Shown: in pieces, positions 1 to 64,000 of the stretch
Numbering within the stretch: position 1 is the first letter of the stretch
Layout: each line of letters starts with the position of its first letter
From: Mycobacteriales bacterium
GTDB taxonomy: Bacteria; Actinomycetota; Actinomycetes; JAFAQI01
Length of the DNA: 64,000 nt
NCBI GenBank assembly: GCA_035550055.1
Contig: DASZRO010000031.1
Span: 1-64,000, forward strand
Reading direction: 5' to 3'
Program-made: the position numbers and the translations under genes
Notes under the pieces: model-generated
The model's database searches: none
What the model saw: only the letters and a program-made list of their open reading frames with translations
Told to the model about the DNA's origin: nothing

Positions 1-1472
1 GCCTGCTTGGACCCGACCGCGTACTGGCGAGACACGTCCGAGACCTGGGTCATCGCCGAGACCACCTGATCAGACGCCGAACGCTGCTGCTGCGTGGCCA
101 CCGAGATCTCCTTGGCCGCAGTCGTCGTCTCATCCACCATCGCCGAGATCCGCTCCAACGCATCCACCACCCCACGCGCCAGCTCAGAACCCGTCCGCAC
201 CTCCTTCGACCCCTCCTCACTAGCCAGAATCGTCGCCGAGGTCTCCGCCTGAATCTCCGACACGATCGCCGAAATCTGCCCCGTCGACTGCTGCGCCCGC
301 TCCGCCAGCTTGCGCACCTCCGCCGCCACCACCGCGAACCCGCGACCGTTCTCCCCCGCCCGCGCCGCCTCGATCGCCGCGTTCAACGCCAACAGATTCG
401 TCTGATCCGCCAAATCATTGATCACATCCAGAATCCGGCCGATCTCTTGACCCTTCTCACCCAACGACAACGCCCGATCACCGATCTGCTCCACCCGCTG
501 CGCGATCGTGTCCATCGCATCCACACTCGCCGACACCGCCTCACGCCCATCCTCGGCATGACGCAACGTCTCCGCCGCATACCGCGCCACCGACTCCGAC
601 GTCTCCGCGATCTGCGCCGCCGTCGCCGCCAACTCCTCAATCGTCGCCGTCGTCTCCGACACCGCCGACGACTGCTGCGTTGCCGACGCCGCATGCTCCT
701 CCGCCGACGCCAACAGCTCATGCGCCGAGGAGATGATCTGGTCTCCCCCCACCCGGATCTGGCCGACCAGGCCCCGCAGGTTCTCCAAGGTGTTGTCGAA
801 GGAGAGCGCCAGCTGGGTCAACAGCTCCTCGTCGACCTGCCCGGTCTCGACCCGGACGGACAGGTCGCCCCGAGCCGCCGACCGCAGCGCCATCGACAGC
901 CCCTGCACGGTGTGCTGCAGCTGCTCGCGCTCGGCGTCGGCCTGGCGCCGCTGCGCCTCGAGCCGTAGCGCCACCGCCGTACCCAGCACCGTGACCAGCG
1001 GGATGGCAGAGGCCACCAGGATCAGCGGACCGGCCGTCGCCTTGTTCAGATCGTGCGCGATCGCCGTGGCGCCGATCACCACGCCGACGTAGCCGGCCCC
1101 GACCACGATGGCCAGCAGCCGGTTGGGGGCGATCACCGCGGCGGCTGCGGCGTTGACGATGACCAGCACCCAGAACGGTCCGGTCACCCCTCCGGTGAGC
1201 GCCATGATCGCGGTGACGACGGCGAAGTCGAGGACGCCGATCAGCCCGACGAGCGGGTTCTCCAGGCTCGGGGCGTTAGTTCTCGCCCACGTCATCATCG
1301 GTACGGCGAGCACGCCGAGCAGCCCGACCAGCAGCCACAGGTAGATGACGTTGGCGTGATCGTGCGTGGGCCCGCTCGACGTCGTGCGGTCGATGACGAC
1401 CACGGCCACGGCGACCGCGATGAGCTTGCCGAGCGACACGAGGGTCGCCTCGAGTCTCAGCCGGTCATACAT
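1..1472 (-). CDS. Methyl-accepting chemotaxis protein, 3' end beyond window
   Basis: Membrane chemoreceptor that would signal to CheA/CheW. My reading of the minus strand from the ATG at 1472 gives about 490 codons open to the window edge, so the C-terminus is missing. The first ~170 residues contain several hydrophobic segments and no obvious large extracellular sensor. A HAMP-like stretch (RGDLSVRVE) follows near residue 190. A long coiled coil then carries the conserved signalling hairpin ([19 protein letters not shown], then [18 protein letters not shown]). The gene starts 22 bases after the stop of the preceding membrane-protein gene on the same strand, so it may be the distal gene of the LIV transporter operon. 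Codon choice changes near position 725: the signalling half uses many G- and T-ending codons (GCG, TCG, TTG, GAT, GGT), while the N-terminal half uses the C-ending codons typical of the window. Family assignment is certain; the ligand is unknown. Confidence 0.93.
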
Positions 1473-1494
1473 GCATGGCCCCCAAACTGGACGG

Positions 1495-2070
1495 TCAGGT
1501 CGGCTCGCAGATGCGACAGGGCTTCATGCTCTTGGCCTGCGCCGCGGTGACGCGGCGCAGGCCAGGACGTCCTGACACGATCGGGCAGTCCGGGTTGTGG
1601 AAGTTGGTACCGCTGGCTGTCGCTACATACGACGCGGTGGCTGCGATACCTGCCGTGCCTGCCGATGCGGCGGCGACCGGCGCACCGCCACGCTCCGCCA
1701 GTGCCCGCAGCAGTTCCTGGTGCTGCTCAGCGGAGATCCGCAGGTTCTCGAGGTGGTGCAGCTCGGCCTGGTCGTACATGCGGTAGAGCCAGTGCGCCCA
1801 GAAGAAGAAGCCCCCGACGATGACGAAGGCCAGGCCGAGCACACCTCCGCTGATGAGGTACGGGATCTGCTGCTGGTCGACCCGGCCGTGCGCTGCACCC
1901 TGCCATCCCAGGACGATCACCGCGATGCCGATCGGCAGCAGCAACGCGCCGGCGATGGCCTGCCACGTGTTGCGCAGGTCGAGACCGTCACCACTGATCC
2001 GGTCGCGAACGCTGCGCCGAGGCTCGGCCGCGCTGCGCGCCCGCGCGCTGTCGTCGGTCACGGTGGTCAT
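1495..2070 (-). CDS. Membrane protein with C-terminal Ada-like Cys motif
   Basis: 191 residues. The ATG at 2070 overlaps the stop of the upstream gene by 4 bases (ATGA), which fixes the start; a longer reading into the upstream gene is not credible. Two hydrophobic segments lie near residues 38-60 and 73-95, followed by an amphipathic stretch. The last ~45 residues read F-H-N-P-D-C, then [20 protein letters not shown]. This matches the small Cys-rich fold resembling the Ada metal-binding domain, with His and Cys first and a PCxxC pair at the end. The role is unknown; a metal or redox sensing module at the membrane is an inference. Position between an anchored secreted protein and a chemoreceptor, downstream of a LIV importer, suggests an accessory role in envelope sensing or uptake. 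Confidence 0.75.
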
Positions 2071-3455
2071 GGAGTCCTCCCACGTAGGAGCTGCCAGTTG
2101 GCGTATGTCAGCAATGGCCCGGCGGCCAGCACCGCGATCAGCAAGGCGATGACCACCCACTCGGTGCGGACCGGTACGCCGAGCGCGGTCGGCTGCTCAC
2201 CGGCGATCAGCGGGGCCGTCCCGCCGCCGGGACTGGTCGCCACCCCACCGGTCGAGGGCAGGCCGCAGCCGGTGCACGGCGGGACGACGCCGCCGGTCTG
2301 CGATCCGGTGGTCGGCGACGAGGTCGACCCGGTGCTCGGCGGCGTCACGGGCGGCAGGTTGACGTCCGGCTGCAGTGTCGCCGCCGCGCTGGCCTGACTC
2401 ATCCCGAGCGCGAGCTCGACACCGACCGAGTTCGGGACCGGGATCGGCAGCTGCGGCGCGATCTTGCCGAGATCGGGCAGGTTGTCGTCTTCGAACTTGA
2501 TCAACACCGCGCCGGAGGTGGCCTGCGCGCCGGTGCCGGTCTTCGTGACCTGCGGCGCCAGCGTGGTGATCGACAGGCCGATCTTCTGGAGGGTGGCGAG
2601 CAGCTTGTTGGCGGTCTGGACGAGTACGCCGGCCTGGCCCTTGCCGTTGAGAGTGATGCCGTCCGGGCCGATGGATGCGGCCAGACCGGCGACCTTGACG
2701 CTGCCGATGTTCGTCGTCGTCGCCGGCGTGCCGTGATGGCCGTCCGAGGCCGTGGTCGCGGTGGTGTCGATGCCGTCGATGGTGATCACGCCGGCGATGG
2801 TGATGCGTCCGATGTGGGTCTCGGCGCTGTTCGACACGGACGCGGCGTTGACCGCGGCGTTGGTGATGCTCTTCGCGGACGCGACCTCGATCAGCGGGAC
2901 GCCCTTGGACGAGCCCAGCGGCGAGAGGTCGGTGACGGCGGCCTGGGCGTTCGTGGCGCCCGCGGCCGACGTGGTGGTGGCGCTGCCGATCCCGAGCGGG
3001 CCCGTGGGTGTGAAGCTGCCCGTCGTTCCCGCGCGCACCTGGGCGGGAAAGGTGGAGCGAGCCAGCACAGGATCGTTCAGCAGGTTCACCAGCGCCTGCG
3101 GAATGCTCGCGGAGAACGTCTGCAACGCGTTGCCCGCCGTTGCGACCGCATCTCCGGGCCAGACGGGCGAGGCGATGCCGGCGGTCGACGGGCCGGTGGT
3201 CGAGGTGCTGTTGGCGTAGGGCACCGACGCCTGGATGAAGTTGCCCAGGGTCGGGTCACCGAGCGGGACGAGACCGGGGAGCAGCAGCTGGAGCTGGATG
3301 CCCGCGCTCGTCGCGGAGGTGTTGAAGCCGGCCAGCTCACTCGCCGGCGCGGCTGGGGTGGAGCCGGCCGAGGCAGGCGCGGCGAGATAGGCGGCGGTCG
3401 GCAGGCCGACCAGCAGCGCGGCGGCGAGCGCGGCCCGCCAACGGGAGGCGGTCAT
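2067..3455 (-). CDS. Secreted, C-terminally membrane-anchored protein with LPSTG motif
   Basis: 462 residues. An N-terminal signal peptide (Arg near the start, then a long Ala/Leu core ending in A-S-A) is followed by a low-complexity Ala/Thr/Ser/Gly-rich extracellular body. Repeated motifs such as 'ITIAGVITIDGI' and 'VKVAGLAASIGPDGI' suggest beta-rich repeats. A Pro/Thr/Gly linker contains LPSTG, and a transmembrane helix with a short basic tail (LLRGRTP) ends the protein. This resembles actinobacterial choice-of-anchor proteins. The LPSTG lies roughly 50 residues before the helix, further than in classical sortase substrates, so covalent wall anchoring is uncertain. The start overlaps the LivF stop by 4 bases, placing it in the LIV operon. 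A protein of similar layout sits beside the second LIV locus (44854-46320). Function unknown. Confidence 0.8.
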   Translation of the reverse strand: MTASRWRAALAAALLVGLPTAAYLAAPASAGSTPAAPASELAGFNTSATSAGIQLQLLLPGLVPLGDPTLGNFIQASVPYANSTSTTGPSTAGIASPVWPGDAVATAGNALQTFSASIPQALVNLLNDPVLARSTFPAQVRAGTTGSFTPTGPLGIGSATTTSAAGATNAQAAVTDLSPLGSSKGVPLIEVASAKSITNAAVNAASVSNSAETHIGRITIAGVITIDGIDTTATTASDGHHGTPATTTNIGSVKVAGLAASIGPDGITLNGKGQAGVLVQTANKLLATLQKIGLSITTLAPQVTKTGTGAQATSGAVLIKFEDDNLPDLGKIAPQLPIPVPNSVGVELALGMSQASAAATLQPDVNLPPVTPPSTGSTSSPTTGSQTGGVVPPCTGCGLPSTGGVATSPGGGTAPLIAGEQPTALGVPVRTEWVVIALLIAVLAAGPLLTYANWQLLRGRTP

Positions 3456-4168
3456 GCGCCGATCCCGAGGTAGGCGGCGTTGAGCGCGCCGGAGGCGCGC
3501 AGGTCAGCGGGCTCCCCCATGTCGAGGATTGTCCCCTTCTCCATCACATATCCGTAGTCAGCGAGCTCCAGCGCGGCGTCGACGTACTGCTCGATCAACA
3601 GCATCGACAGCCCTCCCTTCGCGGCTTCCCGGATCGCGTCGAACAGCTGCTGGGTCACGCGCGGCGCGAGACCCATCGAAATCTCGTCGAGCATGAGCAG
3701 CTTCGGGCGCGAGGCAAAGGCCCGGGCGAGCGCCAGCATCTGCTGCTCGCCACCGGACAGCGTGCCGGCGACCTGGGCGAGCCGGGTGCCGAGCACCGGG
3801 AACATCGCCACCGCCTGGTCGATCATCGACTCGGGCTCGGCACGGCGCTGCGCGTACGTCGCCATCTGGAGGTTCTCGCGCACGGACAGGCTGCGGAAGA
3901 TGCCCCGGCCTTCCGGCACGTGCAGCACACCGAGACCCGAGATGCGATGCGGCGCGACCCGGTTCAACGGCTTGCCGTTCAGCCGGATCTCGCCGCTGGA
4001 CGGGCGCACCAGCCCGGAGATCGCGCGAAGCGTGGAGGTCTTGCCGGCGCCGTTGGGCCCGAGGAGTGCAACGACGCACCCTTCCGGCACGACCATGCTG
4101 ACGTCGGAGAGCGCCCGCATCCCCCCGTAGGAGACGCTCACCCGGTCGAGCTCCAGAAGCGCGGCCAC
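3452..4168 (-). CDS. livF: LIV-type ABC transporter ATP-binding protein (LivF-like)
   Basis: 238 residues, the normal length for LivF. It hydrolyses ATP on the cytoplasmic face to drive import by the LivH/M permease. Visible motifs are Walker A LLGPNGAGKTS (about residues 33-43), signature LSGGEQQM, Walker B LLMLDE, and a LivF-like C-terminus ending EKGTILDMGEPADLRASG. The GTG start directly abuts the stop of the upstream LivG gene. The substrate may be a branched-chain amino acid, but many actinobacterial LIV systems next to acyl-CoA genes are thought to import other organic acids, so 'Liv' describes the family rather than the ligand. Confidence 0.93.
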   Translation of the reverse strand: MAALLELDRVSVSYGGMRALSDVSMVVPEGCVVALLGPNGAGKTSTLRAISGLVRPSSGEIRLNGKPLNRVAPHRISGLGVLHVPEGRGIFRSLSVRENLQMATYAQRRAEPESMIDQAVAMFPVLGTRLAQVAGTLSGGEQQMLALARAFASRPKLLMLDEISMGLAPRVTQQLFDAIREAAKGGLSMLLIEQYVDAALELADYGYVMEKGTILDMGEPADLRASGALNAAYLGIGA

Positions 4169-4933
4169 CTACGCCGCCTCTCCCAGGTACGCCGCGATCA
4201 CCGCGGGATCGTCCTGCACCTCGGCGGGCGTGCCGCGACAGATCATCCGCCCGAAGTCCAGCACCGTGATCTGCCGGCAGACCTCCATGACCAGGCGTAC
4301 GTCGTGCTCGACCAGCAACACCGCCGGCACCGGCCCGTCGCCGAGTCCACGAGCGGGATCGGTCAGCTCGAGCAGGAGGTCGCGGAACATCGCCGTCTCA
4401 CCGCCGTCGAGACCCGAGCTGGGTTCGTCGAGCAGCAGCAGCCGCGGCTGCGCGCACATCGCCCGACCGAGCTCGACGATGCGGCCGAGCCCGGTGGGCA
4501 GGGTGCCGGCCTTGCGGTCGGCGATGCCGGTCAGGTCGAGCCGCGCGATGACGGCATCGACCAGCTCACGGCCCTTCTCCCCGCCGCGGCCGAACACGCC
4601 ACCCGGGGTCTTCGCCTCCCAGGCAGCGCGCAGGTTGTCGCGGACCGACATCCCACCGAAGAGCTCGAGTCGCTGGAAGGTTCGTGCGATCCCGGCGCGG
4701 CCGCGCCGGTTCGGCGACCAGCGAGTGATCTCGTTGCCGTCGTAGTGAACGGCGCCCTTCGTGGGTCGCTGCAGCCCGGTGATGACGTTGAACAAGGTGG
4801 TCTTGCCCGCGCCGTTCGGCCCGATCAAACCGGTGATGCCCGACGACGCGACGTCGATGTCCACGTCGCCGAGGGCGACGAGACCGCCGAACTGCACCGT
4901 GATGCCGGACGCGGACAGCAGCGAGTCAGCCAT
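4169..4933 (-). CDS. livG: LIV-type ABC transporter ATP-binding protein (LivG-like)
   Basis: 254 residues. Second nucleotide-binding subunit of the importer. Walker A is LIGPNGAGKTTLFN (about residues 35-48), followed by a LivG-type insert (ARTFQRLELFGGMSVRDNL) and Walker B LLLLDEPSSGLD. The signature is degenerate, LPTGLGR instead of LSGGQ or LSYGxQR; the same kind of change is seen in the LivG half of the fused transporter at 48017-51658. The ATG at 4933 overlaps the permease stop by 8 bases, indicating translational coupling. Confidence 0.93.
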   Translation of the reverse strand: MADSLLSASGITVQFGGLVALGDVDIDVASSGITGLIGPNGAGKTTLFNVITGLQRPTKGAVHYDGNEITRWSPNRRGRAGIARTFQRLELFGGMSVRDNLRAAWEAKTPGGVFGRGGEKGRELVDAVIARLDLTGIADRKAGTLPTGLGRIVELGRAMCAQPRLLLLDEPSSGLDGGETAMFRDLLLELTDPARGLGDGPVPAVLLVEHDVRLVMEVCRQITVLDFGRMICRGTPAEVQDDPAVIAAYLGEAA

Positions 4934-6845
4934 GCTGGCTCACCGGCTCGGGCCGTCGGCGTACGTCGTGGGTCTGCGCGAAGCGCAGCGCGCGGCTGTA
5001 GAGCACCGCCGAGGACGCCCGCAGCTGCGCGAGCATGACCTGCGGGAGGCCGTCGGGCTCGCGAGCGATCGCGACGACGCTGACCGCGATCCCGAGCGGG
5101 AGGTACTTGTCGACGGCGGTCGGCAACGGCAGCAGCTGCACCAGGTCGAAGCCGCCGGCGATGACCGCCCCGCTGACCAGTGACCGCCCGCCGAGCACGA
5201 CGACGAGCAGCAGCTCGAGCGAGGTGTTGAAGGAGAACTGGCTGGGGTCCACCGCGGTCTGCGTCATCGCCAGCAACGTCCCGCCGACTGCCGCCACCGC
5301 CGCGCATGCCGCGAACACGGCGAGCTTCGTCACGGTGACGCTGGCGCCGAGCGTCGCGGCGGCGTTCGGTGCGTCGCGGATCATCTGCAGGCGCCGCCCG
5401 ACCGGTCCGCGGCGCAGCAACCAGGCGCCGGCGGTGGCGACGACCAGCACGATCGCGCACAGGTAGTACTGCGCGTGGACGCCGGCCAGCGAGATCGGCC
5501 CGATCTTCGCCGTCGTCAACGTGATGCCCGTGATGCCGCCGCTGATCGAGCGCATCGTGAAGAACACGTTGTCCATGACCAACGCGAACGCCATCGTCGC
5601 CAGAGCGAGGAACAGCCCGGTCAGCCGGAGGACGAGCGCGCCAATGAGCAGGCTGACCGGCACCGCGATGAGAACTGCCACCAGGACGGCCAGCGGGAAC
5701 TTGCCGGCGTCGGTGCCGGCGATGTGTGCCGCGGTGAAGGCGCCGATTCCTGCGAAGCTCATCTGGGCGAGCGAGATCTGCCCGGTCCAGCCGGTGAGGA
5801 CGACCAGGGTCAACGCCACGACGGCGTAGGCCATCGCCTCGGCCAGCGAGTGCACCGTGGCGGCTGCGAAGACGTTCGGCAGGACCGCGAGCGCGACGAT
5901 CGCGCCGACCGCCCACAGCCCGCCGTCGCGCAGCGGGCTGGCGACCGGCCGGGAGCTCGCCAGCGGCCGCGCGGAGGCCCGCACCTCGGTCAGCCGCCTG
6001 CCGTAGGCGACGAGGAGGACGAGCAGGGCGAGGTAGGGAATCGACGTCTCGAGGTTGGCGACGAAGCTCGAGTTGCTGCCGTACTTGGCGAGGATGTTGT
6101 CGATCAGCCCGAGCGCGAGGGAGCCGGCGAAGGCCAACGGCAGGTTCGTCAACCGGCCCAGCACCGCCGGCGCGAAGGAGTAGATCACCAGGAACGGCAG
6201 CACGTAGGTGACCAGGCCCTCCTGCGCGGAGAGCAGGATTCCGGCGATCGCCGCGAAGATCGTCGAGATGATCCAGGCGGCCTGGCTGACCATGCCGGGG
6301 CTGACCGCGACGAGCGAGGCGAGGTCGCGGTTGTCGACCACGGCGCGGGTCGCGGTGCCCAGCCGGGTTCGTCGCAGCAACAGCGACAGGCCGACCGCCA
6401 TCGCCACCGCCAGCAGGAAGGTGCCCGCCTCGTTACCGGTGATCGTGACGTTGCTGAACACGGTGAACTGGCCAGAGGGAAAGATCGTGTTGAGCTGCTC
6501 GTCAGTCGAGCCGAACACGATCGGGACGAGCGTCGTGAAGAAGGCGAGGACGCCGAGTGACACGACGATCTGCACCTCGGGCGCGCTCGAGGCGAGCGAG
6601 CGGAACATCGCCTCGAGAATCAGCCCGAGGATCGGCGCAACGACGACGAGCAGCAGCGGGATGGCGATCCACTGGTCGAGGCCCCAGCGGTCACGGAACT
6701 GCCAGAAGACGTAGGCGCAGAACATCGCGATGCCGCCGTACGCGAAGTTGAAGATGCCCGTCGTCTTGTAGGTCAAGACGATGCCGAGCGAGGCCAGCGA
6801 GTAGATCGCGCCGGCGAACAGCCCGAGGACGATGAAGGGGAGCAA
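4926..6845 (-). CDS. Fused LivH-LivM permease
   Basis: 639 residues, twice the size of a single LIV permease. The N-terminal ~290 residues are LivH-like (starting LGLFAGAIYSLASLGIVLTY, with FNFAYGGIAMF). After a linker near residues 290-310, the rest is LivM-like, with the diagnostic GWTGQISLAQMSFAGIGAF and the loop RRLQMIRDAPNAAATLG. Many transmembrane helices are visible. The first usable start is a TTG at 6845 with no good ribosome site; translation is probably coupled to the binding-protein gene ending 12 bases upstream. Fusion of both permeases is common in Actinobacteria. Confidence 0.92.
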   Translation of the reverse strand: MLPFIVLGLFAGAIYSLASLGIVLTYKTTGIFNFAYGGIAMFCAYVFWQFRDRWGLDQWIAIPLLLVVVAPILGLILEAMFRSLASSAPEVQIVVSLGVLAFFTTLVPIVFGSTDEQLNTIFPSGQFTVFSNVTITGNEAGTFLLAVAMAVGLSLLLRRTRLGTATRAVVDNRDLASLVAVSPGMVSQAAWIISTIFAAIAGILLSAQEGLVTYVLPFLVIYSFAPAVLGRLTNLPLAFAGSLALGLIDNILAKYGSNSSFVANLETSIPYLALLVLLVAYGRRLTEVRASARPLASSRPVASPLRDGGLWAVGAIVALAVLPNVFAAATVHSLAEAMAYAVVALTLVVLTGWTGQISLAQMSFAGIGAFTAAHIAGTDAGKFPLAVLVAVLIAVPVSLLIGALVLRLTGLFLALATMAFALVMDNVFFTMRSISGGITGITLTTAKIGPISLAGVHAQYYLCAIVLVVATAGAWLLRRGPVGRRLQMIRDAPNAAATLGASVTVTKLAVFAACAAVAAVGGTLLAMTQTAVDPSQFSFNTSLELLLVVVLGGRSLVSGAVIAGGFDLVQLLPLPTAVDKYLPLGIAVSVVAIAREPDGLPQVMLAQLRASSAVLYSRALRFAQTHDVRRRPEPVSQHG

Positions 6846-6857
6846 GGCGGCAGCGGC

Positions 6858-8396
6858 CTACGCCGGTCCGACCGGGACGTAGCCGCTCGAGCAAGCGACA
6901 CCCTTCTTCGGATACAGCGGATACCAGTCGTCGCCCTTCACCTGGACCAGGTCGTAGCACTTCGTGGTGCCGTGCTCGCTCGGGGTGTACGGCCCGAACA
7001 TCCCGCCCGTGGTCCAGTTCTTGATCGACTTCAGCGCAGCGGTCAGTGACGCCCGCGTCGGGTTCCGGCCGGCCTTCAGCAACGCGTAGATGAACATCTG
7101 CGTGTCGGCCCAGGACTCGATGCCGAACTCGCTGGTGTCCGTCCCGGGCTCGTAGGTGGCGAGCTCGGAGGTGAACAGCTGCATCGTCGGGTTGGCCTCG
7201 GTCGTCGGGATCGAGGGCATGAAGACGACGAAGCCTTGCGCGGCGGACTCGCCCGCGGACTGGATCTGCGCCGGGCCGTAGACGCCCTGCGTGGTGAACT
7301 TCAGCTTCGGGTTGTAACCCTGCGACTGCATGTCGCGCAGCATGTCGGCGTTGCCGACGTTGTCCATGACGGTGAACACGGAGTCGCAACCCTTGGACTT
7401 CATCGTGGCGACGATCGAGCCCATGGTCGCGCCGGGTGCCGCCGGCACGGCGTAGTTCGCGTAACAGATGCCGACACCGGCGTGCTGGAGCAGTACGCCG
7501 TACTGCTTCGCGACGTCGGCGGCGACCGGGATGCTGTAGGCGAGGATCGCGACGTTCTTCGGCAGCAGACCGGCGTGCTCGAGGTTCTCGGCGGTGATCG
7601 GCGGGAGGTAGGCCTCCTTGCCCTTGATGACGAAGCTGCCGCCGTCGGCCGACCAGTAGTTCGGCACCTGCGACCGGTCGGCGTTGGCGGCGCGGCCGAT
7701 GTCCGGCACTCCCGCCGCCGTCATCTGGGTGATGCCGCCGTTGTCGCCGTCCGACGTCGAGCCGACGAACGCGAGCACCTTCGGCAGCAGGTACTCGATC
7801 TCAGCGGTGTGGGTGCTCGACGACTGCTGGTCGTCCTGCACCTTCAGGTCGATCTTGCGACCGCAGATGCCGCCGTAGCGGTTCACGGCCTCGACCGCGG
7901 CGGTCACCGCGTTGACGGCGGGGTTGAACTCCCCCGAGACGGTGCCGGTCAGGCCGCTGACGTTGCCGATCGTGATCGAGGTCGGCGTGACGCCCGGCGC
8001 GGACGCCTTGTTGCCGGCGGTGCCGGTGCAGTACGCCGCCTCGGCCTGCGGGTTGAAGTTGAAGTTTCCGACGGTCAGGTTCGCCAGCGACGAGCTCTGC
8101 GTGCCGGAGCCGGTCGCCGGGTTGGCCGACGTGCCGGGATTCGTCGCGGGGCCGGTCGTGGTGGCGGTGCCCGTCCCGGAGGTGGTGCCGGTGCCCGTCC
8201 CCGCGCCGGTCCCGAGGCCGGTTCCGTTCGTGGGCAGGGTCGCCGTGCCGGTGCCGCTGTCGCCGGTCCCGGTCGGCAGCGAACCGGTGTTCACCTGTGC
8301 ACTGCCTGACGCGCCGTAGTACGGCGAGACCCGCGCCCCGCACGCGGTCAGCACGAGGCACCCGACGATGAGCAGGGCGGAGCCAGACCGTCTCAT
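6858..8396 (-). CDS. LIV-type ABC transporter substrate-binding lipoprotein
   Basis: 512 residues. Type II signal peptide with lipobox L-T-A-C near residue 19, then about 80 residues of Gly/Thr/Ser linker. The periplasmic-binding-protein type 1 fold begins near [18 protein letters not shown]. Motifs of the family include '[13 protein letters not shown]' and the closing [19 protein letters not shown]. It captures the ligand outside the membrane and delivers it to the permease encoded next. First gene of the operon: the start at 8396 faces a palindromic motif (8410-8422) only 13 bases upstream. The ligand cannot be deduced. Confidence 0.92.
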
Positions 8397-8409
8397 GCGC
8401 GTGAAATTA

Positions 8410-8422
8410 ACATTGACGTCAA
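8410..8422. promoter_or_regulatory. Candidate operator, copy 1 of ACAYTGACGTCRA
   Basis: ACATTGACGTCAA, centred on the palindrome TTGACGTCAA, lies just upstream of the binding-protein start at 8396 and after the end of the SDR gene. Two further copies of the same 13-mer pattern sit at 9238-9250 and 33312-33324, each in a divergent or operon-leading promoter gap. A shared repressor site, perhaps for a TetR protein, is an inference. Confidence 0.6.
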
Positions 8423-8462
8423 CAAAAGGTAAGGCACCTCGCGGCAGGTGGCTGATCCGGAC

Positions 8463-9209
8463 TTATCCGGCGGGGCGCGGCTGCACGATCACCGTCGGGA
8501 CGTTGGTGAGGGCACCGCCGCGGACGACGGCTTCGACGACCCGGACCAGCTCCTCCACCGGCAGCAGCGTGCCGGTGATGAGCCCTTTGGTGAACCAGCC
8601 GGTTCCGAGCTCGGTGGCGAGCTCGGTGTCCCACGCGTTCGCGAACTCGGTCATCGCGTCGCCTTCTCCGCCTGCGCAGTCGCCGACCACGATCCGGGTG
8701 AAGCCGACCGTCGGGTGCTCGGCTCGCCAGCACTCGACCAGCTTGTTGAGCGCCGCCTTGCTGACGAGGTAACCGGCCAGGCCGGGCCACGGCGGCGTCT
8801 CCGACGTACTGATCGAGGACAGGTAGGCCGCCGTGCCGGCGGACTCCTTCAGATAGGGCAACGCAGCGGCGGTGATGCTGTTGGCACCGATCACATTGGT
8901 GTCGAACGCCCAGTGGAAGGTGTCCTTGTCGAGGTCTTCGATCCGTGACAGCGGGCCGACCCCGGTCGCGTAGACGAGGGCGTCGATGCCACCGAGGGCT
9001 TCGGCCGCGGCCTCGATCGCCGACTTGCAGGACTGCGCATCCGTCACGTCGCAACGGATCGCGATCGCGCCGTTGCCGGCCTCCGCGGCCGCCGCGTCGA
9101 GGCGTTCCTGGCGCCGCGCGAGCAGGGCGACCGAATCCCCTGCCTTCGCCAGCCCGATCCCGATGCACCGGCCGAGCCCACTCGAGGCGCCGACGACTAC
9201 CGCTCTCAT
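8463..9209 (-). CDS. Short-chain dehydrogenase/reductase
   Basis: 248 residues from the ATG at 9209. The Shine-Dalgarno-like AGGTGGGG just upstream supports it over the adjacent TTG. Rossmann motif VVVGASSGLGRCIGIG at the N-terminus, DVTDAQS for the cofactor-proximal Asp, a Ser-rich strand YLSSIS and catalytic YLVSK. NAD(P)-dependent oxidation or reduction of an alcohol or ketone; the substrate is unknown. The promoter gap is shared with the divergent acyl-CoA dehydrogenase operon and carries the second ACAYTGACGTCRA copy, so the two units are probably co-regulated. Confidence 0.9.
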   Translation of the reverse strand: MRAVVVGASSGLGRCIGIGLAKAGDSVALLARRQERLDAAAAEAGNGAIAIRCDVTDAQSCKSAIEAAAEALGGIDALVYATGVGPLSRIEDLDKDTFHWAFDTNVIGANSITAAALPYLKESAGTAAYLSSISTSETPPWPGLAGYLVSKAALNKLVECWRAEHPTVGFTRIVVGDCAGGEGDAMTEFANAWDTELATELGTGWFTKGLITGTLLPVEELVRVVEAVVRGGALTNVPTVIVQPRPAG

Positions 9210-9232
9210 CAATCCCCACCTGTCAGAGGAAC

Positions 9233-9252
9233 CTTCGACATTGACGTCGAAG
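9233..9252. promoter_or_regulatory. Candidate operator, copy 2, in an SDR/acyl-CoA dehydrogenase divergent gap
   Basis: ACATTGACGTCGA (9238-9250) matches the motif at 8410. It is embedded in a larger perfect inverted repeat, CTTCGAC-N6-GTCGAAG (9233-9252). It lies 24 bases from the SDR start and 64 bases from the acyl-CoA dehydrogenase start, suited to controlling both directions. Confidence 0.62.
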
Positions 9253-9315
9253 TCACAAGAACCGGATCATAGGCATCCACGCCGTTGTCCACCTCGAGGA
9301 AGTCTGCAACATCTC

Positions 9316-10455
9316 ATGCTCGTGACGCTCGGCCCCGACCAAGAGGTGCTGCACGACACGACGTCGCGCTTCCTCGACGAGCAGATGCCGGTCTCGACGG
9401 TTCGCACGTTCCGTGACGACCCCGCCGGCTTCGACCCGAAGTACTGGATGCGCGGCGCCGAGCTCGGCTGGACCGCGCTCCTGGTCGGCGAAGACGCCGG
9501 AGGCGGCAGCGTCAGCGGCAACCCGCTGCAGGATCTCAGCCTCATCGCCTACGAGTTCGGCACCCACGCTGCGCCCGGACCGCTCGTGCCCGCCAACGTC
9601 GTCGCCAGCGCGCTCGACGTCACCGGCGGCACGCACGCCGAGGCGCTGGGCGCGGTCATCAGCGGCGAGGCGATCGCCACCTGGTGCCTGAGCGAGCCCG
9701 CACCCGGCGACCGGCTCGACGACGTGTCGCTGACGATCGAGGCGGACGGCGACGACCTCGTCCTCGACGGCATCAAACGCCCGGTCGAAGCGGGCGCGCA
9801 GGCCGACTACCTGCTCGTGACCGGACGGACCGGCGCCGGCCTGTCGCAGGTGCTGGTGACCTCTGACGCGCCGGGCATCAGCATCACCCCGCTGGAGTCC
9901 GTCGACCTGACCCGACGGTTCGCAGCCGTGCGGTTCGACGGCGTACGCGTTCCCCGTTCGGCCCTGGTGGGCGAGCTCGGGGCGGCCGGCGAGCAGGTGC
10001 GTCGGCAGCGCAACATCGCGATCGTGCTGCACATGGCCGAGTCGACCGGCGCGATGCAGCGGGCGTTCGACATGACCCGGGCGTGGGTCGCGGATCGCTA
10101 CTCGTTCGGCCGGTCCCTCGACTCCTACCAGGAGATCAAGCACCGGATGGCCGACCTGCTGTCGTGGCTGCACGCCTGCCACGGGATCAGCGACGCCGCC
10201 GTCGCTGCCATCGACCGCGGCGACCCGGTCGCGGATGAGTACGTCAGCGCCGCCAAATCCTACGTGGGCGAGTACAGCGTCGAGCTGTTGCAGGACTGCG
10301 TCCAGCTGCACGGCGGTATCGGCGTCACCTACGAACACGACCTGCACCTCTACCTGCGGCGGGTCACGGCGAACCGCGCGGTCTACGGCACACCGTTGGA
10401 GCACCGGCGCCGACTGGGCGCGCTCACGATCGCGCGGGAGGCCGCCACCGCATGA
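9316..10455 (+). CDS. Acyl-CoA dehydrogenase family subunit with degenerate FAD motif
   Basis: 379 residues from the ATG at 9316; no strong ribosome site is visible and a GTG at 9322 is possible. Family features are the N-terminal helical domain (DQEVLHDTTSRFL), a middle beta domain and the C-terminal helical signature HGGIGVTYEHDLHLYLRR. The usual (T/S)EPxxGSD flavin motif reads SEPAPGDRLD. Known heterotetrameric acyl-CoA dehydrogenases of actinobacterial steroid side-chain degradation are encoded by adjacent gene pairs in which one subunit has a degraded flavin site. This gene and the next (4-base ATGA overlap) fit that arrangement, but the pairing is inferred. Catalyses, with its partner, alpha,beta-desaturation of an acyl-CoA. 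Confidence 0.88.
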   Translation: MLVTLGPDQEVLHDTTSRFLDEQMPVSTVRTFRDDPAGFDPKYWMRGAELGWTALLVGEDAGGGSVSGNPLQDLSLIAYEFGTHAAPGPLVPANVVASALDVTGGTHAEALGAVISGEAIATWCLSEPAPGDRLDDVSLTIEADGDDLVLDGIKRPVEAGAQADYLLVTGRTGAGLSQVLVTSDAPGISITPLESVDLTRRFAAVRFDGVRVPRSALVGELGAAGEQVRRQRNIAIVLHMAESTGAMQRAFDMTRAWVADRYSFGRSLDSYQEIKHRMADLLSWLHACHGISDAAVAAIDRGDPVADEYVSAAKSYVGEYSVELLQDCVQLHGGIGVTYEHDLHLYLRRVTANRAVYGTPLEHRRRLGALTIAREAATA

Positions 10456-11720
10456 GCGCCGACGACATCGAGGACGTCGAGTCCTTCCGGGAGCGGGCCC
10501 GCACCTTCATCCGAGCCAACCTCGCGCCGCTCGAGGCCGATTTCAGCCACAGCCCGTTGCGCGCCATCGGCAGCGACGAGGCGGAGCGCGACGGGTTCGC
10601 GCGCGACCGTGAGATCCAGCGGCTGCTCTGGGACAACTCGCTGGCCGGGATCTGCTTCCCGAAGGAGTACGGCGGCCTCGGTCTCACCCCGGCGCACCAG
10701 AAGGCGTTCAACGCCGAGATCGCCGGCTTCGAATACCCCTCCCGGCTGCAGGCACCGACTTTCGCGCCCTGCGCCGCTGTACTGCTCGACTTCGGCACCG
10801 AGGAGCAGAAGCAACGCCACATCCCCGCCATCTTGAAGGGCGAGGAGATCTGGATGCAGCTGCTGTCCGAGCCGAGCGGCGGCTCCGACGTCGCGGGCGC
10901 CCTCACCTCGGCGGTGCGTGAGGGAGACGACTGGATCCTCAACGGCTCCAAGGTCTGGACCACCGGCGCCTGGTGGTCGGACTGGGGCCTGGTGCTCGCG
11001 CGCACCAACTGGGACGTGCCGAAGCACCGCGGCCTGACGGTGTTCATGATGCCGATCCGCGCCGAGGGCGTGGCGGTCCACCGCATCGAGATGCTCAACG
11101 GCTCCAAGGAGTTCTGCCAGGAGTTCCTCACCGACGTCCGGGTGCCCGACAGCGACCGCATCGGTGAGGTCGACGGCGGATGGACCGTCGGAACCCGCTG
11201 GATGTACCACGAGCGGATGTTGCTGAACTCGCCGTTGGTCACTGTCCAGGGAAGCGGCGGGCACAGCGACGTCGGTGCCGCGGCGGTGGCGCAGGTCGCG
11301 CAAGATGTCGGGCGGGCGGATGACCCCGATGCCCAGCGCATCGTCGGCGAGGTCCGCATGCTCGAGCTGGTCAAGTTCGAGCTCGTGGCGCGAGTCGGCG
11401 AGGCGATGCGCACCGGGGCGCTGAACGACCAGAGTGCCGCGATCGGGCGGCTGTTCGGCGGCGTCACGACGTCGCGCTCCTACACGCTGGCCTTCGACCT
11501 GGCCGGTCCGGTCGGCGCCGCGTGGTCCGAGACGGACGGCGAGGTGCGCCACACCGGGACCGACTTCCTGATGCGGCAGTCCTCCTCGATCGGCGGCGGG
11601 ACCCTCGAGATGGCGCGCAACGTCATCAGCGAGCGAGTGCTCGGCATGCCGCGCGAGCGCAGCGTCGACAAGGACATCCCGTTCCGGGAGGTGCCTCGTG
11701 GGGCGCCGGCTCAGCGCTGA
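10452..11720 (+). CDS. Acyl-CoA dehydrogenase
   Basis: 422 residues, with a start overlapping the previous stop (ATGA). Flavin motif LLSEPSGGSDVAG and WILNGSKVWTTGAWWSDWGL in the middle domain, and GGGTLEMARNVISERVLGMPRE at the C-terminus, where the flavin-binding and active-site region of the family lies. The N-terminal half carries FPKEYGGLGL, typical of FadE-type enzymes. Likely the flavin-competent partner of the preceding subunit; the substrate is not deducible. It ends inside the start of the following TetR gene (23-base overlap). Confidence 0.92.
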   Translation: MSADDIEDVESFRERARTFIRANLAPLEADFSHSPLRAIGSDEAERDGFARDREIQRLLWDNSLAGICFPKEYGGLGLTPAHQKAFNAEIAGFEYPSRLQAPTFAPCAAVLLDFGTEEQKQRHIPAILKGEEIWMQLLSEPSGGSDVAGALTSAVREGDDWILNGSKVWTTGAWWSDWGLVLARTNWDVPKHRGLTVFMMPIRAEGVAVHRIEMLNGSKEFCQEFLTDVRVPDSDRIGEVDGGWTVGTRWMYHERMLLNSPLVTVQGSGGHSDVGAAAVAQVAQDVGRADDPDAQRIVGEVRMLELVKFELVARVGEAMRTGALNDQSAAIGRLFGGVTTSRSYTLAFDLAGPVGAAWSETDGEVRHTGTDFLMRQSSSIGGGTLEMARNVISERVLGMPRERSVDKDIPFREVPRGAPAQR

Positions 11721-12402
11721 CGGCGGCGACAAGCTCGCCGTCGCGGACCGCCCGCGTTCCCGCAAGGGCGCGCAGACCAGAGCGCGCCTGGTCGAGGCGG
11801 CGAAGGCGGTGTTCGAAGCGGACGGCTTCCTCGAGGCCCGGATCACCGACATCGCCGAAGGCGCCGGCGTCTCCCACGGCTCGTTCTACCACTACTTCGA
11901 CTCGAAGGAGCAGGTGTTCCGCGAGGTCGCCGACGCCCTCGACGACCGGATGAACGCCCCGCTGTCCGACGTCATCCTCGTCGAGAGCTCCCACGCCGGA
12001 CCGCGCGACCGGATCCGTGAGGGCAACCGCCAGTTCTTCGTCAGCTATCAGCGTGACGCCCGGCTGATCAGCGAGGTCGAGCAGGTTTCCCGCTACGACG
12101 ACCAGCTCAAGGCGGAGCGCCGTACCCATCTGCGCGCCTACGGCAAGCAGCTCGCCGCGACCATCGAGGAGATGCAGGCTGCGGGCCTCGTCGACCGCGC
12201 GCTCAACCCGGAGCTGACCTCGCACGCCATCGGTGCGATGGTCACCCGCTTCGCCGACCTGTGGCTGACCCAGGGCATCGTCGACACGTCGTTGGACGAG
12301 GCCGTCGACCAGCTGACCCGGCTGGTCTGCAACGCGCTTCAGCTGCCGGACGAACCGGTTGCGCGTCGCGCTCGCGCCGCCGGTGGCGGTGCCGGCTCGT
12401 AG
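11698..12402 (+). CDS. TetR-family transcriptional regulator
   Basis: 234 residues with a GTG start at 11698 inside the end of the acyl-CoA dehydrogenase gene. After a ~25-residue basic leader, the N-terminal HTH reads ITDIAEGAGVSHGSFYHYFDSKEQVF, a textbook TetR recognition helix. The C-terminal ligand domain includes a helix pattern ending DLWLTQGIVDTSLDEAVDQL. It is in the operon with the acyl-CoA dehydrogenases and is the best candidate to bind the ACAYTGACGTCRA motif upstream of that operon, probably sensing an acyl-CoA or related ligand (inference). Its last 64 bases overlap the 3' end of the convergent TetR gene. Confidence 0.92.
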   Translation: MGRRLSADGGDKLAVADRPRSRKGAQTRARLVEAAKAVFEADGFLEARITDIAEGAGVSHGSFYHYFDSKEQVFREVADALDDRMNAPLSDVILVESSHAGPRDRIREGNRQFFVSYQRDARLISEVEQVSRYDDQLKAERRTHLRAYGKQLAATIEEMQAAGLVDRALNPELTSHAIGAMVTRFADLWLTQGIVDTSLDEAVDQLTRLVCNALQLPDEPVARRARAAGGGAGS

Positions 12403-12968
12403 CGGGCGATCCAGCGCTCGACCACTTCTCGCAGCTCCGCGTGACCGGTCTGCAGGCCCAGTGCCTCCTCGAGGACCAGGATCTGTGACAGCCCGGTGAC
12501 CAGCACCGGCAGCACCACCGGCGGGATGTCGCCGAGCTCCACGCCGTAGCCGGCGAGCACTGAGGTCAGCGCCTCGCGCTGGAGCCTGCGGAACTCCTCG
12601 GCGTGGGCGGCCAGCTCCGAGCGGATCGCCTTGCGATGGTTGGCCAGCGCGAACAGCTCGGTGGTGAACGTCGTCCCTGCCGGGTCGGTGGCGACGGCCC
12701 ACAGCGCCCGCAACGGCGTCGCCGACGTGAGCGCTCTCGCCTGCCGCTCCAGGTTCAGGGCGGCGCCCCGGCGTACCAACGCGAGGAACAGCTCGTCCAT
12801 CGTGCGGAAGTAGTAGTGCACGAGCTGCGGCTTGAGGCCGGCCCGGCCGGCGACCTTGCGCGAGGTGACCGAGGCGTAACCCTCCTCCACGAGCAGCTGG
12901 AGGGCGGCGTCGAGCAGCGCGTCCCGGGTCGCCGAGTCCGCCGCGCCGATCCGCCGCTCGGAGTGCAT
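12339..12968 (-). CDS. TetR-family transcriptional regulator
   Basis: 209 residues from the ATG at 12968. HTH VTSRKVAGRAGLKPQLVHYYFRTMDELFLAL near residues 35-65; the 'LVHYYF' recognition helix is characteristic of one actinobacterial TetR group. It starts 36 bases after the amidohydrolase gene at 13005 ends on the same strand, so it is probably the last gene of the amidohydrolase operon. Its 3' end runs 64 bases into the convergent TetR gene. Confidence 0.91.
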   Translation of the reverse strand: MHSERRIGAADSATRDALLDAALQLLVEEGYASVTSRKVAGRAGLKPQLVHYYFRTMDELFLALVRRGAALNLERQARALTSATPLRALWAVATDPAGTTFTTELFALANHRKAIRSELAAHAEEFRRLQREALTSVLAGYGVELGDIPPVVLPVLVTGLSQILVLEEALGLQTGHAELREVVERWIARYEPAPPPAARARRATGSSGS

Positions 12969-13004
12969 CCCCGGATGCTCGCACGGGCCGGCCGCCCGCC
13001 GAAC

Positions 13005-14246
13005 TCAGGGCCGGTGCTTGACCACCACGCCGCCCTTCATGACGAACGGCACCCGCGCGAACGTGGTCACGTCGCTCGTCGGATCGCCGCTGACGCCGAT
13101 GATGTCCGCGAGCATGCCAGGGACGATCTGCCCTAGGTCAGGGGTGTCGATGAGGTCGGCGGCAACCGTGGTCGCGGCGCGGATCGCCTGTATCGGCGTC
13201 ATTCCCCGCTTGACGAGTACGTCGAGCTCCTCGGCGTTGCGCCCGTGCCAGATCGCGGGAGCGTCGGTCCCCAACGCGACCTTGACACCCGCCTCGATGG
13301 CCTTGGACAGCGACTCCTTGGCCTTGGGGAACACCTCCGCGGCCTTCGCCTGCAACGACTTCGGCTGGTTGGAGATGTCCCAGTTCTCAGTCAGCGCACA
13401 GGTCGAGACCAGGAACGTGCCGGTGTCGACCAACCGCTGGATCGTCTCGTCGCTGATCATCATGCCGTGCTCGATGCAGTCGATTCCGGCGTCGATCGCC
13501 GCGTTGACCGCCGCGTCCCCGTGGCAGTGGGTGGCGACCCGGATGCCTCTGCGGTGAGCCTCGTCGGCGATCGCGGCGAGCTCCTCGGTGGAATACTGCT
13601 GGGCGCCCGGCGGCCCGGTCGGTGTCATGACGCCGCCGGAGGCACAGCACTTGATGAGCTTCGCGCCATGTCTGATCTGGTAGCGGACCGCTTTGCGGAC
13701 CTCGTCGACCCCGTCGGCGATGCCCTCTTCGACACTCATCGGCATGATGCCCGGGGCGAGGCCGCTCTGCGCGCTCGGATCGAGATGACCTCCGGTCGGG
13801 CAGATCGCATGGCCGGCCGGAATCACCCGCGGCCCCTCGACCCAGCCGGCCTCGATCGCCTCTGACAGGGCGACGTCGACCAGGTAGCCGCCGGTCTTGA
13901 TGAACAACCCGAGGTTCCTGACGGTGGTGAAGCCGGCGTGCAGCGTCCGCCGGCCGTTGAGGGCCGCGCGAAGGCCCATCTTCACCGGGTCCATCCGCAC
14001 CGGGTCGGACAGTCCGGCACCCGGGCCGCCGAGGACGAGGTCCACCTCCATGTCCATCAGGCCGGGGACGAGGGTGAGCCCGGGCAGGTCGATCACCTGG
14101 TCCGCACCGGCTCCCGCCGCCAGGTCGTCGGTGACGGCGGTGATGCGGTCGCCTTCGACGACGACCTTCGCGCCGTCGAGGACCTCACCACTCGCGACGT
14201 CGAGCACGCCCTTCGGCCGAAGCAACGAGACCGTCACGTCCGACAC
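13005..14246 (-). CDS. Amidohydrolase-superfamily protein, HxH motif replaced
   Basis: 413 residues from GTG 14246, chosen because AGAAGGA lies 6-7 bases upstream; the paralogue has the same arrangement. Urease-like composite domain at the ends and a TIM barrel between. The canonical metal-binding PGLID-x-HxH is replaced by PGLMDMEVD. Other metal-site elements remain: Lys in GAKLIKCCASGG, His in ATHCHGD, His in CIEHGMM and Asp in ALGTDAP. It may use one metal, recruit other ligands, or have altered chemistry. Known relatives hydrolyse amides, dipeptides, lactones or organophosphates; the substrate here is unknown. Same operon as the paralogue upstream, 14-base gap. Confidence 0.87.
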   Translation of the reverse strand: MSDVTVSLLRPKGVLDVASGEVLDGAKVVVEGDRITAVTDDLAAGAGADQVIDLPGLTLVPGLMDMEVDLVLGGPGAGLSDPVRMDPVKMGLRAALNGRRTLHAGFTTVRNLGLFIKTGGYLVDVALSEAIEAGWVEGPRVIPAGHAICPTGGHLDPSAQSGLAPGIMPMSVEEGIADGVDEVRKAVRYQIRHGAKLIKCCASGGVMTPTGPPGAQQYSTEELAAIADEAHRRGIRVATHCHGDAAVNAAIDAGIDCIEHGMMISDETIQRLVDTGTFLVSTCALTENWDISNQPKSLQAKAAEVFPKAKESLSKAIEAGVKVALGTDAPAIWHGRNAEELDVLVKRGMTPIQAIRAATTVAADLIDTPDLGQIVPGMLADIIGVSGDPTSDVTTFARVPFVMKGGVVVKHRP

Positions 14247-14260
14247 GCTGTGTCCTTCTC

Positions 14261-15541
14261 TCACTCGCAGGAGCTCCCGTCTTCCGCGTCGCGCTTGTCG
14301 AGGAAGACCTTGCCAGCCTTCATCACGAACCGGACGTCCTGCGTCACGGTGATGTCCGACGTCGGATCGCCTGGGACGGCGATGACGTCAGCGAGACAGC
14401 CCGGCGCGAGCCTGCCGAGCTCGTCGGCACGGTCGATCAGCTGTGCGCTCGTCAGCGTCGCCGCGCGGATCGCATCCAGCGGGGACATCCCCCGGTCGAC
14501 CATCGCCCAGAGCTCCTTGGCGTTGTCGCCGTGCGGGATCGCGGGCGCGTCAGTGCCGCACGCGATGCGCACTCCCGCCGCGATCGCTCGTCCCAGCATC
14601 TCCCTCGCGCGAGGGAAGACCTCCGCCGCCTTGGCCTGCAGCTCGGGCGCCGCGCGGCTGACGTCGAGCCCCTCCGACAGATAGCTGGTCGGGACGAGGA
14701 ACGTCCCACGCTCGACCATCAGCCGGACCGTGTCGTCACTCGCCAGCGAGCCGTGCTCGATGCAGTCGACACCTGCGAGTACGCAGGCGCGGATCGCGGT
14801 GTCTCCGTGCGCGTGCGCCGCGACCTTGACGCCCGCGCGGTGCGCCTCGTCGACGATCGCGGCGAGCTCGTCGTCGGAGTACTGCTGGGCGCCAGGTTCG
14901 CCGCTGTGGGACATCACGCCGCCCGATGCCGAGATCTTGATGACCTTCGCGCCGTACTTGAGTTGGTAGCGAACGCAGGCGCGGACCTGGTCGACGCCGT
15001 TGGCGATGCCTTCCTCGATGCTCAGCGGCAGGACGCCGGGCGCAAAGCGCTGGAACATCGTCGGATCCAGATGACCGCCGGTCGGGGTGATGGCGTGCGC
15101 CGCGGGCACGATCCGCGGCCCGACCATCCAACCGTTGTCGATGGCACGGCCGAGGGCGACGTCGAGCGGGTAGCCACCAGTCTTGACCATCAACCCGAGG
15201 TTGCGGACCGTCGTGAAGCCGGCCAACAGGGTGGTACGCGCGTTCACCGTGCCGCGAAGCGTGCGATACACCGGGTCGTCCTGGACGCCGTGCATCGGCA
15301 GCGGCAGACCGGTCGGCGTCTCCGGACCGCCGATCAACAGGTTGAGCTCCATGTCCATCAGGCCGGGCAGCAACGTGAGGTCGCCGAGGTCGATCTCACG
15401 ATCGACTGGGTCAGCGACGGTTGACCCGACCGAGGCGATGCGATCGCCTGCGACGACCACCCTGGCACCGTCCAGGAGCTCACCGCTGACCACGTCGAGC
15501 ACGGCTTTCGGCCGTAGCACCGTGACCCGAACGTCTGACAC
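14261..15541 (-). CDS. Amidohydrolase-superfamily protein, paralogue lacking HxH
   Basis: 426 residues from GTG 15541 with AGAAGGA upstream. Clearly paralogous to the next gene over the whole length (shared 'TVRNLGL', 'VKTGGYxxDVAL', 'PTGGHLDP', 'GAKVIKISASGGVMSHSGEPG', 'CGTDAPAIPHG'). The first metal motif is PGLMDMELN rather than the usual HxH form. The remaining barrel residues (Lys, HAHGD, IEHGSL, GTDAP) are kept. The divergence suggests two related substrates. Promoter region 15542-15687 contains an imperfect inverted repeat at 15607-15624. Confidence 0.87.
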   Translation of the reverse strand: MSDVRVTVLRPKAVLDVVSGELLDGARVVVAGDRIASVGSTVADPVDREIDLGDLTLLPGLMDMELNLLIGGPETPTGLPLPMHGVQDDPVYRTLRGTVNARTTLLAGFTTVRNLGLMVKTGGYPLDVALGRAIDNGWMVGPRIVPAAHAITPTGGHLDPTMFQRFAPGVLPLSIEEGIANGVDQVRACVRYQLKYGAKVIKISASGGVMSHSGEPGAQQYSDDELAAIVDEAHRAGVKVAAHAHGDTAIRACVLAGVDCIEHGSLASDDTVRLMVERGTFLVPTSYLSEGLDVSRAAPELQAKAAEVFPRAREMLGRAIAAGVRIACGTDAPAIPHGDNAKELWAMVDRGMSPLDAIRAATLTSAQLIDRADELGRLAPGCLADVIAVPGDPTSDITVTQDVRFVMKAGKVFLDKRDAEDGSSCE

Positions 15542-15606
15542 TCGCAGTCCTTCTCGCATCCGAGTCAGGCGACGCCCCGCGCCGGTTTCGTTGTACTGAG
15601 AATGGC

Positions 15607-15624
15607 GTTATCAGTCAGGGTAAC
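15607..15624. promoter_or_regulatory. Imperfect inverted repeat upstream of amidohydrolase operon
   Basis: GTTATC-N6-GGTAAC: five of six arm positions pair. It lies 65 bases upstream of the amidohydrolase GTG, in the 146-base gap before the orphan binding-protein gene's stop. Candidate operator only; no second copy was noticed. Confidence 0.35.
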
Positions 15625-15687
15625 GTCGATTCCGCGCCAGGCAAGACGCGGGTGCGGACGGCCCAGCCCGCCAGAGCGGTGCGGCTG

Positions 15688-17187
15688 TCAGCCCGCGCGC
15701 GGTCGCGACGTGTACCGGAAGCAGTCACAGCCGGCTGAGAACTGCATGTCCCGGAACAGCGTCGGCCCGTCACGGTGCGCACTGCTGATGTCGATCCCGA
15801 AGGTACCGATGGGGTCGAACGAGGTACCCAGCTGAGAGGCCCCCTGCACCACTCCCGCGCCGGTCAGCGCGGGAGCCTTGGCGACGGCAGCGGCGAGGAG
15901 GTTCACTTCGGTGCACACCTGCACCGCGCCGCCCTTCTCGTTGGCGGTCACGATCGGAAAGGAGTGCTTGCGGAAGAACGCCAGACACTCGAGGGTGCTC
16001 GCGGGCATCGCCGACAGGGACTGCAGGTCAGTCGCCGGCAGCCAGCCAACCGCGACCGCACCGATCATCTCCTTCACCGGGTCGTTCGAGATGATGGCGC
16101 TGAGGTTCTGTTCGGATTGGAAGGCGTAGCGCGGGTAGTAGCCCTGCGTACCTGAGTAGAGCGGGAAGAAGCCACACATCCACGGCGTGGCCTCCACGCA
16201 CATGACCCGGTTGATTCCCTCGACCCGGAACCGAAGCTCTGCCCCTTGCACCGCAGCTTCCATCGCCGCCAGGCCGGCGTCGCTGCTCCCCTTGGTGATG
16301 CCGAAGGCATCGGCGACCTTCAGCCCATGCGCAGCCATTGCCGACTCGAGCGCATGCAGCCCGTCGACTGAGCTCTGCTCGTTGTCGTAGTACAGGACTC
16401 CGAGCTTGTCGCTGGATGCGCCGATGAACTTGTCCGCGATCAGCCGGGGCACCATGACCCTCGCCAGCCGATCGAGGGCGACGTTGTCGGGCATGATCAG
16501 CAGCGGCGCCTCGTCGAACTGCCGCGTCGACAGCTCAGGACCGATGCTGCCGTCGATGACGGCCACGCCCGCCTTGCTGAGGCAGCTGTACAGCGAGGTG
16601 CCGAGCTGCTGACCGAGCACGACGCTGACCTTGACGTCCTCGGTGAAGTGGCTGCAGGCCTGCTGATCGAGCTGGTCGGTCTGGCCGTATGGATTCAGGC
16701 TGAGGTAGCTCGCTTCGATCTGGTGACCCAGCACTCCCCCGTGCGCGTTGAGGTTCGCGAGGTACGCCGACATCAGCGCCTTCGGGTCATTTGCTGCCAG
16801 GCCTTTGCCGATGGCGGCAGTGAGCGTGTTGGTCGAGCCCGAGTCGAGGTAGGGGACGCCAATCGTGATCGGGCCCGGCGGCAGCGCCGAGGTCGCGACC
16901 GGCGACGCGCTGCGCGGAACGTGACCGGGCTGCGTCGGGATCGACGTCGCAGTAGCAGGCCCGCGTACGGTGGTGACCTGCCCGATCGAGCGGCCCGGAA
17001 GGCTGCTGACGCTACTCGACTCGGGTGACTGTGTCGCGGTCGCGGTGGCGGTGGTCGGCACCGTGAACTCGCCGCCGGCCGCCGACGTCTGCGCGGCGCC
17101 CATCTGGATCGTGCTGCCACAGGCGGCGAGCATGCCGATGGCCGCGCCCATCGCAGGTACCCAGAGCCGGCGAATCACGCTGCTCAC
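15688..17187 (-). CDS. Orphan LIV-type substrate-binding lipoprotein
   Basis: 499 residues, GTG start with GGGAG upstream. Lipobox L-A-A-C near residue 22, Ser/Thr linker, then a type-1 periplasmic-binding fold (ITIGVPYLDSGSTNTL, NAHGGVLGHQIE). It ends with a Cys pair (GCDCFRY) also found in the binding protein at 37513-39078 (SCTCFAY). No permease or ATPase gene is adjacent, so it must share a transporter encoded elsewhere or serve as a sensor. The TetR gene directly upstream and the strong palindrome at 17204-17227 imply its own ligand-dependent control. Confidence 0.88.
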   Translation of the reverse strand: MSSVIRRLWVPAMGAAIGMLAACGSTIQMGAAQTSAAGGEFTVPTTATATATQSPESSSVSSLPGRSIGQVTTVRGPATATSIPTQPGHVPRSASPVATSALPPGPITIGVPYLDSGSTNTLTAAIGKGLAANDPKALMSAYLANLNAHGGVLGHQIEASYLSLNPYGQTDQLDQQACSHFTEDVKVSVVLGQQLGTSLYSCLSKAGVAVIDGSIGPELSTRQFDEAPLLIMPDNVALDRLARVMVPRLIADKFIGASSDKLGVLYYDNEQSSVDGLHALESAMAAHGLKVADAFGITKGSSDAGLAAMEAAVQGAELRFRVEGINRVMCVEATPWMCGFFPLYSGTQGYYPRYAFQSEQNLSAIISNDPVKEMIGAVAVGWLPATDLQSLSAMPASTLECLAFFRKHSFPIVTANEKGGAVQVCTEVNLLAAAVAKAPALTGAGVVQGASQLGTSFDPIGTFGIDISSAHRDGPTLFRDMQFSAGCDCFRYTSRPRAG

Positions 17188-17203
17188 AACTCCCTTTGGT
17201 GGA

Positions 17204-17227
17204 CTTCCAGTCCAAATGGACTGGAAG
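17204..17227. promoter_or_regulatory. Perfect 10-bp-arm operator palindrome
   Basis: CTTCCAGTCC-AAAT-GGACTGGAAG, a perfect inverted repeat 17 bases upstream of the binding-protein start at 17187. Its core CAGTCC-N4-GGACTG recurs at 17898-17915 in front of the TetR gene at 17264-17887. Two matching sites flanking a TetR gene are strong circumstantial evidence for that protein's operators. Confidence 0.8.
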
Positions 17228-17263
17228 ACTGGCGGCGACTGTAGCCCTATCGCGCCGCCACCG

Positions 17264-17887
17264 CTACGGCCCTGTGCCCCGCTCGTTCGCCGGCCCCGTC
17301 ATCAGGTTGCACCAGCTGTCGAGCAGGCGGCGGTCGCCGGTGGCGGTCCGCAGCACGCCACGCGCGGCGGCGCCGCGCATCGCGTCGAGCAGGATCTCCA
17401 GGTCGTGGCCGAAGCCCGGTGACGAGGTCGAGTCGGGGCCGAAGAGGTCTCCCGCTATGTCGCGGATCGCCCGTCCCAGCATCCGCTCCTGGGGGACCAG
17501 CGCGGCGAGGAGCTCCTCGTCGGTGCGGGCGGCGAGCCAGAGCTCCAATGACGCCGCGAACAGCGGGCCGTCGAAGGTCGACCAGAGGACTTCGATCGCC
17601 CACCGTGGCCGCGACGAGCGTGGTGGCGGCGAACCGGCGAGCCGGACCACCTCACCCATCCGCTCCTTGGCCAGGTGCTCGACCGCGGCGAGGATCAGTT
17701 CGGAGCGCGAGCCGAAGTGATGCAGCAGGGCACCACGAGAGACGCCGGCGCGCTGCTGCACCTTGCGAGTCGTCGTACCGCGGAAGCCCTCATCGTGAAG
17801 CGTCGCGATCGTGGCGTCGAGCAGGCGCCGTCGCATGACGGCGCTACGTTCGGCCTGCGGCCGCGACAATACTCCAGATGCCGACAC
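17264..17887 (-). CDS. TetR-family regulator of adjacent binding-protein gene
   Basis: 207 residues. GTG 17887 chosen because GAGGGG lies just upstream; longer readings run into the neighbouring SDR gene. HTH GTTTRKVQQRAGVSRGALLHHFGSRSELIL near residues 35-65. It probably represses itself and the downstream binding-protein gene through the two CAGTCC-N4-GGACTG sites, one before each gene. The ligand is unknown but plausibly linked to the compound bound by the lipoprotein. Confidence 0.91.
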   Translation of the reverse strand: MSASGVLSRPQAERSAVMRRRLLDATIATLHDEGFRGTTTRKVQQRAGVSRGALLHHFGSRSELILAAVEHLAKERMGEVVRLAGSPPPRSSRPRWAIEVLWSTFDGPLFAASLELWLAARTDEELLAALVPQERMLGRAIRDIAGDLFGPDSTSSPGFGHDLEILLDAMRGAAARGVLRTATGDRRLLDSWCNLMTGPANERGTGP

Positions 17888-17897
17888 GTTCCCCTCA

Positions 17898-17915
17898 ACA
17901 GTCCACTCGGACTGT
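17898..17915. promoter_or_regulatory. Operator palindrome of the TetR gene
   Basis: ACAGTCC-ACTC-GGACTGT, perfect 7-base arms, 11-28 bases upstream of the TetR GTG. Shares CAGTCC-N4-GGACTG with 17204-17227, indicating autoregulation. Confidence 0.78.
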
Positions 17916-17940
17916 AACGCAGATCGAGGGTCGTGCTGCG

Positions 17941-18711
17941 TCAGGCGCGACGCATGACCGACTCGCTCGGCAGCGGCGGCTGACCGACCGTGGTCCCGCC
18001 GTCGACCGGAAGGACGAGGCCGGTCACCTGGGCGGAGCGTTCGCTGGCGAGATAGACCGCCGCGTGAGCGACGTCGCTCGGCGAGCCGAGTCGTTGCAAC
18101 GGCTGGATGCGGGCGACGATTGACTCGGTGTCGAAGGCGGCGTTGATCTGCGTGGCGATGTTGCCCGGCGCGATGACGTTGACCCGCAGACCGAGCTCGG
18201 CGAGCTCGATGGCCGCACACCGGCTGAAGTGGATGACGCCCGCCTTCGCCGCCCGGTAGGACGAGAACCCGACCCCCGGCTGGATGCCCGCGATCGAGGT
18301 CGTGCTGATGATCGATCCGCCCGGCGCCATCCGCCTTGCCGCCGCCTGCGTGCCGAGCATGACCCCGAGCAGGTCGACGGCGATGACCTTATGGAAGTCC
18401 CGGAGGTCATCCATCATCAGTCGCCGGAATGAGCCGGAGATGCCGGCGTTGTTGACCATCACGTCGAGCTGGCCGAACCGGTCGACCGCCGCGTCGACCA
18501 CGTCGTTCACACTTGTGGCGTCCGAGACGTCGGTGCGGACGAAGTGCGCTGCCCCGCCGAGCGCGCCGGCCACCGCGGCGCCCGCGGCGTCGTCGATGTC
18601 CGCGATGACCACCTTCGCACCCTCCGCGACGAACGTCTCGGCGATCGCCTTGCCGATGCCGTTGGCGGCGCCGGTGACGATGGCGACCTTGCCGGTGAGC
18701 TCGCCGCTCAT
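17941..18711 (-). CDS. Short-chain dehydrogenase/reductase
   Basis: 256 residues, ATG overlapping the P450 stop (ATGA). Classical SDR: TGAANGIGKAIAE for the cofactor, acidic DIDD for NAD preference, NNAG, STTSIAG and catalytic YRAAK. Last gene of the seven-gene oxygenase operon running 24293 to 17941. It probably oxidises the hydroxyl group introduced by the P450 or a Rieske oxygenase to a ketone (inference from operon position). Confidence 0.92.
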   Translation of the reverse strand: MSGELTGKVAIVTGAANGIGKAIAETFVAEGAKVVIADIDDAAGAAVAGALGGAAHFVRTDVSDATSVNDVVDAAVDRFGQLDVMVNNAGISGSFRRLMMDDLRDFHKVIAVDLLGVMLGTQAAARRMAPGGSIISTTSIAGIQPGVGFSSYRAAKAGVIHFSRCAAIELAELGLRVNVIAPGNIATQINAAFDTESIVARIQPLQRLGSPSDVAHAAVYLASERSAQVTGLVLPVDGGTTVGQPPLPSESVMRRA

Positions 18712-19991
18712 CGCGCGGGCTCGAAGGTGAGATGCAGGGCCACGAGCCCGCGCAGCATGTACGTCGGCACGAACCGGAACTTGCGCTGGCCCTCCGGCCC
18801 GTGCTTGTCGGCGTCTATTCGGATCTTGCTGGTGCGGTGCAGAATCCGCTCGAGGGCGACCCGGCCTTCGGTCCTTGCCAGCGGGGCGCCCGGGCAGAAG
18901 TGGGTGCCGTGGCCGAACGCGAGATGCTCACGCGCGTTGGCACGCGCCGGGTCGAGGGCTGCCGGATCGTCAAAGCGCCGCGGGTCGCGGTTGGCGGCGC
19001 CGTTGAGCAGCATCACGGTCGTGCCCGCGGGGATGTCCACGCCGCCGACCGTCGTGCCCACCCGGGCGACCCGGAAGTCCCCCTTGATCGGACTCTCGAT
19101 CCGTAGGACCTCCTCGACGAAGTTCGGGATGGCCGTCGGATCGGCGCGCAGCGCGTCCTGGATGTCCGGGTGCTCGGCGACGATCCGCAGCGCCGACGCC
19201 AGCAGCCGCACCGTCGTCTCCTGACCGGCGGCGAACAGGTTCGCGGCAACCCGGACCACGTCGAGGACCTCCGGCGTCGATCCGTCCGGGAAGGTCGCCT
19301 CGGCCATGCGCGTCATGATGTCGGCCCGCGGCGCACGGCGGCGGTCCTCGATGTAGTGGCTGAACTTGTCGTAGAGGAACTCCAGTGGCGTGTGGGCCAT
19401 CTGGTTCGACTCTCCGGTGCCGAATCCGCTGGTGCGGGCCAGCCGATCGCGGAACTCCGGGCGATCATCGTCGGGCACGCCGAGCAGATCAGCGATCACG
19501 AGCATCGCGAACGGCGACGCGAACGCCGAGACGAACTCGCAACCGCCTTCGTCGATGAACTCGTCGAGCTGGCGGTCCGCGATCTCCCAGATCGCGGCTT
19601 CGTTCTCCTTGAGCCGCTTCGGGGTGAGCATCCGCATCGTCAGGCCGCGGTGCGCGCCGTGTTTCGGCGGGTCGAAGGTCGGTAGCTGGTCGCTGAACGG
19701 CAGCTCGTCGCGGTGCGCCTCGATGAGCGCCGTCACGTCCTCGCCGACGAGCGGCACGCTGAAGCCCGGGAACGGTCCGGTCACCGAGTTGGCCGAGGAG
19801 AAGGTGGCGGCGTCGCGGTAGACCTCGAGCGCCTCGTCGTACCCGGTGATCATGACGACGCCCTCGTGCGGCTCGCGATGGACCGGACACTGCCCGCGAA
19901 GCTGCTCGTAGTACGGGTACGGGTCGGCAAGGACGGCGCCGCTGCGAAAGAAGTCGATCTCGTCGACAGCGCTCTCGTCGCCACCGCTCAT
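18708..19991 (-). CDS. Cytochrome P450
   Basis: 427 residues from ATG 19991, which overlaps the small-protein stop (ATGA); a longer reading upstream lies inside that gene. Soluble bacterial class I type. I-helix AAGQETT, EVLR for the ExxR motif, and haem-ligand loop FGHGTHFCPGAPLART near residues 360-375. It starts DEIDFFRSGAVLADPYPYYEQLRG, very like the P450 at 29283-30560, so the two are paralogues. It needs a ferredoxin and reductase: a ferredoxin gene lies at 42471-42662 and a reductase in this operon. Hydroxylates an unidentified hydrophobic substrate. Confidence 0.95.
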   Translation of the reverse strand: MSGGDESAVDEIDFFRSGAVLADPYPYYEQLRGQCPVHREPHEGVVMITGYDEALEVYRDAATFSSANSVTGPFPGFSVPLVGEDVTALIEAHRDELPFSDQLPTFDPPKHGAHRGLTMRMLTPKRLKENEAAIWEIADRQLDEFIDEGGCEFVSAFASPFAMLVIADLLGVPDDDRPEFRDRLARTSGFGTGESNQMAHTPLEFLYDKFSHYIEDRRRAPRADIMTRMAEATFPDGSTPEVLDVVRVAANLFAAGQETTVRLLASALRIVAEHPDIQDALRADPTAIPNFVEEVLRIESPIKGDFRVARVGTTVGGVDIPAGTTVMLLNGAANRDPRRFDDPAALDPARANAREHLAFGHGTHFCPGAPLARTEGRVALERILHRTSKIRIDADKHGPEGQRKFRFVPTYMLRGLVALHLTFEPAR

Positions 19992-20320
19992 GTCACTGGC
20001 TCCCGGGTGCGCTCGAGCTGGGCCGATCCGGTGTCGACGGGCAGCGGCTGGTTCCACACCTCGATCGGATAGGACACCAGCGCGTACGAGAAGAGCAAGT
20101 GCATCAGGTTGCGCGCCGGATCCGGTAGCCCGCTCAGCTCGAACTGGTCGCAATAGTCCATCGCCGCCTCTACGCGCGGGAAGCAGGCGTCGTAGAACGA
20201 CCTCATGTCCGCCATCGAGCTCGCCAGCCGCGTGGCCCACCGGTCGGGCTCGGCGGCCAGGCACCACGTGGCGGCGAACGGCTCGAGGTCGGCGAACTCC
20301 TCCGGGAGCAGCGCGGTCAT
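19988..20320 (-). CDS. Small conserved partner of Rieske oxygenase, copy 1
   Basis: 110 residues, ATG overlapping the Rieske gene stop (ATGA). No signal peptide, membrane helix or Cys-rich motif. Homologous to the 108-residue protein at 22675-23001. Shared positions include a leading L-P-x-x-F-x-x-LEPF, W, E-x-DR-x-A-x-R-x-AS-x-M, FYDA-x-FP and P-x-E-x-W-x-QP. Each copy follows a Rieske oxygenase gene. A small structural or substrate-handling subunit is the likely role, by position; it does not look like the classical beta subunit (about 160-180 residues, cone-shaped fold). I do not recognise the family. Confidence 0.82.
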   Translation of the reverse strand: MTALLPEEFADLEPFAATWCLAAEPDRWATRLASSMADMRSFYDACFPRVEAAMDYCDQFELSGLPDPARNLMHLLFSYALVSYPIEVWNQPLPVDTGSAQLERTREPVT

Positions 20321-21582
20321 CGCGTCGCCTCCGCCTTCGGCCGGCCGGCCGCGGCGACCCAGTCGCCGACCGACTTGTGGAAGTGGCGAACCAGGATCTC
20401 CTGGTCGTTGAGGGGGTAGGCGTCGAACGCCTCCGACTCCAGGCCGAGCTGCGTCCCGTCGAGGGTGCCGGCGTCCTGAAGGGCGTACTCCTTGACCGTG
20501 ATCGCGGCGTACTCGCGGGCGAGCCGCTCCCGAGCGGTCCTGGCAGGCGTGAACCACAGGTCCGCCTCGAAGACGTGCGTACTGTGCGAGGTCGGCCAGA
20601 ACCGGTAGCTGAGGTACCAGTTCCGCTCGTAGATCAAGATCTCCAGGTTCGGGAAGATCTGGAAGTTGTCGATCCCCCAGCGCTTCACGTTCCCGGGGTT
20701 GACGCCCGCCAGCTCGCCGTCGAGGGTCCCCGCCTCCCACGGGCCCATGTTCCCGCTGCGCAGCAGCACCTCGGTGGGGTACATCGTCTCGGGCGGCCAC
20801 TTGTGCTTCTGCGAGCCGGTCGTGCTGACCACGCGGTGCGGTCCGTCGAGCTGGTAGTGCGCACCTTCGAAGGTGGCGTTCGGGTCGCGGTGGATGGGTC
20901 CGAGCTGCTCGGTGTGCAGTGGGGGTACGTGGTAGTACTCCTGAAAGGCGTCGATGAACACCTTCCAGTTGCTGTTGTTCTCGGCCCGGAACGAGTAACG
21001 CTCGGTCATCTGTCCGAACGGGTAGTTCTCGAGCGCGCCGATCATCGATCCGAGGAACTCGCGCAACGAGCACGGCGGCGTCTTGGCCAGGTTGACGAAG
21101 ATGAAGCCGGCCCAGACCTCGCAGTGCACCGCCGCGAGCCCCAGGTTGCTCTTGTCGACGTCGAAGAACTCGCTTTCCTGATGGACGTAGGTGCACGCGC
21201 CGTCCATGCCGTAGCGCCAGCCGTGGTACTTGCAGACGAACTGCCGGGAGAACCCGCGCGCCTCCTGCGTCGGCGTGGTGTCCCAGACCAGCTTGTTGCC
21301 GCGGTGCCGGCAGACGTTGTGGAACGCGCGGACGGTGTCGTCGGCGCCGCGCGTGACGATCACCGACGTCCGGGCGGCGACCAGGTCCTTGGTGAACCAG
21401 CTGCCCTTGCGCGGCAGGTCCTCGACGCGCCCGACGTTCAGCCACGCCTGCCGGAAGATCGCGTCCTGCTCGCCGCGGTAGAACTCCGGCGAGATGGAGT
21501 CCCGAAACGACACCGGCTTGGTGCCGAGCTCGGGATAGTGCTGGGTCCACGTGCCTTCGGCCGGTCTCGGCGGACTGGTCAC
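20317..21582 (-). CDS. Rieske non-haem iron oxygenase, alpha subunit, copy 1
   Basis: 421 residues from GTG 21582, decided by an ideal AGGAGG six bases upstream. Rieske 2Fe-2S ligands in CRHRGNK and CKYHGWRY (about residues 75-100). Mononuclear iron site IDAFQEYYHVPPLH (about residues 190-205), with the bridging Asp and two His. Paralogous to 23013-24293; both open with G-(T/S)-WTQH and D-S-I-S-P-E-F-Y. It would hydroxylate a ring or alkyl carbon using O2 and electrons from the reductase encoded just upstream. Not clearly a KshA orthologue; the substrate is unknown. Confidence 0.94.
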   Translation of the reverse strand: MTSPPRPAEGTWTQHYPELGTKPVSFRDSISPEFYRGEQDAIFRQAWLNVGRVEDLPRKGSWFTKDLVAARTSVIVTRGADDTVRAFHNVCRHRGNKLVWDTTPTQEARGFSRQFVCKYHGWRYGMDGACTYVHQESEFFDVDKSNLGLAAVHCEVWAGFIFVNLAKTPPCSLREFLGSMIGALENYPFGQMTERYSFRAENNSNWKVFIDAFQEYYHVPPLHTEQLGPIHRDPNATFEGAHYQLDGPHRVVSTTGSQKHKWPPETMYPTEVLLRSGNMGPWEAGTLDGELAGVNPGNVKRWGIDNFQIFPNLEILIYERNWYLSYRFWPTSHSTHVFEADLWFTPARTARERLAREYAAITVKEYALQDAGTLDGTQLGLESEAFDAYPLNDQEILVRHFHKSVGDWVAAAGRPKAEATR

Positions 21583-21595
21583 TGCTGCCTCCTGG

Positions 21596-22672
21596 TCACG
21601 TCTCGTACACCACACGCACGACCGGCGAGACGGGCACCGTCTGACAGGTCAGCACCCAACCGGCTTCGACCTCCTCGTCGGTGAGGATGTCGTTGACCGC
21701 CATCGAGACCTCGCCCTCCACGACCTGCGCCATGCACGTCGCGCAGTGGCCGGCCTCGCACGACGACGGCGCGGACATCCCGTTCCAGCGCGCCGACTCG
21801 AGGATCGTCAGCTTGTCGCGCTGGCTGACCGTCTTGGTCTCGGAGCCGACCGTGATCGTGAGAGTTCGCTCCTCATCGCTGTCGACCAGTGCCACGGCGA
21901 ACGGCGGCAGCTGCGGAAGCGCGGCCGGTGTGAAGCGCTCGATGTGGATGCAGTCGGTCGCCACACCCGAGCGGGCGAGCCCGGCTTGCACGACCTCCAT
22001 GAACCCGGTCGGCCCGCAGACGTAGAACTCGCGGTCGCCGGCGGCGTCGGCAAACGACGAGACCATGGCTTGCGAGACGAACCCGCTTGCGGCATCGCTG
22101 TGGTGGTGAAGGTCGAGCCGCTCCGGGAACTGCGCAGCGAGCATGTCGAGCGTCGAACCGAAGATGGCCGAGTCACGGTCGCGGTTGGCGAACAGCAGGC
22201 TCACCCGCCGGCTCGAGCCGTGCAGGACCGACTTCACCATCGACAGGATCGGGGTGATGCCGCTGCCCGCGGCGAACATCACGAGGTCGGCCTCGGAGTC
22301 CGGGAGCAGGAACGCCCCTGCCGGCACGCTGACCGGGAGCACGTCACCGACCGCGACCGAGTCGTGCAGCCAGCACGACACCGGGCCGTCGGGGACTCGC
22401 TTCACCGTGACCTGCAGGTCAAGGTCGGTCTCGGGAGCCGACGACATCGAGTAGCTGCGCAGGTGCGGCACGCCGTCGACGACCGCCCGGATCGTGACGA
22501 ACTGACCGGGACGGTAGGTGTAGCGGTCCGCGAGATCGGCCGGCACGTCGAATCCGATCGAGATCGCGTCGGCCGTCTCACGGACGACCCGCTGCACCGC
22601 GAGGTCGTGGTAACGATCGCTGCGCGCCGCCTCAGCCATGCCGGACGCTCGCTCGGTCAACAGGCTCGCCAC
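21596..22672 (-). CDS. Oxygenase reductase (FAD, NADH, plant-type 2Fe-2S), KshB-like
   Basis: 358 residues if the GTG at 22672 is used; it lies two bases after the preceding stop, suggesting coupling. An ATG at 22639 is an alternative. FAD domain RSYSMSSAP, NAD domain AAGSGITPILSM and YVCGPTGFMEV, and a C-terminal ferredoxin domain CEAGHCATC then a fourth Cys in VLTCQT. This domain order is that of class IA-type oxygenase reductases such as KshB, HmpA-like PaaE and related proteins. Lying between the two Rieske cassettes, it most simply serves both. Confidence 0.93.
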   Translation of the reverse strand: MASLLTERASGMAEAARSDRYHDLAVQRVVRETADAISIGFDVPADLADRYTYRPGQFVTIRAVVDGVPHLRSYSMSSAPETDLDLQVTVKRVPDGPVSCWLHDSVAVGDVLPVSVPAGAFLLPDSEADLVMFAAGSGITPILSMVKSVLHGSSRRVSLLFANRDRDSAIFGSTLDMLAAQFPERLDLHHHSDAASGFVSQAMVSSFADAAGDREFYVCGPTGFMEVVQAGLARSGVATDCIHIERFTPAALPQLPPFAVALVDSDEERTLTITVGSETKTVSQRDKLTILESARWNGMSAPSSCEAGHCATCMAQVVEGEVSMAVNDILTDEEVEAGWVLTCQTVPVSPVVRVVYET

Positions 22673-22674
22673 GG

Positions 22675-23001
22675 CTACGGGCGCGGTTCCACCGTGACGT
22701 CGATCGAGGCGGCGCCACTGTCCGGCACGTGAGGCTGTCGCCATGCCTCCACGGGAAAGGACACCGTGACCAGCGAGGAGAACAGCCAGAGCAGGTTGCG
22801 GTCTTCCTCGCAGATCCCGTCGATCGTGACGCCGGTCAGATAGTCGGTGCCGCTTTCGAGCAACGGGAACGCCGCGTCGTAGAACGCCTGGAGCTCCTCC
22901 ATCGTGCTGGCGATCCGCTTGGCGTAGCGGTCGGCCTCGCTCGGCAGGATCCACTGCGAGAACGGCTCGAGGGACGAGAACTGTGCAGGAAGGGTCGCCA
23001 T
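22675..23001 (-). CDS. Small conserved partner of Rieske oxygenase, copy 2
   Basis: 108 residues, ATG with AGGAG nine bases upstream. Paralogue of 19988-20320: LPAQFSSLEPF, EADRYAKRIASTM, FYDAAFP and PVEAWRQP align with the other copy. It follows the second Rieske gene by 11 bases. Repetition of the same gene pair in one operon argues for a functional Rieske/small-protein unit. Function unknown. Confidence 0.82.
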   Translation of the reverse strand: MATLPAQFSSLEPFSQWILPSEADRYAKRIASTMEELQAFYDAAFPLLESGTDYLTGVTIDGICEEDRNLLWLFSSLVTVSFPVEAWRQPHVPDSGAASIDVTVEPRP

Positions 23002-23012
23002 CGCCGTACTCC

Positions 23013-24293
23013 TCAGGACGCAGCCGGGACGGCCGCGGGACCGGTCTTGCTCGCTTGGTAGCGCTCGACCCATTCGCGGCAGGTCGTGTGCATGTGCCGG
23101 AGCATGACCTCCTGGTCGCACAGCGGGAACTCGGTGATCGCCCCGGACTGGAGCATGGTCTGCGTCGCTTCGAGGGTGTTCGCGTCCTGCAGGCCGTACT
23201 CCTTGAACGTGACGACGGCGAGCTCCTGCTGGAGCCGCTCGAGCGCGGTCTTGGGCGGCGCGAAGTACAGCGATGTCTCGAACACGTGCGTGTTGTACGA
23301 CGTCGGCCAGTAGTGGTAGGTGAGGTACCAGTTCGGCTTCCAGAGCAGCAGCATGAAGTTCGGGAAGAACAGGAACGAGTCGATCCCCCAGGCCGGGCTC
23401 TTCGCGGGGTTCACCCCCGGCGGCAGCTCACCGATGTCGGGCCCGTCCCACGGGCCGAACAGGCCGCTGCGCAACGCTCGCTCGATGGGCTTGACCATGT
23501 TCAGGTCCTTGGGCGGGGACATGCCACCCCACGACGAGACCATGGCGTGCGGGCCGTCCACGTCGTAGGCAAGCGCTTCGTAGCCGTAGCTCTGGAGCTT
23601 GCGCGACTCCTCGGACACCGACTGCTTCGCGTGCAGAACGGGTGCGTGGTAGAACTCCATGAAGGCGTCGATGAACAGCTTCCAGTTGCTGCCGATCTCC
23701 GACCGGTACGTGTGCTTCTGGGTCATCAGCTCGAACGGGTACGCCTCGATCCCCGCACCCATCTCGCCCATGTAGTCCCGCAGCGGCTGCGGCTCCTGGT
23801 CGAAGGTGATGAAGATGAACCCGGCCCAGACGTCGATGGTGATCGGCACCAGCCCGAACTTGTCCTTGTCGAGGTCGAAGAACTCGCTCTCCTGCTGGAC
23901 GAAGGTCAGCTTGCCGTCGAGGTCGTAGCGCCAACCGTGGTACTTGCAGGTGAACTGCCGGCAGGTGCCGTCGACCTCCTCCTTCGGGAAGTCGGTCCAC
24001 GCCAGCTTGTTGCCTCGATGCCGGCACATGTTGTGGAACGCCCGCAGCTCGCCGTCACGGTTCTTGACGATGAGCACGGAGGTCTTGGCGGCGTCGAGCT
24101 CCTTGGTGAAGAAGCTGCCCGGCTTCGGCAGCTGCTCGACCCGGCCGACGTTGAGCCAGGTCTTTTTGAAGATCGCCTCTTGCTCGAGCGCGTAGAACTC
24201 CGGCGAGATCGAGTCGCCGTACGACACCGGCTCGGTGGACAGACCGAAGTGCTGAGTCCACGAGCCCTCTGCGGGCTTGTTGAAGTGCGCCAT
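23013..24293 (-). CDS. Rieske non-haem iron oxygenase, alpha subunit, copy 2
   Basis: 426 residues from ATG 24293, supported by GAGAGGG upstream; an in-frame extension into the intergenic region is less likely. Rieske ligands CRHRGNK and CKYHGWRY, and iron site IDAFMEFYHAPVLH. First gene of the operon. It shares long similarity with copy 1, including SEFFD-(V/L)-DK and the C-terminal 'EYxLQDAxTL' segment, so a tandem duplication followed by divergence is likely. It may act on a different position or a later intermediate. Confidence 0.94.
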   Translation of the reverse strand: MAHFNKPAEGSWTQHFGLSTEPVSYGDSISPEFYALEQEAIFKKTWLNVGRVEQLPKPGSFFTKELDAAKTSVLIVKNRDGELRAFHNMCRHRGNKLAWTDFPKEEVDGTCRQFTCKYHGWRYDLDGKLTFVQQESEFFDLDKDKFGLVPITIDVWAGFIFITFDQEPQPLRDYMGEMGAGIEAYPFELMTQKHTYRSEIGSNWKLFIDAFMEFYHAPVLHAKQSVSEESRKLQSYGYEALAYDVDGPHAMVSSWGGMSPPKDLNMVKPIERALRSGLFGPWDGPDIGELPPGVNPAKSPAWGIDSFLFFPNFMLLLWKPNWYLTYHYWPTSYNTHVFETSLYFAPPKTALERLQQELAVVTFKEYGLQDANTLEATQTMLQSGAITEFPLCDQEVMLRHMHTTCREWVERYQASKTGPAAVPAAS

Positions 24294-24390
24294 GTGCCCT
24301 CTCCACGGTCCGGTTCCCGCAGATGATATCAAGGATTCCGTTGCCGAGAACAGCGTTTCCGGAAATGAGACGGACGGCGTCACGAGGCGC

Positions 24391-24411
24391 GGCCGTTGCA
24401 TTGCTACGGCC
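24391..24411. promoter_or_regulatory. Candidate operator between Rieske operon and mycofactocin SDR
   Basis: A 21-base near-palindrome: arms GGCCGT and ACGGCC enclose an inner GCA-T-TGC, so 9 of 10 symmetric pairs match. It lies in the 170-base divergent gap, 98 bases from the Rieske start and 53 bases before the SDR start. It could bind one regulator controlling both directions. Confidence 0.5.
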
Positions 24412-24463
24412 TCGAATGAAAGAGTGAATTACTACGACACCGAAGCACTGGGGACGGGGACGC

Positions 24464-25282
24464 ATGGGCACGCTCGACGGCAGGGTCGCGTTCATCACCG
24501 GCGCGGCGCGAGGCCAAGGCAGGGCCCACGCGGTGCGGCTCGCGCAAGAGGGCGCGGACATCATCGGCATCGACATCTGCGAGCAGATGGCCTCCGCGGG
24601 CTACCCGATGGGGACCCAGGACGAGCTCGACCAGACGGTCAAGGAGGTCGAGGCCCTCGGCCGCCGCATGCACGCCGTCAAGGCAGATGTGCGGGAGTAC
24701 GGCGAGGTGCGCGCGGCGTACAAGGAAGGCGTCGCCGAGCTCGGCGCGGTGACGATCGTCGTCGCGAACGCGGGCATCGGACCCGGCAACCCCGTCGTAC
24801 CGCAAGAGGACGTGTGGGCGGAGGTCATCGGCGTCAACCTCACCGGCGTGTGGAACACCGGCCGGGCAACCATCGAGTCGATGATCAAGAACGGGCAAGG
24901 CGGATCCGTCATTTTGACCAGCTCGACCGGTGGCCTGATGTCCCCGGCCGCCAACGACGCCGGCATGCTCGGTTACACCGCCGCCAAACACGGCGTCATC
25001 GGCCTGATGCGGGCGTGGGCGAACTACTGCGCGCCGCACTTCATCCGCGTCAACGCCGTCGCCCCGACCACGGTGCAGACGCCGATGGCCGGTGGCGGCA
25101 GCGTCGAGGACATCGTCAAGCACGCGCCGCACCTGTTGAACTCACTGACCAACGCCATCCCCATCCAGGCCGTCGAAGCGGCGGACATCGCCAACGCCGT
25201 GGCGTTCCTCGCGTCGGAGGAGTCCCGCTACATCACCGGAACGGTGCTGCCCGTCGACGCCGGCAACCTCGTTCGTCGCTGA
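24464..25282 (+). CDS. Mycofactocin-coupled SDR oxidoreductase
   Basis: 272 residues, ATG preceded by GGGGACGGGGAC. TGAARGQGRAHAVRLA at the N-terminus and an insertion after DICEQ (about residues 38-60) ending in VKEVEALGRR are hallmarks of the SDR group that keeps NADH bound and passes electrons to mycofactocin. Catalytic YTAAK near residue 170. Oxidises an alcohol, probably non-exchangeably bound to NAD. No mycofactocin synthesis genes are in the window, so they should be elsewhere. Followed by aldehyde dehydrogenase, 31-base gap, giving an alcohol-to-acid route. Confidence 0.88.
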   Translation: MGTLDGRVAFITGAARGQGRAHAVRLAQEGADIIGIDICEQMASAGYPMGTQDELDQTVKEVEALGRRMHAVKADVREYGEVRAAYKEGVAELGAVTIVVANAGIGPGNPVVPQEDVWAEVIGVNLTGVWNTGRATIESMIKNGQGGSVILTSSTGGLMSPAANDAGMLGYTAAKHGVIGLMRAWANYCAPHFIRVNAVAPTTVQTPMAGGGSVEDIVKHAPHLLNSLTNAIPIQAVEAADIANAVAFLASEESRYITGTVLPVDAGNLVRR

Positions 25283-25313
25283 ACCGCACCCACACGAGCA
25301 AAGAGGAGCATCG

Positions 25314-26768
25314 ATGACCGCGCTTGCCGTCCTTGAGGAGCTTCGGGCCCGGCCCGGGTCGGGCGACACGATCGCGATCGTCGACCCGGTCACCGAAGAG
25401 CAGATCGGCGAGTTCAAAGACGGTGGGCCGGAGGCGATCGACGCGGCGGTCGCACGGGCCCGCGAGACCTTCGACTCGGGCGTGTGGCGCAACAAGCCCG
25501 GACCCGAGAAGGCCAGGATCCTCTGGAAGGTCGCGGAGCTGCTCGAAGCGCGCGCCGAGGAGCTGGCCCAGATCGACTCGCTGAACACCGGCATGCCGCT
25601 GCCGCAGGCGACCCGCAACATGGATGCCGTCATCGAGTACTTCCGCTACTTCGCCGGCTGGTGCACCAAGATCCACGGCGTCGCACGTGACATCCGGATG
25701 GCCGGCGGGCTCAACGGGTACGACGCCCGGATCCACTCGTACACGATCAAGGAGCCGGTCGGCGTCGTCGGGCTGATCATCCCGTGGAACGGCCCGGCCT
25801 TCAACGCGGCAGCGAAGCTCGCTCCGTCCCTGGCGGCCGGCTGCAGCAGCGTGCTCAAGCCCGCCGAGGAGACCCCGCTGTCGGCGCTGGTCTTCGAGCA
25901 GGTGCTCGAGCAGGCCGGGGTGCCGGAAGGCGTCACGAACCTCGTCCAGGGGTGGGGCCACACCGCCGGGCAACGACTGATCGAGCACCCCGACGTCGAC
26001 AAGATCGCCTTCACCGGCTCGACCGAGGTCGGCAAGAAGATCGTCGCGGCGGCGAACGGCAACCTCAAGCGGGTGATGCTCGAGCTCGGCGGCAAGTCGC
26101 CCACACTCATCTACGACGACGCCGAACTCGAGCGGGCGATCCCGGCCGCGGCGATGGGAATCTTCATGCACTCCGGTCAGGCGTGCGTCGCCGGATCACG
26201 GGTGTTCGTGCAGCGTGGGGTCTACCAACAGGTGCTGGACGGCATCTCGGCGTTCGCGAACCGGCTGCGGTTCGGCGGGCCGCAGGACGGCAAGGTCCAC
26301 AGCGGCCCGATCATCAGCGAGCGACAGATGAACCGCGTCCTCGGCTACATCGACGACGGCAAGAACAACGGTGCCGAGGTGGCGGCCGGCGGGCACCGGC
26401 TCGACCGCAAGGGCTGGTTCGTCCATCCCACGGTTCTCACCAGCGTCGACTCGAACACCCGGGTGTTCCAGGAGGAGATCTTCGGGCCGGTCGTGGCCGT
26501 CACTCCCTTCGACGACGATGACGAGGTGGTGGCGCTCGCCAACGACTCGACGTACGGCCTTGCCGCCGCGGTCTACACCCGCGACCTGTCTCGGGCGCAC
26601 TCGCTGGCCGGGCGGCTCGACGCCGGCAGCGTGACGCTGAACTGCCAGATGATGTGGGACGCCGACGTGTCCTTCGGCGGCTTCAAGCAGTCCGGCTGGG
26701 GCTACGAGAACGGCGAGCTCGGCCTGGACAGCTACCTGCGGTCGAAGTCCGTCTGGACGATGATCTAG
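25314..26768 (+). CDS. Aldehyde dehydrogenase
   Basis: 484 residues, AAGAGGAG before the ATG. Normal length for the family. NAD-binding FTGSTEVGKK, general base Glu in LELGGKSPT and catalytic Cys in SGQACVAGSR. Oxidises an aldehyde, likely the product of the mycofactocin-coupled SDR encoded upstream, to a carboxylate. Its stop overlaps the convergent gene's stop by 4 bases. Confidence 0.94.
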   Translation: MTALAVLEELRARPGSGDTIAIVDPVTEEQIGEFKDGGPEAIDAAVARARETFDSGVWRNKPGPEKARILWKVAELLEARAEELAQIDSLNTGMPLPQATRNMDAVIEYFRYFAGWCTKIHGVARDIRMAGGLNGYDARIHSYTIKEPVGVVGLIIPWNGPAFNAAAKLAPSLAAGCSSVLKPAEETPLSALVFEQVLEQAGVPEGVTNLVQGWGHTAGQRLIEHPDVDKIAFTGSTEVGKKIVAAANGNLKRVMLELGGKSPTLIYDDAELERAIPAAAMGIFMHSGQACVAGSRVFVQRGVYQQVLDGISAFANRLRFGGPQDGKVHSGPIISERQMNRVLGYIDDGKNNGAEVAAGGHRLDRKGWFVHPTVLTSVDSNTRVFQEEIFGPVVAVTPFDDDDEVVALANDSTYGLAAAVYTRDLSRAHSLAGRLDAGSVTLNCQMMWDADVSFGGFKQSGWGYENGELGLDSYLRSKSVWTMI

Positions 26769-27385
26769 CCGCCGCCGTCCGGGGCGGGGGCGTCGTTCGC
26801 CCGCAAGGTGGCGACGGCGATCGCGAGCGCGCCGATGGCGATCGCGCACGCCGCAGCCGGGTCGCTCCACCACCAGCCGAACGCGTCGTTGAGGCCGGCC
26901 CCGGCGAGCGCCGCGCTCGCCGCCAGCGCGCCGATGAGCGACAGGCCGCCGTCCGCGGCGAGCGCCCGGCTCGGGATCCGCTTGCCGTAGCGGCGCTTCG
27001 CCGTACCGAGGAACGCCAGCGCGACCACCGACAGCCCCGCCACGACGAGACCGGCGACCTGCTCCTTGGTGTGCTGGCCGCCGACCAGCCGGTAGATGCC
27101 GCCGGCGAGGCTGACCGTCCCGACGATCGACAGGCCGGTGCCGACGACGAGCTGGGCGACTCGCTCGCGACCTTCGTGGATCACCTCGTGACGCAACGCG
27201 TGCCGGAAGTGCGTCACCAGGACGATCGAGCCGACCGCGTCGAAGACGCCAACCGCGCCGAACGCGATCAGGACGAGGCTTCGCGCCCCGACGCCGACCG
27301 CGATGCTTTCCGCGCTCGCCCCCACCGTCCACACGATCGAAGCGACCGACAGCGCCAACCCGGCCCGGACCTCACGCAAACCCAC
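26765..27385 (-). CDS. Cation-diffusion-facilitator-like membrane protein
   Basis: 206 residues from GTG 27385; a TTG at 27406 lies inside the inverted repeat and is less likely. About six hydrophobic segments with the layout of cation-efflux proteins. The aspartate in the second segment (VGVFDAVGS) is present, as is ALAADGGLSLIG in the fifth, but the His normally following Asp there (HxxxD type) is missing, and no C-terminal cytoplasmic domain is present. A non-canonical or inactive relative; the metal is unknown. Confidence 0.72.
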   Translation of the reverse strand: MGLREVRAGLALSVASIVWTVGASAESIAVGVGARSLVLIAFGAVGVFDAVGSIVLVTHFRHALRHEVIHEGRERVAQLVVGTGLSIVGTVSLAGGIYRLVGGQHTKEQVAGLVVAGLSVVALAFLGTAKRRYGKRIPSRALAADGGLSLIGALAASAALAGAGLNDAFGWWWSDPAAACAIAIGALAIAVATLRANDAPAPDGGG

Positions 27386-27391
27386 CCCGTC

Positions 27392-27472
27392 CGAAGTAGC
27401 ACACAACCCACTCCGATTGGTACCGGCCTGCGACGGATGTCCGGTTCCAGGGGGCAGTTGTGTGCTACTTCG
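27392..27472. repeat. 81-bp element with 16-bp perfect inverted repeats
   Basis: CGAAGTAGCACACAAC at 27392-27407 recurs as an exact inverse at 27457-27472, with 49 unrelated bases between. It fills the divergent gap between the cation-efflux-like gene and the SDR at 27514. It could be a mini-transposon remnant, a two-site operator or a structured leader; no other copy was noticed in the window. Confidence 0.75.
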
Positions 27473-27513
27473 TACGACGGGGCGGTGGCTGGGGAGCGCC
27501 TAGCATTCGGCGG

Positions 27514-28320
27514 ATGACGGACTTGGCCACTGACGTCGTCGTCGGCGCGGGTAGCGGAATGGGTGCCGCCGTCGCGCGGCTGCTCGTCGGGCGCGGCAAC
27601 CGGCTGCTGCTGGCCGACCGCGACATCGCCGCTGCGACGAGCGTCGCGAGCGAGCTGACCGGCAACGTCGAAGCCGTCGGCTGCGACATCACCGACGAGG
27701 CGTCGGTCGACGCGCTGGTGTCCCAGGTGGGCTCACTCGGTGCGCTGGTCGTCACCGCCGGGTTGTCGCCCAACATGGCCGACGGGCGGCGGATCTTCGA
27801 GGTCAACCTCGTCGGCATGAGCCGCGTGGTCTGCGCGGTCGAGGAAGTGCTCGCCCCGGGCAGCGTCGGCGTCTGCTTCGCCTCCATGGCCGCTGCCATG
27901 GTCCCGGCCGACCCCGGCGTCGACGCCCTCCTCGACCACCCCGACTCCGCCACGCTCTTCGACGAGCTTGCCCCCCTCGGGCTGCTCGAGCACTCCGGGA
28001 TCGCCTACGCCGTCTCCAAGCGGGGCGTCGTGCGCCTGGTCGAGCGGCGCGCGAAAGCGTGGGGCGACAAGGGCGCGCGCCTGGTGTCGGTCTCTCCGGG
28101 CGTGATCGACACCCCGATGGGCCGGCTCGAGGACGCCAACGAACCGGCCATGGCGGGCATGGTGACGGCGAGTGCGCTAGCCCGCGAAGGCCGTCCGGAG
28201 GAGCTCGCCTCGGTCGTGTCGTTCCTCGTGTCCGACGCGGCCGCGTTCGTCACGGGCACCGACGTGCTCGTCGACGGCGGCGCGGTCGCGGCCCAGCGCT
28301 CAGCCCAGGGCGGCAGCTAG
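27514..28320 (+). CDS. SDR-family oxidoreductase
   Basis: 268 residues from ATG 27514; the reading extends upstream but only into the inverted repeat. VVVGAGSGMGAAVARLL cofactor motif, CDITDEAS, then a shortened catalytic region with YAVSKRG and GxxxTGTDVLVDGGA at the C-terminus. The order TAGLSPN replaces the common NNAG. Substrate unknown; it lies beside an esterase and a P450. Confidence 0.86.
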   Translation: MTDLATDVVVGAGSGMGAAVARLLVGRGNRLLLADRDIAAATSVASELTGNVEAVGCDITDEASVDALVSQVGSLGALVVTAGLSPNMADGRRIFEVNLVGMSRVVCAVEEVLAPGSVGVCFASMAAAMVPADPGVDALLDHPDSATLFDELAPLGLLEHSGIAYAVSKRGVVRLVERRAKAWGDKGARLVSVSPGVIDTPMGRLEDANEPAMAGMVTASALAREGRPEELASVVSFLVSDAAAFVTGTDVLVDGGAVAAQRSAQGGS

Positions 28321-29193
28321 CGCGGCGACCTTCGCCTTAGTGAAGCGCCGTACGACGGGCGCCTTCGGCGCGACCGAGTCGAAGCCGTGAAACGCGCCGT
28401 CGACCACCTCGACCTCGCACGGCACCCCGGCTGCTCGCAGTCGCTCGGCGTACGCGAGGTCCTCGTCGTGGAACAGGTCGCACGTGCCCACCCCGACCCA
28501 GGCCGGCGCGACGCCCGACAGATCCTCACAGCGAGCGACCGCGGCCAGCGGTGGGACGTCGACCGCGCCCGGCTCCATCCCGGTGTAGCTGCGCCAGCCA
28601 AAGTTGTTGCCGCGCAGGTTCCACAGCCGGAAGTCGCTCTCGTCGACGTCGGTACGCAGGCACGTCCGGTCGTCGAGCATCGGGTAGACGAGCAGCTGGA
28701 GTCGCAGCGGCACGCCTTCGTCGCGAGCCCGAAGCGCCACCGCGGCCGCCAGGCCGCCGCCTGCGCTCGCTCCCCCGACGGCGATTCGTGACGCGTCGAC
28801 GAACGGTTGCCGGCGCAGCCAGGTCAGGCCGGCGAAACAGTCGTCGAGCCCAGCCGGAAACGGGTGCTGCGGCGCGAGGCGGTAGCTCACCGCCGCTACG
28901 ACGACGCCGAGCTCGCGACACATCTCCCGGCACAGCGGATCGTCCTGTGCCGGGGTGCCGATGACGTAGCCGCCGCCGTGGATCCACAGCAGCGCGGGGC
29001 GCGGGCCGGTCACGCCCGGCGGGCGGTGCAGCCGCACCACCTGCTCCCCCAGCTCGATGGTCTCGATCCCGCTGCGCGACCGGCGCGACATCCGATCGGT
29101 CATCCAACGCAGCACCGGCAGCAGCCGCGGACCGATGCCAGCTTTCGGCGACAGCCGGGCGGCTCGCCGCAGGTCCGGATGAATCCTGGTCAC
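28300..29193 (-). CDS. Alpha/beta hydrolase, hormone-sensitive-lipase type
   Basis: 297 residues, GTG start. Oxyanion motif HGGGYVIG (about residues 71-78), nucleophile GGASAGGG, Asp in GTCDLFHDED and His in DGAFHGFDS. Family IV esterase or lipase, likely acting on short or medium acyl esters. Its last 21 bases overlap the convergent SDR gene. Confidence 0.92.
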   Translation of the reverse strand: MTRIHPDLRRAARLSPKAGIGPRLLPVLRWMTDRMSRRSRSGIETIELGEQVVRLHRPPGVTGPRPALLWIHGGGYVIGTPAQDDPLCREMCRELGVVVAAVSYRLAPQHPFPAGLDDCFAGLTWLRRQPFVDASRIAVGGASAGGGLAAAVALRARDEGVPLRLQLLVYPMLDDRTCLRTDVDESDFRLWNLRGNNFGWRSYTGMEPGAVDVPPLAAVARCEDLSGVAPAWVGVGTCDLFHDEDLAYAERLRAAGVPCEVEVVDGAFHGFDSVAPKAPVVRRFTKAKVAALAAALG

Positions 29194-29254
29194 CGGCGAA
29201 ACCTACGCGACACACCGCTCCGACCGACTGCGGAAGGGACGTTATCCTGTGCAA

Positions 29255-29271
29255 GAACGAGATTCTCATTC
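29255..29271. promoter_or_regulatory. Candidate operator upstream of second P450
   Basis: GAACGAGATTCTCATTC: 7 of 8 symmetric pairs match around a central T. It lies 12 bases before the P450 start and between two divergent genes. It does not match the KstR consensus. Confidence 0.45.
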
Positions 29272-29282
29272 GTGGGAGAGAC

Positions 29283-30560
29283 ATGGCCGAGGCGCTGGAC
29301 TTCGACGCGATCGACTTCTTCCGCGACGACGCGCTGATCCCGGACCCGTACCCCTACTTCGACCACCTGCGGGACAAGTGCCCGGTCCAGCCCGAGCCAC
29401 ATCACGACGTCGTCATGGTCACGGGATACGACGAAGCCTGCGAGATCTACAACGACGCCGAGACGTTCTCCTCGTGCCTGTCGGTGAGCGGTCCGTTCCC
29501 CGGCTTCCCGGTGCCGCTCGAAGGCGACGACGTGAGCGAGCTCATCGACAAACACCGCGACGAGCTGCCGATGAGCGACCAGCTGCCGACGATGGACCCG
29601 CCCAAGCATCGCGACCATCGCGGCCTGCTGATGCGCCTGCTCACCCCGGCCCGGCTTCGCGAGAACGAACAGGCCATGACCGCGCTCGCCGACCGTGAGA
29701 TCGACCGCTTCGTCGAGTCCGGCAGCTGCGACCTGATCGGGGACTTCGCCAACCCGTTCACGTTCTTCGTCATCGCCAACCTGCTCGGCGTCCCCGAGGC
29801 GGACCAGGAGGAGATCCGCCAGCAGTTCCAGGGGCGCAAGGGCACCGTCGGCAGCACCAGCAAGACGATGACGCACAGTCCGCTGGAGTACCTCTACGAG
29901 ACGTTGTCGGCCTACGTCGAGGACCGCCGCCGCGAGCCCCGCGGCGACGTCATGACCGGCATGGCGCAAGCGACCTTCGAGGACGGCTCACTGCCAGAGG
30001 TGATCGACGTGGTGCGCGTGGCCGCGAACCTGTTCGCCGCGGGGCAGGAGACCACCGTCCGGCTGCTCGGTACGTCGTTCCAGCTGATCGCGGAGCGACC
30101 CGAGCTGCAGGAGCTGCTGCGCAGCGACCCGTCGGCGATCACGAACTTCGTCGAGGAATGCCTGCGTTACGAGAGCCCCGTGAAGGGAGACTTCCGGCTC
30201 GCCCGCGTCAACACGAAGGTCGGCGGCGTCGACATCCCGGCCGGCACGATCGTGATGGTCGTCAACGGCGCCGCGAACCACGACGCCCGCAAGTTCAGCT
30301 CACCGAAGGAGTTCCAGCCGGACCGGGCCAACGCCCGTCAGCACCTCGCCTTCGGTCGAGGCATCCACACGTGCCCGGGCGGCCCACTGGCCCGCGCCGA
30401 AGGCCGGGTCAGTCTCGAGCGGTTCCTCGCGCGGGTCGACGACATCCGGATCTCCGAGGCCCACCACGGTCCCGCCGGCGCGCGACGCTACGAATACGTC
30501 CCGACCTACATCCTGCGCGGGCTGCGCGAGCTCCACCTCGACTTCACGCCGAAGGGATAG
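29283..30560 (+). CDS. Cytochrome P450, paralogue of 18708-19991
   Basis: 425 residues, GGGAGAG before the ATG. Starts DAIDFFRDDALIPDPYPYFDHLRD; I-helix AAGQETT; ECLR for ExxR; haem loop FGRGIHTCPGGPLARA. Nearly collinear with the operon P450 (shared YDEA-x-E-x-Y, TFDPPKH/TMDPPKH and SP-(I/V)-KGDFR), so a duplication within the region. Monocistronic, divergent from an esterase. Substrate unknown. Confidence 0.95.
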   Translation: MAEALDFDAIDFFRDDALIPDPYPYFDHLRDKCPVQPEPHHDVVMVTGYDEACEIYNDAETFSSCLSVSGPFPGFPVPLEGDDVSELIDKHRDELPMSDQLPTMDPPKHRDHRGLLMRLLTPARLRENEQAMTALADREIDRFVESGSCDLIGDFANPFTFFVIANLLGVPEADQEEIRQQFQGRKGTVGSTSKTMTHSPLEYLYETLSAYVEDRRREPRGDVMTGMAQATFEDGSLPEVIDVVRVAANLFAAGQETTVRLLGTSFQLIAERPELQELLRSDPSAITNFVEECLRYESPVKGDFRLARVNTKVGGVDIPAGTIVMVVNGAANHDARKFSSPKEFQPDRANARQHLAFGRGIHTCPGGPLARAEGRVSLERFLARVDDIRISEAHHGPAGARRYEYVPTYILRGLRELHLDFTPKG

Positions 30561-31560
30561 CGCCGAGCGCCACCAGCGACGCGTGCGCATGGTGTCGCAC
30601 CAGCTCGTCGCGATCGTTGAGGGCGGCGGTGAGCGCCCGCACCGGCTCGGGTCCGCCGAACCAGCGAAGCGCGATCGCGGCGTGCATCCGCGACCAGTTG
30701 TTGCTGCTCGTCATCGCCATCAAAAGCAGCGGGACCGCCTCGGGACGTCGGGTGTAGCCGAGCCCCAGCAGTACGTCGCCATGAGGGATCCAGTGTGGGT
30801 CGGCGAAGACCGCCGCGTACTCGGCAGGGAAGGCAGACCCCAGATCACACGAGACCGCCGTGACGCTGTCGATCAGGAATCGCGCCTGATCGCGAGGGAG
30901 ATCGAGGACCAGCGTGCCTGACTTGAGCTCACCGAAGCGCTTCACTGCCTCCGGTCCGGCCGCGAGCAGGGCCCGTCGGCTGGCCTCGTCGCCATGCACG
31001 ATCGCCGCTTGCAGGAGCGCGACGACATCCGCCACAACCGGGGGTGCCGGCGAGCCGACCGGCCGAGTGGCGCCGACCGGCTGAGTGGCGCCGACCGCCA
31101 CGGTCACCGGGCGGCGGCGGTACTCCGCGAACCCGGCGGCGGCGTACCCGGCGAAGCACGCCGTGGTGAGCCAGGCGCCCCATCCGGGGTGGTGCCAGAT
31201 GCCGAGCGCGCGCCCCGATGAGCTGACGGTCCAGTCGGCGGCGAGCAGCACCCGTACGCTGCAGGCCACGACGCCCGCCGTCCCGCCGAACAGCAGCGCA
31301 CGACGGAACGCACCGGGCAGTTCGACGTGGGTGGAACGCAGGCACGAGACACCGAGCACGCCCAGGGTGATCGCGGCCAGGATGCAGACCGCGCCGATCA
31401 AGCCGTCGCCGCCCGACAGGCCGGTGGAAGTCGTCGTGGTGGCAAACGTCGCCCCCGACACGATCCAGGTGCCGAGCACGCCGACGACGACGACGGGCAG
31501 CAGTCCGATCGCGACCGCGACCGACCACGGTCTTGGCGCTGCCCCCCGGTCCATGCTCAT
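30544..31560 (-). CDS. Membrane protein with C-terminal HEAT-like repeats
   Basis: 338 residues. Four hydrophobic segments in the first ~145 residues, then a Pro/Gly/Thr linker containing a short duplicated unit (VGATQPVGATRPVG), then an alpha-helical cytoplasmic part. Its end (ALRWFGGPEPVRALTAALNDRDELVRHHAHASL) reads like HEAT repeats. I do not recognise a functional family. The 3' end overlaps the P450 gene by 17 bases in convergent orientation. Confidence 0.72.
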   Translation of the reverse strand: MSMDRGAAPRPWSVAVAIGLLPVVVVGVLGTWIVSGATFATTTTSTGLSGGDGLIGAVCILAAITLGVLGVSCLRSTHVELPGAFRRALLFGGTAGVVACSVRVLLAADWTVSSSGRALGIWHHPGWGAWLTTACFAGYAAAGFAEYRRRPVTVAVGATQPVGATRPVGSPAPPVVADVVALLQAAIVHGDEASRRALLAAGPEAVKRFGELKSGTLVLDLPRDQARFLIDSVTAVSCDLGSAFPAEYAAVFADPHWIPHGDVLLGLGYTRRPEAVPLLLMAMTSSNNWSRMHAAIALRWFGGPEPVRALTAALNDRDELVRHHAHASLVALGAIPSA

Positions 31561-31670
31561 TCCTTCGACCAGTGCCTGCCTAAGCCTGAAGCCTCGCCAG
31601 GGAGTTGGTCGACCGCGCGTCGAGCAGGAATCGAGAAGACCCCGGGAGCGGACCTGCTTAGGTTGGACCC

Positions 31671-32093
31671 ATGAGCGGATTCAGCAAGGAAGAGCAGGCG
31701 GCCATGAAGGCGCGCATCGAGGAGCTGCGCGCCGAAGGCAAGAAGGGCGCCAAGAAGGCCGACGAGCACCAGGCCTGCCTCGACGCGATCGCGAAGATGG
31801 CGCCCGACGATCGCGCGATCGGCGAGCGGGTGCACGCCGTCGTCACGAAGCACGCGCCGCAGTTGTCGGCGAAGACCTGGTACGGCATGCCGGCGTACGC
31901 CAACGCCGACGGCAAGGCCGTCATCTACTTCCGTGATGCCGGCAAGTTCAAGGAGCGGTATTCGAACTTCGGGTTCAACGACACCGCAACACTCGACGAC
32001 GGCGACATGTGGCCGATCATGTTCGCGATCCAGCGGTGGAGCCCGACCGTCGAGAAGAAGATCGCCGCGCTCGTGAAGAAGGCCGTCGGCTAG
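31671..32093 (+). CDS. DUF1801-family protein
   Basis: 140 residues, Lys/Glu-rich N-terminus, then the DUF1801/YdhG-like core around KTWYGMPAYAN and VIYFRDAGKFKERYSNFGF. Cytosolic. Relatives are small alpha/beta proteins with an iron-chaperone-like (frataxin-like) fold; the function is unproven. The 110-base gap upstream shows no clear operator. Confidence 0.85.
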   Translation: MSGFSKEEQAAMKARIEELRAEGKKGAKKADEHQACLDAIAKMAPDDRAIGERVHAVVTKHAPQLSAKTWYGMPAYANADGKAVIYFRDAGKFKERYSNFGFNDTATLDDGDMWPIMFAIQRWSPTVEKKIAALVKKAVG

Positions 32094-32101
32094 GCGACCC
32101 G

Positions 32102-33289
32102 TTACGCCGGAACGGGGACCGACACCAGCTTCGAGAGGTTGCCGCCCATGAACTTGCGGATCTGCTCCTCGCTCGAGTACGCCGCCAGGTCGTCGACGAA
32201 CTTCGCCGGCTCGGCGAGCCCCTCCGGGTGCGGGAAGTCCGACCCGAACAGCACGTGGTCCTCGCCGAGCAGCTCGGCCAGGTCGGCGTAGTTCTCCTCC
32301 CAGAACGGGCTGATGTAGACGTTGCGGCGTACGACATCGACCGGGTTCTCGGCGAACTCCTGCGGCATCTTCTTGTAGAGGTCCCGCATGGCCTTCAACA
32401 GCGGGCCGACCCAGCTGGCGCCGTTCTCGATGACGGCGATCTTCAGCTCCGGGAACCGCGACAGCGCACCGTGGCACACCAGCGCGGAGACCGAGTCCTC
32501 GATCGGACGCCACGCGGACAGCATGCGGAACGCCTGCGGCTGGAACGGCAGCATCTCGCTGCCGGTGCCTTCCCACTCGTTGGCGTAGCGCTCGTACCCG
32601 CTGTCCGAGGAGTGCATCCCGACGAGGAGGTCGTTGTCGACGATCTTCTGCCAGATCGGGTCGAACTCCGGCTTGCCGAACGACCGCGGACCGCGAAAGC
32701 CGGGGACCGGGGCAGGGCGGATCAGTACGACGCGGGCTCCGCGCTCGATGACGTAGTCGAGCTCCTCCAGCGCCTTGTCGACGATCGGGAGCGTGATGAC
32801 CGGCGTCGGGAAGATCCGGTTCTCGTAGTTGAAGGTCCAGGTCTCGTACATCCACTCGTTGAGCGCGTGGATCACGATGTGGATCAGCTCCGGATCGTCA
32901 CGCATCCGCTCCTCGACCAGGCTGGCCAGAGTCGGGAACATCAACGACCGGTCGATCCCCTGCTCGTCCATCAGGGCCAGCCGTGACGCCGGCTCGCGGA
33001 AGGCTGGGATCGCGCGCATCGGCTCGCCGAAGATCTCGCGGCGGCTCTTGCCCTCGGGGTTGCCCTTTCGGTAGTACTCCTCCTGCGCGCCCGGGCGCGC
33101 CACGACATCGAATGTCGGGTTGGGGATGTACTCGCTGATCTGGCCCCGGACCACGATCTTCGTCCGGCCGCGGACGTCGACGTAGTCGATCGCGTTCTTG
33201 TACCGATCCGGAAGGAACTTGGTGAGCGCCTCTTTCGTCTCGTACATGTGGTTGTCGGCGTCGAAGATCGACAAGTCGTTCAGGGCCAT
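32102..33289 (-). CDS. Amidohydrolase-2 family (ACMSD-like) metal-dependent hydrolase or decarboxylase
   Basis: 395 residues, ATG 33289. Begins FDADNHMYE, the actinobacterial variant of the first metal motif. Then TIM-barrel segments: VGMHSSDSG, LVCHGALSRFPELKIAVIENGASWV (family His), and a late FGSDFPHPEG with the catalytic Asp. Related enzymes decarboxylate or hydrate ring-cleavage and similar products; the substrate is unknown. The promoter gap with the divergent alpha/beta hydrolase carries the third ACAYTGACGTCRA copy, tying it to the 6858-12402 genes. Confidence 0.9.
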   Translation of the reverse strand: MALNDLSIFDADNHMYETKEALTKFLPDRYKNAIDYVDVRGRTKIVVRGQISEYIPNPTFDVVARPGAQEEYYRKGNPEGKSRREIFGEPMRAIPAFREPASRLALMDEQGIDRSLMFPTLASLVEERMRDDPELIHIVIHALNEWMYETWTFNYENRIFPTPVITLPIVDKALEELDYVIERGARVVLIRPAPVPGFRGPRSFGKPEFDPIWQKIVDNDLLVGMHSSDSGYERYANEWEGTGSEMLPFQPQAFRMLSAWRPIEDSVSALVCHGALSRFPELKIAVIENGASWVGPLLKAMRDLYKKMPQEFAENPVDVVRRNVYISPFWEENYADLAELLGEDHVLFGSDFPHPEGLAEPAKFVDDLAAYSSEEQIRKFMGGNLSKLVSVPVPA

Positions 33290-33311
33290 GATTCGAATTA
33301 ACCTCTCTTTG

Positions 33312-33324
33312 ACACTGACGTCAA
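33312..33324. promoter_or_regulatory. Candidate operator, copy 3 of ACAYTGACGTCRA
   Basis: ACACTGACGTCAA in the 72-base divergent gap, 22 bases upstream of the amidohydrolase start and 38 bases before the hydrolase start. Differs from the copy at 8410 by one base. Confidence 0.6.
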
Positions 33325-33361
33325 TATCAGCATCGGCGCGCTCCAGCGAGGAGATCACAGC

Positions 33362-34084
33362 ATGACGACCTACGTCCTGGTGCACGGTGGCGGCCACGGC
33401 GGCTGGTGCTACGACAAGGTCGCCCGGCTGCTGCGCGATGCCGGTCACGAGGTCCACGCGCCGTCGCTGACCGGCCTGGCCGAACGGGCCGGCGAGCTGA
33501 GCGCCGACACGGACCTCTACACCCACGTCGGCGACGTCACCTCGTTGCTTGCCGGACACGACCTGCGCGACGTCGTCCTGGTCGGTCACAGCTATGGCGG
33601 CATGGTGATCACCGGCGCTGCTGACCGCGCGTACGACCGCGTGGGCAAGCTCGTCTACCTCGACGCGGCGAACCCGCGCAACGGCCAGTCACTGGTGGAT
33701 GTCGCCGGGCCGATGATGAACGCGGCTCGATCGCTCGGCCGGGTGGTCGACGGCGTGGAGGTGATCCTGTGCCCTGATGAGCCCGGGTCAGGAGCGTTCT
33801 ACGGCGTGACCGATCCTGCTGACCTCGCCTGGATGGACGAGCACCTCACCCCCCACCCGTGGAAGTCGATCGAGCAGCCCCTCGACCTTCGCCACGAAGC
33901 CGAGCTCTGGGCGATCCCGCAGTTCCACATCGTGTGTACGTCGACGATCGCCACCCGCGGCCCGGAGCTGATCGCGAAGGCGCGCAGCGAAGGGCGCCTA
34001 TGGGACATCGACACCGGGCACGACCTGATGATCACCGAGCCGCGAGCCGTCGCGGACGCATTGCTGGAGATCGCGACGCGCTGA
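33362..34084 (+). CDS. Alpha/beta hydrolase, plant-esterase/hydroxynitrile-lyase-like
   Basis: 240 residues, GAGGAG before the ATG. HGGGHGGWCYDK oxyanion region, nucleophile elbow GHSYGG (about residue 75), and a late His in DTGHDLMI; the acid residue probably lies in the region around residues 180-210. A salicylate-esterase-type fold; it likely hydrolyses a small ester or a C-C bond. Probably co-regulated with the divergent amidohydrolase. Confidence 0.9.
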   Translation: MTTYVLVHGGGHGGWCYDKVARLLRDAGHEVHAPSLTGLAERAGELSADTDLYTHVGDVTSLLAGHDLRDVVLVGHSYGGMVITGAADRAYDRVGKLVYLDAANPRNGQSLVDVAGPMMNAARSLGRVVDGVEVILCPDEPGSGAFYGVTDPADLAWMDEHLTPHPWKSIEQPLDLRHEAELWAIPQFHIVCTSTIATRGPELIAKARSEGRLWDIDTGHDLMITEPRAVADALLEIATR

Positions 34085-34110
34085 CCGCGGCGTACGTCAG
34101 GGTGCGTACA

Positions 34111-34911
34111 TCAGGGTCTCGCGACGATCTCGCCATGCAGGATCGAGATCCACCCGTCCGGGTCGCCGGCCCACCTCCGCCAGGCAGCGGCGATCCGCTC
34201 CAGGTCTGCTTGCTCGGCACGCCCCTCCCCGATCAGCTGACGGGCGAGGTCCGAGCCGACGATCCGGTCGGCCCACATCCCGCCCCAGAAGCCACGACCA
34301 TCCGCGTCGGCGAAGGACCAGGTGCTCGACGTCGCCGTCACGTCGCAGAACCCCGCCTCATGCGCCCACGCCAGCAAGCGCCGTCCGGCGTCCGGCTCAC
34401 CGCTGTTGGCGCGAGCCGCGTCGCGATACAGGCGCAGCCAGTCGTCGAGATCTGCGCAGGCCGGGTACCAGACGAAGCCTGAGTAGTCGCTGTCGCGCGC
34501 AGCCACCACCCCGCCCGGCCGGCACACCCGGCGCATCTCGGCCAGCGCACGCACCGGGTCGTGAACGTGCTGCAGGACCTGGTGGGCGTGGACCACGTCG
34601 AAGCTGTCGTCGTTGAAGGGCAGGTCGTGCACGTCGGCGACCTCGAAGACCACGCCGTCGATGCCTCGCCGCGCGATCTCCTGGCGGGCGATGTCGAGGG
34701 CAGACGCCTCGGGCTCGACCGCCGTCACGGTCCCCGGCGCCACGATCCGGGCGAGGTCGGCCGTGATCGTCGCCGGTCCACATCCGACGTCGAGCAGTGC
34801 TTGCCCCGCCGCCAGGTACGGCAGCAGGTAGCCCGCGGAGTTCTCCGCCGTACGCGAGCGATGCGACCGCAACACCGACTCGTGATGGCCATGGGTGTAC
34901 GCCCGTCTCAT
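34111..34911 (-). CDS. Class I SAM-dependent methyltransferase
   Basis: 266 residues. SAM motif LLDVGCGPATITADLA (about residues 39-54), acidic EPE, then DSFDVVHAHQVLQHVHDP and LAEMRRVCRPGGVVAARDSDYSG. UbiE-like Methyltransf_11 family; the C-terminal third is specific to an actinobacterial subgroup. Small-molecule methyl acceptor unknown. Confidence 0.92.
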   Translation of the reverse strand: MRRAYTHGHHESVLRSHRSRTAENSAGYLLPYLAAGQALLDVGCGPATITADLARIVAPGTVTAVEPEASALDIARQEIARRGIDGVVFEVADVHDLPFNDDSFDVVHAHQVLQHVHDPVRALAEMRRVCRPGGVVAARDSDYSGFVWYPACADLDDWLRLYRDAARANSGEPDAGRRLLAWAHEAGFCDVTATSSTWSFADADGRGFWGGMWADRIVGSDLARQLIGEGRAEQADLERIAAAWRRWAGDPDGWISILHGEIVARP

Positions 34912-34995
34912 GCCGTCACGCTACACCGTCGTTCATCATTGTGAGATAGGGGTTTCGAATATTGGGATGACAGACGTCTCGGGCAGGATTGACCC

Positions 34996-35859
34996 ATGCA
35001 GGCAGTCACCGGCATCGGCGTGTGGGCGGCGCAGCTCCGGTACGGCGACCCTGGCGAGATCCGCGACATGGCCGCGGAGCTGGAGGCCCTCGGCTATTCC
35101 GCGCTGTGGATCCCCGACGTCGGCGGTGACCTCTTCACCTCCGTGGAGGTGCTGCTCGACGCGACCGGCCGGGCCACGATCGCGACCGGCATCCTCAACC
35201 TCTGGATGCACGCGGCGGAGCAGACCGCACAGCAGCACTCCCGGCTGACCGCGGCGTACGGCGACCGGTTCCTGGTGGGGATCGGCGTCAGCCACCAGCC
35301 CCTCATCGACCGCAAGTCTCCTGGCCGCTACACGAAGCCGCTCAGCGCGATGCGCGACTACCTCGACCGGCTGGACCAGGCCGATCCGCCGCTGCCGCGC
35401 GATCGCCGGGTGTTGGCAGCACTCGGCCCCAAGATGCTCGAGCTGGCACGGGGCCGCGCAGCCGGCGCCCACCCTTACAACGTGACCCCGGAGCACACCG
35501 CTGTCGCGCGCAGCGCAGTGGGACCCGACGCGATCGTCGCCACAGAGCTCGCCGTCGCGCTGACCAGCGACCCGGCCGCCGCGAGAGCCGCGGGTCGTCA
35601 GCACCTGTCGATCTACCTCGACCTGCCGAACTACACGAACAATCTGCGCCGGCTCGGGTTCGGCGACGACGACTTCGCCGACGGCGGCAGTGATCGGCTC
35701 GTCGACGCCCTCGTCGCGTGGGGCGACGAGTCAGCGATCGCGGCACGGGTGCGAGAGCATCGCGACGCGGGCGCGGACCACGTCTGCATCCAGGTGGTGA
35801 ACCAGGACGCAGGTGCCCCGCGCGACCAGTGGCGGGCGCTCGCGCCGGCCCTGACCTGA
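34996..35859 (+). CDS. Luciferase-like, probable F420-dependent oxidoreductase
   Basis: 287 residues. Starts GIGVWAAQLRYGDPGEIRDMAAELEALGYSALWIPD, typical of the MSMEG_4141-like group of LLM flavin/F420 enzymes. GILNLWMHAAEQTAQQHSRL and FLVGIGVSHQPLI follow. A hydride transfer enzyme using F420H2 or FMN, substrate unknown. Ends three bases before the convergent TetR stop. Confidence 0.9.
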   Translation: MQAVTGIGVWAAQLRYGDPGEIRDMAAELEALGYSALWIPDVGGDLFTSVEVLLDATGRATIATGILNLWMHAAEQTAQQHSRLTAAYGDRFLVGIGVSHQPLIDRKSPGRYTKPLSAMRDYLDRLDQADPPLPRDRRVLAALGPKMLELARGRAAGAHPYNVTPEHTAVARSAVGPDAIVATELAVALTSDPAAARAAGRQHLSIYLDLPNYTNNLRRLGFGDDDFADGGSDRLVDALVAWGDESAIAARVREHRDAGADHVCIQVVNQDAGAPRDQWRALAPALT

Positions 35860-35862
35860 CGA

Positions 35863-36489
35863 TCAGCCGTCGATGGCGAGCCGGATCGCCCGGGTGACGG
35901 CGGCCCGAAACGGTTCGCCCGCCGGCACCGCCCGGTCGGGTTGGCCCGCCAGCCCCAGCACGAAGGCCGTGTTCGGATACGACTCCGGTCGCGCCGGCGC
36001 AGGGTCATACCCCCAGCCCGGGGCCGCGCCGAGAAAGATCGCGCCGTAGACGAGCGTTGTGTACTCATAGATCGCCGCGACCAGTCGGGCGTCGCTGGTC
36101 GCAATCCTTCGGAACACCGTCACGTAAGCCTCGAGGGGTTCGGCAAGCGCCTCCTGATGACCGTGGAACAGCAGCGAGATCGCGCGCGGATGCGCGAGCC
36201 AGCCGTCACGGCAGCGCAGTGCGAAGTCCAGCAGAGCAGCGACCGGGTCGGCGTCGGGATCAGGGCCGCCGCCGATCTCCTCGAAGATCCGAGCGGCGAC
36301 GTGGCCGAGCAGCTCGTCCATGTCCGTGAAGCGCCGGTACAGGTTCGCCGGGTAGCTGTCGAGCCGGGCGGCCAGCCGGGCGATGGTGAGGCCGGGCCGG
36401 CCGCCCTCGTCGAGCAGAGCCAGCGCCGCGGTCACGATGTCGTCGAGTGACGGCGTCGCGTCGCCGTACCGTCTGCCCTTGCTTGGCAC
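35863..36489 (-). CDS. TetR-family transcriptional regulator
   Basis: 208 residues from GTG 36489: GGGAGG lies seven bases upstream. The in-frame ATG at 36540 is inside the operator palindrome and is rejected. HTH LTIARLAARLDSYPANLYRRFTDMDELLG; the recognition helix 'YPANLYRRF' is unusual, where most have G-x-LYxHF. C-terminal domain of TetR_C type. It probably represses its own gene and the divergent hydrolase/binding-protein operon. Confidence 0.9.
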   Translation of the reverse strand: MPSKGRRYGDATPSLDDIVTAALALLDEGGRPGLTIARLAARLDSYPANLYRRFTDMDELLGHVAARIFEEIGGGPDPDADPVAALLDFALRCRDGWLAHPRAISLLFHGHQEALAEPLEAYVTVFRRIATSDARLVAAIYEYTTLVYGAIFLGAAPGWGYDPAPARPESYPNTAFVLGLAGQPDRAVPAGEPFRAAVTRAIRLAIDG

Positions 36490-36526
36490 CCGACGCCTCC
36501 CGAGCCCGCCGACGACCCTTGACGCA

Positions 36527-36547
36527 AATGCTAGTGCCATTAGCATT
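36527..36547. promoter_or_regulatory. Operator palindrome in TetR/hydrolase divergent promoter
   Basis: AATGCTA-N7-TAGCATT with inner TG-C-CA pairs, so 9 of 10 symmetric positions match. It ends seven bases before the hydrolase GTG and 38 bases before the TetR GTG, suited to blocking both promoters. Confidence 0.78.
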
Positions 36548-36553
36548 CGCCCC

Positions 36554-37516
36554 GTGCCCACCAAGATGCCCCAGCCCCTCGGGGCCGTCATGTCCGTCGT
36601 CCGGTTCGCCGTCCGACACGGGTTGATGCCCGACCCGAAGAAGGCGTTGGAGAAGTCGCACGACGAGCGGCTTGCGATGCTGGTGCCACGGCTGTTCTGC
36701 AAGCCGGGCCCGGACGTGCTGACCGAGGACGTCGTCGTCGACGGTCGGGGCGGCCCGATCCCGGCGAGGGTCTACCGGCGCGCTGATGCCGCCGCCGGCG
36801 CACCCGGGATCCTGTTCATCCACGGCGGGGCGTTCATGCAGGGTGGCGTCGACTTCTGCGACAACGTGCAACGCGGGCTCGCCCACCGCACCGGTGCCGT
36901 CGTACTAGGGCTGTCCTACCGCCTGGCGCCCGACCACCCGTTCCCGGCTGCGCTCGACGACTGCGTCGACGTGGTCGAGTGGATGGCCCGGACCCGGCCC
37001 GGCGGCATGGACCCGGACCGGATCGCGATCGGGGGCGAGAGCGCAGGTGGCAACCTCACCGTCGCCGTCTGTCTGTGGGCGCGCGACCACGGCGGGCCAC
37101 GGATCGCTCACCAGAGCGTCTACTACCCGTTCACCGACTGCTCGCTGCGCTCCGCGGACTGGGACAACCGCAACCTCATGCCCGGTGTCGACCGGGCGGC
37201 AGGGGAACTCATGGTGAAGCTGTACGGCGGCGACCGTCACGCCGACCCGCTGGTCAACGTGTGCGCCGCCGACCTGCACGGCCTGCCACCGGCAACCGTC
37301 ATCACCTGTGGTCACGACGTGCTGCGCGAGGACGGGTTCAATCTGGCAGCGTCGTTGAAGGCCGCCGGCGTGGAAACCTTGCACACGCACTACGACGACA
37401 TGCCCCACGGGTTCCTGATGTTCAGCCGGCTGACCAGTCGGGCTGACGAGTCGATGGACGAGATGGCGCGGGAGACCGGCAAGCGGCGGTTCGCGGCGCT
37501 CCTCAGCACCGAATGA
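36554..37516 (+). CDS. Alpha/beta hydrolase, hormone-sensitive-lipase type
   Basis: 320 residues if GTG 36554 is used; ATG 36566 is possible. Either leaves almost no leader after the palindrome, suggesting leaderless translation. HGGAFMQGG oxyanion motif, GGESAGGN nucleophile, and a C-terminal His in HYDDMPHGFLMFS. Esterase acting on unknown esters. ATGA overlap with the binding-protein gene downstream. Confidence 0.91.
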   Translation: MPTKMPQPLGAVMSVVRFAVRHGLMPDPKKALEKSHDERLAMLVPRLFCKPGPDVLTEDVVVDGRGGPIPARVYRRADAAAGAPGILFIHGGAFMQGGVDFCDNVQRGLAHRTGAVVLGLSYRLAPDHPFPAALDDCVDVVEWMARTRPGGMDPDRIAIGGESAGGNLTVAVCLWARDHGGPRIAHQSVYYPFTDCSLRSADWDNRNLMPGVDRAAGELMVKLYGGDRHADPLVNVCAADLHGLPPATVITCGHDVLREDGFNLAASLKAAGVETLHTHYDDMPHGFLMFSRLTSRADESMDEMARETGKRRFAALLSTE

Positions 37517-39078
37517 GCTCGCCTCACCGCCGCGCCGTTGCCTTGCTGGCGGGTTGCCTCGCCTTGGCGGCGTGCGGCTCGACCGTGCCGCGCGGCGTCA
37601 GCGAGCCGGACGCCAACCTCTACGTCCCCGTCGTGACGATCGGCTCGCCCCCCTCGGCGGGACAGCAGACGACATCGAGCGAGACGGCACCGAGCACCTC
37701 CGCCCTCCCGACGGCGGGCGGGGCGACGGGCGCAGGTCCCGCCACCGTGGCAACCCGAGGGGCGTCCTCGTCGCCGCTGACCCAGCCGTCGCCACCCGGC
37801 GGTCGCCCGTCGGCCACAGCGTCGAACCCGACGATGCCGGCGTCCGGCCCCGGCTGGAACGAGAAGGACGTCTTCGTCGGTGTGCCCACCGAGAACGACG
37901 CGTCCTCAGCGATCGCCGGACTCGGGCTGAGCTTCAACCCGGGCAACGCGGCACACGACGTCGCCGCGGAGGTGAAGGCGCTCAACGCCGCCGGCGGCGT
38001 CCTCGGCCACCAGATCGTCCCCGTCTACCACGACAACTCGACTGCCTCGATCGAGAGCAACGCCGCCGTCGTGGCGAACCAGAACTGCACGTACTTCAGC
38101 CAGGACCGCAGGGTCGCCGAGGTCATCAACGGACTGTCGGACCTCGCCCTTCCCCCGTGCTTCGCACCGTTGCACATCCCTGACGTCGAGGTCGGCTCGG
38201 TCATCGACGGCACCGCCGACTACCAGAAGTACGGCCCGTACCTGTGGACCACGGAGTTCCCGAACGTCGACCAGCTTGCCGACGTCGAGGTCGACCAGCT
38301 CTACGCCGAGGGCTACTTCGGCAAGTGGAACCCTCACACGTCGAGCGCTCTCGGCGGCGGGCCCGTCAAGGTGGGCATCCTCGAACCCGCCACCGCAACC
38401 GGCTCAGAGCTCACCGCACGACTGGCAAAGGACGTCGCTGCGAAGGGCATCCAGGTCGCCCAGACGTTCGCGTACACCGACTCGGCGTTGTCCTACAGCG
38501 GGCAGATGGCCGCAGCCGAGCTGAGGTTCGCCGCCGCCGGGGTCACGCACGTGATCAACATCCCGCCGGTCGCGGCCGCCATGCTGTTCTTCATCGACAC
38601 GGCACAGGCGCAGGGCTATCACTTCCGCTACGCCTTCACCTCCTACGACCTTCCCAACCAGGCTGTCGCCGACCTGCCACACGCCCAGCTGGCCGGCGCG
38701 ATGGGCGTGGGCTTCGACCCGGGTTACGACGCCATCCCCGCCGTCACACCCAAGCCCAACGCGGCGGCGACGGCCTGCGATCGCACGCAGCGACGAGCGG
38801 GCGTCGCCAACTCGACGCCGCTGGAGATCGGCAACGCCCGTGACTACTGCGACGCCTTGAACCTCTTCGTCCAGGCCGCGACGGCAGGCGGCGGATTCAC
38901 CGCGGACGACATCGCCGCCGGCATGGCATCGGTGGGACGCCGCTTCGTCCCGGGCGGGGCGTTCGGGTCCAAGCTGTCGGCGAGCGACCACTCGATGCCC
39001 GCCTACGTGCGCGACCTGTTCTGGACGCCGAGCTGCACCTGCTTCGCCTACCGCGGCGGCCTGCACCCGATGGGCTGA
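37513..39078 (+). CDS. Orphan LIV-type substrate-binding lipoprotein
   Basis: 521 residues. Lipobox L-A-A-C near residue 21, ~95-residue Ser/Thr/Pro linker, then a binding fold starting DVFVGVPTENDASSAIAGL with NAAGGVLGHQIVPVYHDN. Ends with the Cys pair SCTCFAYRG seen in the protein at 15688-17187. No permease is adjacent. Co-transcribed with an esterase, so it may capture the ester or its product. Overlaps the convergent quinone oxidoreductase gene by 31 bases. Confidence 0.89.
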   Translation: MSSPHRRAVALLAGCLALAACGSTVPRGVSEPDANLYVPVVTIGSPPSAGQQTTSSETAPSTSALPTAGGATGAGPATVATRGASSSPLTQPSPPGGRPSATASNPTMPASGPGWNEKDVFVGVPTENDASSAIAGLGLSFNPGNAAHDVAAEVKALNAAGGVLGHQIVPVYHDNSTASIESNAAVVANQNCTYFSQDRRVAEVINGLSDLALPPCFAPLHIPDVEVGSVIDGTADYQKYGPYLWTTEFPNVDQLADVEVDQLYAEGYFGKWNPHTSSALGGGPVKVGILEPATATGSELTARLAKDVAAKGIQVAQTFAYTDSALSYSGQMAAAELRFAAAGVTHVINIPPVAAAMLFFIDTAQAQGYHFRYAFTSYDLPNQAVADLPHAQLAGAMGVGFDPGYDAIPAVTPKPNAAATACDRTQRRAGVANSTPLEIGNARDYCDALNLFVQAATAGGGFTADDIAAGMASVGRRFVPGGAFGSKLSASDHSMPAYVRDLFWTPSCTCFAYRGGLHPMG

Positions 39079-40049
39079 CCGACGTCGAGGAGCACCTTGC
39101 CGATCGCCTTGCCCTCGGCGACGTGACGCACCGACTCCGCGACGTCGTCGAAGGCGAAGCGCGCGCCGACGTACGGCGCAACCTTCCCGGCGGCCAGCAG
39201 GTCGAGCAGCTCGGCGTCGTTGCGCGACAGCTCCTGCGGCTTTGCCGCCGCCCAGCCGCGGAACTCGAAGCCGACGACCTCGATGCCCTTCAGCAGCACG
39301 AGGTTCAGCGGGATCCTCGGGATCTCACCGGAGGCGAACCCGACGACGACGAACCGCCCGTCACGGCGCAGCGACCGCAGCGCCGGCTCGCTCAGCGCGC
39401 CGCCTACCGGGTCGATCACCACGTCCGCGCCCCCGGGCACCAGCTCCTTCAGCACCTGGCGCAGGTCTGCACCGCGATGCTCGGCGAGCCGGGTGGCCCC
39501 ACATGCCTCGGCGGCGGCGAGCTTGTCCGGCGTCGACGCGACCGCGGTCACGGTCGCGCCCAGCAACGCGCCGAGCTGCACCGCGGCAAGCCCGACACCG
39601 CCGCCGGCGCCGAGGACCACGAGCTCCTCGCCCGCCGCGAGCCGGCCGACCGAACGCAACGAGTGGTACGCAGTGCGATGCGCGACGCCGAACCCGGCGG
39701 CGACGTCGGTGGAGACGCCGTCGGGCACCGGCATCAGCCCGCTCGCCGGCACGACGACCTGTTCGGCGAACGCACCGACGAGACAAGAGCCGAAGACCCG
39801 GTCGCCGACTGCGACCTCGGTGACGGCGTCACCGACGGCGGAGACCACCCCGGCGAACTCGCTGCCCAGCACGAACGGCGGCGGCACTTTGATCTGGTAC
39901 TGCCCGGCCAGCACGAGGACGTCGGGGAAGTTCACCGCCGCGACGTCGACCGCGACCCGCACCTCACCCGGCCCGGGCGAGGGCACCTCGACGACGTCGA
40001 TGGTCAGTGCATCCGGCCCGCCGTACGCCGAACAGACCGCGGCGCGCAT
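39048..40049 (-). CDS. NADPH:quinone oxidoreductase-like, MDR family
   Basis: 333 residues from ATG 40049 (TGATG coupling with the upstream stop; a GTG three bases earlier is possible). GroES-like N-terminus, NADPH motif LGAGGGVGLAAVQLG (about residues 147-161), 'DVVIDPVGG' and a C-terminal KAIGKVLLD. No structural-zinc Cys cluster. Likely reduces a quinone or an enoyl-type double bond. Confidence 0.91.
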   Translation of the reverse strand: MRAAVCSAYGGPDALTIDVVEVPSPGPGEVRVAVDVAAVNFPDVLVLAGQYQIKVPPPFVLGSEFAGVVSAVGDAVTEVAVGDRVFGSCLVGAFAEQVVVPASGLMPVPDGVSTDVAAGFGVAHRTAYHSLRSVGRLAAGEELVVLGAGGGVGLAAVQLGALLGATVTAVASTPDKLAAAEACGATRLAEHRGADLRQVLKELVPGGADVVIDPVGGALSEPALRSLRRDGRFVVVGFASGEIPRIPLNLVLLKGIEVVGFEFRGWAAAKPQELSRNDAELLDLLAAGKVAPYVGARFAFDDVAESVRHVAEGKAIGKVLLDVGQPIGCRPPR

Positions 40050-41107
40050 CACCCGCGGTAGTCGGTCGAGGCGGCCAGCTCGGCCGCACCCGCCATCAGC
40101 CCGAGGACGACCGGACCGAACGCCTGCAGCTTCTCGTCGTCACCAGCGCGCTGGAAGCCCTGTTCGAGCACGATCGCCAGCTTCCACTTCGCGAGGATCA
40201 GGTAGTAGTCGATGTCGTCGACCTGTCGCCCCGAAACCGACGCGTAGTGCGCGAGGACCTCATCGGCACTCGGCATCCCCACCATGTCGACGTAGCCGTC
40301 CCCCACCGTGTCGGCCGATGACGTGTCGGCCGGCCAGCCCTGGATCATCCAGGCCAGGTCGAGCTTCGGGTCGCCGACCGTCCCCATCTCCCAGTCGACG
40401 ATCGCGGCCAGCCGGGCAGGAGCACCGTGGGAGTACATGACGTTGGCGAACTGGTAGTCGCCATGCATCAGCCCGGGGACGAAGTCGAGCGGACGGTGTT
40501 CGTTCAGCCAGGCGGTCGCGACCTCGAGGCCCGGCAGGTCCCGCCCCTTGATCCGGTCGAGGAAGCGGATCCATCGCTCGACCTGCCGCTCGTGATAGCC
40601 GTCCGGCCGGCCGAGGTCGTGCAGGCCCTTGGCCTGCCAGTCCACCTTGGACAGCAGCGCGATTCCCTCCGCCAGCTGGAAGGCCAGCCCGCGCCGGGCC
40701 GCGAGGTCGGTGTCGAACGGCTCCGGCCACTTCTTGTCCTCGAGCCCCATCGGCGACCAGCCGTCGACGAAGCCCATCAGGTAGAACGCGCGGCCGAGCA
40801 CGGCGGCGTCGGGGCACACGGCGACGGCTTCGGTGTGAGGTACGTCGGTGCCGGTGAGCGCCTCGATGATGCGCCACTCACGCAGGATGCCCTCGTCACG
40901 ACTTTGCGGCGCCTCGGGCGGCGGGATCCGCAACGCGGCGTGCAGATCACCGCGCCGGATCTCATAGATCGCGTTCTGCGAGCCACCGGAGATGTATCGG
41001 TGCTCCAGTGGCTCGCCCCGCCCGGGCACGTCCTGGGTGTCGAGCCATGACGCGAGTGCGTCGGCGTCCAGGGCAGGTCCCGCGTCGTCGGCGAACAGTC
41101 CCGCCAT
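40049..41107 (-). CDS. Phosphotransferase-family protein linked to acyl-CoA dehydrogenase
   Basis: 352 residues, ATG overlapping the upstream stop by one base. Kinase-like fold: catalytic loop LMHGDYQFANVM and metal motif IVDWEMGTVGDP. In eukaryotic ACAD10/11 this domain is fused to an acyl-CoA dehydrogenase and phosphorylates 4-hydroxyacyl-CoAs; here it is a separate gene beside one. The same reaction is a reasonable inference, the aminoglycoside activity is not. Confidence 0.9.
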   Translation of the reverse strand: MAGLFADDAGPALDADALASWLDTQDVPGRGEPLEHRYISGGSQNAIYEIRRGDLHAALRIPPPEAPQSRDEGILREWRIIEALTGTDVPHTEAVAVCPDAAVLGRAFYLMGFVDGWSPMGLEDKKWPEPFDTDLAARRGLAFQLAEGIALLSKVDWQAKGLHDLGRPDGYHERQVERWIRFLDRIKGRDLPGLEVATAWLNEHRPLDFVPGLMHGDYQFANVMYSHGAPARLAAIVDWEMGTVGDPKLDLAWMIQGWPADTSSADTVGDGYVDMVGMPSADEVLAHYASVSGRQVDDIDYYLILAKWKLAIVLEQGFQRAGDDEKLQAFGPVVLGLMAGAAELAASTDYRG

Positions 41108-42408
41108 CAGAGGTTGCCCACCTCGTGCTCGAGGTATTCGGCGTACTTCGCCACTGCGTCCGCGCGCTTCTTCGGGATGTGAGCGCTCGGCCACAGGTCG
41201 TCGGTCGGCTGGTAGTCGCGCAGCACCTGCTTGGCAACGGTGACCTTGTGGACCTCGGTGGGCCCGTCGGCCAGGCCCATGACCGCGGCGCCGACGAGCA
41301 TGCGGGTGAACGGCATCTCGTTGCTGGCTCCGAGCGCGCCGTGCACCTGGAGTGCGCGCTGCGCGATGTCGTGGAGCACGCCCGGCATCAGCACCTTGAT
41401 CGCCGCGATGTCCTTGCGGACCTTCAGGTAGTTGTTGTGCTTGTCGATCGACCACGCGGTGTAGAGCACGAACAGCCGGAACTGCTTGAGCTGCGCGTAG
41501 GAATCGGCGATGTAGCCCTGGACGAACTGCTTGTCGGCGAGCAGCGAGCCGGCGGTGTGGCGGGACAGCGCCCGCTCGCACATCATGTCCAGCGCGCGCT
41601 GCGCCAGTCCGATGGTCCGCATCGCGTGGTGGATACGGCCGCCGCCGAGCCTGGTTTGCGCGATCGCGAACGCCTGGCCTTCATCACCGAGCAACGCGTC
41701 GGCCGGAACGCGCACGTTGTCGTAGTGGATCAGGGCGTGTGACGCGTGCTCGGATCCCTCCGCGCCGAGCCCGACGTTGCGCACGATGTTGATTCCAGGG
41801 GTGTCTGCCGGGACGAGGAACATCGACATGCCCCGGTAGATCTCGACGTCGGGGTTGGTGACCACCATGACGATGAAGAACGCCGCGGTCTTCGCGTTGG
41901 ACGAGAAGAACTTCCAGCCGTTGATCACCCACTCCTCGCCGTCCTTCACCGCGCTGCACGTGAAGGTCGACGGGTCCGCTCCGCCCTGCGGCTCGGTCAT
42001 GGAGTAACAGGAGAACAGCTCGCCGTTGAGCAGCGGCGTGAGGTAGCGCGCTTTCTGCTCGGGGGTGCCGAAGTGGGCGATGATCTCCGCGTTGCCGGTG
42101 TCCGGAGCCTGGCAGCCGAAGACGATCGGCGCCCACGAGGATCGGCCGAGGATCTCGTTCAGCAGCGAGAGCTTCAGCTGGCCGTAGCCGGCGCCACCGA
42201 GGTCGGGCCCGAGGTGGGTCGCCCATAGTCCCTGGTCGCGGACCTGCTGTTTGAGCGGCTCGATCGCCTTTCGTCGCGCTCCGTCGAGCGGGGTGAACTC
42301 CAAGCCCGGCCAGACGTAGTCGAGCGGCTCGACCTTCTCGCGGACGAACTCGTCCGCCCAGTCCAGCTTCTCCTGGAAGTCAGGATCGGTCTCGAAGTCC
42401 CACGCCAC
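41107..42408 (-). CDS. Acyl-CoA dehydrogenase, ACAD10/11-like
   Basis: 433 residues. MTEPQGGADPSTF flavin motif, INGWKFFSSNA, LGGGRIHHAMRTIGLAQRAL in the C-terminal domain, QRALQVHGALG, and MGLADGPTEVHKVTVAK. The order matches the ACAD11-type enzyme that processes phosphorylated 4-hydroxyacyl-CoA, consistent with the kinase-like gene downstream. ATG at 42408 preceded by CAGGAG. Confidence 0.93.
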   Translation of the reverse strand: MAWDFETDPDFQEKLDWADEFVREKVEPLDYVWPGLEFTPLDGARRKAIEPLKQQVRDQGLWATHLGPDLGGAGYGQLKLSLLNEILGRSSWAPIVFGCQAPDTGNAEIIAHFGTPEQKARYLTPLLNGELFSCYSMTEPQGGADPSTFTCSAVKDGEEWVINGWKFFSSNAKTAAFFIVMVVTNPDVEIYRGMSMFLVPADTPGINIVRNVGLGAEGSEHASHALIHYDNVRVPADALLGDEGQAFAIAQTRLGGGRIHHAMRTIGLAQRALDMMCERALSRHTAGSLLADKQFVQGYIADSYAQLKQFRLFVLYTAWSIDKHNNYLKVRKDIAAIKVLMPGVLHDIAQRALQVHGALGASNEMPFTRMLVGAAVMGLADGPTEVHKVTVAKQVLRDYQPTDDLWPSAHIPKKRADAVAKYAEYLEHEVGNL

Positions 42409-42442
42409 CTCATGCTCCTGTCATCCGCGTGCTGAACACAGA

Positions 42443-42463
42443 CCGAAGAGCACCCCTCTTCGG
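42443..42463 (-). terminator. Hairpin after ferredoxin gene
   Basis: CCGAAGAG and CTCTTCGG form a perfect 8-bp stem with a 5-base loop, just downstream of the ferredoxin stop on the minus strand and before the acyl-CoA dehydrogenase gene. There is no strong T-tract, so terminator or attenuator is tentative. Confidence 0.5.
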
Positions 42464-42470
42464 CGCCGGG

Positions 42471-42662
42471 CTAGTCGACGAGCTTGAGCGCCTGGCGCGG
42501 GCAGCTGTCCACCGCATGCTGCACCGTCTCGAGGTCCTCCGGCGCAACGTCCCACTTGTGCACGATCAGCTGGTCGTCGTCGTCCAGCTCGAAGCGGTCG
42601 GGGTCCACCGCGGTGCAGACGCCGTGCGCCTCGCATCGGTTGACGTCGTGCTCGAGCTTCAT
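42471..42662 (-). CDS. 3Fe-4S-type ferredoxin
   Basis: 63 residues from ATG 42662, preferred over the ATG at 42668 because AAGGA sits seven bases upstream. One cluster: CEAHGVC then a distant CP (HAVDSCPRQAL). The central Cys of the normal CxxCxxC is missing (x5 between two Cys), as in P450-partner 3Fe-4S ferredoxins. Probable electron donor to the P450s in this window. Confidence 0.9.
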   Translation of the reverse strand: MKLEHDVNRCEAHGVCTAVDPDRFELDDDDQLIVHKWDVAPEDLETVQHAVDSCPRQALKLVD

Positions 42663-42741
42663 CGACATTCCTTCCCGGTAGCGAACGCGAGCATAGTGCT
42701 GAGCGTATGCACAGCGGCAGCCATGCCCGTACGATCCGCGC

Positions 42742-43521
42742 GTGTCGATCGATCCTGAGCTGACCGGCAAGCGCGCCCTCGTCACCGGCGCGGGGCAGGG
42801 GGTCGGCGAGGCGATCGCCCGGCAGCTCGCCGAGGCAGGCTGCGACGTCGTCGTCAACGACTTCCACGAAGATCGCGCCGATCGGGTGGCCACAGCGATT
42901 CGTTGCGCCGGGGGCTCGGCGCAGCCGCTCCCCTTCGACGTCACCGACCACGACGCGGTCACGACCGCGATCCACGGGCAAGGCAGGATCGACATCCTGG
43001 TCAACAACGCCGGCAACGGCGGACCGGACACGTTCGGCACCATAGCGGCGTTCGTCGACACCGCGCCCGCGGACTGGTCTCCGCTTCTGGCGGTGAACCT
43101 CGGCGGTGTCATGAACTGCACCCACGCCGTCCTGCCCGCGATGATCGAGGCCGGCTGGGGCCGGGTCGTCACCATCTCCTCCGATGCCGGCCGCACCGGC
43201 GGCGCGAGGTACGCCGCGTACAGCGCCGCGAAGGCCGGCGCCGCCGGGTTCTCCCGCGCGATCGCCCGCGAGGTCGCCCGTCACGGCGTGACGGTCAACG
43301 TCGTCTCGCTCGGCACGATGCGGACTCCGCTGACCGAGCCGCTGTGGCGCGATCCGGCCAACACAGAGCTCCAGCAGTCGATCCTGGCCGGCTATCTGGT
43401 GCGCCGGCCCGGTGAGCCGGATGACGTCGCGTGGGCAGTGCTGTCGCTGGCCAGCCCACGCTCGTCGTGGGTGACCGGCCAGACCATCGCCGTCAACGGC
43501 GGATCGGCGTTGACCCTCTAG
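42742..43521 (+). CDS. Short-chain dehydrogenase/reductase
   Basis: 259 residues, GTG start. VTGAGQGVGEAIARQLA, DFHED, NNAG, TISSDAG, YSAAKAG and C-terminal GQTIAVNGGSALTL. Substrate unknown. It diverges from the ferredoxin gene and overlaps the convergent methyltransferase gene by 4 bases. Confidence 0.92.
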   Translation: MSIDPELTGKRALVTGAGQGVGEAIARQLAEAGCDVVVNDFHEDRADRVATAIRCAGGSAQPLPFDVTDHDAVTTAIHGQGRIDILVNNAGNGGPDTFGTIAAFVDTAPADWSPLLAVNLGGVMNCTHAVLPAMIEAGWGRVVTISSDAGRTGGARYAAYSAAKAGAAGFSRAIAREVARHGVTVNVVSLGTMRTPLTEPLWRDPANTELQQSILAGYLVRRPGEPDDVAWAVLSLASPRSSWVTGQTIAVNGGSALTL

Positions 43522-44414
43522 TCGTCCCGGCCGAGCCGCGGCGCCAGATCCTGCGAACTGGCCACGAAGTTGTAACCCTTGCGTGGGTCCTTCTTGATCT
43601 CGTCCAACGCATCGAGTCGGCTCACCTGCGCGAAGCTGCCGTCTCCTGCGAGCGCGTGCACCCGCAGACCCAGCTCGCCCATCAGGAACCGGGTGACGGC
43701 GTGCGTCGGATCCTTTCCGTGGTCCTCGTAGACCAGATGCCAGGCTCGGCGACGCAGCGTCTCCGTGGCTCCCTCGATGGCCGGCAGCTCGGCGCCTTCG
43801 ACATCGAGCTTGATGACGATCTCGCGCGCAGTGTCCGAGGCGTAGCGCGCAACGAGCTCGTCGACGGTCACGGTCGAGATGGTGCTCGTCAAGCTCGTCC
43901 GGAAGGCGATTCGCTCGACGACGGTCCCGCTGGCGTGGAACCGACGGCTTGCGTGCATCGTCAACGTCTCGTCCGCGACGTTCCACAGCGCGGCGTAGAC
44001 GCAGCGCCATCGGTCGTCGTTGAGCTCCGCGTTCTCCGCCAGCCGCTGATAGCTCTGCGGCGCCGCCTCGACCGCCACGACGCTGCCGGCCGGCAGCCGG
44101 GCGCTCGCGAACATGCTCCAGTACCCGATGTTCGCTCCGCCGTCGATGAAGTAGCTGTCGGGGCGCAACAGCCGCTCGAGTGCGCGACCGACCTCTGGCT
44201 CGTATGCCCAATGCGGTCGAAGCAGCGGACTCCAGTAGCCGTCGTTCAGATACAGCCACAGCTTGCCGTCCGGGCGGGCGACGACGACCCGGTTGTCGGA
44301 CGGGAACACATGCCCCAGACCCCAGGCGACCCGCCGAAGCCCTCGGTAAGAGGCGCGTTCCGTGAGAGCGGCCGCGCCCGAGATCAGCGCGGCCTGTGCC
44401 GAGGCGGCGAACAC
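43518..44414 (-). CDS. FkbM-family methyltransferase
   Basis: 298 residues, GTG start four bases after the DUF3467 stop. FIDGGANIGYWSMFAS SAM motif, VVAVEAAPQSYQRLAENAELN and the FkbM hallmark VIKLDVEGAELPAIEGA. O-methylates a sugar, lipid or natural-product hydroxyl; the acceptor is unknown. Confidence 0.9.
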   Translation of the reverse strand: MFAASAQAALISGAAALTERASYRGLRRVAWGLGHVFPSDNRVVVARPDGKLWLYLNDGYWSPLLRPHWAYEPEVGRALERLLRPDSYFIDGGANIGYWSMFASARLPAGSVVAVEAAPQSYQRLAENAELNDDRWRCVYAALWNVADETLTMHASRRFHASGTVVERIAFRTSLTSTISTVTVDELVARYASDTAREIVIKLDVEGAELPAIEGATETLRRRAWHLVYEDHGKDPTHAVTRFLMGELGLRVHALAGDGSFAQVSRLDALDEIKKDPRKGYNFVASSQDLAPRLGRDD

Positions 44415-44418
44415 CGCG

Positions 44419-44724
44419 CTAGTCGCCGTCCGGCTGCGACGGTCCGGGCATCGCGATGGGACCGAACGCCGCCTCGTAGTTCGTCATGTTGGCGTTGATC
44501 GCCTGAAGCAGCTGGAAGACCTGGGACGGGGGGAACTTCACCCGCGCGACGACCCGCGACGGTACGACGGTCTGGCCGTCGGGACCGGTTGCCGGAGGGT
44601 TCGTGACGGCGAAGTCGAGCGTGAACTCGTACGGCGTGTGCCAGACGATCGCCATGTTGGCGTAGACGCCGCCCTGGACGTCCTCCGGGACCTGGATCTG
44701 GATCTGCTGTTGCGGTTCGCTCAC
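44419..44724 (-). CDS. DUF3467 protein
   Basis: 101 residues. YANMAIVWHTPYEFTLDFAV and VARVKFPPSQVFQLLQAINANMTNYEAAFG match the DUF3467 signature. Cytosolic, function unknown. Operon with the FkbM methyltransferase. The 129-base divergent gap upstream (44725-44853) shows no convincing operator. Confidence 0.86.
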   Translation of the reverse strand: MSEPQQQIQIQVPEDVQGGVYANMAIVWHTPYEFTLDFAVTNPPATGPDGQTVVPSRVVARVKFPPSQVFQLLQAINANMTNYEAAFGPIAMPGPSQPDGD

Positions 44725-44853
44725 ACGAGCGACGCTACTCGGACGACGCGCTGACGAGATCGTGAAGCGTCGTCGTCGTGACCGGCTTCGCCGGCCGCTC
44801 GGCGAAGAGGCACCACCCTTGCCGCGCGTGTCCGGCGCTCTTATGGTCCGTGC

Positions 44854-46320
44854 GTGGATGCCGTGGGCAAGTTGCGCGTGCTCCTCGGCACCTGCGTGGT
44901 GACAACGCTGGTGCTGGCGCAGGTGCCGGCCGGAGCCATCACCTCCTCCACCACGTCCGCCCCCACGTCCGCCACGCCGGCACCGAGTCCCGCTCCCTCG
45001 ACCTTCGTGGCCGGCAGCGCCGCCGCCACCTCGCAGGCCTTTGCCCTCAACCCGCGCGACGCGGGCCTTGCGGCCACCGTGACGATCGGCCAGTCCATCG
45101 CCGACTACCGGGACACCCTCGCCCAGGCTTCCAGCCAGGCACTCAACCTCGGCCTGGTCGGCGCCAACCTCACGGTGCAGTGCAGCTCGCTACCGCCGGT
45201 GCTGACGGCGGGTGAGCTGCCGAAACCGCTGAGCGCCGAGTCCGACACCGGCGCCGGCACCGCCGACAAGTCGGCCGCCGGGCCCGACGCGAAGTCGGCG
45301 CGGGCCGCCACCGGGCGCGAGGCGGTGTCGGTCTCCCCGCAGCCCGACGAGGCCGCGGCCGCCGCCTTCGACGGTGAGCGCGTCGAGCTTCCCGGGCTGC
45401 TCGACGTGTCCGGCCTGTCGAGCACCGCCCACGCCCGCCTCGTCAACGGCCAGGCGCGCATCGCCTCCGCGACCGCCGACGTCGCCAAGCTCGACCTGCT
45501 CGGCGGGAAGGTCGCGCTCGACGGTCTGCACTGGCAGGTCTCGGCGCGCAGCGGCACCCATCCGTCGGTGTCACGCTCGTTTCGCCTCGGCTCGGTGACC
45601 ATCGCCGGGGTGAAGCTGCCGACGTTGCCCGACGCACTGAGCTCGACCCTCGCCGCGGTCAACAAGGCGCTTGCCAGCACCGGGTTGCACATCTCACTGC
45701 CGACCGCCACGCACCAGAGCGGCATCTACGGCATCAGCCCGCTCAGCATCGGCATCGATGACTCGAAGCTCGGGTCGGAGCTCTTCGTACCGATCCTCAA
45801 CCTGCTGCACACGCTCGTCGACCCGACCATGTCGGCGATCACGAACGCGGTCTGCCAGATCGGCAGCGTCTACACGACCGTCAACCTGCTCCTCACCGCG
45901 ATCAGCGGGGTCGGCGCGGTCGACGCCGAGTTCGGCGGCGCCACCGCCACGACCGACGACACCACCTACGCCAACCCGTTCGGCGACGGCGGCACCCCGC
46001 CGAGCCTGCCTGCGACCGGCGCGACGACGACGCCCGGCGGCGGGGGGCAGATCGGACCCGCGTCCGGCGGCGGCGCACCGCCCACCCTGCCCGTGACCTC
46101 GCCGGTGCCAGCGCCCAACCAGTCGCCGGAGGTCGCCGGCACCCGGGTGCTGTCGTCGAGCTGCTCGACCACGAGCGCGGCGGGCCGGCCGTCGTGCAGC
46201 CGCGGCGCCGGACTCGCCGTCGGGCTCATCGCCCTCGCAACGCTCGGCGGCGTGGCAGCCGCCGACTTCCTGGTAAGCCGCCGACGCAGAAAGCTCGCAG
46301 CCATGGCCATCGACTCGTGA
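44854..46320 (+). CDS. Secreted, C-terminally anchored protein beside second LIV locus
   Basis: 488 residues, GTG start. Signal peptide ending A-G-A, Thr/Ser/Pro linker, then a body with repeated beta-like segments (e.g. FRLGSVTIAGVKLPTLP). LPATG lies in a Gly-rich linker, followed at the end by a transmembrane helix and RRRRK tail. Same design as 2067-3455, which also sits in a LIV operon, though sequence similarity is weak. Ends seven bases before the binding-protein gene. Role unknown; a wall-spanning aid to uptake is speculative. Confidence 0.78.
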   Translation: MDAVGKLRVLLGTCVVTTLVLAQVPAGAITSSTTSAPTSATPAPSPAPSTFVAGSAAATSQAFALNPRDAGLAATVTIGQSIADYRDTLAQASSQALNLGLVGANLTVQCSSLPPVLTAGELPKPLSAESDTGAGTADKSAAGPDAKSARAATGREAVSVSPQPDEAAAAAFDGERVELPGLLDVSGLSSTAHARLVNGQARIASATADVAKLDLLGGKVALDGLHWQVSARSGTHPSVSRSFRLGSVTIAGVKLPTLPDALSSTLAAVNKALASTGLHISLPTATHQSGIYGISPLSIGIDDSKLGSELFVPILNLLHTLVDPTMSAITNAVCQIGSVYTTVNLLLTAISGVGAVDAEFGGATATTDDTTYANPFGDGGTPPSLPATGATTTPGGGGQIGPASGGGAPPTLPVTSPVPAPNQSPEVAGTRVLSSSCSTTSAAGRPSCSRGAGLAVGLIALATLGGVAAADFLVSRRRRKLAAMAIDS

Positions 46321-46327
46321 CCCGCTC

Positions 46328-48004
46328 GTGACCGACCCTGCTCCGGCGCCGAAGCGCCCCCAGCCGTTGAGCCCGTTCCTGCGCGGGTACGGCCCGCTCG
46401 CCGTGCTGCTCGTCGCGTTCGTGCTGATGGCCGCGTTCGTCCCCACCGACGCCCCGCAACAGCTCACCGTGACCACAGCGGGGGCGGGCGAAGTCGGCGG
46501 GAGCGCGCCGGGAGCGACTGCGCCCGGCACGTCGGCCGCTGGCGGGGCGCCGGGAGCGACGCAACCCACCACGTCCGTGCCCGGCGGGGGCGTCCCGGGC
46601 GCCGGAGGGTCGACGAGCGGCAACGGCAAGCCGATCGCCGCCCCGAAGGGCTGCAACGGCCCCCAGGTGCCGGGTGACCCGTACTCGCCGCCGTGCGTCA
46701 GCTTCTCCGGCAACAACGGCGGGGCCACCACCCGCGGCGTGACCGGATCGACGATCACGATCGCCTACCGGATCACCTCCGACCCGAGCTTCCAGCAGAC
46801 GCTCGCCGAGATCGGCGGCGCGCAGTTCGCCGACACCCAGGCCGACGTCAACCGCACGATCAACGGCTTGGCGGACTACTTCAACAGCCACTTCCAGTTC
46901 TACGGCCGCAAGCTGAAGTTCGTCTTCTACAAGGGACAGGGCTCGCAGACCAACGAGCTGCTCGGCGGGGGGCAACAGCAGGCGAGCGACGACGCGTTGA
47001 AGGTCGCGACGAGCATCAAGGCGTTCGGCGACATGAGCGCGGTCACCGAGCCGTACGCCGACTCGCTGTCCCGGGACAAGGTCATGAACTTCGGCGTGCC
47101 GTACATGTCGAAGGAGTGGTTCGCCCAGCGCGCGCCGTACTCGTGGAGCATCGCGACGGACTGCACCGGGGTCAGCGACGCGGTCGCCGAGGTCGGGGTG
47201 CGCGAGCTCGCGGGCAAGAAGGCGGTCTTCGCCGGGCCGGCGCTCGCCAGCCACACCCGTACCTTCGCCACGCTGGCGCCGGACAACCCCTGGTATCAGG
47301 AGTGCGTCGCCAACGGCGCGAGCATCTTCAAGAAGGCGGGAGACCCGGCGCCGCTCAACATCCCCTACCAGCTCAACCTGGCGACGCTGGCCAACCAGGC
47401 GGACAGCATCATCTCCAAGCTCAAGGCCGACAACATCACCACAGTCGTCTGCGGCTGCGACCCGATCATCCCGGTCTACCTGACCCAGCGCGCAGCCGAA
47501 CAGGACTACTACCCCGAGTGGTCGATCGTCGGCGTCGCGCTGACCGACGAGGACATCGTCGGGCAGCTGTTCGACCAGTCCGAGTGGGCGCACGCGTTCG
47601 GGGTGACCTATCAAGGACCGACGCTGCCCTACCAGGCGACGCTCGGCTACGCGGCGTACAAGTCCGCGGTGCCGATCTCGGAACCGTCGACGTTCGTCAA
47701 CCTGATCTACGCGCAGATGTACATGCTGGCGCTGGGCATCCAGGAGGCCGGTCCGGACCTGACCCCGGCCAGCTTCGAGCAAGGGATGCGCGCGTACCCG
47801 GGTGGCACCGGGGAGTTCGGCACCTGGGGCTTCCCGCCGGGCAACTTCACTCCGACGCTCGACGGCGCGGAGATCTACTGGGACCCGAACAAGATCTCGG
47901 TCTACAACAACCGCAAGGGTGCCTACGTGTTCGCCAGCAAGCGGTACACCCTGCAGGCCTGGCCGAAGGGCGACTTCCCGCACACGCCCTACAAGGGCAA
48001 GTAG
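46328..48004 (+). CDS. LIV-type substrate-binding protein, membrane-anchored
   Basis: 558 residues, GTG start. Instead of a lipobox there is one uncleaved-looking hydrophobic segment (GYGPLAVLLVAFVLMAAFV, about residues 20-38). A ~70-residue Gly/Ala/Thr linker then precedes a large binding domain beginning ITIAYRITSDPSFQQTLAEIGG. It feeds the fused transporter encoded 12 bases downstream. The domain is longer than in the other three binding proteins, with a C-terminal segment after SASKRYT-like residues ending PHTPYKGK. Confidence 0.88.
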   Translation: MTDPAPAPKRPQPLSPFLRGYGPLAVLLVAFVLMAAFVPTDAPQQLTVTTAGAGEVGGSAPGATAPGTSAAGGAPGATQPTTSVPGGGVPGAGGSTSGNGKPIAAPKGCNGPQVPGDPYSPPCVSFSGNNGGATTRGVTGSTITIAYRITSDPSFQQTLAEIGGAQFADTQADVNRTINGLADYFNSHFQFYGRKLKFVFYKGQGSQTNELLGGGQQQASDDALKVATSIKAFGDMSAVTEPYADSLSRDKVMNFGVPYMSKEWFAQRAPYSWSIATDCTGVSDAVAEVGVRELAGKKAVFAGPALASHTRTFATLAPDNPWYQECVANGASIFKKAGDPAPLNIPYQLNLATLANQADSIISKLKADNITTVVCGCDPIIPVYLTQRAAEQDYYPEWSIVGVALTDEDIVGQLFDQSEWAHAFGVTYQGPTLPYQATLGYAAYKSAVPISEPSTFVNLIYAQMYMLALGIQEAGPDLTPASFEQGMRAYPGGTGEFGTWGFPPGNFTPTLDGAEIYWDPNKISVYNNRKGAYVFASKRYTLQAWPKGDFPHTPYKGK

Positions 48005-48016
48005 GAGCTCTCGCGC

Positions 48017-51000
48017 GTGACCGCGATCTACGACGCGCTCAACCGTCGCCGCGCGCTGTCCGCGGCGGCCGGCGTCGTGCTCGCGATCCTGGTGACGCAC
48101 CTGGTGGCCCCCGGCAAGGCGCCGGTCGGGATCATCCTGCAAGGCGCCCTGTTCGGCTCGATCACCGGACTCCTGGCGCTCGGCCTGGTGCTCACCTACC
48201 GCTCGGACCGGATCGTCAACTTCGCCTACGGGTCGATGGGCGGGGTGGGCGGCACGACCGGCGTACTCCTCTATCTGGGCCAGCACTGGAGCTGGCCGGC
48301 GGCGGTCGCGGCCGGGCTGGCGACCGGCGCCGTCGTCGGCGCCCTCACCGAGCTGCTCGTCATCCGTCGGTTCGCGCGTTCGTCGCGTCTGATCCTCACC
48401 GTCGCGACGATCGGGCTCCAGCAGGTGCTGGGCGGCATCGAGCTCAAGCTCCCCACCTGGCTGGGCGGCCCGTCGCTGATCGGCGGCTTCACCACCGGGC
48501 TGTCCAAGCACGGGACCAACGTCGGGCCCGTGCTGTTCACGGGCAACGACCTCGTCGTCGTCATCGCCGTTCCGGTCGCGATCGTCGCGCTCGCCTGGTA
48601 CCTGCTGCGCACCGACTCGGGCATCGCGGTTCGCGCGATCGCCGACAACCGCGACCGCGCGCTGCTGCTGGGAGTCCCGGTACGCCGGTTGGCCACGATC
48701 GTCTGGACCGTCGCCGGACTGCTCGCCACGATCGCGGTGATCCTGCCCGCCCCGTCGCAGGGTCTGACGATCGACGCCGGCGCCGGTCCGCAGGTGCTGC
48801 TGCCGGCACTTGCCGCCGCAGTCCTCGCCGGGATGGAGTCGCTGCCCATCGCGGTCGCCGCCGGGATCGGCCTCGGCGTCCTCAACTCGCTGATCTCGTG
48901 GAACTTCAACAAGCAGTCCGTCACCACCGTCGCGTTCCTGATCGTGATCCTGGTCGCGCTGCTGCTCCAGCGCGGACCGATCGGCCGGCGCGACGGCGCC
49001 GAAGAGACGTCGCTGGGCGTCGCCGGCGCCACCCGGGACGTCCCGGCCGCACTGAGGCGGCTGCCCGAGGTCATCGCGGCCCGCGTCGGCCTGCGGGTCG
49101 CGCTGCTCGCCGCGGCGATCCTCATCCCGCTCGCTTGCAGCCCGAGCACGATCCGGATCTTCAGCACGACCGCCATCTACGCGATCGTCGCGGTCTCACT
49201 CGTGGTACTGGTCGGCTGGTCAGGCCAGGTCAGCCTCGGCCAGTACGCCTTCGTCGGCCTCGGCGGGGTGATGGTCGGCGACCTGATGAGCCACTGGAAC
49301 CTCGACTTCTTCGTCTGTCTGGTCGCCGCCGGCGCCAGCGGCGCCCTGCTCGCGGTGCTGGTCGGCTTGCCGGCCCTTCGCATCCGCGGCCTGTTCCTGG
49401 CGGTCACGACCCTCGCGCTCGCGGTCGCCGCCGACGGCTACTTCTTCAACCCGACGAACTTCGCCTCGATCATCCCGAACAACATCACCCGCCCGGTGTT
49501 GTGGAAGCGCTTCAACCTCACCTCCGAACGCGCGCTCTACTACGTGTGTCTCGCCGTGCTCGTCCTGGCCGTGGTCATCGTGCAGGGCCTGCGCCGTGCC
49601 CGCCCCGGACGCGTCATGGTCGCAACGCGCGACAACCCGCGCGCGGCCGCCGCGATGGCGGTCCCGACGACGCGGGTCACGCTGCTCGGCTTCGTGCTGT
49701 CCGGCGCGATCGCCGGCATCGCCGGCGGGCTGCACGCGACGATCCTGGAGAGCATCGGCTACGAGACCTACCCGCCGTCGGAGAGCATCCTCGTCTTCTC
49801 GATGCTGGTCATCGGCGGCGTCGACTCGATCACTGGCGCCCTGCTCGGCGTGGTCGCGGTCGAAGCGGCCGTGCACTACTACCCGCAGTACCAGCTGCTG
49901 ATCACCGGCTCCGGATTGCTCTTCGTGCTGCTCGTGCTGCCTGCGGGCCTGGCTTCGGTCGTCTTCGGTGCCCGCGACCGGCTGCTCAAGCTCGTCGCGC
50001 GTCGCCGGGGCATCGACCTGACCGCCGCCGCGGACCTCGCCGTGAGCGCCGAGCCAACCACCGACGCGGCATCGCGCGACGCGCGAGGAACCGCGTCGGG
50101 TGCCCTCCTTCGCTGCGACGGTGTCGAGGTCAGCTACGGGCCGATGCAGGTCCTGTTCGGCGTCGATCTCGATGTCGCCGAACAGGAGATCGTGGCCCTG
50201 CTCGGCACCAACGGCGCCGGGAAGTCGACGATGCTCAAGGCGGTCGCCGGCCTGCTCTCGGCCGCGCCCGGAAAGGTGTGGTTCGACGGCGTCGACATCA
50301 CGGGCCTCAGCCCGGAGCAGCGTGCCGCCCGCGGGCTCTGCCTCGTCCCCGCAAAGTCGATCTTCCCGTCCCTGTCAGTCGCCGAGAACCTGCGAGTAGC
50401 CGCATGGCTCGTGAGACGCGATCGAGCGAAGGTCGACCGCGGACACGCGAAAGCCTTCGAGCTCTTCCCGCAGCTTCGCGACCGCCAGCGCCAGCTCGCC
50501 GGCACGATGTCGGGCGGCCAGCAGCAGATGCTCTCTCTCGCGATGGCGTTGCAGACCGAGCCGCGCGTCATGCTCATCGACGAACTCTCCCTCGGCCTCG
50601 CGCCCTCGGTCGTCGCCCGACTGCTCGAGGTGGTTCGCGAGCTGGCCGCCGGAGGCGTCACGATCGTGATCGTCGAGCAGTCGGTCAGCGTCGCCCTCGA
50701 GGTCGCCCGGCGCGCGGTGTTCCTCGAGCGGGGCACCGCGCGCTTCTCGGGCGAGACCAAGGACCTGCTCGCCCGGACCGACGTACTCCGCTCCGTCTTC
50801 ATCGGCGGCGGGACGCCCGCAACCACGAACGGCACGAAGCGCCGCAGCAAAGCCGCACGGCAGCGCGAGCTCGCGGAGCTCGTCGCGCGGCCCGCGGTGC
50901 TGGAGTGCGTGAACGTCGGCAAGTCCTTCGGCGGGATCCGGGTGCTCAACGACATCGGGATGACCATTCACAAGGGCGAGATCGTGGGCCTGATCGGTCA

Positions 51001-51658
51001 CAACGGTGCCGGCAAGACGACGCTGTTCGACGTGATCTGCGGCTTCCTGCCCGCCGACGGCGGCAAGGTCTTCCTGGGCGGGTCGGACGTCACGTCGTTC
51101 GGTGCCGCGGACCGGGCGCTGATCGGTCTGGGCCGTTCGTTCCAGGAGGCACGGCTCTACCCCGGGCTGACGGTTGCCGAAACCGTCGCCGTCGCCCTCG
51201 AACGCCACCTCGACTCGCGCGACGTCGTGGCCGCCGCGCTACGGCTGCCGGCATCGACGCTGTCCGAGGCCGTCGTCGTCGACCGGGTCCACGACCTGTT
51301 GGCGCGACTGGGCCTGACGCGCTACGCCGACACGATGATCGGTGAGCTGTCGACGGGCACCCGGCGGATCGTCGAGCTCGCCTGCGTGATGGCGCAGCGG
51401 CCCGCCGTCGTACTGCTCGACGAGCCCACCGCGGGGGTCGCGCAGAAGGAGACCGAGGCCCTCGGTCCGCTGCTGCGCCAGGTGCGCGACGAGACCGGCG
51501 CGACGATGCTCGTGATCGACCACGACATGCCGCTGCTGACCTCGCTGTGCGACCGGCTGGTCGCCCTCGAGCTCGGCCAGGTGATCGCGGAAGGTACGCC
51601 GGGGGCGGTTCTCGAGGACGACCGGGTGATCGAGTCCTACCTAGGTGTCGCCGGATAG
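48017..51658 (+). CDS. Four-domain fused LIV ABC transporter (LivH-LivM-LivF-LivG)
   Basis: 1213 residues, GTG start with GGAG upstream. The complete membrane and ATPase core on one chain. LivH-like part about residues 1-320 (RIVNFAYGSMGGVGG); LivM-like part about 355-655 (GWSGQVSLGQYAFVGLGG, RPGRVMVATRDNPRAAAAM). LivF-like ATPase about 690-920 with Walker A GTNGAGKST at 730-738, signature MSGGQQQM and Walker B LIDE. LivG-like ATPase about 945-1205 with GHNGAGKTT at 994-1002, degenerate signature LSTGTRR, and LLDEPTAG. One frame without internal stops and all motifs intact, so a real fusion. F precedes G, the reverse of the usual gene order. Confidence 0.93.
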   Translation: MTAIYDALNRRRALSAAAGVVLAILVTHLVAPGKAPVGIILQGALFGSITGLLALGLVLTYRSDRIVNFAYGSMGGVGGTTGVLLYLGQHWSWPAAVAAGLATGAVVGALTELLVIRRFARSSRLILTVATIGLQQVLGGIELKLPTWLGGPSLIGGFTTGLSKHGTNVGPVLFTGNDLVVVIAVPVAIVALAWYLLRTDSGIAVRAIADNRDRALLLGVPVRRLATIVWTVAGLLATIAVILPAPSQGLTIDAGAGPQVLLPALAAAVLAGMESLPIAVAAGIGLGVLNSLISWNFNKQSVTTVAFLIVILVALLLQRGPIGRRDGAEETSLGVAGATRDVPAALRRLPEVIAARVGLRVALLAAAILIPLACSPSTIRIFSTTAIYAIVAVSLVVLVGWSGQVSLGQYAFVGLGGVMVGDLMSHWNLDFFVCLVAAGASGALLAVLVGLPALRIRGLFLAVTTLALAVAADGYFFNPTNFASIIPNNITRPVLWKRFNLTSERALYYVCLAVLVLAVVIVQGLRRARPGRVMVATRDNPRAAAAMAVPTTRVTLLGFVLSGAIAGIAGGLHATILESIGYETYPPSESILVFSMLVIGGVDSITGALLGVVAVEAAVHYYPQYQLLITGSGLLFVLLVLPAGLASVVFGARDRLLKLVARRRGIDLTAAADLAVSAEPTTDAASRDARGTASGALLRCDGVEVSYGPMQVLFGVDLDVAEQEIVALLGTNGAGKSTMLKAVAGLLSAAPGKVWFDGVDITGLSPEQRAARGLCLVPAKSIFPSLSVAENLRVAAWLVRRDRAKVDRGHAKAFELFPQLRDRQRQLAGTMSGGQQQMLSLAMALQTEPRVMLIDELSLGLAPSVVARLLEVVRELAAGGVTIVIVEQSVSVALEVARRAVFLERGTARFSGETKDLLARTDVLRSVFIGGGTPATTNGTKRRSKAARQRELAELVARPAVLECVNVGKSFGGIRVLNDIGMTIHKGEIVGLIGHNGAGKTTLFDVICGFLPADGGKVFLGGSDVTSFGAADRALIGLGRSFQEARLYPGLTVAETVAVALERHLDSRDVVAAALRLPASTLSEAVVVDRVHDLLARLGLTRYADTMIGELSTGTRRIVELACVMAQRPAVVLLDEPTAGVAQKETEALGPLLRQVRDETGATMLVIDHDMPLLTSLCDRLVALELGQVIAEGTPGAVLEDDRVIESYLGVAG

Positions 51659-51681
51659 CACTGCGCCTCTATCGTCATCGC

Positions 51682-52431
51682 ATGCAGACGAAGATCCTCG
51701 GCACCACGCTTCCCGTTCTCGAGTGCGTGCTCAGCGCCAACGAGGTTGTGATCGGTGAAGCCGGCCGGATGTCGTGGATGTCCGAGGGCGTCACGATGGC
51801 GACCTCCACGTCGTACGCCGGCGGCAGCGGCGGCATCATGGGCGCGATCAAGCGCGTCGCGGGCGGCGGCACGCTGTTCACCAGCAGCTACACCGCCGGC
51901 GGCTCAGGCGGTCTCGTCGCGTTCTCGACGACCATCCCGGGCCAGATCCTGCCGGTGAGCATCTCCCCCGGGCACGACTACATCGTCCACCGCCACGGTT
52001 TCCTCGCGGCGACCAACGGCGTACAGCTGTCATCGGCCTTCCAGCAGTCACTCGGCGGCGCACTGTTCGGCGGCGAGGGGTTCATCCTCCAGCGCATCGG
52101 CGGCCAGTGCGACGCCTGGGTGCAGCTACAGGGCGAGATCGTCACCTATGACCTCCAGCCCGGCCAGAACCTCTTCGTCCACCCTGCCCACGTCGGCATG
52201 TTCACCGACGGCACCCAGTTCAGCATCACGACCATCAAGGGCCTGAAGAACAAGTTCTTCGGCGGAGAGTTCTTCCTGGTCAAGCTCACCGGACCGGGCA
52301 AGGTCTGGCTGCAGTCGCTCACGTTGCAGGGTCTGGCTCAAGACCTCATGCCCTACCTGCCGACCGGCGAGTCGAACGCCGGCGCGGGCGGTGCGGTCGG
52401 CGGCATCATCGGCGGCTTGCTCAAGGGATAG
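51682..52431 (+). CDS. AIM24-family protein
   Basis: 249 residues from ATG 51682; the reading continues upstream inside the transporter gene but is not used. Beta-rich AIM24/TIGR00266-like fold with GEAGRMSWMSEGV near the start, a Gly-rich middle, FLAATNGVQLSS and FLVKLTGPGKVWLQSLT near the end, and a Gly-rich hydrophobic C-terminus. Relatives are a mitochondrial biogenesis factor and bacterial proteins of unknown role. 23-base gap from the transporter gene. Confidence 0.9.
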   Translation: MQTKILGTTLPVLECVLSANEVVIGEAGRMSWMSEGVTMATSTSYAGGSGGIMGAIKRVAGGGTLFTSSYTAGGSGGLVAFSTTIPGQILPVSISPGHDYIVHRHGFLAATNGVQLSSAFQQSLGGALFGGEGFILQRIGGQCDAWVQLQGEIVTYDLQPGQNLFVHPAHVGMFTDGTQFSITTIKGLKNKFFGGEFFLVKLTGPGKVWLQSLTLQGLAQDLMPYLPTGESNAGAGGAVGGIIGGLLKG

Positions 52432-52433
52432 TC

Positions 52434-52455
52434 GGCCCGGCCCTCCGCTCGGGCC
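52434..52455 (+). terminator. Possible terminator hairpin
   Basis: GGCCCG and CGGGCC with a 10-base loop, immediately after the AIM24 stop. No T-tract; weak support. Confidence 0.35.
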
Positions 52456-52478
52456 CTCGCCTGACCGATCCTGATGCG

Positions 52479-53075
52479 GTGCAGGTGATCAGGAAGAGCA
52501 GCGCCGAGGAGATGGTCGCCTGCTTTCTCCAGACCGAGTTGGCCAGCGAGCGTTGGGGTGCGGGCATTCGCGGGGTTCTCGTGCGCCTGGGCGAACCGGA
52601 AAGCCTGCTGCGCGTGCCGGACCTGGCTGATGAGCGCGGCAACCGAGCACGCCGTGCGGTGCTCGCCGCGACCCGCGGGTACGGCGAGGATCGCGAGCTC
52701 TTCGAGCATTTTCCCGCCACCGTCAGATGGGTGTGGGCGCGGTTGTCGCCGGCCGAGCTGGCGACCGTGCGCTACATCGAGTACTCCTACTGGAACGAGC
52801 TGTCGGGCGGAAGCCGGCTGCCTGCCGACGCCGCACCGCGGATCCTCGCCGGCGTACAGCCGTGGGGGGTGTCCAACGAACGCTTCTCGCGGGCCGCGCT
52901 CGAGTTGGCTCGGGGCGGCGAGTTCCCCCCGCTCATCCTGGCCGGGCCGAGTCGTACTCAGCTCGTCTGCCTGGAAGGCAACCTTCGCCTCACCGCGTAT
53001 GCGCTTGCCGGCTTCCCGCGCCACGTCGAATGTCTCGTCGGGACCGCCCAAGGGCTGCGTCGCTGGGCGGCGTGA
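52479..53075 (+). CDS. Unknown protein with ParB-like C-terminal segment
   Basis: 198 residues, GTG start. C-terminal PPLILAGPSRTQLVCLEGNLRLTAYALAG resembles the 'xGxxRxxA' region of ParB/sulfiredoxin-type nuclease-fold domains. The rest is helical and unfamiliar. No HTH recognised. It lies just left of a decayed insertion element, so it may be accessory DNA. Function not assigned. Confidence 0.6.
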   Translation: MQVIRKSSAEEMVACFLQTELASERWGAGIRGVLVRLGEPESLLRVPDLADERGNRARRAVLAATRGYGEDRELFEHFPATVRWVWARLSPAELATVRYIEYSYWNELSGGSRLPADAAPRILAGVQPWGVSNERFSRAALELARGGEFPPLILAGPSRTQLVCLEGNLRLTAYALAGFPRHVECLVGTAQGLRRWAA

Positions 53076-53099
53076 CCCTCGAGCGAGTTCCACGAGGGT

Positions 53100-54082
53100 C
53101 TTGAAACTGTCGCTGTCATCTCTCAAGACATCGGTGACGGTTCTGTGCCAGGACATCGGTGACAGTTTGAGCGGTCTTCGTGGTGACACTTCAGGCCTGA
53201 GGGTCTGGGGATGGCTGCCAATGACCCCATCGATCCACGTGTCCGGCTTGCGATCTCGCGGTGGCCGGTGGACGCGCCCCCCGGGGCGGTCTCGACGTTC
53301 TGCGCCGAGCACGGCATCTCTCGCAAGACGTTCTACGAGTTGCGCAAGCGGGTCCGGGTCGATGGGCCGGCCGCGGTGTTGGAGCCCCGGTCGCGGCGTC
53401 CGCGCTCGAGCCCGTCGAAGCTGACCGACCAGATCAAGGCGCAAGCGGTTCAGGTCCGCGCCGCGTTGGAGGCTTCCGGGTTGGACCACGGGCCGATCAG
53501 CGTGCACGAGAAGATGCGCGCGATGGGCCTGTCGCGGGTTCCGTCTGAGGCGTCGCTGGCCCGGATCTTCCGTGAGGCTGGAGTAGCTCGGCTCGAGCCG
53601 AAGAAGAAGCCCCGCTCGGCCTGGCGCCGGTTCGTCTATCCGGCCCCGAACGCGTGCTGGCAGCTCGACGCGACCGAGTACGTCCTGACCGGCGGCCGGA
53701 CCTGCGTGATCTTCCAGCTCATTGATGACCACTCCCGTTACGCGCTCGCCTCCCACGTCGCCGCGAGTGAGACCGCTGAAGCTGCGGTCGCTCCGACCGG
53801 CCCGTCTGGCTCCAGCGTCCAGCAGCCGACCGCTACCGACCCGAACCTGCACCACCATCGGCCGACCTGCCCGCCGACACCCAGCTCAAGACGTTGAACT
53901 CCGCCGGCACCTTCGTCCTGGACTCGATCCACTACAAGGTCGACGGGCAGCGCGCGTTCCAGCAGGTCCTGATCATCACCGACGGTGAGAAGATCACCGT
54001 TGCCGACCTCCACGGCGAGATCCTCATGTCCTGAGGCAGAACTGGCACCGATGTCCTGAGACATCACACTTGAAACTGTCGC
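53100..54082 (+). mobile_element. Decayed IS481-type insertion sequence
   Basis: Outer limits are two copies of CTTGAAACTGTCGC in direct orientation (53100-53113 and 54069-54082). Inside are inverted ends: TCTCAAGACATCGGTGAC... at 53121-53149 and its imperfect inverse at 54035-54061, with a second GACATCGGTGAC copy at 53152. The transposase between is disrupted. The 14-base direct repeat is longer than a usual target duplication and may instead be part of nested ends. Confidence 0.75.
53211..54033 (+). pseudogene. IS481-family transposase, internal deletion and frameshift
   Basis: The N-terminal part reads FCAEHGISRKTFYELRKRV (HTH), then the start of the DDE integrase core: WQLDATEYVL with the first Asp and IDDHSRYALA with the second. 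Near 53790 the frame is lost. A later frame gives DRYRPEP and a typical C-terminal beta domain, VDGQRAFQQVLIITDGEKI, ending at TGA 54031-54033. The section with the catalytic Glu is missing, so it should be inactive. ATG 53211 was taken as the start. Confidence 0.85.
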
Positions 54083-54097
54083 GGGCGACCGATATAT

Positions 54098-54113
54098 TCG
54101 AACACATGTTCGA
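54098..54113. promoter_or_regulatory. LexA (SOS) box overlapping the HNH gene start
   Basis: TCGAACACATGTTCGA is an exact match to the actinobacterial LexA consensus TCGAAC-N4-GTTCGA. The ATG of the downstream gene (54106) lies within it, so LexA binding would cover the translation start. Confidence 0.88.
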
Positions 54114-55488
54114 TTGCCGGGGTGCGGTGCTGCTGACCCCGCCTGGGTGGGACGAGCCCGATCCGCCGGACCTCGGCGACTGGGAGCCGATCCCGATGGA
54201 GCTCCTGGACGAGCTCGACCGCACCGCTCCGGACTGGAACGACGGCGGTCTCGCTTTCGCGGACCAGCCGGTCGACCAGGCCTGCCGCCTCCCGCTCGGC
54301 CAACACACCTACCCGCTGCTGATGATGACGCCCGTCGACGAGATGTCGGCCGATGCGAGAGCCTGGGCGCTCAAGCGCACCCGAGAGCTGATCAGCCATC
54401 TCGAGGGCTTCGCAGCAGAGTTGACCGCGGCGCTCGCCGGGCCCGAGCCGGACGATCGTCGCGAGGACTGGGGCGCCCACGAGGTGGCAGTTGCCACCCG
54501 CTGCAGCGTCAATGCGGCGGACCGTCAGGTCGCGCTCGCGCGAGACCTCGCCGGACGGCTACGGGCAACGCGTACGGCGATGAGCGAGGGTCGCTGCACC
54601 TTCGTGCAGGCTCGCGCGTTGAGCGAAGGCGTGGCGCACCTGCGAGACGACATCGCGCAAGAGATCGAGCAGCGGCTGCTCAAGTTCGCCCATCGTCAGG
54701 ACCTGACGAAGTTCAAGGCGTCACTCCAGCGCTGGCTCGCCCGACTCGACCCGGACTTCGTCAAGCGCGCCAAGGACGCGCGAGCCGAGGTGATCGTCGA
54801 GCATCACGACCTCGGTGACGGCGTCGGCGAGCTGTTCATCCGCGGACCGCTGGAGCGGACCGCGATCATCGAGCTCGCGACGCGTTCCTACGCGACCGCA
54901 GCCAAGCCCGTGCTCGGTGGGACGGCCGCCGGCCGAAAGCTCGCCGGGCTCGTTCAGTGGGCCGAGGACTATCTGAGCTCACCGAAGGCACCACGCCGGC
55001 ACGGCCGGGCGTTCACGGTGAACGTCACGTTCGACGCTCAGACGATGTTCGGCCTCACCCAGCACCCGGCCGAGATCCCCGGCTACGGGATGGTCCCGGC
55101 GCAGGCCGCCATCGAGCTGCTGGCCAACGGTTCGCCGTTGCGGCGCCTGATCATCGACGACGTCGACGGTCACCTGTTGCACTACGGGACGAAGACCTAC
55201 CTGGTCCCGCCGCCACTGTCCGACCACTTGATCGCGCTGCACGGCATGAGCGCCGCACCGCACTCCAACGTCCCGGCTGCCGATTGCGACATGGAGCACA
55301 ACATCCCGTTCCAGCGGGGCGGCACGACGGATCCGGACAACAACACTCCGGTCGACCGGCGATGGCACCGCGGCAAGACCCACGCCGGGTGGACGTATGT
55401 GAAGAACAGCGACGGCTCGGTCACCTGGACCTCACCCGCCGGACTCACCGAGATCGTCTACCCGCACGACTACCGGCTCGGGCCGTAA
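54106..55488 (+). CDS. DUF222/HNH endonuclease-domain protein (13E12-repeat type)
   Basis: 460 residues from ATG 54106 (MFDCRG). N-terminal DUF222 region (RCSVNAADRQVALARDLAGRL, CTFVQARALSEGVAHL), then a C-terminal HNH motif: EHNIPFQRGGTTDPDNNTP and HRGKTHAGWTY. Family members are multicopy in Actinobacteria, are often preceded by LexA boxes as here, and behave like mobile or homing-type elements. DNA cleavage is inferred, not shown. Directly right of the IS481 remnant. Confidence 0.92.
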   Translation: MFDCRGAVLLTPPGWDEPDPPDLGDWEPIPMELLDELDRTAPDWNDGGLAFADQPVDQACRLPLGQHTYPLLMMTPVDEMSADARAWALKRTRELISHLEGFAAELTAALAGPEPDDRREDWGAHEVAVATRCSVNAADRQVALARDLAGRLRATRTAMSEGRCTFVQARALSEGVAHLRDDIAQEIEQRLLKFAHRQDLTKFKASLQRWLARLDPDFVKRAKDARAEVIVEHHDLGDGVGELFIRGPLERTAIIELATRSYATAAKPVLGGTAAGRKLAGLVQWAEDYLSSPKAPRRHGRAFTVNVTFDAQTMFGLTQHPAEIPGYGMVPAQAAIELLANGSPLRRLIIDDVDGHLLHYGTKTYLVPPPLSDHLIALHGMSAAPHSNVPAADCDMEHNIPFQRGGTTDPDNNTPVDRRWHRGKTHAGWTYVKNSDGSVTWTSPAGLTEIVYPHDYRLGP

Positions 55489-55509
55489 CCGGCGGGTGGC
55501 AGGCGGGCG

Positions 55510-57000
55510 CTACTCGAAGCGGTAGTCCGACAGCGGGAAGCGTCGCGCCTCCCGCCGGGTGTTCAACGTCGAGGTCGGCCGCAGGATCGCGGCCTCGCCA
55601 CGGGGGTTGAAGTAGTAGCTGCGCGCGGTCGAGCAACTGCCGTTGTAGAAGACGGAGTCGCCGAGCAGATCCGTCATGCGGTCGAGGAACGCGGCGTTCG
55701 CCTGCTCGGTGACCTCGAAGGTGCTCTTGCCGGTACGCCGCAGCTCGCTGAACACGCGCCCGATGTGCGTCATTTGGTACTCGATGGTGGTGAAGTACGA
55801 CAAGCCGCTGTACGAGTACGGACTTGCGAGGTTGAGGAAGTTCGGGAACATCGGGATGGAGACACCCTCGTAGGCGCAGAACCGGTTGTCCCGCCACCAC
55901 TTGCCGAGGTTGCGCTCGTCGCGGCCGATCACCTCGAACGCCGGGAAGTTGACGTCCCAGAGGTTGAAGCCGGTAGCAAGGACCAGCACGTCGATCTCGG
56001 TCTTGTGTCCGTCGACGGTGACGATCCCGTCGGAGTCGAAGTGGTCGATCGAGGTGGTCTCGAGGTGGACGTTGGGCTTGGTGAACGCCGGGAAGTAGTC
56101 GTTGGAGAACGTGGGCCGCTTGCAGCCGAACGAGTAGTCGGGAGTCAGCTTCTTGCGCAGCTCGGGATCTTTGATGGTACGGCCCATGTTGCGCATCGCG
56201 AGTCGGGCGGCCCGCTCGTTGAACCGGCGGAACTGCCGGTAGCGGAGCACGCCGAGCACCATCAGCATCTCGAGCAGGGACGTGCTCACCACCCGCGCCG
56301 CCCGCTGGGTGACCGGGAAGCGCGCGAACGTTCGCTGCACCGACTTCGGGATCGGGAAGTCGGTCTTGGCGGTCACGTAGATCGGGGTGCGCTGGTAGAC
56401 GGTCAGCTCCCCCGCCACCTTGGCGAGCTCGGGGATGATCTGTACGCCGGTGGCGCCGGTGCCGATGACGGCGATCCGCTTGCCGGCGAGGTCCGCGTCG
56501 TCGTCCCACGCCGAGGTGTGGATCACGGTGCCGGCGAAGCCGTCGATCCCGGGGATCTCCGGGCGGAACGGCTGCGACAAGTAGCCGGTCGCGGTGACGA
56601 CGAACCGTGCCGTGACCGTCTCCCCGCCCGCGAGGCTCACCACCCACATCCGGTCGTCTTCGTCCCAGCGCGCGCCTTCGACCGAGGTGTTGAAGCGCAT
56701 GTGGCGGTGCAGGTCGTACTTGTCCGCGATGTGGACGGCGTAGCGCTTGAGCTCCGCACCCGGCGCGAACAGCCGCGACCAGTACGGGTTGGGCTCGAAG
56801 GAGTACGAGTAGGTGACCGACGGGATGTCGACGGCCAGGCCCGGGTAGTGGTTGACATGCCACGTGCCGCCGAGGTCGTCCTCGCGCTCGACGATGAGGA
56901 TGTCGTCGAAGCCTTGCCGCTTCAGCTCGATCGCCGCGCCCATGCCGCCGAAGCCGGCGCCGACGATGACCACGTCGTGGTCAGGCTTGCGGCCGCTCAC
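55510..57000 (-). CDS. Flavin-binding monooxygenase, Baeyer-Villiger type
   Basis: 496 residues from GTG 57000 (GTGA overlap with the upstream gene). FAD motif VIVGAGFGGMGAAIE, fingerprint FAGTVIHTSAWD matching FxGxxxHxxxW, NADPH motif VIGTGATGVQII. Converts ketones to esters or lactones, or oxygenates heteroatoms, using NADPH and O2. Operon with a TetR gene and a di-iron-like protein; the substrate is unknown. Confidence 0.93.
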   Translation of the reverse strand: MSGRKPDHDVVIVGAGFGGMGAAIELKRQGFDDILIVEREDDLGGTWHVNHYPGLAVDIPSVTYSYSFEPNPYWSRLFAPGAELKRYAVHIADKYDLHRHMRFNTSVEGARWDEDDRMWVVSLAGGETVTARFVVTATGYLSQPFRPEIPGIDGFAGTVIHTSAWDDDADLAGKRIAVIGTGATGVQIIPELAKVAGELTVYQRTPIYVTAKTDFPIPKSVQRTFARFPVTQRAARVVSTSLLEMLMVLGVLRYRQFRRFNERAARLAMRNMGRTIKDPELRKKLTPDYSFGCKRPTFSNDYFPAFTKPNVHLETTSIDHFDSDGIVTVDGHKTEIDVLVLATGFNLWDVNFPAFEVIGRDERNLGKWWRDNRFCAYEGVSIPMFPNFLNLASPYSYSGLSYFTTIEYQMTHIGRVFSELRRTGKSTFEVTEQANAAFLDRMTDLLGDSVFYNGSCSTARSYYFNPRGEAAILRPTSTLNTRREARRFPLSDYRFE

Positions 57001-57857
57001 TTCAGGTTCCCCACGAGCTGGCCCTGCTCGCCGAACAGCTCCGCGGTCCAACGCTCGAGCAGCTCGGAGTTGTCGTGGTCGTTGGGATGGAATCCGACCC
57101 GGTTGTAGTCCTTGATCGCGGCGACCATCTCCTTGCCGAGGAACGGCGAGCGCCGCAACGCCGCGATGCTCTTGCCGAGGCGTACCGGGTTGTACGTCGA
57201 CTTGTCCGCGAGCATCGACAGCAGGGTGTGCACCGTCGTACCGAAGATGAACGACCACGTCATGAGGCGCATGACCCGGATCCGCATCTTCTCGGTGCCG
57301 CCGACCGCGCGGTAGACATCGAAGGCGACCGCCTTGTGCTCGGACTCCTCGAGGGCGTGCCAGAGCAGGACCTTGCGGACCTCGCCCTCGCCGAGCATCT
57401 CGCGCGCCGCCTCGCTGGACAGCAACCGCTCGGCCAGCGTCGCGGTGTAGTGCTCCAATGCGGCAGTGATCGCAAGCTGCACCTTGTGCGGCGCCTTGCG
57501 CTCGACCCGCGCGAGGTCGAACTTCACGAGCCGGTCCACGCGGCGCGTCGGGTAGCCGAGCTCCTGCAACCGCGCGTTGAGCGCGCGGTGCTCGCGCCCG
57601 TGCATCGTCTCCTGACCGGTGAACCCGGCGACCGCCGCTTTGAGGTCCGGATCGGTGATCTGGTCGGCGTAGTGGCGCACCGAACGGACGAAGAAGTCCT
57701 CGCCCTCCGGGAACATCGCCGACAGGATCGCGACGACGTGGCTCATGATCAGGTCGCCGCTGGCGTAGTGCCGCTCGACCGTCGCGGGCGTGTAGTCGAA
57801 CTTGACCCGGCGGGTCTTCACCACGCGCTTGGGCGCCGGCACGGACATCACGGTCAT
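56997..57857 (-). CDS. 'Metal-dependent hydrolase' (PF10118-like), putative di-iron protein
   Basis: 286 residues, ATGA overlap with TetR. GQETMHGREHRALN and HALEESEHKAVAFDVY give two E-x-x-H-type helical motifs plus EHYTATLAE, as in ferritin-like di-iron proteins. Annotated in databases as a hydrolase, but the motifs fit an oxygen-activating or oxidase role as well. Paired with the flavin monooxygenase. Confidence 0.86.
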   Translation of the reverse strand: MTVMSVPAPKRVVKTRRVKFDYTPATVERHYASGDLIMSHVVAILSAMFPEGEDFFVRSVRHYADQITDPDLKAAVAGFTGQETMHGREHRALNARLQELGYPTRRVDRLVKFDLARVERKAPHKVQLAITAALEHYTATLAERLLSSEAAREMLGEGEVRKVLLWHALEESEHKAVAFDVYRAVGGTEKMRIRVMRLMTWSFIFGTTVHTLLSMLADKSTYNPVRLGKSIAALRRSPFLGKEMVAAIKDYNRVGFHPNDHDNSELLERWTAELFGEQGQLVGNLK

Positions 57858-58474
57858 GGCTTGATCTCCATCGGGTTCGTGGTCACTTGCATGTTCAGCG
57901 CGAGTACGCCGAGGAACTCCCGCACCTTGCGGGCCTGGCCTTTGGCGTGCTCGCCCGCCATCGCACCGAGCGCGAGACCGGCGTAGAGGGCGTGCAGCGA
58001 GCGCAGCGCCTCCTCGATGTAGGGCAGCCGCGCCAGGTCGGGGAAGTACTCGAGGACCATCTCCGCGGTGATCGCGGCGATCTGGTCCTCCATCCGCCGC
58101 AACACCGGCTTCAGCTCGGGGTAGGCGCGGGAGGCGACGGTGAGCTCGATCAGGGCCAGGCCGGTCGGATCGTCGTAGAACGACCACAGCACGGCAAGCG
58201 CCTCGTCCGGCGTACGGCGGGCGGGGTCGAGCGCCGACAGCTGCTCGCGGAACTCCCGGCCGCGCGTCTCGACCAGCTGCTCGGCGGCGGCGGTGACGAG
58301 GTCGGCCTTCGTCGGGAAGTGGTGGGCCAGCGCGCCGCGCGAGACGTGCGCGCGGCGGACCACGTCGTTGGTGGACATCCGGCCGTATCCGGAGTGCGCG
58401 AGACAGTCGATCGTGGCGCCCAGCAGCCGGGCGCGCATCGCCTCCGTGCGCTCAGCCTGGGACCGCCGCTCCAT
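57854..58474 (-). CDS. TetR-family transcriptional regulator
   Basis: 206 residues from ATG 58474; a longer reading starts at a TTG inside the operator region. HTH MSTNDVVRRAHVSRGALAHHFPTKADLVT near residues 30-60. First gene of the TetR/di-iron/monooxygenase operon, controlled probably by itself through the palindrome at 58503-58518. Confidence 0.92.
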   Translation of the reverse strand: MERRSQAERTEAMRARLLGATIDCLAHSGYGRMSTNDVVRRAHVSRGALAHHFPTKADLVTAAAEQLVETRGREFREQLSALDPARRTPDEALAVLWSFYDDPTGLALIELTVASRAYPELKPVLRRMEDQIAAITAEMVLEYFPDLARLPYIEEALRSLHALYAGLALGAMAGEHAKGQARKVREFLGVLALNMQVTTNPMEIKP

Positions 58475-58502
58475 ACCTGGAACGTACGCGCGAAAAAACA
58501 AA

Positions 58503-58518
58503 CAGGCAAGCCTGCCTG
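58503..58518. promoter_or_regulatory. TetR operator palindrome
   Basis: CAGGCA-AGCC-TGCCTG, a perfect inverted repeat 28 bases upstream of the TetR ATG. Its form and spacing are typical of TetR autoregulatory sites. Confidence 0.75.
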
Positions 58519-58531
58519 CAAGTGGCGTATG

Positions 58532-59563
58532 TCACTCCACCCGCGGCTTGCGGAGGGTGGCGATCATGCTGCCGGTCATGCCCGTCGTACGCCGCATGAC
58601 GGAGTCGAGCACGGTGAACGTGCCTTGGAGCAAGAAGCTGCGCGGGCCGCCGTAGAAGATCGAGACCGGCGGGAAGACCGCGTCGACCCACTTGGCGTCC
58701 GGGTAGCGGTCGCGCAGGGCGGAGTGCATCGTCCAGGTCCAGAAGACCGGGTTGAGCTCGTACTCGATCGCAGTTGCCTCGAGGCCGACGTGCTCGGCGA
58801 CCTTGCGCATCGAGGGCCCGTCGAAGAACCACCAGTGCCGTGGGAAGTGGTTGCCACCCCAGTGGCCGCCGAACTTCTGCGCATCCTTCGAACCGAAGTC
58901 CGGGGTCGCGGCGAGGAACACTCCGCCCGGTCGCAGCAGCTCGGCGGCGTTGCGGGTGAACACAACCGGGTCCTCGACGTGCTCGATGACGTGACGCGCG
59001 ACGACGATGTCGAAGTAGCCCTTGGGCAGCTCGCCGTCCTGCTGGTCCTCGAACGCGCCCTGCACGGTCTTGTGCCCGGCCTTCGCCGCGATCGCGAGAG
59101 CGTCGCCGTTGATGTCGAGCCCCCACGTCTCGACCATGTCCGCGGGACGGCTGGCCCGGTAGTAGTCGAGGATCCGGCCGTCACCGCATCCGACGTCGAG
59201 CAGCTTCACCTTGTCGGTTGCGCCGACTCCGGCGCGCGACATCGCCTTCGCCAAGACCTGACCGGTGTACTTCAGCGACACCTTCTCCTTGGCGCTGAGC
59301 GAGCCGTCGGGGCGGCGGTCGTTGACCATGTTGTAGCTGTAGTAGGTCGGCGGGTAGATCCGATCGAGCTCGCTCACATCCGGCATCGGGTCGAGCCGGC
59401 CGAGGCCGCACGAGCGACACTTCACCACCGAGAACGTCGCGTCGGTCGTCTCGGGGTACTCGTGCTCGTGACCGCTCCAGAGCACGATCGACTCCGTGCT
59501 GCCGCACAACGCGCACGGCCGGTGGACGGTGGCGATCGGATCGCTGGCCTGCGGCTTCGTCAC
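58532..59563 (-). CDS. SAM-dependent methyltransferase with N-terminal Zn-ribbon-like motif
   Basis: 343 residues. Four Cys in CALCGS and CRSCGLGRLD at the N-terminus suggest a zinc ribbon. SAM domain LLDVGCGDGRILDYY (about residues 117-131), FDIVVARHVIEHVEDPVVF and AAELLRPGGVFLA. Similar to C-methyltransferase-like enzymes of sugar or lipid modification. Nine bases separate it from the desaturase gene upstream, so probably one operon. Confidence 0.9.
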   Translation of the reverse strand: MTKPQASDPIATVHRPCALCGSTESIVLWSGHEHEYPETTDATFSVVKCRSCGLGRLDPMPDVSELDRIYPPTYYSYNMVNDRRPDGSLSAKEKVSLKYTGQVLAKAMSRAGVGATDKVKLLDVGCGDGRILDYYRASRPADMVETWGLDINGDALAIAAKAGHKTVQGAFEDQQDGELPKGYFDIVVARHVIEHVEDPVVFTRNAAELLRPGGVFLAATPDFGSKDAQKFGGHWGGNHFPRHWWFFDGPSMRKVAEHVGLEATAIEYELNPVFWTWTMHSALRDRYPDAKWVDAVFPPVSIFYGGPRSFLLQGTFTVLDSVMRRTTGMTGSMIATLRKPRVE

Positions 59564-59572
59564 GCCTGCACC

Positions 59573-60538
59573 CTAAGGGAGGGTCTTGAGGTGCTTCAGC
59601 AGAGCGCCGGTGTAGCTCTTGTGGACGAGCCTTGCCGGGGCCTGCTCGCGAGCCGCGAGCCGGCGGGCCGCTTCCGGCAGCCGCCGCGCCGGGATCCAGG
59701 GGAACAGGTGGTGCTCGGCGTGCCAGTTCATGTTGTACGGCGAGACGTTGGTGCCCTCGACGACGTTGGCGTCGACCGACACCCGTCGATCCGGGTACGC
59801 GTCGAGCTCGTCGCCGACCAGCGCGTGGTCGACGTAGTTGCGTGCCACGACGACGCCCGAGGTCACGGTGAGCAGCGGCGCGAGCCACAGCATTGGATAC
59901 GTCCACCACTTGGTGAGCTTCGCGAAGATTGCCCACAGTCCGACCTGCACCAGCGCGAGGTCGCGCTTGTCCTTGCGAGAGTTCGCCGGGTCCACCCAGG
60001 TCCAGCCCTCGCGACGCTTGAGCAGCTTCACGGCGTAGATGCCACTGAACGCCTCGATCAGGTGGCGAGCCAGCCCCTTGCGCGTCTCGAGATGCGGGCC
60101 CTCGTGCAGATAGCCGTCGGGGTCGTCCGGGGTGTTGAGCAGGCGGTGGTGGCGAAGATGCTGCGCGCGCGTGGAACGGAAGCCTGACCCGCACGGCGCG
60201 GCCGCCGCCACCAGACCGACGGAGTCGTTGAGCTTGCGGTTGCGGAACAAGGTGCGGTGCAACGCGTCGTGCTCGACGTTGAGGAACGCCTGCTGGCGAC
60301 TGGCGATGACCGCCATGGCCGCGACCGCGGCCGTCGGCGTACGCCGCTTCCAGAACCACGCCACCGATCCGGCGACCGCCGCCCACGACAACCCGATGTA
60401 AGCGGCGTTCCACAGCTCGTCACTGCGATCGACGCGCAGGTCGTGGAACTCGCGACGCAGGCTCAGGTCGCTCGCGTCTCGCGGCGCCGGGATCGACTCC
60501 GCCGCCGTGTCGGTCTCGCGCTCAGCCGGCATCGCCAC
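59573..60538 (-). CDS. Membrane fatty-acid desaturase
   Basis: 321 residues. Three His boxes: HDALH, HLRHH and HAEHH, with hydrophobic segments between. Di-iron membrane desaturase or hydroxylase acting on a fatty-acyl chain or related lipid. A ferredoxin or other donor is needed. The gap to the divergent SCO6745-like gene holds the palindrome at 60587. Confidence 0.92.
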   Translation of the reverse strand: MAMPAERETDTAAESIPAPRDASDLSLRREFHDLRVDRSDELWNAAYIGLSWAAVAGSVAWFWKRRTPTAAVAAMAVIASRQQAFLNVEHDALHRTLFRNRKLNDSVGLVAAAAPCGSGFRSTRAQHLRHHRLLNTPDDPDGYLHEGPHLETRKGLARHLIEAFSGIYAVKLLKRREGWTWVDPANSRKDKRDLALVQVGLWAIFAKLTKWWTYPMLWLAPLLTVTSGVVVARNYVDHALVGDELDAYPDRRVSVDANVVEGTNVSPYNMNWHAEHHLFPWIPARRLPEAARRLAAREQAPARLVHKSYTGALLKHLKTLP

Positions 60539-60586
60539 GCATGAAGGTTAGCAACGCTCACCAGTCCACGGAGAATCCCAATCTAT

Positions 60587-60603
60587 TGTCACATCCAGTG
60601 ACA
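60587..60603. promoter_or_regulatory. Candidate operator between desaturase and SCO6745-like genes
   Basis: TGTCAC-ATCCA-GTGACA, perfect 6-base arms, 19-35 bases upstream of the ATG at 60622. Single copy noticed. Confidence 0.5.
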
Positions 60604-60621
60604 GATGATAGGAACCAGGCC

Positions 60622-61494
60622 ATGACGGACTGGACGCAGCTGTCCGCCCGCGCGTCCTTCGCCTCGCATCGCCTCATCGGCTGGATCTACTGGGACCCGG
60701 GTGCCCTCGAGCGGTACGCCGCGCTCGGCGTAGAGATGGGCGGCATCACCTACATCGCCAGCCGGTCAGCGCCGCTCGCTCCCGCCGGCGCCCAGGTCGT
60801 CGCCGCGGCGTTCTACTCGATCAGCCCGGAGTTCATCGCCGCGGCCCTGGCGGTCACGGCAGAGAAGACCAGCTTCGAGGCGATCGCTGCGGCGCGCGAC
60901 GACGCGGTCGTCGCGGGCTTGCGGAGCTTCGTGCCGGAGATCTGTGACGGGCTCGCTTCGCTCGCGTCGCCGCTGTGGGCCGCGGCCGACGCCTTGCCGG
61001 TCTCGGGTCGGGCGCTGTTCGCGGCGCATCGGCAGGCGCCGCGGCCTTCGGACCCGCTGCTGTCGGCGTGGCTGGCGGTGAACTGCATCCGCGAGTGGCG
61101 CGGCGACACGCATTTCGCGGTACTCGCCGCCGAGGACATCTCCGGGGTGCAGGCCGGGCTGTTGCACAACGCCTACCTCAACTACCCGAAGGACTGGATC
61201 CCGCGCAGCCGCGGCGCCGACGACAACGACGTCGCCGAGGCGTACGCCTCGCTCGCGTCGCGAGGTCTTGCGACCGCCGGCGCCGTGAATGACGCGGGGC
61301 TTGCCTTGCGGCAGCGCATCGAAGACCGCACCGATTTGCTCTGCGAGCGCGCCTGGCGCTTGCTCGGTCTCGAGCTGACCACGCAGTTCCTGTCGCTCGT
61401 CGAGCCGGTCGGCGACCGGCTGCTGGCGCGCATCGACGAGACTGCCGGCACCGAGTGGATGCCTGCGGCGCGGCTTCGCCGCGACCGCGACTAA
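60622..61494 (+). CDS. SCO6745/SalK-like protein
   Basis: 290 residues from ATG 60622, AGGAACC upstream; the reading extends further but without support. All-helical protein: SHRLIGWIYWDPGALERYAALG near the start, FYSISPEFIAAAL, LAVNCIREWRGDTHFAVLAAEDISG in the middle and a helix-turn-helix-like end. Relatives are encoded with secondary-metabolite and lipid genes; the function is not established. Confidence 0.85.
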   Translation: MTDWTQLSARASFASHRLIGWIYWDPGALERYAALGVEMGGITYIASRSAPLAPAGAQVVAAAFYSISPEFIAAALAVTAEKTSFEAIAAARDDAVVAGLRSFVPEICDGLASLASPLWAAADALPVSGRALFAAHRQAPRPSDPLLSAWLAVNCIREWRGDTHFAVLAAEDISGVQAGLLHNAYLNYPKDWIPRSRGADDNDVAEAYASLASRGLATAGAVNDAGLALRQRIEDRTDLLCERAWRLLGLELTTQFLSLVEPVGDRLLARIDETAGTEWMPAARLRRDRD

Positions 61495-61505
61495 GGAGAG
61501 ATCGC

Positions 61506-62768
61506 ATGGGTGAGACGCTCGACTACGCCGACCGGCTGTGGCGCGGTGAGGACGAGATCACGAGCGGCCATCAGCTGTTCGCGGGTCTGCCGCTCGAGGA
61601 GTGCACCGACGGCGTCGCGTTCCTGCCGACGTTCGCCAACGTCTCGGCGTTCACCACCGACGACGGGCTGTTCATGGTCGACACCGGCGCCGAGATGATG
61701 GCCTCGATCATCCACGGCCAGATCCGTGAGTGGTCGGACCAGCCGCTACACACCGCCGTGTACTCCCACGGGCACGTCGACCACATCTTCGGCGTACCGG
61801 TCTTTGCCGCGGAGGCCGCCGAGAAGGGCTGGCGGGCGCCGCAGGTGGTCGCGCACGAGGCGCTGCCGCTGCGGTTCGACCGCTACAAGATGACGGCCGG
61901 CTACAACGAGATCATCAACAAGCGGCAGTTCCAGGTGGAGAACCTGCGCTGGCCGATGAACTACCGCTACCCGGACGTGACCTACCGCGACGCGATGACG
62001 CTGACCGTCGGCGGCATGACGATCGAGCTGCACCATGCGCGCGGCGAGACCGACGACCACACCTGGACCTGGGTGCCGGAGAAGAAGGTGCTCTGCTCCG
62101 GCGACCTGTTCATCTGGGCCTCCCCCAACGCGGGCAATCCGCAGAAGGTGCAGCGCTACCCGATCGAGTGGGCGCGGGCGCTGCGCACGATGGCGTCGCT
62201 GGGCGCGGAGTTCCTGCTGCCGGGACACGGCGTACCGGTGGTGGGGGCGGACCGGATCAAGACGGCGCTGCTCGACACCTCGGCGCTGCTCGAGTCACTG
62301 CACGAGCAGACCGTGGCGATGATGAACGAGGGTGCCCGCCTCGACGAGATCATCCACGCCGTCAAGGCGCCGGCCGACCTGCTCGACAAGCCTTATCTGC
62401 GACCGGTGTACGACGAGCCCGAGTTCGTCGTCCGCAACGTGTGGCGGCTCTACGGCGGCTGGTACGACGGCAACCCGTCGTCGCTGAAGCCGGCGCCCGA
62501 CGCGGCCGTGGCGGCGGAGCTGGCCTCCCTCGCGGGCGGGGCGTCGGCGCTCGCGTCGCGTGCCGGCGCGTTGGCCGCTGCCGGCGATGACGAATCGCTG
62601 CGGCTGGCCGGACACCTCGCGGAGATCGCCGCTCTCGCCGCGCCGGACGACGCGGGCGTCCACCGGGTGCGCGCGGAGGTGTTCGGCGCCCGCGCCGAGG
62701 CGGAGGCCTCGACGATGGCGAAGGGCGTGTTCGCCTGGGCCGCCTCCGAGAGCCGCAAGCGCACCTAG
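61506..62768 (+). CDS. Metallo-beta-lactamase-fold hydrolase, alkylsulfatase-like
   Basis: 420 residues, AAGGAGAG before the ATG. Metal motif SHGHVDHIFG (HxHxDH), later His in ELHHARGETDDHTWTWVP, Asp in CSGDLF and His in LLPGHGVPV. The extra C-terminal helical domain (about residues 290-420) resembles the dimerisation part of SdsA-type alkylsulfatases. The His-rich TDDHTW is as in that group. Hydrolyses a sulfate or other ester; uncertain. Confidence 0.87.
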   Translation: MGETLDYADRLWRGEDEITSGHQLFAGLPLEECTDGVAFLPTFANVSAFTTDDGLFMVDTGAEMMASIIHGQIREWSDQPLHTAVYSHGHVDHIFGVPVFAAEAAEKGWRAPQVVAHEALPLRFDRYKMTAGYNEIINKRQFQVENLRWPMNYRYPDVTYRDAMTLTVGGMTIELHHARGETDDHTWTWVPEKKVLCSGDLFIWASPNAGNPQKVQRYPIEWARALRTMASLGAEFLLPGHGVPVVGADRIKTALLDTSALLESLHEQTVAMMNEGARLDEIIHAVKAPADLLDKPYLRPVYDEPEFVVRNVWRLYGGWYDGNPSSLKPAPDAAVAAELASLAGGASALASRAGALAAAGDDESLRLAGHLAEIAALAAPDDAGVHRVRAEVFGARAEAEASTMAKGVFAWAASESRKRT

Positions 62769-62801
62769 CGAGCGAACAGTCGCACCGAGGCGGTCCGTCG
62801 T

Positions 62802-63641
62802 CTACTGGGCGCGCGTGACCTTGCGGTAGCGCGCTTCGAGGAACGAGTACGTCGCGAAGACCAGCAGCCCGGCGGCGACCACCGCCAGCAGGACGTCTCC
62901 CCACCAGCGGCCGGTCAGCCGGGCCAGCACCTGGTCCAGGCCCTCCGCGTGAGCGGGATCGGACTGCACCGCGGCGACGATCAGGAACACCCCGACCGGT
63001 ACGAAGACGAGCGCGCGAGCGGGGATACCCACCACCGCCGCACCCGCGACGAGCCGGCAGACCCAGCGCGGCGCCCGGTCCACGGCGAGGCCGTCGGCGT
63101 ACTCCTCGCTCACCGCGGTGCGGATCTGGTTGGCGCACGCCGCGATGACGACGACTCCCAACCCGACAACGATCTCGCGCCCCGCAGGCAGGCTCAGCAG
63201 ATCGCCCGCTGTCCGGTGTTGGGACTGGTTGCTGCCGGTCGATCGGTTGCCGAGGACGTAGCCGAGCGGGATCCACGCGAGCGCCAGATAGAACGCGCCC
63301 TGCAGACCGGTCGTGATCCGGCGCCACCGCGAGCCGCGGCGGTCGGTCCACGCACTCCACAGCCGTACGACGCCGAACCCCAGGAACCCGACCGCCACCG
63401 CGACGATCGCCACCTCACCGATCGGGTTCGACGCGATCGTGGTGAGCGCGCCGTTCGCGTCGGCCTGCGGCCCGCGCCGACCCGTGACGGCCAGGTTCAC
63501 CACGAGCCCGGCGAGCAGCAGGTAGAAGCACCCGCGCGCCACCAGCCCGAACCGGGCGATCACCGTCGCGACGCGCTCCGCGGGATCGGCCGCCCGGCCG
63601 TGAGCGGTACGACGACGTCGTGACGCCGCCGTGGTCGCCAT
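62802..63641 (-). CDS. DUF1206 membrane protein
   Basis: 279 residues from ATG 63641; the longer reading lacks support. Three repeated two-helix units, each with an R-x-x-x-G-(F/L)-x-x-R-G-like loop (ARFGLVARGCFYLLLAG; GVVRLWSAWT; VRxxAG variants). Inner-membrane protein of unknown function common in Actinobacteria. The gap 63642-63713 shows no clear site. Confidence 0.88.
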   Translation of the reverse strand: MATTAASRRRRTAHGRAADPAERVATVIARFGLVARGCFYLLLAGLVVNLAVTGRRGPQADANGALTTIASNPIGEVAIVAVAVGFLGFGVVRLWSAWTDRRGSRWRRITTGLQGAFYLALAWIPLGYVLGNRSTGSNQSQHRTAGDLLSLPAGREIVVGLGVVVIAACANQIRTAVSEEYADGLAVDRAPRWVCRLVAGAAVVGIPARALVFVPVGVFLIVAAVQSDPAHAEGLDQVLARLTGRWWGDVLLAVVAAGLLVFATYSFLEARYRKVTRAQ

Positions 63642-63713
63642 GGCAGTGATGTGCCCGCAGTTGCCGAGTGCAACCATTTGACGGCCCACCCCACCAGCCC
63701 GGAAGGTCGCGCC

Positions 63714-64000
63714 ATGACCGAGAGCTCACTGACCGACACCAGCGACATGATCGGCTTGCACCGCGTCTTTCGCGACGCCGGCGCGAACGGCCCGGCGTTG
63801 ATCCGCGAGGCCGCGGACCAGGCTCGTACCGATCTCGTCGCGAGCTACCTGACCAACGTGCTGTGCCTGCTGAAGTCCCACCACGAGGGCGAGGACGAGC
63901 TGGTCACGCCGCGTCTGGCCTCGCGCGCCGACGAGGACGAGGTCGCGGCGATCACCCGGATCGCGTCGCAGCACGAGCCGGTCGTCGACCTCATCGAGCA
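63714..64000 (+). CDS. Hemerythrin-like protein, cut by window end
   Basis: First ~95 residues only. LHRVFRDAG, then LLKSHHEGEDELVTPRL and SQHEP give the first His positions and the HxxxE pattern of hemerythrin HHE cation-binding domains. Probably an oxygen- or metal-binding cytosolic protein. The rest lies beyond the window. Confidence 0.75.
   Translation, partial: MTESSLTDTSDMIGLHRVFRDAGANGPALIREAADQARTDLVASYLTNVLCLLKSHHEGEDELVTPRLASRADEDEVAAITRIASQHEPVVDLIE

Follow-up and report, generated by a model that had tools for sequence, protein, structure and literature searches.

The selective oxidations performed by Rieske oxygenases are difficult to bring about by other means. The usual assemblies of these enzymes, according to a 2025 review whose table passages name no other, are alpha3, alpha3beta3, alpha3alpha'3, and alpha3alpha3, and the alpha3beta3 enzymes are described in passages of the same review as carrying a non-catalytic partner subunit (PMC12445004).

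The closest sequence and fold match of the alpha subunit reported here is the Group V carnitine monooxygenase CntA/CntB, an alpha3 enzyme described, in passages of its literature, as a two-component system without a small helical protein. Our alpha superimposes on CntA (6y8j) with a VIA Z score of 26.2 and an rmsd of 2.7 over 319 residues, and matches 6y9c with an E value of 2e-28. The likeness extends to the single flavin/2Fe-2S reductase and to a bridging Glu that replaces the usual Asp and aligns to CntA E205, the bridging Glu of CntA according to passages of PMC7948474. In contrast, the Cys-X-X-Cys pair beside the iron site, a trait confined to some Group V members and described for CntA as Cys206/Cys209 (excerpts of PMC10952381), is found in 0/121 matched alphas. 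Among NCBIfam models, both alphas are best matched by GbcA of the glycine betaine monooxygenase GbcA/GbcB (124.6 and 116.7 bits), with alpha and reductase scores far under the curated cut-offs of 670 and 500 bits. The alpha fold is also common to these alphas and to the alpha3beta3 dioxygenases (naphthalene, biphenyl, salicylate 5-hydroxylase), whose beta subunits differ from the small protein of our locus, which is predicted to be all-helical and gives no match to a beta model.

The seven-gene operon and its Rieske subunits

The window analyzed here, a stretch of 64,000 nucleotides from a Mycobacteriales bacterium, contains at 17941-24293 an operon of seven genes, all on the minus strand, in the order Rieske A, small A, reductase, Rieske B, small B, P450, and SDR. 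The operon, the divergent genes ahead of it, and two further genes discussed below are as follows.

24464-25282, plus strand: mycofactocin-coupled short-chain dehydrogenase/reductase (TIGR03971), divergent
25314-26768, plus strand: aldehyde dehydrogenase (ALDH)
23013-24293, minus strand: Rieske oxygenase alpha subunit A; ATG start, 426 residues, CxH..CxxH and mononuclear-iron motifs, bridging Glu213
22675-23001, minus strand: small protein A; ATG start, 108 residues, predicted four-helix partner of Rieske A
21596-22672, minus strand: reductase with FAD, NAD(P)H, and C-terminal 2Fe-2S domains, PaaE/GbcB-like; start at GTG 22672 or ATG 22639
20317-21582, minus strand: Rieske oxygenase alpha subunit B; GTG start, 421 residues, old paralogue of A, bridging Glu215
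19988-20320, minus strand: small protein B; 110 residues, putative partner of Rieske B, with which it shares an ATGA overlap
18708-19991, minus strand: cytochrome P450, CYP150-like; closest solved relative CYP150A6 (6dcd, 510 bits)
17941-18711, minus strand: short-chain dehydrogenase/reductase (SDR), Pfam adh_short
14261-15559, minus strand: prolidase/Cc2672-like amidohydrolase; ExN in place of HxH
13005-14264, minus strand: second amidohydrolase; HxH replaced by ExD, overlaps the preceding amidohydrolase by 4 bp

The coordinates confirm the layout given in the preliminary description, namely, two Rieske alphas, each with a homologous small gene behind it, a reductase between them, and then a P450 and an SDR. 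They also agree with its statement that most junctions overlap or are shorter than 15 bases: gaps of 11, 2, and 13 bp separate Rieske A from small A, small A from the reductase, and the reductase from Rieske B, while small B, the P450, and the SDR each overlap the preceding gene by 4 bp (ATGA). Small A and the reductase do not overlap because the codon at 22678 is GTA. A promoter and terminator scan was uninformative, with 0 promoters and 3 terminator-like sites against 3.2 in shuffled sequences.

Pfam recognizes Rieske and Ring_hydroxyl_A, Fer2/NAD/FAD, p450, and adh_short domains in the products of the operon. Both alphas score above the cut-offs of PF00355 (Rieske), with the CxH...CxxH motif at residues 90 and 91 (its regular expression matches 117/122 alphas), and of PF00848, with ExYHxxxxH at 213 and 215 and LQDA at 368. 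The bridging Glu stands in place of Asp in 121 of 122 small-bearing alphas, the remaining one being unmatched by the regular expression; we dropped it as a marker of the clade, since 12 of 15 small-less alphas also carry it. The reductase keeps CxxxxCxxC and is matched best by PaaE (249.2 bits) and second by GbcB (178.7 bits) in NCBIfam, and the P450 keeps FGxGxHxCxG. The translations of small A, the reductase, and the P450 (P0002, P0003, and P0006) begin 3, 2, and 1 residues upstream of their likely starts and were used with these extra residues in the Pfam, NCBIfam, and PDB profile searches and in the comparison of small A with small B.

The two cassettes had been called duplicated, and they are indeed homologous, with 43% identity between the small proteins (106 columns) and 51% between the alphas (406 columns). 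A recent tandem duplication does not fit, however: in the alpha tree, Rieske A and B belong to separate sub-clades and therefore look like an old pair of paralogues.

Linkage and co-evolution of the small gene with one alpha clade

Relatives number at least 561 in one collection, and we fetched 80 loci, including Streptomyces, Frankia, Nocardia, mycobacteria, and uncultured actinobacteria; many of these loci come from related species and the counts below are not independent. All 86 small genes found in the 80 loci by the small-protein search sit directly behind a Rieske alpha, which speaks against an occurrence mostly away from Rieske genes and, at the level of gene neighborhoods, bears out the earlier proposal that the small protein is a partner of the Rieske alpha. 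The commonest alpha/small junction, with starts called roughly, is a 4-bp overlap (33/123); this count left four small genes unpaired, at a contig edge (L122), beside a broken alpha (L134), beside an alpha remnant (L026), and upstream of the alpha (L028). Linkage is kept where the gene order is reversed (L201, L216, L222, and L028). The small gene of Cupriavidus necator C39 has only a weak alpha remnant upstream (23-30 residues, best E value of 1e-4).

In a sample of 396 genomes from the phylum, the small protein and alphas of the clade occur in an identical set of 13; this set includes the genome of the window itself, and 10 of its members belong to one family. Each of the 32 alphas of this set with an E value of ≤1e-100 adjoins a small gene by its coordinates. 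The best four candidates per genome were scored, which is why the alpha beside one small gene (G435:C64) is missing from the scoring. Six genomes gave 36 PF00848 matches, and 30 of the corresponding loci were read: against a clade profile built mostly from alphas with a small gene, the 15 small-bearing alphas score at E values of ≤2e-170, and the 15 without a small gene at 1e-117 or worse.

In a tree of 47 rows, all 30 unbroken alphas of one clade, which spans two phyla and has a support of 100/99, have a small gene on one side or the other. The split alpha of L202, interrupted by a frame break, was left out of the tree, and L028_11914 was counted as small-bearing, its small gene lying upstream of the alpha. 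From 22 records, the regions of 20 were read; H33 and H35, which seem to duplicate H32 and H36, were left out. Because the only members of the alpha branch that lack the small protein in the bacteria sampled are broken copies, the small protein of this branch is probably an overlooked subunit.

Distances within the two families correlate (mirror-tree r of 0.85 over 122 pairs, with only exact duplicates removed), whereas no random shuffle exceeds 0.23. When paralogues were exchanged within genomes or loci, r fell to a mean of 0.66 and a maximum of 0.78, and none of 500 such swaps reached the observed value. Judged by these trees, alpha and small protein co-evolve pair by pair.

Linked amidohydrolases and the proposed pathway

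The preliminary description had missed the amidohydrolase at 14261-15559, a homologue of which accompanies the alpha-small pair in 62/80 loci and lies directly behind the small gene in 52/80. It aligns over nearly its full length to Cc2672, to Xaa-Pro dipeptidase amidohydrolases, and to ochratoxin hydrolases (3mtw, 274 bits; NF051886, 382 bits, under the cut-off of 500 bits). Cc2672 has HVH on the first strand, whereas the amidohydrolase of the window has ExN there. The same ExN replaces HxH, the metal motif of this strand, in 89 of 94 ORFs of the subgroup, a count in which genes shared by overlapping loci appear more than once and in which five ORFs were unmatched by the regular expression.

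It had been proposed that the seven genes, the divergent mycofactocin SDR, and the ALDH form a single pathway, in which one hydrophobic substrate would be hydroxylated in successive steps. The assignment of the SDR at 24464-25282 holds (TIGR03971, 337 bits against a cut-off of 300 bits), and its genome (G000) has a mycofactocin radical-SAM gene (644.5 bits). Within 6 kb on each side of the 80 loci, 18 of which are shortened by contig ends, relatives with at least 40% identity occur for the reductase in 22 loci, for the P450 in 7, for the SDR and the mycofactocin SDR in 1 each, and for the ALDH in 0. More distantly (E value of ≤1e-8), some ALDH is present in 30/80 loci and some SDR in 42/80. 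A single pathway comprising all nine genes is thus weakly supported, but since distant SDR and ALDH relatives do recur beside the pair, a dehydrogenase or ALDH step carried out by other orthologues is plausible. As for the substrate, passages of PMC6237146 describe the production of 4-hydroxy-beta-ionone by CYP150A5 of M. marinum, and a terpenoid may be considered as a lead only. The same holds for abscisic acid catabolism; the word "rieske" did not occur in the abscisic acid papers listed.

Possible roles of the small protein

The small protein of about 110 residues matched no family in Pfam, NCBIfam, or the PDB, so the alternative of a known, unrelated family did not materialize; its weak PDB HMM matches (best E values of 0.05 and 0.13) look like chance helical matches. 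AF2 predicts four helices (pLDDT of 91.8), followed by a conserved C-terminal tail, and the model has no solved relative in Foldseek at an E value of ≤0.001 (best, 2.2) or in VIA at a Z score of ≥5 (best, 4.9). The family has no conserved Cys, and the sole column in which His is commonest has it in 31 of 88 sequences; the conserved cofactor ligands of a ferredoxin or other electron carrier thus appear to be absent. Searches of the open-access literature by title and abstract returned no description of such a small partner of a Rieske alpha.

The beta subunit of ring-hydroxylating dioxygenases has a mixed alpha/beta cone fold of the NTF2-like class. Its profile, PF00866, matched 0/30 members of the small-protein family at an E value of ≤0.1 and neither copy of the window at ≤1. 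In six genomes, six matches exceeded the PF00866 cut-off, all in two genomes; none lies near a small-bearing alpha, and most adjoin alphas without a small gene. Several plasmid clusters nevertheless have an NTF2-like protein near the alpha-small pair, together with a ferredoxin (one neighbor is annotated as "ester cyclase"), and weak NTF2-like frames occur within 6 kb in 23/80 loci, one of them SnoaL_4. Because such neighbors occur, the small protein is not necessarily a substitute for a beta-like partner.

These comparisons make it likely, in our view, that one clade of Rieske oxygenases, which lacks the classical beta subunit, has in the small protein a dedicated subunit without catalytic function. 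Every alpha would be co-translated with its cognate small protein and assemble with it, probably on an alpha trimer, where the helical body and the conserved tail may stabilize alpha. When alpha and small protein are modeled as one read-through chain (pTM of 0.83), the tail takes up a strand conformation not seen when the small protein is folded alone, in a model whose mean pLDDT is only 79.9 and whose linker forces the two parts together. The small protein might also form the surface given elsewhere by a beta subunit or a second trimer, on which an electron donor could dock. The FAD/2Fe-2S reductase (21596-22672) may supply both alphas: electrons from NAD(P)H would pass through it to the Rieske cluster and from there, by way of the bridging Glu, reach the mononuclear iron in the neighboring subunit, where O2 would be activated. 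The linked ExN amidohydrolase may then often hydrolyze the product.

An assembly or maturation factor, acting as a chaperone, in iron or cluster loading, or in trimer assembly, and absent from the finished enzyme, would give the same linkage, translational coupling, and pairwise co-evolution, and a predicted helical protein without a cofactor motif would suit that role. A generic loader, however, needs neither one copy per alpha nor to track the divergence of each alpha, as the paralogue swaps indicate, and the family offers no conserved Cys to hand over a metal or a cluster; we regard this explanation as rather unlikely. Still less probable is a regulatory or coupling component that, like an effector, would bind transiently to tune the docking of the reductase, the access of substrate, or the degree of uncoupling. 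That residues are conserved in both body and tail although no cofactor is bound there is compatible with it, as is the title of PMC9361823, which places the ferredoxin-binding site of an alpha3beta3 enzyme at the alpha/beta boundary, but the predicted docking of the tail, if real, suggests a lasting contact. That the small protein acts alone, whether as an enzyme, as a regulator, or as one member of a toxin-antitoxin-like pair, and merely shares operons with Rieske genes is very improbable: the lack of a known family leaves room for another role and one small gene stands beside only an alpha remnant, but the linkage survives reversal of gene order, the small gene is specific to one alpha clade across two phyla, and no phage relatives were found at an E value of ≤0.01.

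The evidence seems to us evenly balanced on whether this is a further quaternary type of Rieske oxygenase, in which alpha and a helical small subunit form with the ExN amidohydrolase a three-gene oxidize-and-hydrolyze module in Actinomycetota, the alpha-small pair being found also on proteobacterial catabolic plasmids. The ExN amidohydrolase poses a separate question, namely, the function of a metal hydrolase that lacks the histidine pair by which the metal is normally held. If a whole clade of Rieske oxygenases does need a "hypothetical" small protein, heterologous tests of its alphas without that protein may fail.

Architecture of the operon and identity of its genes

The preliminary description gave seven genes, joined mostly by overlaps or gaps of under 15 bases, and both points were confirmed, on the minus strand, at the coordinates claimed. 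The features discussed here are the following.

17941-24293, minus strand, operon in the order Rieske A, small A, reductase, Rieske B, small B, P450, SDR
23013-24293, minus strand, Rieske oxygenase alpha subunit (alpha) A
22675-23001, minus strand, small A
20317-21582, minus strand, alpha B
19988-20320, minus strand, small B
24464-25282, plus strand, mycofactocin SDR
25314-26768, plus strand, ALDH
14261-15559, ExN amidohydrolase

Three junctions (Rieske B/small B, small B/P450, and P450/SDR) are 4-bp ATGA overlaps, and at the remaining ones the genes are separated by 11, 2, and 13 bp. Translation of the reductase begins at GTG 22672 (or ATG 22639), the codon at 22678 being GTA and thus excluded as a start. 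By Pfam, both large proteins carry Rieske and Ring_hydroxyl_A domains, the reductase has FAD/NAD/2Fe-2S domains, and the products of the final two genes match p450 and adh_short, respectively; the cofactor motifs checked in the operon proteins are intact. Identity reaches 43% between small A and small B and 51% between Rieske A and Rieske B.

Neither small A nor small B has a significant match in Pfam or any in NCBIfam, no family of these databases is common to 30 small-protein members (every weak match being confined to one member), and a 30-member profile retrieved nothing credible from the PDB (best E value, 0.13), as the earlier proposal of a new type of partner subunit requires. Phage records hold no relative at E≤0.01. 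One collection contains at least 561 relatives, and 15 plasmid records hold the protein. Of 396 genomes sampled from the window's phylum, 13 have it (its own genome counted; one family supplies 10 of them), but it occurs in only 2 of 395 genomes sampled from the phylum of G446, one being G446 itself (the genome of related locus L097, titled Proteobacteria and centre of that sample). Judged by these searches, the small protein is a widespread family without a name.

Linkage and co-evolution of the small protein with Rieske alphas

The small protein is linked to the alpha, restricted to one clade, and co-evolves with its partner pair by pair. A small-protein search bore out the expected adjacency: all 86 small genes, from 80 related loci, have a Rieske alpha directly upstream on the same strand (86/86), including the broken alpha of L134 and that of L122, cut by the contig end. 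Of the 15 plasmid records with the small protein, all read for neighbors, 14 show an adjoining alpha, that of L202 being interrupted by a frame break. The small gene of Cupriavidus necator C39 has just a weak alpha remnant directly upstream (23-30 residues; best E value, 1e-4).

Seen from the alpha, the genomes with a match to Rieske A at E≤1e-100 are the very 13 of 396 that hold the small protein, and 32/32 of the alphas so matched, among the matches listed, adjoin a small gene by coordinates; the next alphas score 1e-43 to 1e-44. A search for every PF00848 protein in six genomes gave 36 matches, of which 30 were read: 15 adjoin a small gene and score E≤2e-170 against the clade profile, and the 15 lacking one score 1e-117 or worse, the window's own genome contributing two of four with the gene. 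PF00866, the classical beta subunit, gave six matches over the cut-off in two of the six genomes; none was near a small-bearing alpha, and most were within about a thousand bases of small-less alphas. At G015:C1 (a sampled genome), about 91000-137000, five beta genes over the cut-off accompany several small-less alphas, i.e., by sequence, a block of ordinary alpha-beta dioxygenases, and the genome carries three alpha-small pairs as well. Of the alphas outside the clade, that of L169 scores closest (E 1e-117); it lacks a small gene and has a downstream frame that seems NTF2-like by eye.

An alpha-first plasmid search yielded 22 records, and 20 of these were read. A 47-row tree puts 32 rows in the clade (support 100/99), 30 of them with a small gene on one flank or the other, and none of the 15 alphas outside it adjoins one; an earlier 69-row tree agrees (100/98). 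The two exceptions, L218 and L220, are near-identical alpha fragments beside IS6100, and their nearest relative, L222 (85/39), has its small gene on the side cut off in them. In both of these Sphingobium plasmids the alpha 5' end is gone beside IS6100, and apparently the upstream small gene too. The order is reversed to small-alpha in L201, L216, L222, and one L028 pair, so that adjacency outlives rearrangement. In L204 (Sphingobium sp. RSMS pRSMS1, 2302-8995), the pair is flanked by two copies of one IS21-like element whose istA/istB have identical protein accessions, and may therefore move as a composite unit.

Alpha and small-protein distances correlate at r = 0.85 over 122 pairs, and random shuffles reach at most 0.23. 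Swapping small proteins only among paralogues of one genome or locus (17 groups) brings the mean r down to 0.66, with a maximum of 0.78 (0/500 swaps reaching 0.85), and the match therefore holds between cognates, not merely between species.

Neighboring genes and metabolic setting

The suggestion that the mycofactocin SDR and ALDH complete the pathway is weakly supported by close relatives and plausible from more distant ones. At ≥40% identity, the reductase recurs in 22 of the 80 loci, the P450 in 7, the SDR and the mycofactocin SDR in 1 each, and the ALDH in 0, whereas at E≤1e-8, 30 loci have some ALDH and 42 have some SDR. Since these distant members are commoner beside the pair, a downstream dehydrogenase step is plausible. 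Loci of Mycobacterium (L112, L117, L125, L126, and L137) and Nocardia (L113) likewise hold a pair of alpha-small cassettes together with a reductase and an SDR, and a node with 100/100 support joins the window's alpha B to the B alphas from L113, L117, L137, and two further genomes.

Beyond the operon, the amidohydrolase at 14261-15559 recurs in 62/80 loci (≥45% identity over ≥300 residues), with 52 cases directly behind the small gene. It resembles Cc2672 and Xaa-Pro dipeptidases, and the first-strand HxH is ExN in 89/94 amidohydrolase ORFs (overlapping loci counted repeatedly), the other 5 being unmatched by the regular expression. A second window amidohydrolase (13005-14264) has ExD at this position, and in linked amidohydrolases, e.g., L112:4891-6153, later His, Lys, and Asp motifs seem intact by eye.

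Ten further neighbors, scanned from five loci, include three acyl-CoA dehydrogenase genes, a thiolase, SnoaL_4, and Amidohydro_2 in L098, Amidohydro_2 in L061, CMD in L081, MarR in L112, and TauD in L137, which suggests a CoA-ester catabolic setting. Relatives of window genes from 10452-42408 lie beside pairs in L061, L065, and L073; identities to related actinobacterial loci are 66% for ACAD 10452, 67% for TetR 12339, 73% for a second P450 (29283-30560), 69% for quinone oxidoreductase 39048, and 75-78% for ACAD 41107. Because related actinobacteria also carry these genes next to their alpha-small pairs, the operon is placed in a larger catabolic island. Putative substrate-binding lipoproteins and ABC transporter genes, seen by eye at 15688-17187 (no Pfam match), 37513-39078, and 2067-8396, flank the catabolic genes and probably serve uptake. 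In proteobacterial plasmid clusters (L024, L028, L029, L217, and L025), the pair has a small ferredoxin and an NTF2-like protein (in L025, an 'ester cyclase') for neighbors; genes for acetamidase, asparaginase, or dihydroxypyridine dioxygenase accompany them, and these neighbors suggest N-containing substrates there.

Predicted structure and proposed role

Predicted alone, small A has four helices (6-17, 22-31, 34-56, and 65-87; pLDDT 91.8, pTM 0.83) and a tail, 88-108, without secondary structure; a fold search found no solved structural relative. Conserved residues include P5, F8, W17, R25, R29, Y41, L70, and E85 and, within the tail, Q89, D94, E105, and P106. Because no Cys is conserved, the small protein is no electron carrier. 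In five loci, alpha and small protein share one frame, separated by a single TGA; read through, it provides a natural-sequence linker. The modeled L106 chain (548 residues; 97-row alignment; pTM 0.83) has the helical body at block pLDDT 93-98 and turns the tail into a strand (539-544, pLDDT 77-84). This model, built from mostly unpaired alignment rows, weakly hints at docking on the alpha, which in structure comes closest to CntA (Z 26.2).

The usual Rieske assemblies, as a 2025 review gives them, are alpha3, alpha3beta3, alpha3alpha'3, and alpha3alpha3 (PMC12445004), and among the titles and abstracts that searches of an open-access library brought up, none describes a Rieske partner of this type. 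The main rival reading makes the small protein an assembly factor. The ALDH/SDR and NTF2 counts weigh against our overall reading and the PF00866 result for it, and the balance is unchanged. Our working hypothesis is that the neighboring reductase would pass electrons to the Rieske oxygenase and that a bridging Glu would carry them between subunits, as does E205 of CntA, where such transfer was shown (PMC7948474). The alpha would monooxygenate a presumed substrate, and the product would often be hydrolyzed, in a putative step, by the ExN amidohydrolase. The small protein is most likely a standing subunit, with an inferred contact and stoichiometry, of a Rieske oxygenase without a classical beta.

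Follow-up and report, generated by a model that had tools for sequence, protein, structure and literature searches.

A family of small proteins encoded next to one clade of Rieske oxygenases: candidate accessory subunits with a predicted all-helical fold

Introduction

Many aromatic and heterocyclic compounds are broken down in pathways that begin with Rieske oxygenases (ROs), and there is interest in these enzymes as biocatalysts. Classical RO beta subunits (Ring_hydroxyl_B) have an NTF2-like fold; they are non-catalytic proteins of about 160-190 residues encoded beside the RO alpha gene. A ring-attacking oxygenase of another type, protocatechuate 4,5-dioxygenase, has a small helical partner, its subunit LigA.

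The solved RO oxygenases are listed in a 2025 review as alpha3, alpha3beta3, alpha3alpha'3 and alpha3alpha3, with CntA and Stc2 as alpha3 trimers that lack any other subunit (PMC12445004). None of these quaternary types includes a small helical subunit. We found one precedent for a non-catalytic RO helper of another fold, the GST-superfamily protein NdmE, without which the caffeine demethylase complex NdmCDE does not fold and assemble (PMC10380055). The carnitine monooxygenase CntA, the glycine betaine monooxygenase GbcA and Stc2, all of them alpha-only, are the nearest relatives with a structure or a name for the two RO alpha subunits studied here, although the similarity is mostly confined to the Rieske half. 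The reductases of these systems (GbcB-like) are similar to the one encoded at our locus.

Results

Two RO genes in the window are each followed by a small gene

The window, i.e. the whole stretch of 64,000 nucleotides that was analysed, harbours on its minus strand two RO alpha genes, each immediately followed by a gene for a protein of about 110 residues. In order of transcription, the genes are:

23013..24293, minus strand: RO alpha B, 426 residues counted from the ATG, first gene of the putative operon
22675..23001, minus strand: small protein B, 108 residues, ATG 11 nt past the stop of RO B
21596..22672, minus strand: reductase with FAD/NAD and [2Fe-2S] domains, PaaE/GbcB-like, start at GTG 22672 or ATG 22639
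20317..21582, minus strand: RO alpha A, 421 residues, GTG start inferred from the alignment with RO B
19988..20320, minus strand: small protein A, 110 residues, ATG overlapping the stop of RO A by 4 nt (ATGA)
18708..19991, minus strand: cytochrome P450 (PF00067, 1.2e-23), ATG overlapping the stop of small protein A in the same 4-nt manner
17941..18711, minus strand: short-chain dehydrogenase (adh_short_C2, 1.2e-59), following the P450

The tight packing of these genes and their overlaps point to a single translationally coupled operon running from RO B to the short-chain dehydrogenase. Based on their domains, both neighbours of the small proteins are full RO alpha subunits, with Pfam matches to Rieske and Ring_hydroxyl_A (5.9e-16 and 1.1e-35 for RO B, 1.1e-13 and 2e-43 for RO A). 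Both have the Rieske motif CxH..CxxH (CRHRG...CKYH) and an ExxH-x4-H motif (ExYH-x4-H), which covers two His and the bridging acid. The reductase harbours Fer2, NAD_binding_1 and FAD_binding_6 domains (Pfam), and it also matches PaaE-like (4.9e-74) and GbcB-like (1.5e-52) models, both under the curated cut-offs. Downstream of the operon, the window also contains two similar tandem amidohydrolase genes with ORFs overlapping by 4 nt (13005-15559, minus strand). The gene at 15688-17187 encodes a possible substrate-binding protein of 490 residues, whose N-terminus resembles a signal sequence and which has no Pfam match at 1e-5.

The small proteins form a family absent from the libraries searched

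Small proteins A and B share 43% identity and 65% positives over 106 residues (BLASTP, E 8e-32). This similarity is far beyond chance: members turn up in hundreds of genomes and, save for the exceptions described below, have an RO as their neighbour in every context inspected. Protein B has relatives that are 79% identical. The initial annotation had noted four motifs common to the two proteins, LEPF, DRxAxRxAS, FYDAxFP and PxExWxQP, and all are indeed present in both. Across the family they are strict only in part: five residues never vary (P5, W17, R25, R29 and L70, numbered as in protein B), while F8 and E85 each reach 98% conservation. In the C-terminal tail that contains E85, Q89, P90, D94 and P106 are found at 71-85%. 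No Cys or His is conserved among the 137 paired members examined, which makes a metal or redox centre unlikely. For the same reason, we rejected the possibility that the small protein is a Rieske or plant-type ferredoxin or another electron carrier. The Rieske neighbours had also been described as divergent, and they are so to a similar extent, with 52% identity between RO A and RO B.

No Pfam or NCBIfam model matched any of 35 diverse members of the family, and no PDB chain matched the family profile below E 0.16, the weak matches being unrelated helical proteins. A Foldseek search of the PDB with the small protein model gave a best E of 3.2, short helical bundles being poorly discriminated. 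Protein A alone has a weak Pfam match to DUF3261 (E 0.098), which is below the cut-off and not shared by other members. A search of viral_contigs yielded no family match. In the open-access literature, we found no RO accessory protein of this kind. IifC and IifD of the indole pathway were considered as possible described members and rejected, the pair being a flavoprotein oxygenase plus the flavin reductase that serves it. Pfam, NCBIfam and the PDB yielded no match, whether single proteins or the family profile were used. The family is thus absent from the protein-family libraries searched and widespread, and its description as an undescribed family paired with ROs holds for these libraries, the PDB and the open-access literature.

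The family is present across Actinomycetota and Proteobacteria, next to RO genes

A scan of genome_contigs yielded >550 relatives, of which 80 were kept. These come from Streptomyces, Amycolatopsis, Frankia, Mycobacterium, Nocardia, Acidimicrobiia and others, and from a metagenome-assembled genome labelled Proteobacteria. In the window's class, 49 of 395 genomes carry the family, often with 3-7 copies each. Plasmid records, in which the small gene, where annotated, is a 'hypothetical protein', add members from Sphingomonas, Novosphingobium, Sphingobium, Acinetobacter, Cupriavidus, Variovorax, Burkholderia, Paroceanicella, Azospirillum and Rhodococcus. The 129 members at 123 loci (L022-L144) analysed for their genetic environments belong to Actinomycetota and to Alpha-, Beta- and Gammaproteobacteria.

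An RO alpha ORF adjoins 128 of these 129 members on the same strand at a distance of at most 67 nt, directly upstream of the small gene in 126 cases and directly downstream in 2. The 129th member, on plasmid p1 of Cupriavidus necator (L031), is still an intact ORF located right after the remnant of an RO from the paired clade, which has decayed to its last 29 codons (5835-6336 of that locus). As these loci were gathered with the small protein as the query, they address the direction 'small protein implies RO', which is well tested. The small genes start between -20 and +50 nt relative to the RO stop, and 71 of 161 pairs overlap, 24 of them by 4 nt. Beyond the RO, the contents of the clusters vary, including genes for formamidase, CoA transferases, cupins, asparaginase, P450s and flavin monooxygenases. 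The electron donors encoded near the family are also diverse, with the PaaE/GbcB-like reductase in the window and PDR/VanB-type reductases or ferredoxins at other loci. The reversed order, in which the small gene precedes the RO gene, was seen in a few proteobacterial clusters (5965-7635 of L032 and 10543-12086 of L028), and coordinates indicate the same order on the Burkholderia arboris plasmid NZ_CP101526.

The paired ROs form one clade

We performed the converse analysis with ROs as queries, considering full-length ROs. Those with at least about 32% identity to the queries were paired where checked, with two kinds of exception. The first one consists of five orphan ROs (L175-L179), 65-66% identical to RO B, from five genomes in one family of large actinomycete genomes. 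No small gene was found within the 6-7 kb fetched around each of them. The second one corresponds to the IS6100-rearranged lindane plasmids of Sphingobium MI1205 and Sphingomonas MM-1, in which the small gene sits beside linC between IS6100 copies and a truncated RO lies 3-4 kb away. This arrangement is possibly a relic of the operon from which linC was recruited. At these sites (5968-6330 of L182 and 4968-5330 of L183), an EthD-domain gene is also adjacent to the small gene.

A tree was built from 58 paired ROs together with the 5 orphans and, as controls, 13 unpaired ROs. Paired and orphan ROs form one clade (SH-aLRT 100), with the closest unpaired ROs outside. A single origin of the paired ROs is well supported for this sampled set and not beyond, the controls being the nearest unpaired ROs of the window's class only and several proteobacterial sequences being on long branches. 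The family is almost never found away from this one RO clade. The orphans, which lack an adjacent small gene, either share a partner in trans or can do without one. Borrowing in trans is possible, as these ROs branch off late within the paired clade, have retained all 14 positions specific to it, and come from genomes with 3-7 other small genes.

The distances between small proteins and those between their ROs are correlated, with r = 0.885 as compared with 0.27 for the best of 500 permutations, and the slope of divergence of the small protein versus the RO is 0.95. In genomes with at least two pairs, each small protein groups with its own RO in 113 of 117 quartets. These comparisons of distances and quartets show that the RO-small protein pairs are inherited as units. 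The initial annotation had proposed co-evolution, a claim that stands in part: the distances do correlate and the pairs are kept together, but the co-inheritance of one operon unit suffices to explain both the correlation and the quartets, with no need for compensating mutations.

The small protein is predicted to be all-helical with a conserved tail

AlphaFold2 was run on protein B with 10 relatives. The model of protein B is all-helical, with four helices (residues 6-17, 22-31, 34-56 and 65-81). The mean pLDDT per block is about 90-96 up to residue 80, and the tail from about residue 82 is at 51-59. The small protein is thus predicted to combine an all-helical fold with a conserved, unstructured C-terminal tail. 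That this tail is conserved yet unstructured in the model suggests folding upon contact with a partner. We also modelled a natural RO-stop-small protein stretch with the stop read through (AlphaFold; L080, from Streptomyces sp. NBS 14/10, plus eight similar loci). This fused model, in which a single chain cannot show contacts spanning two protomers of a trimer, revealed no confident interface, with a pLDDT of about 55-70 for the small part and <50 for the tail.

Discussion

The position of the small gene directly downstream of the alpha gene is that of a classical beta subunit, and the small protein, like the latter, would be non-catalytic. Nevertheless, it is much shorter (110 residues) and is predicted to be all-helical, in contrast with the alpha+beta NTF2 fold, and its family profile has a probability of 0.1% against Ring_hydroxyl_B (hhalign). 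A Ring_hydroxyl_B/SnoaL identity (PF00866) is also at odds with the lack of a Pfam match in the 35 members. Furthermore, five clusters (Acinetobacter, Azospirillum, Paroceanicella, Novosphingobium EMRT-2 and Variovorax) contain the gene for a genuine SnoaL_4 or SnoaL protein in addition to that for the small protein, which argues that the small protein is not the beta subunit. We therefore regard even a highly diverged beta subunit as having a negligible chance of being correct. The initial annotation had considered the proteins too short and different for that role and had named a SnoaL/NTF2 match as the result that would reclassify them; no such match was obtained. LigA is likewise a small helical partner of a ring-attacking oxygenase, but its partner enzyme is different, and we found no similarity to the LigA-like subunits (PF07746; hhalign 3.7%). 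As for NdmE, it resembles the small protein in its proposed role as a non-catalytic partner of a Rieske-type oxygenase, but it belongs to the GST superfamily and to a single specialized system, NdmCDE, whereas the small family has no Pfam GST match.

We judge it most likely, with slightly better than even confidence, that the small protein is a non-catalytic, all-helical, stoichiometric accessory subunit of the oxygenase component in one RO clade, considering the presence of one copy per RO, the overlapping genes, the similar divergence of the two proteins, the restriction to one clade and the apparently partner-seeking tail. Against it stand the five orphan ROs and the lack of confident docking in the fused model, which as a single chain would miss contacts across protomers. 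The main rival is a dedicated assembly chaperone that would bind new RO alpha chains, help them fold, acquire their cluster or iron, or trimerize, and then leave the mature enzyme. A small, helical protein without metal ligands, encoded by a gene that often overlaps alpha, would suit that role. Such a chaperone would give an identical genomic pattern, and orphan ROs could borrow a chaperone in trans in genomes with 3-7 other copies. However, general chaperones are usually shared, and one copy per RO together with a similar rate of divergence suggests a specific, lasting partner; we consider the chaperone clearly less likely than the subunit. An effector or docking protein that binds reversibly, as the regulatory proteins of diiron monooxygenases do, and thereby controls how electrons are delivered or how substrate gains access would be compatible with the different electron donors of the family, but there is no Pfam match to a known effector family, and we find this role improbable. 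More doubtful still is a separate small enzyme of the pathway, for instance an isomerase acting on the RO product: the family does sit in catabolic clusters and its polar residues R25, R29 and E85 are strictly conserved or nearly so, but it tracks the RO rather than a substrate or pathway, the contents of the clusters differ widely, and there is no conserved Cys or His.

As an accessory subunit, the small protein would be made together with its own alpha subunit from the adjacent, often overlapping genes. It would probably bind the alpha trimer via W17, R25, R29, E85 and the C-terminal tail, which would fold upon binding. Its most likely effect would be to stabilize the oxygenase and to shape the docking of the reductase or ferredoxin. 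It would act in addition to any SnoaL-type beta subunit, not instead of it. More tentatively, and with somewhat less than even confidence, we propose that this RO clade has a quaternary type outside the standard list, in which a small helical subunit joins the alpha trimer and, in some clusters, alpha occurs with both a SnoaL-type beta and the small subunit. If the clade needs its 110-residue partner, an alpha gene cloned alone would give an inactive or unstable enzyme, and the partner is easily left out as it is annotated only as a 'hypothetical protein', if at all.

Regarding the host pathways, skatole induces gene1684 (RO alpha), gene1687 (styrene monooxygenase) and gene1690 (ferredoxin) in Acinetobacter piscicola p38 (PMC11434297). 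In an Acinetobacter plasmid cluster of our set, the gene order is RO, small protein, SnoaL, monooxygenase, flavin reductase, SDR and ferredoxin. The spacing of the three induced genes fits this order, and a member of the family thus probably belongs to the skatole-induced operon.

Lastly, two RO-small protein pairs located 2.5-6.6 kb apart, as in the window, are found at five loci of Mycolicibacterium, Mycobacterium and Nocardia (L122, L126, L130, L138 and L139). In L130, a related reductase is encoded between the two pairs, and thus this cassette of two pairs may be ancient.
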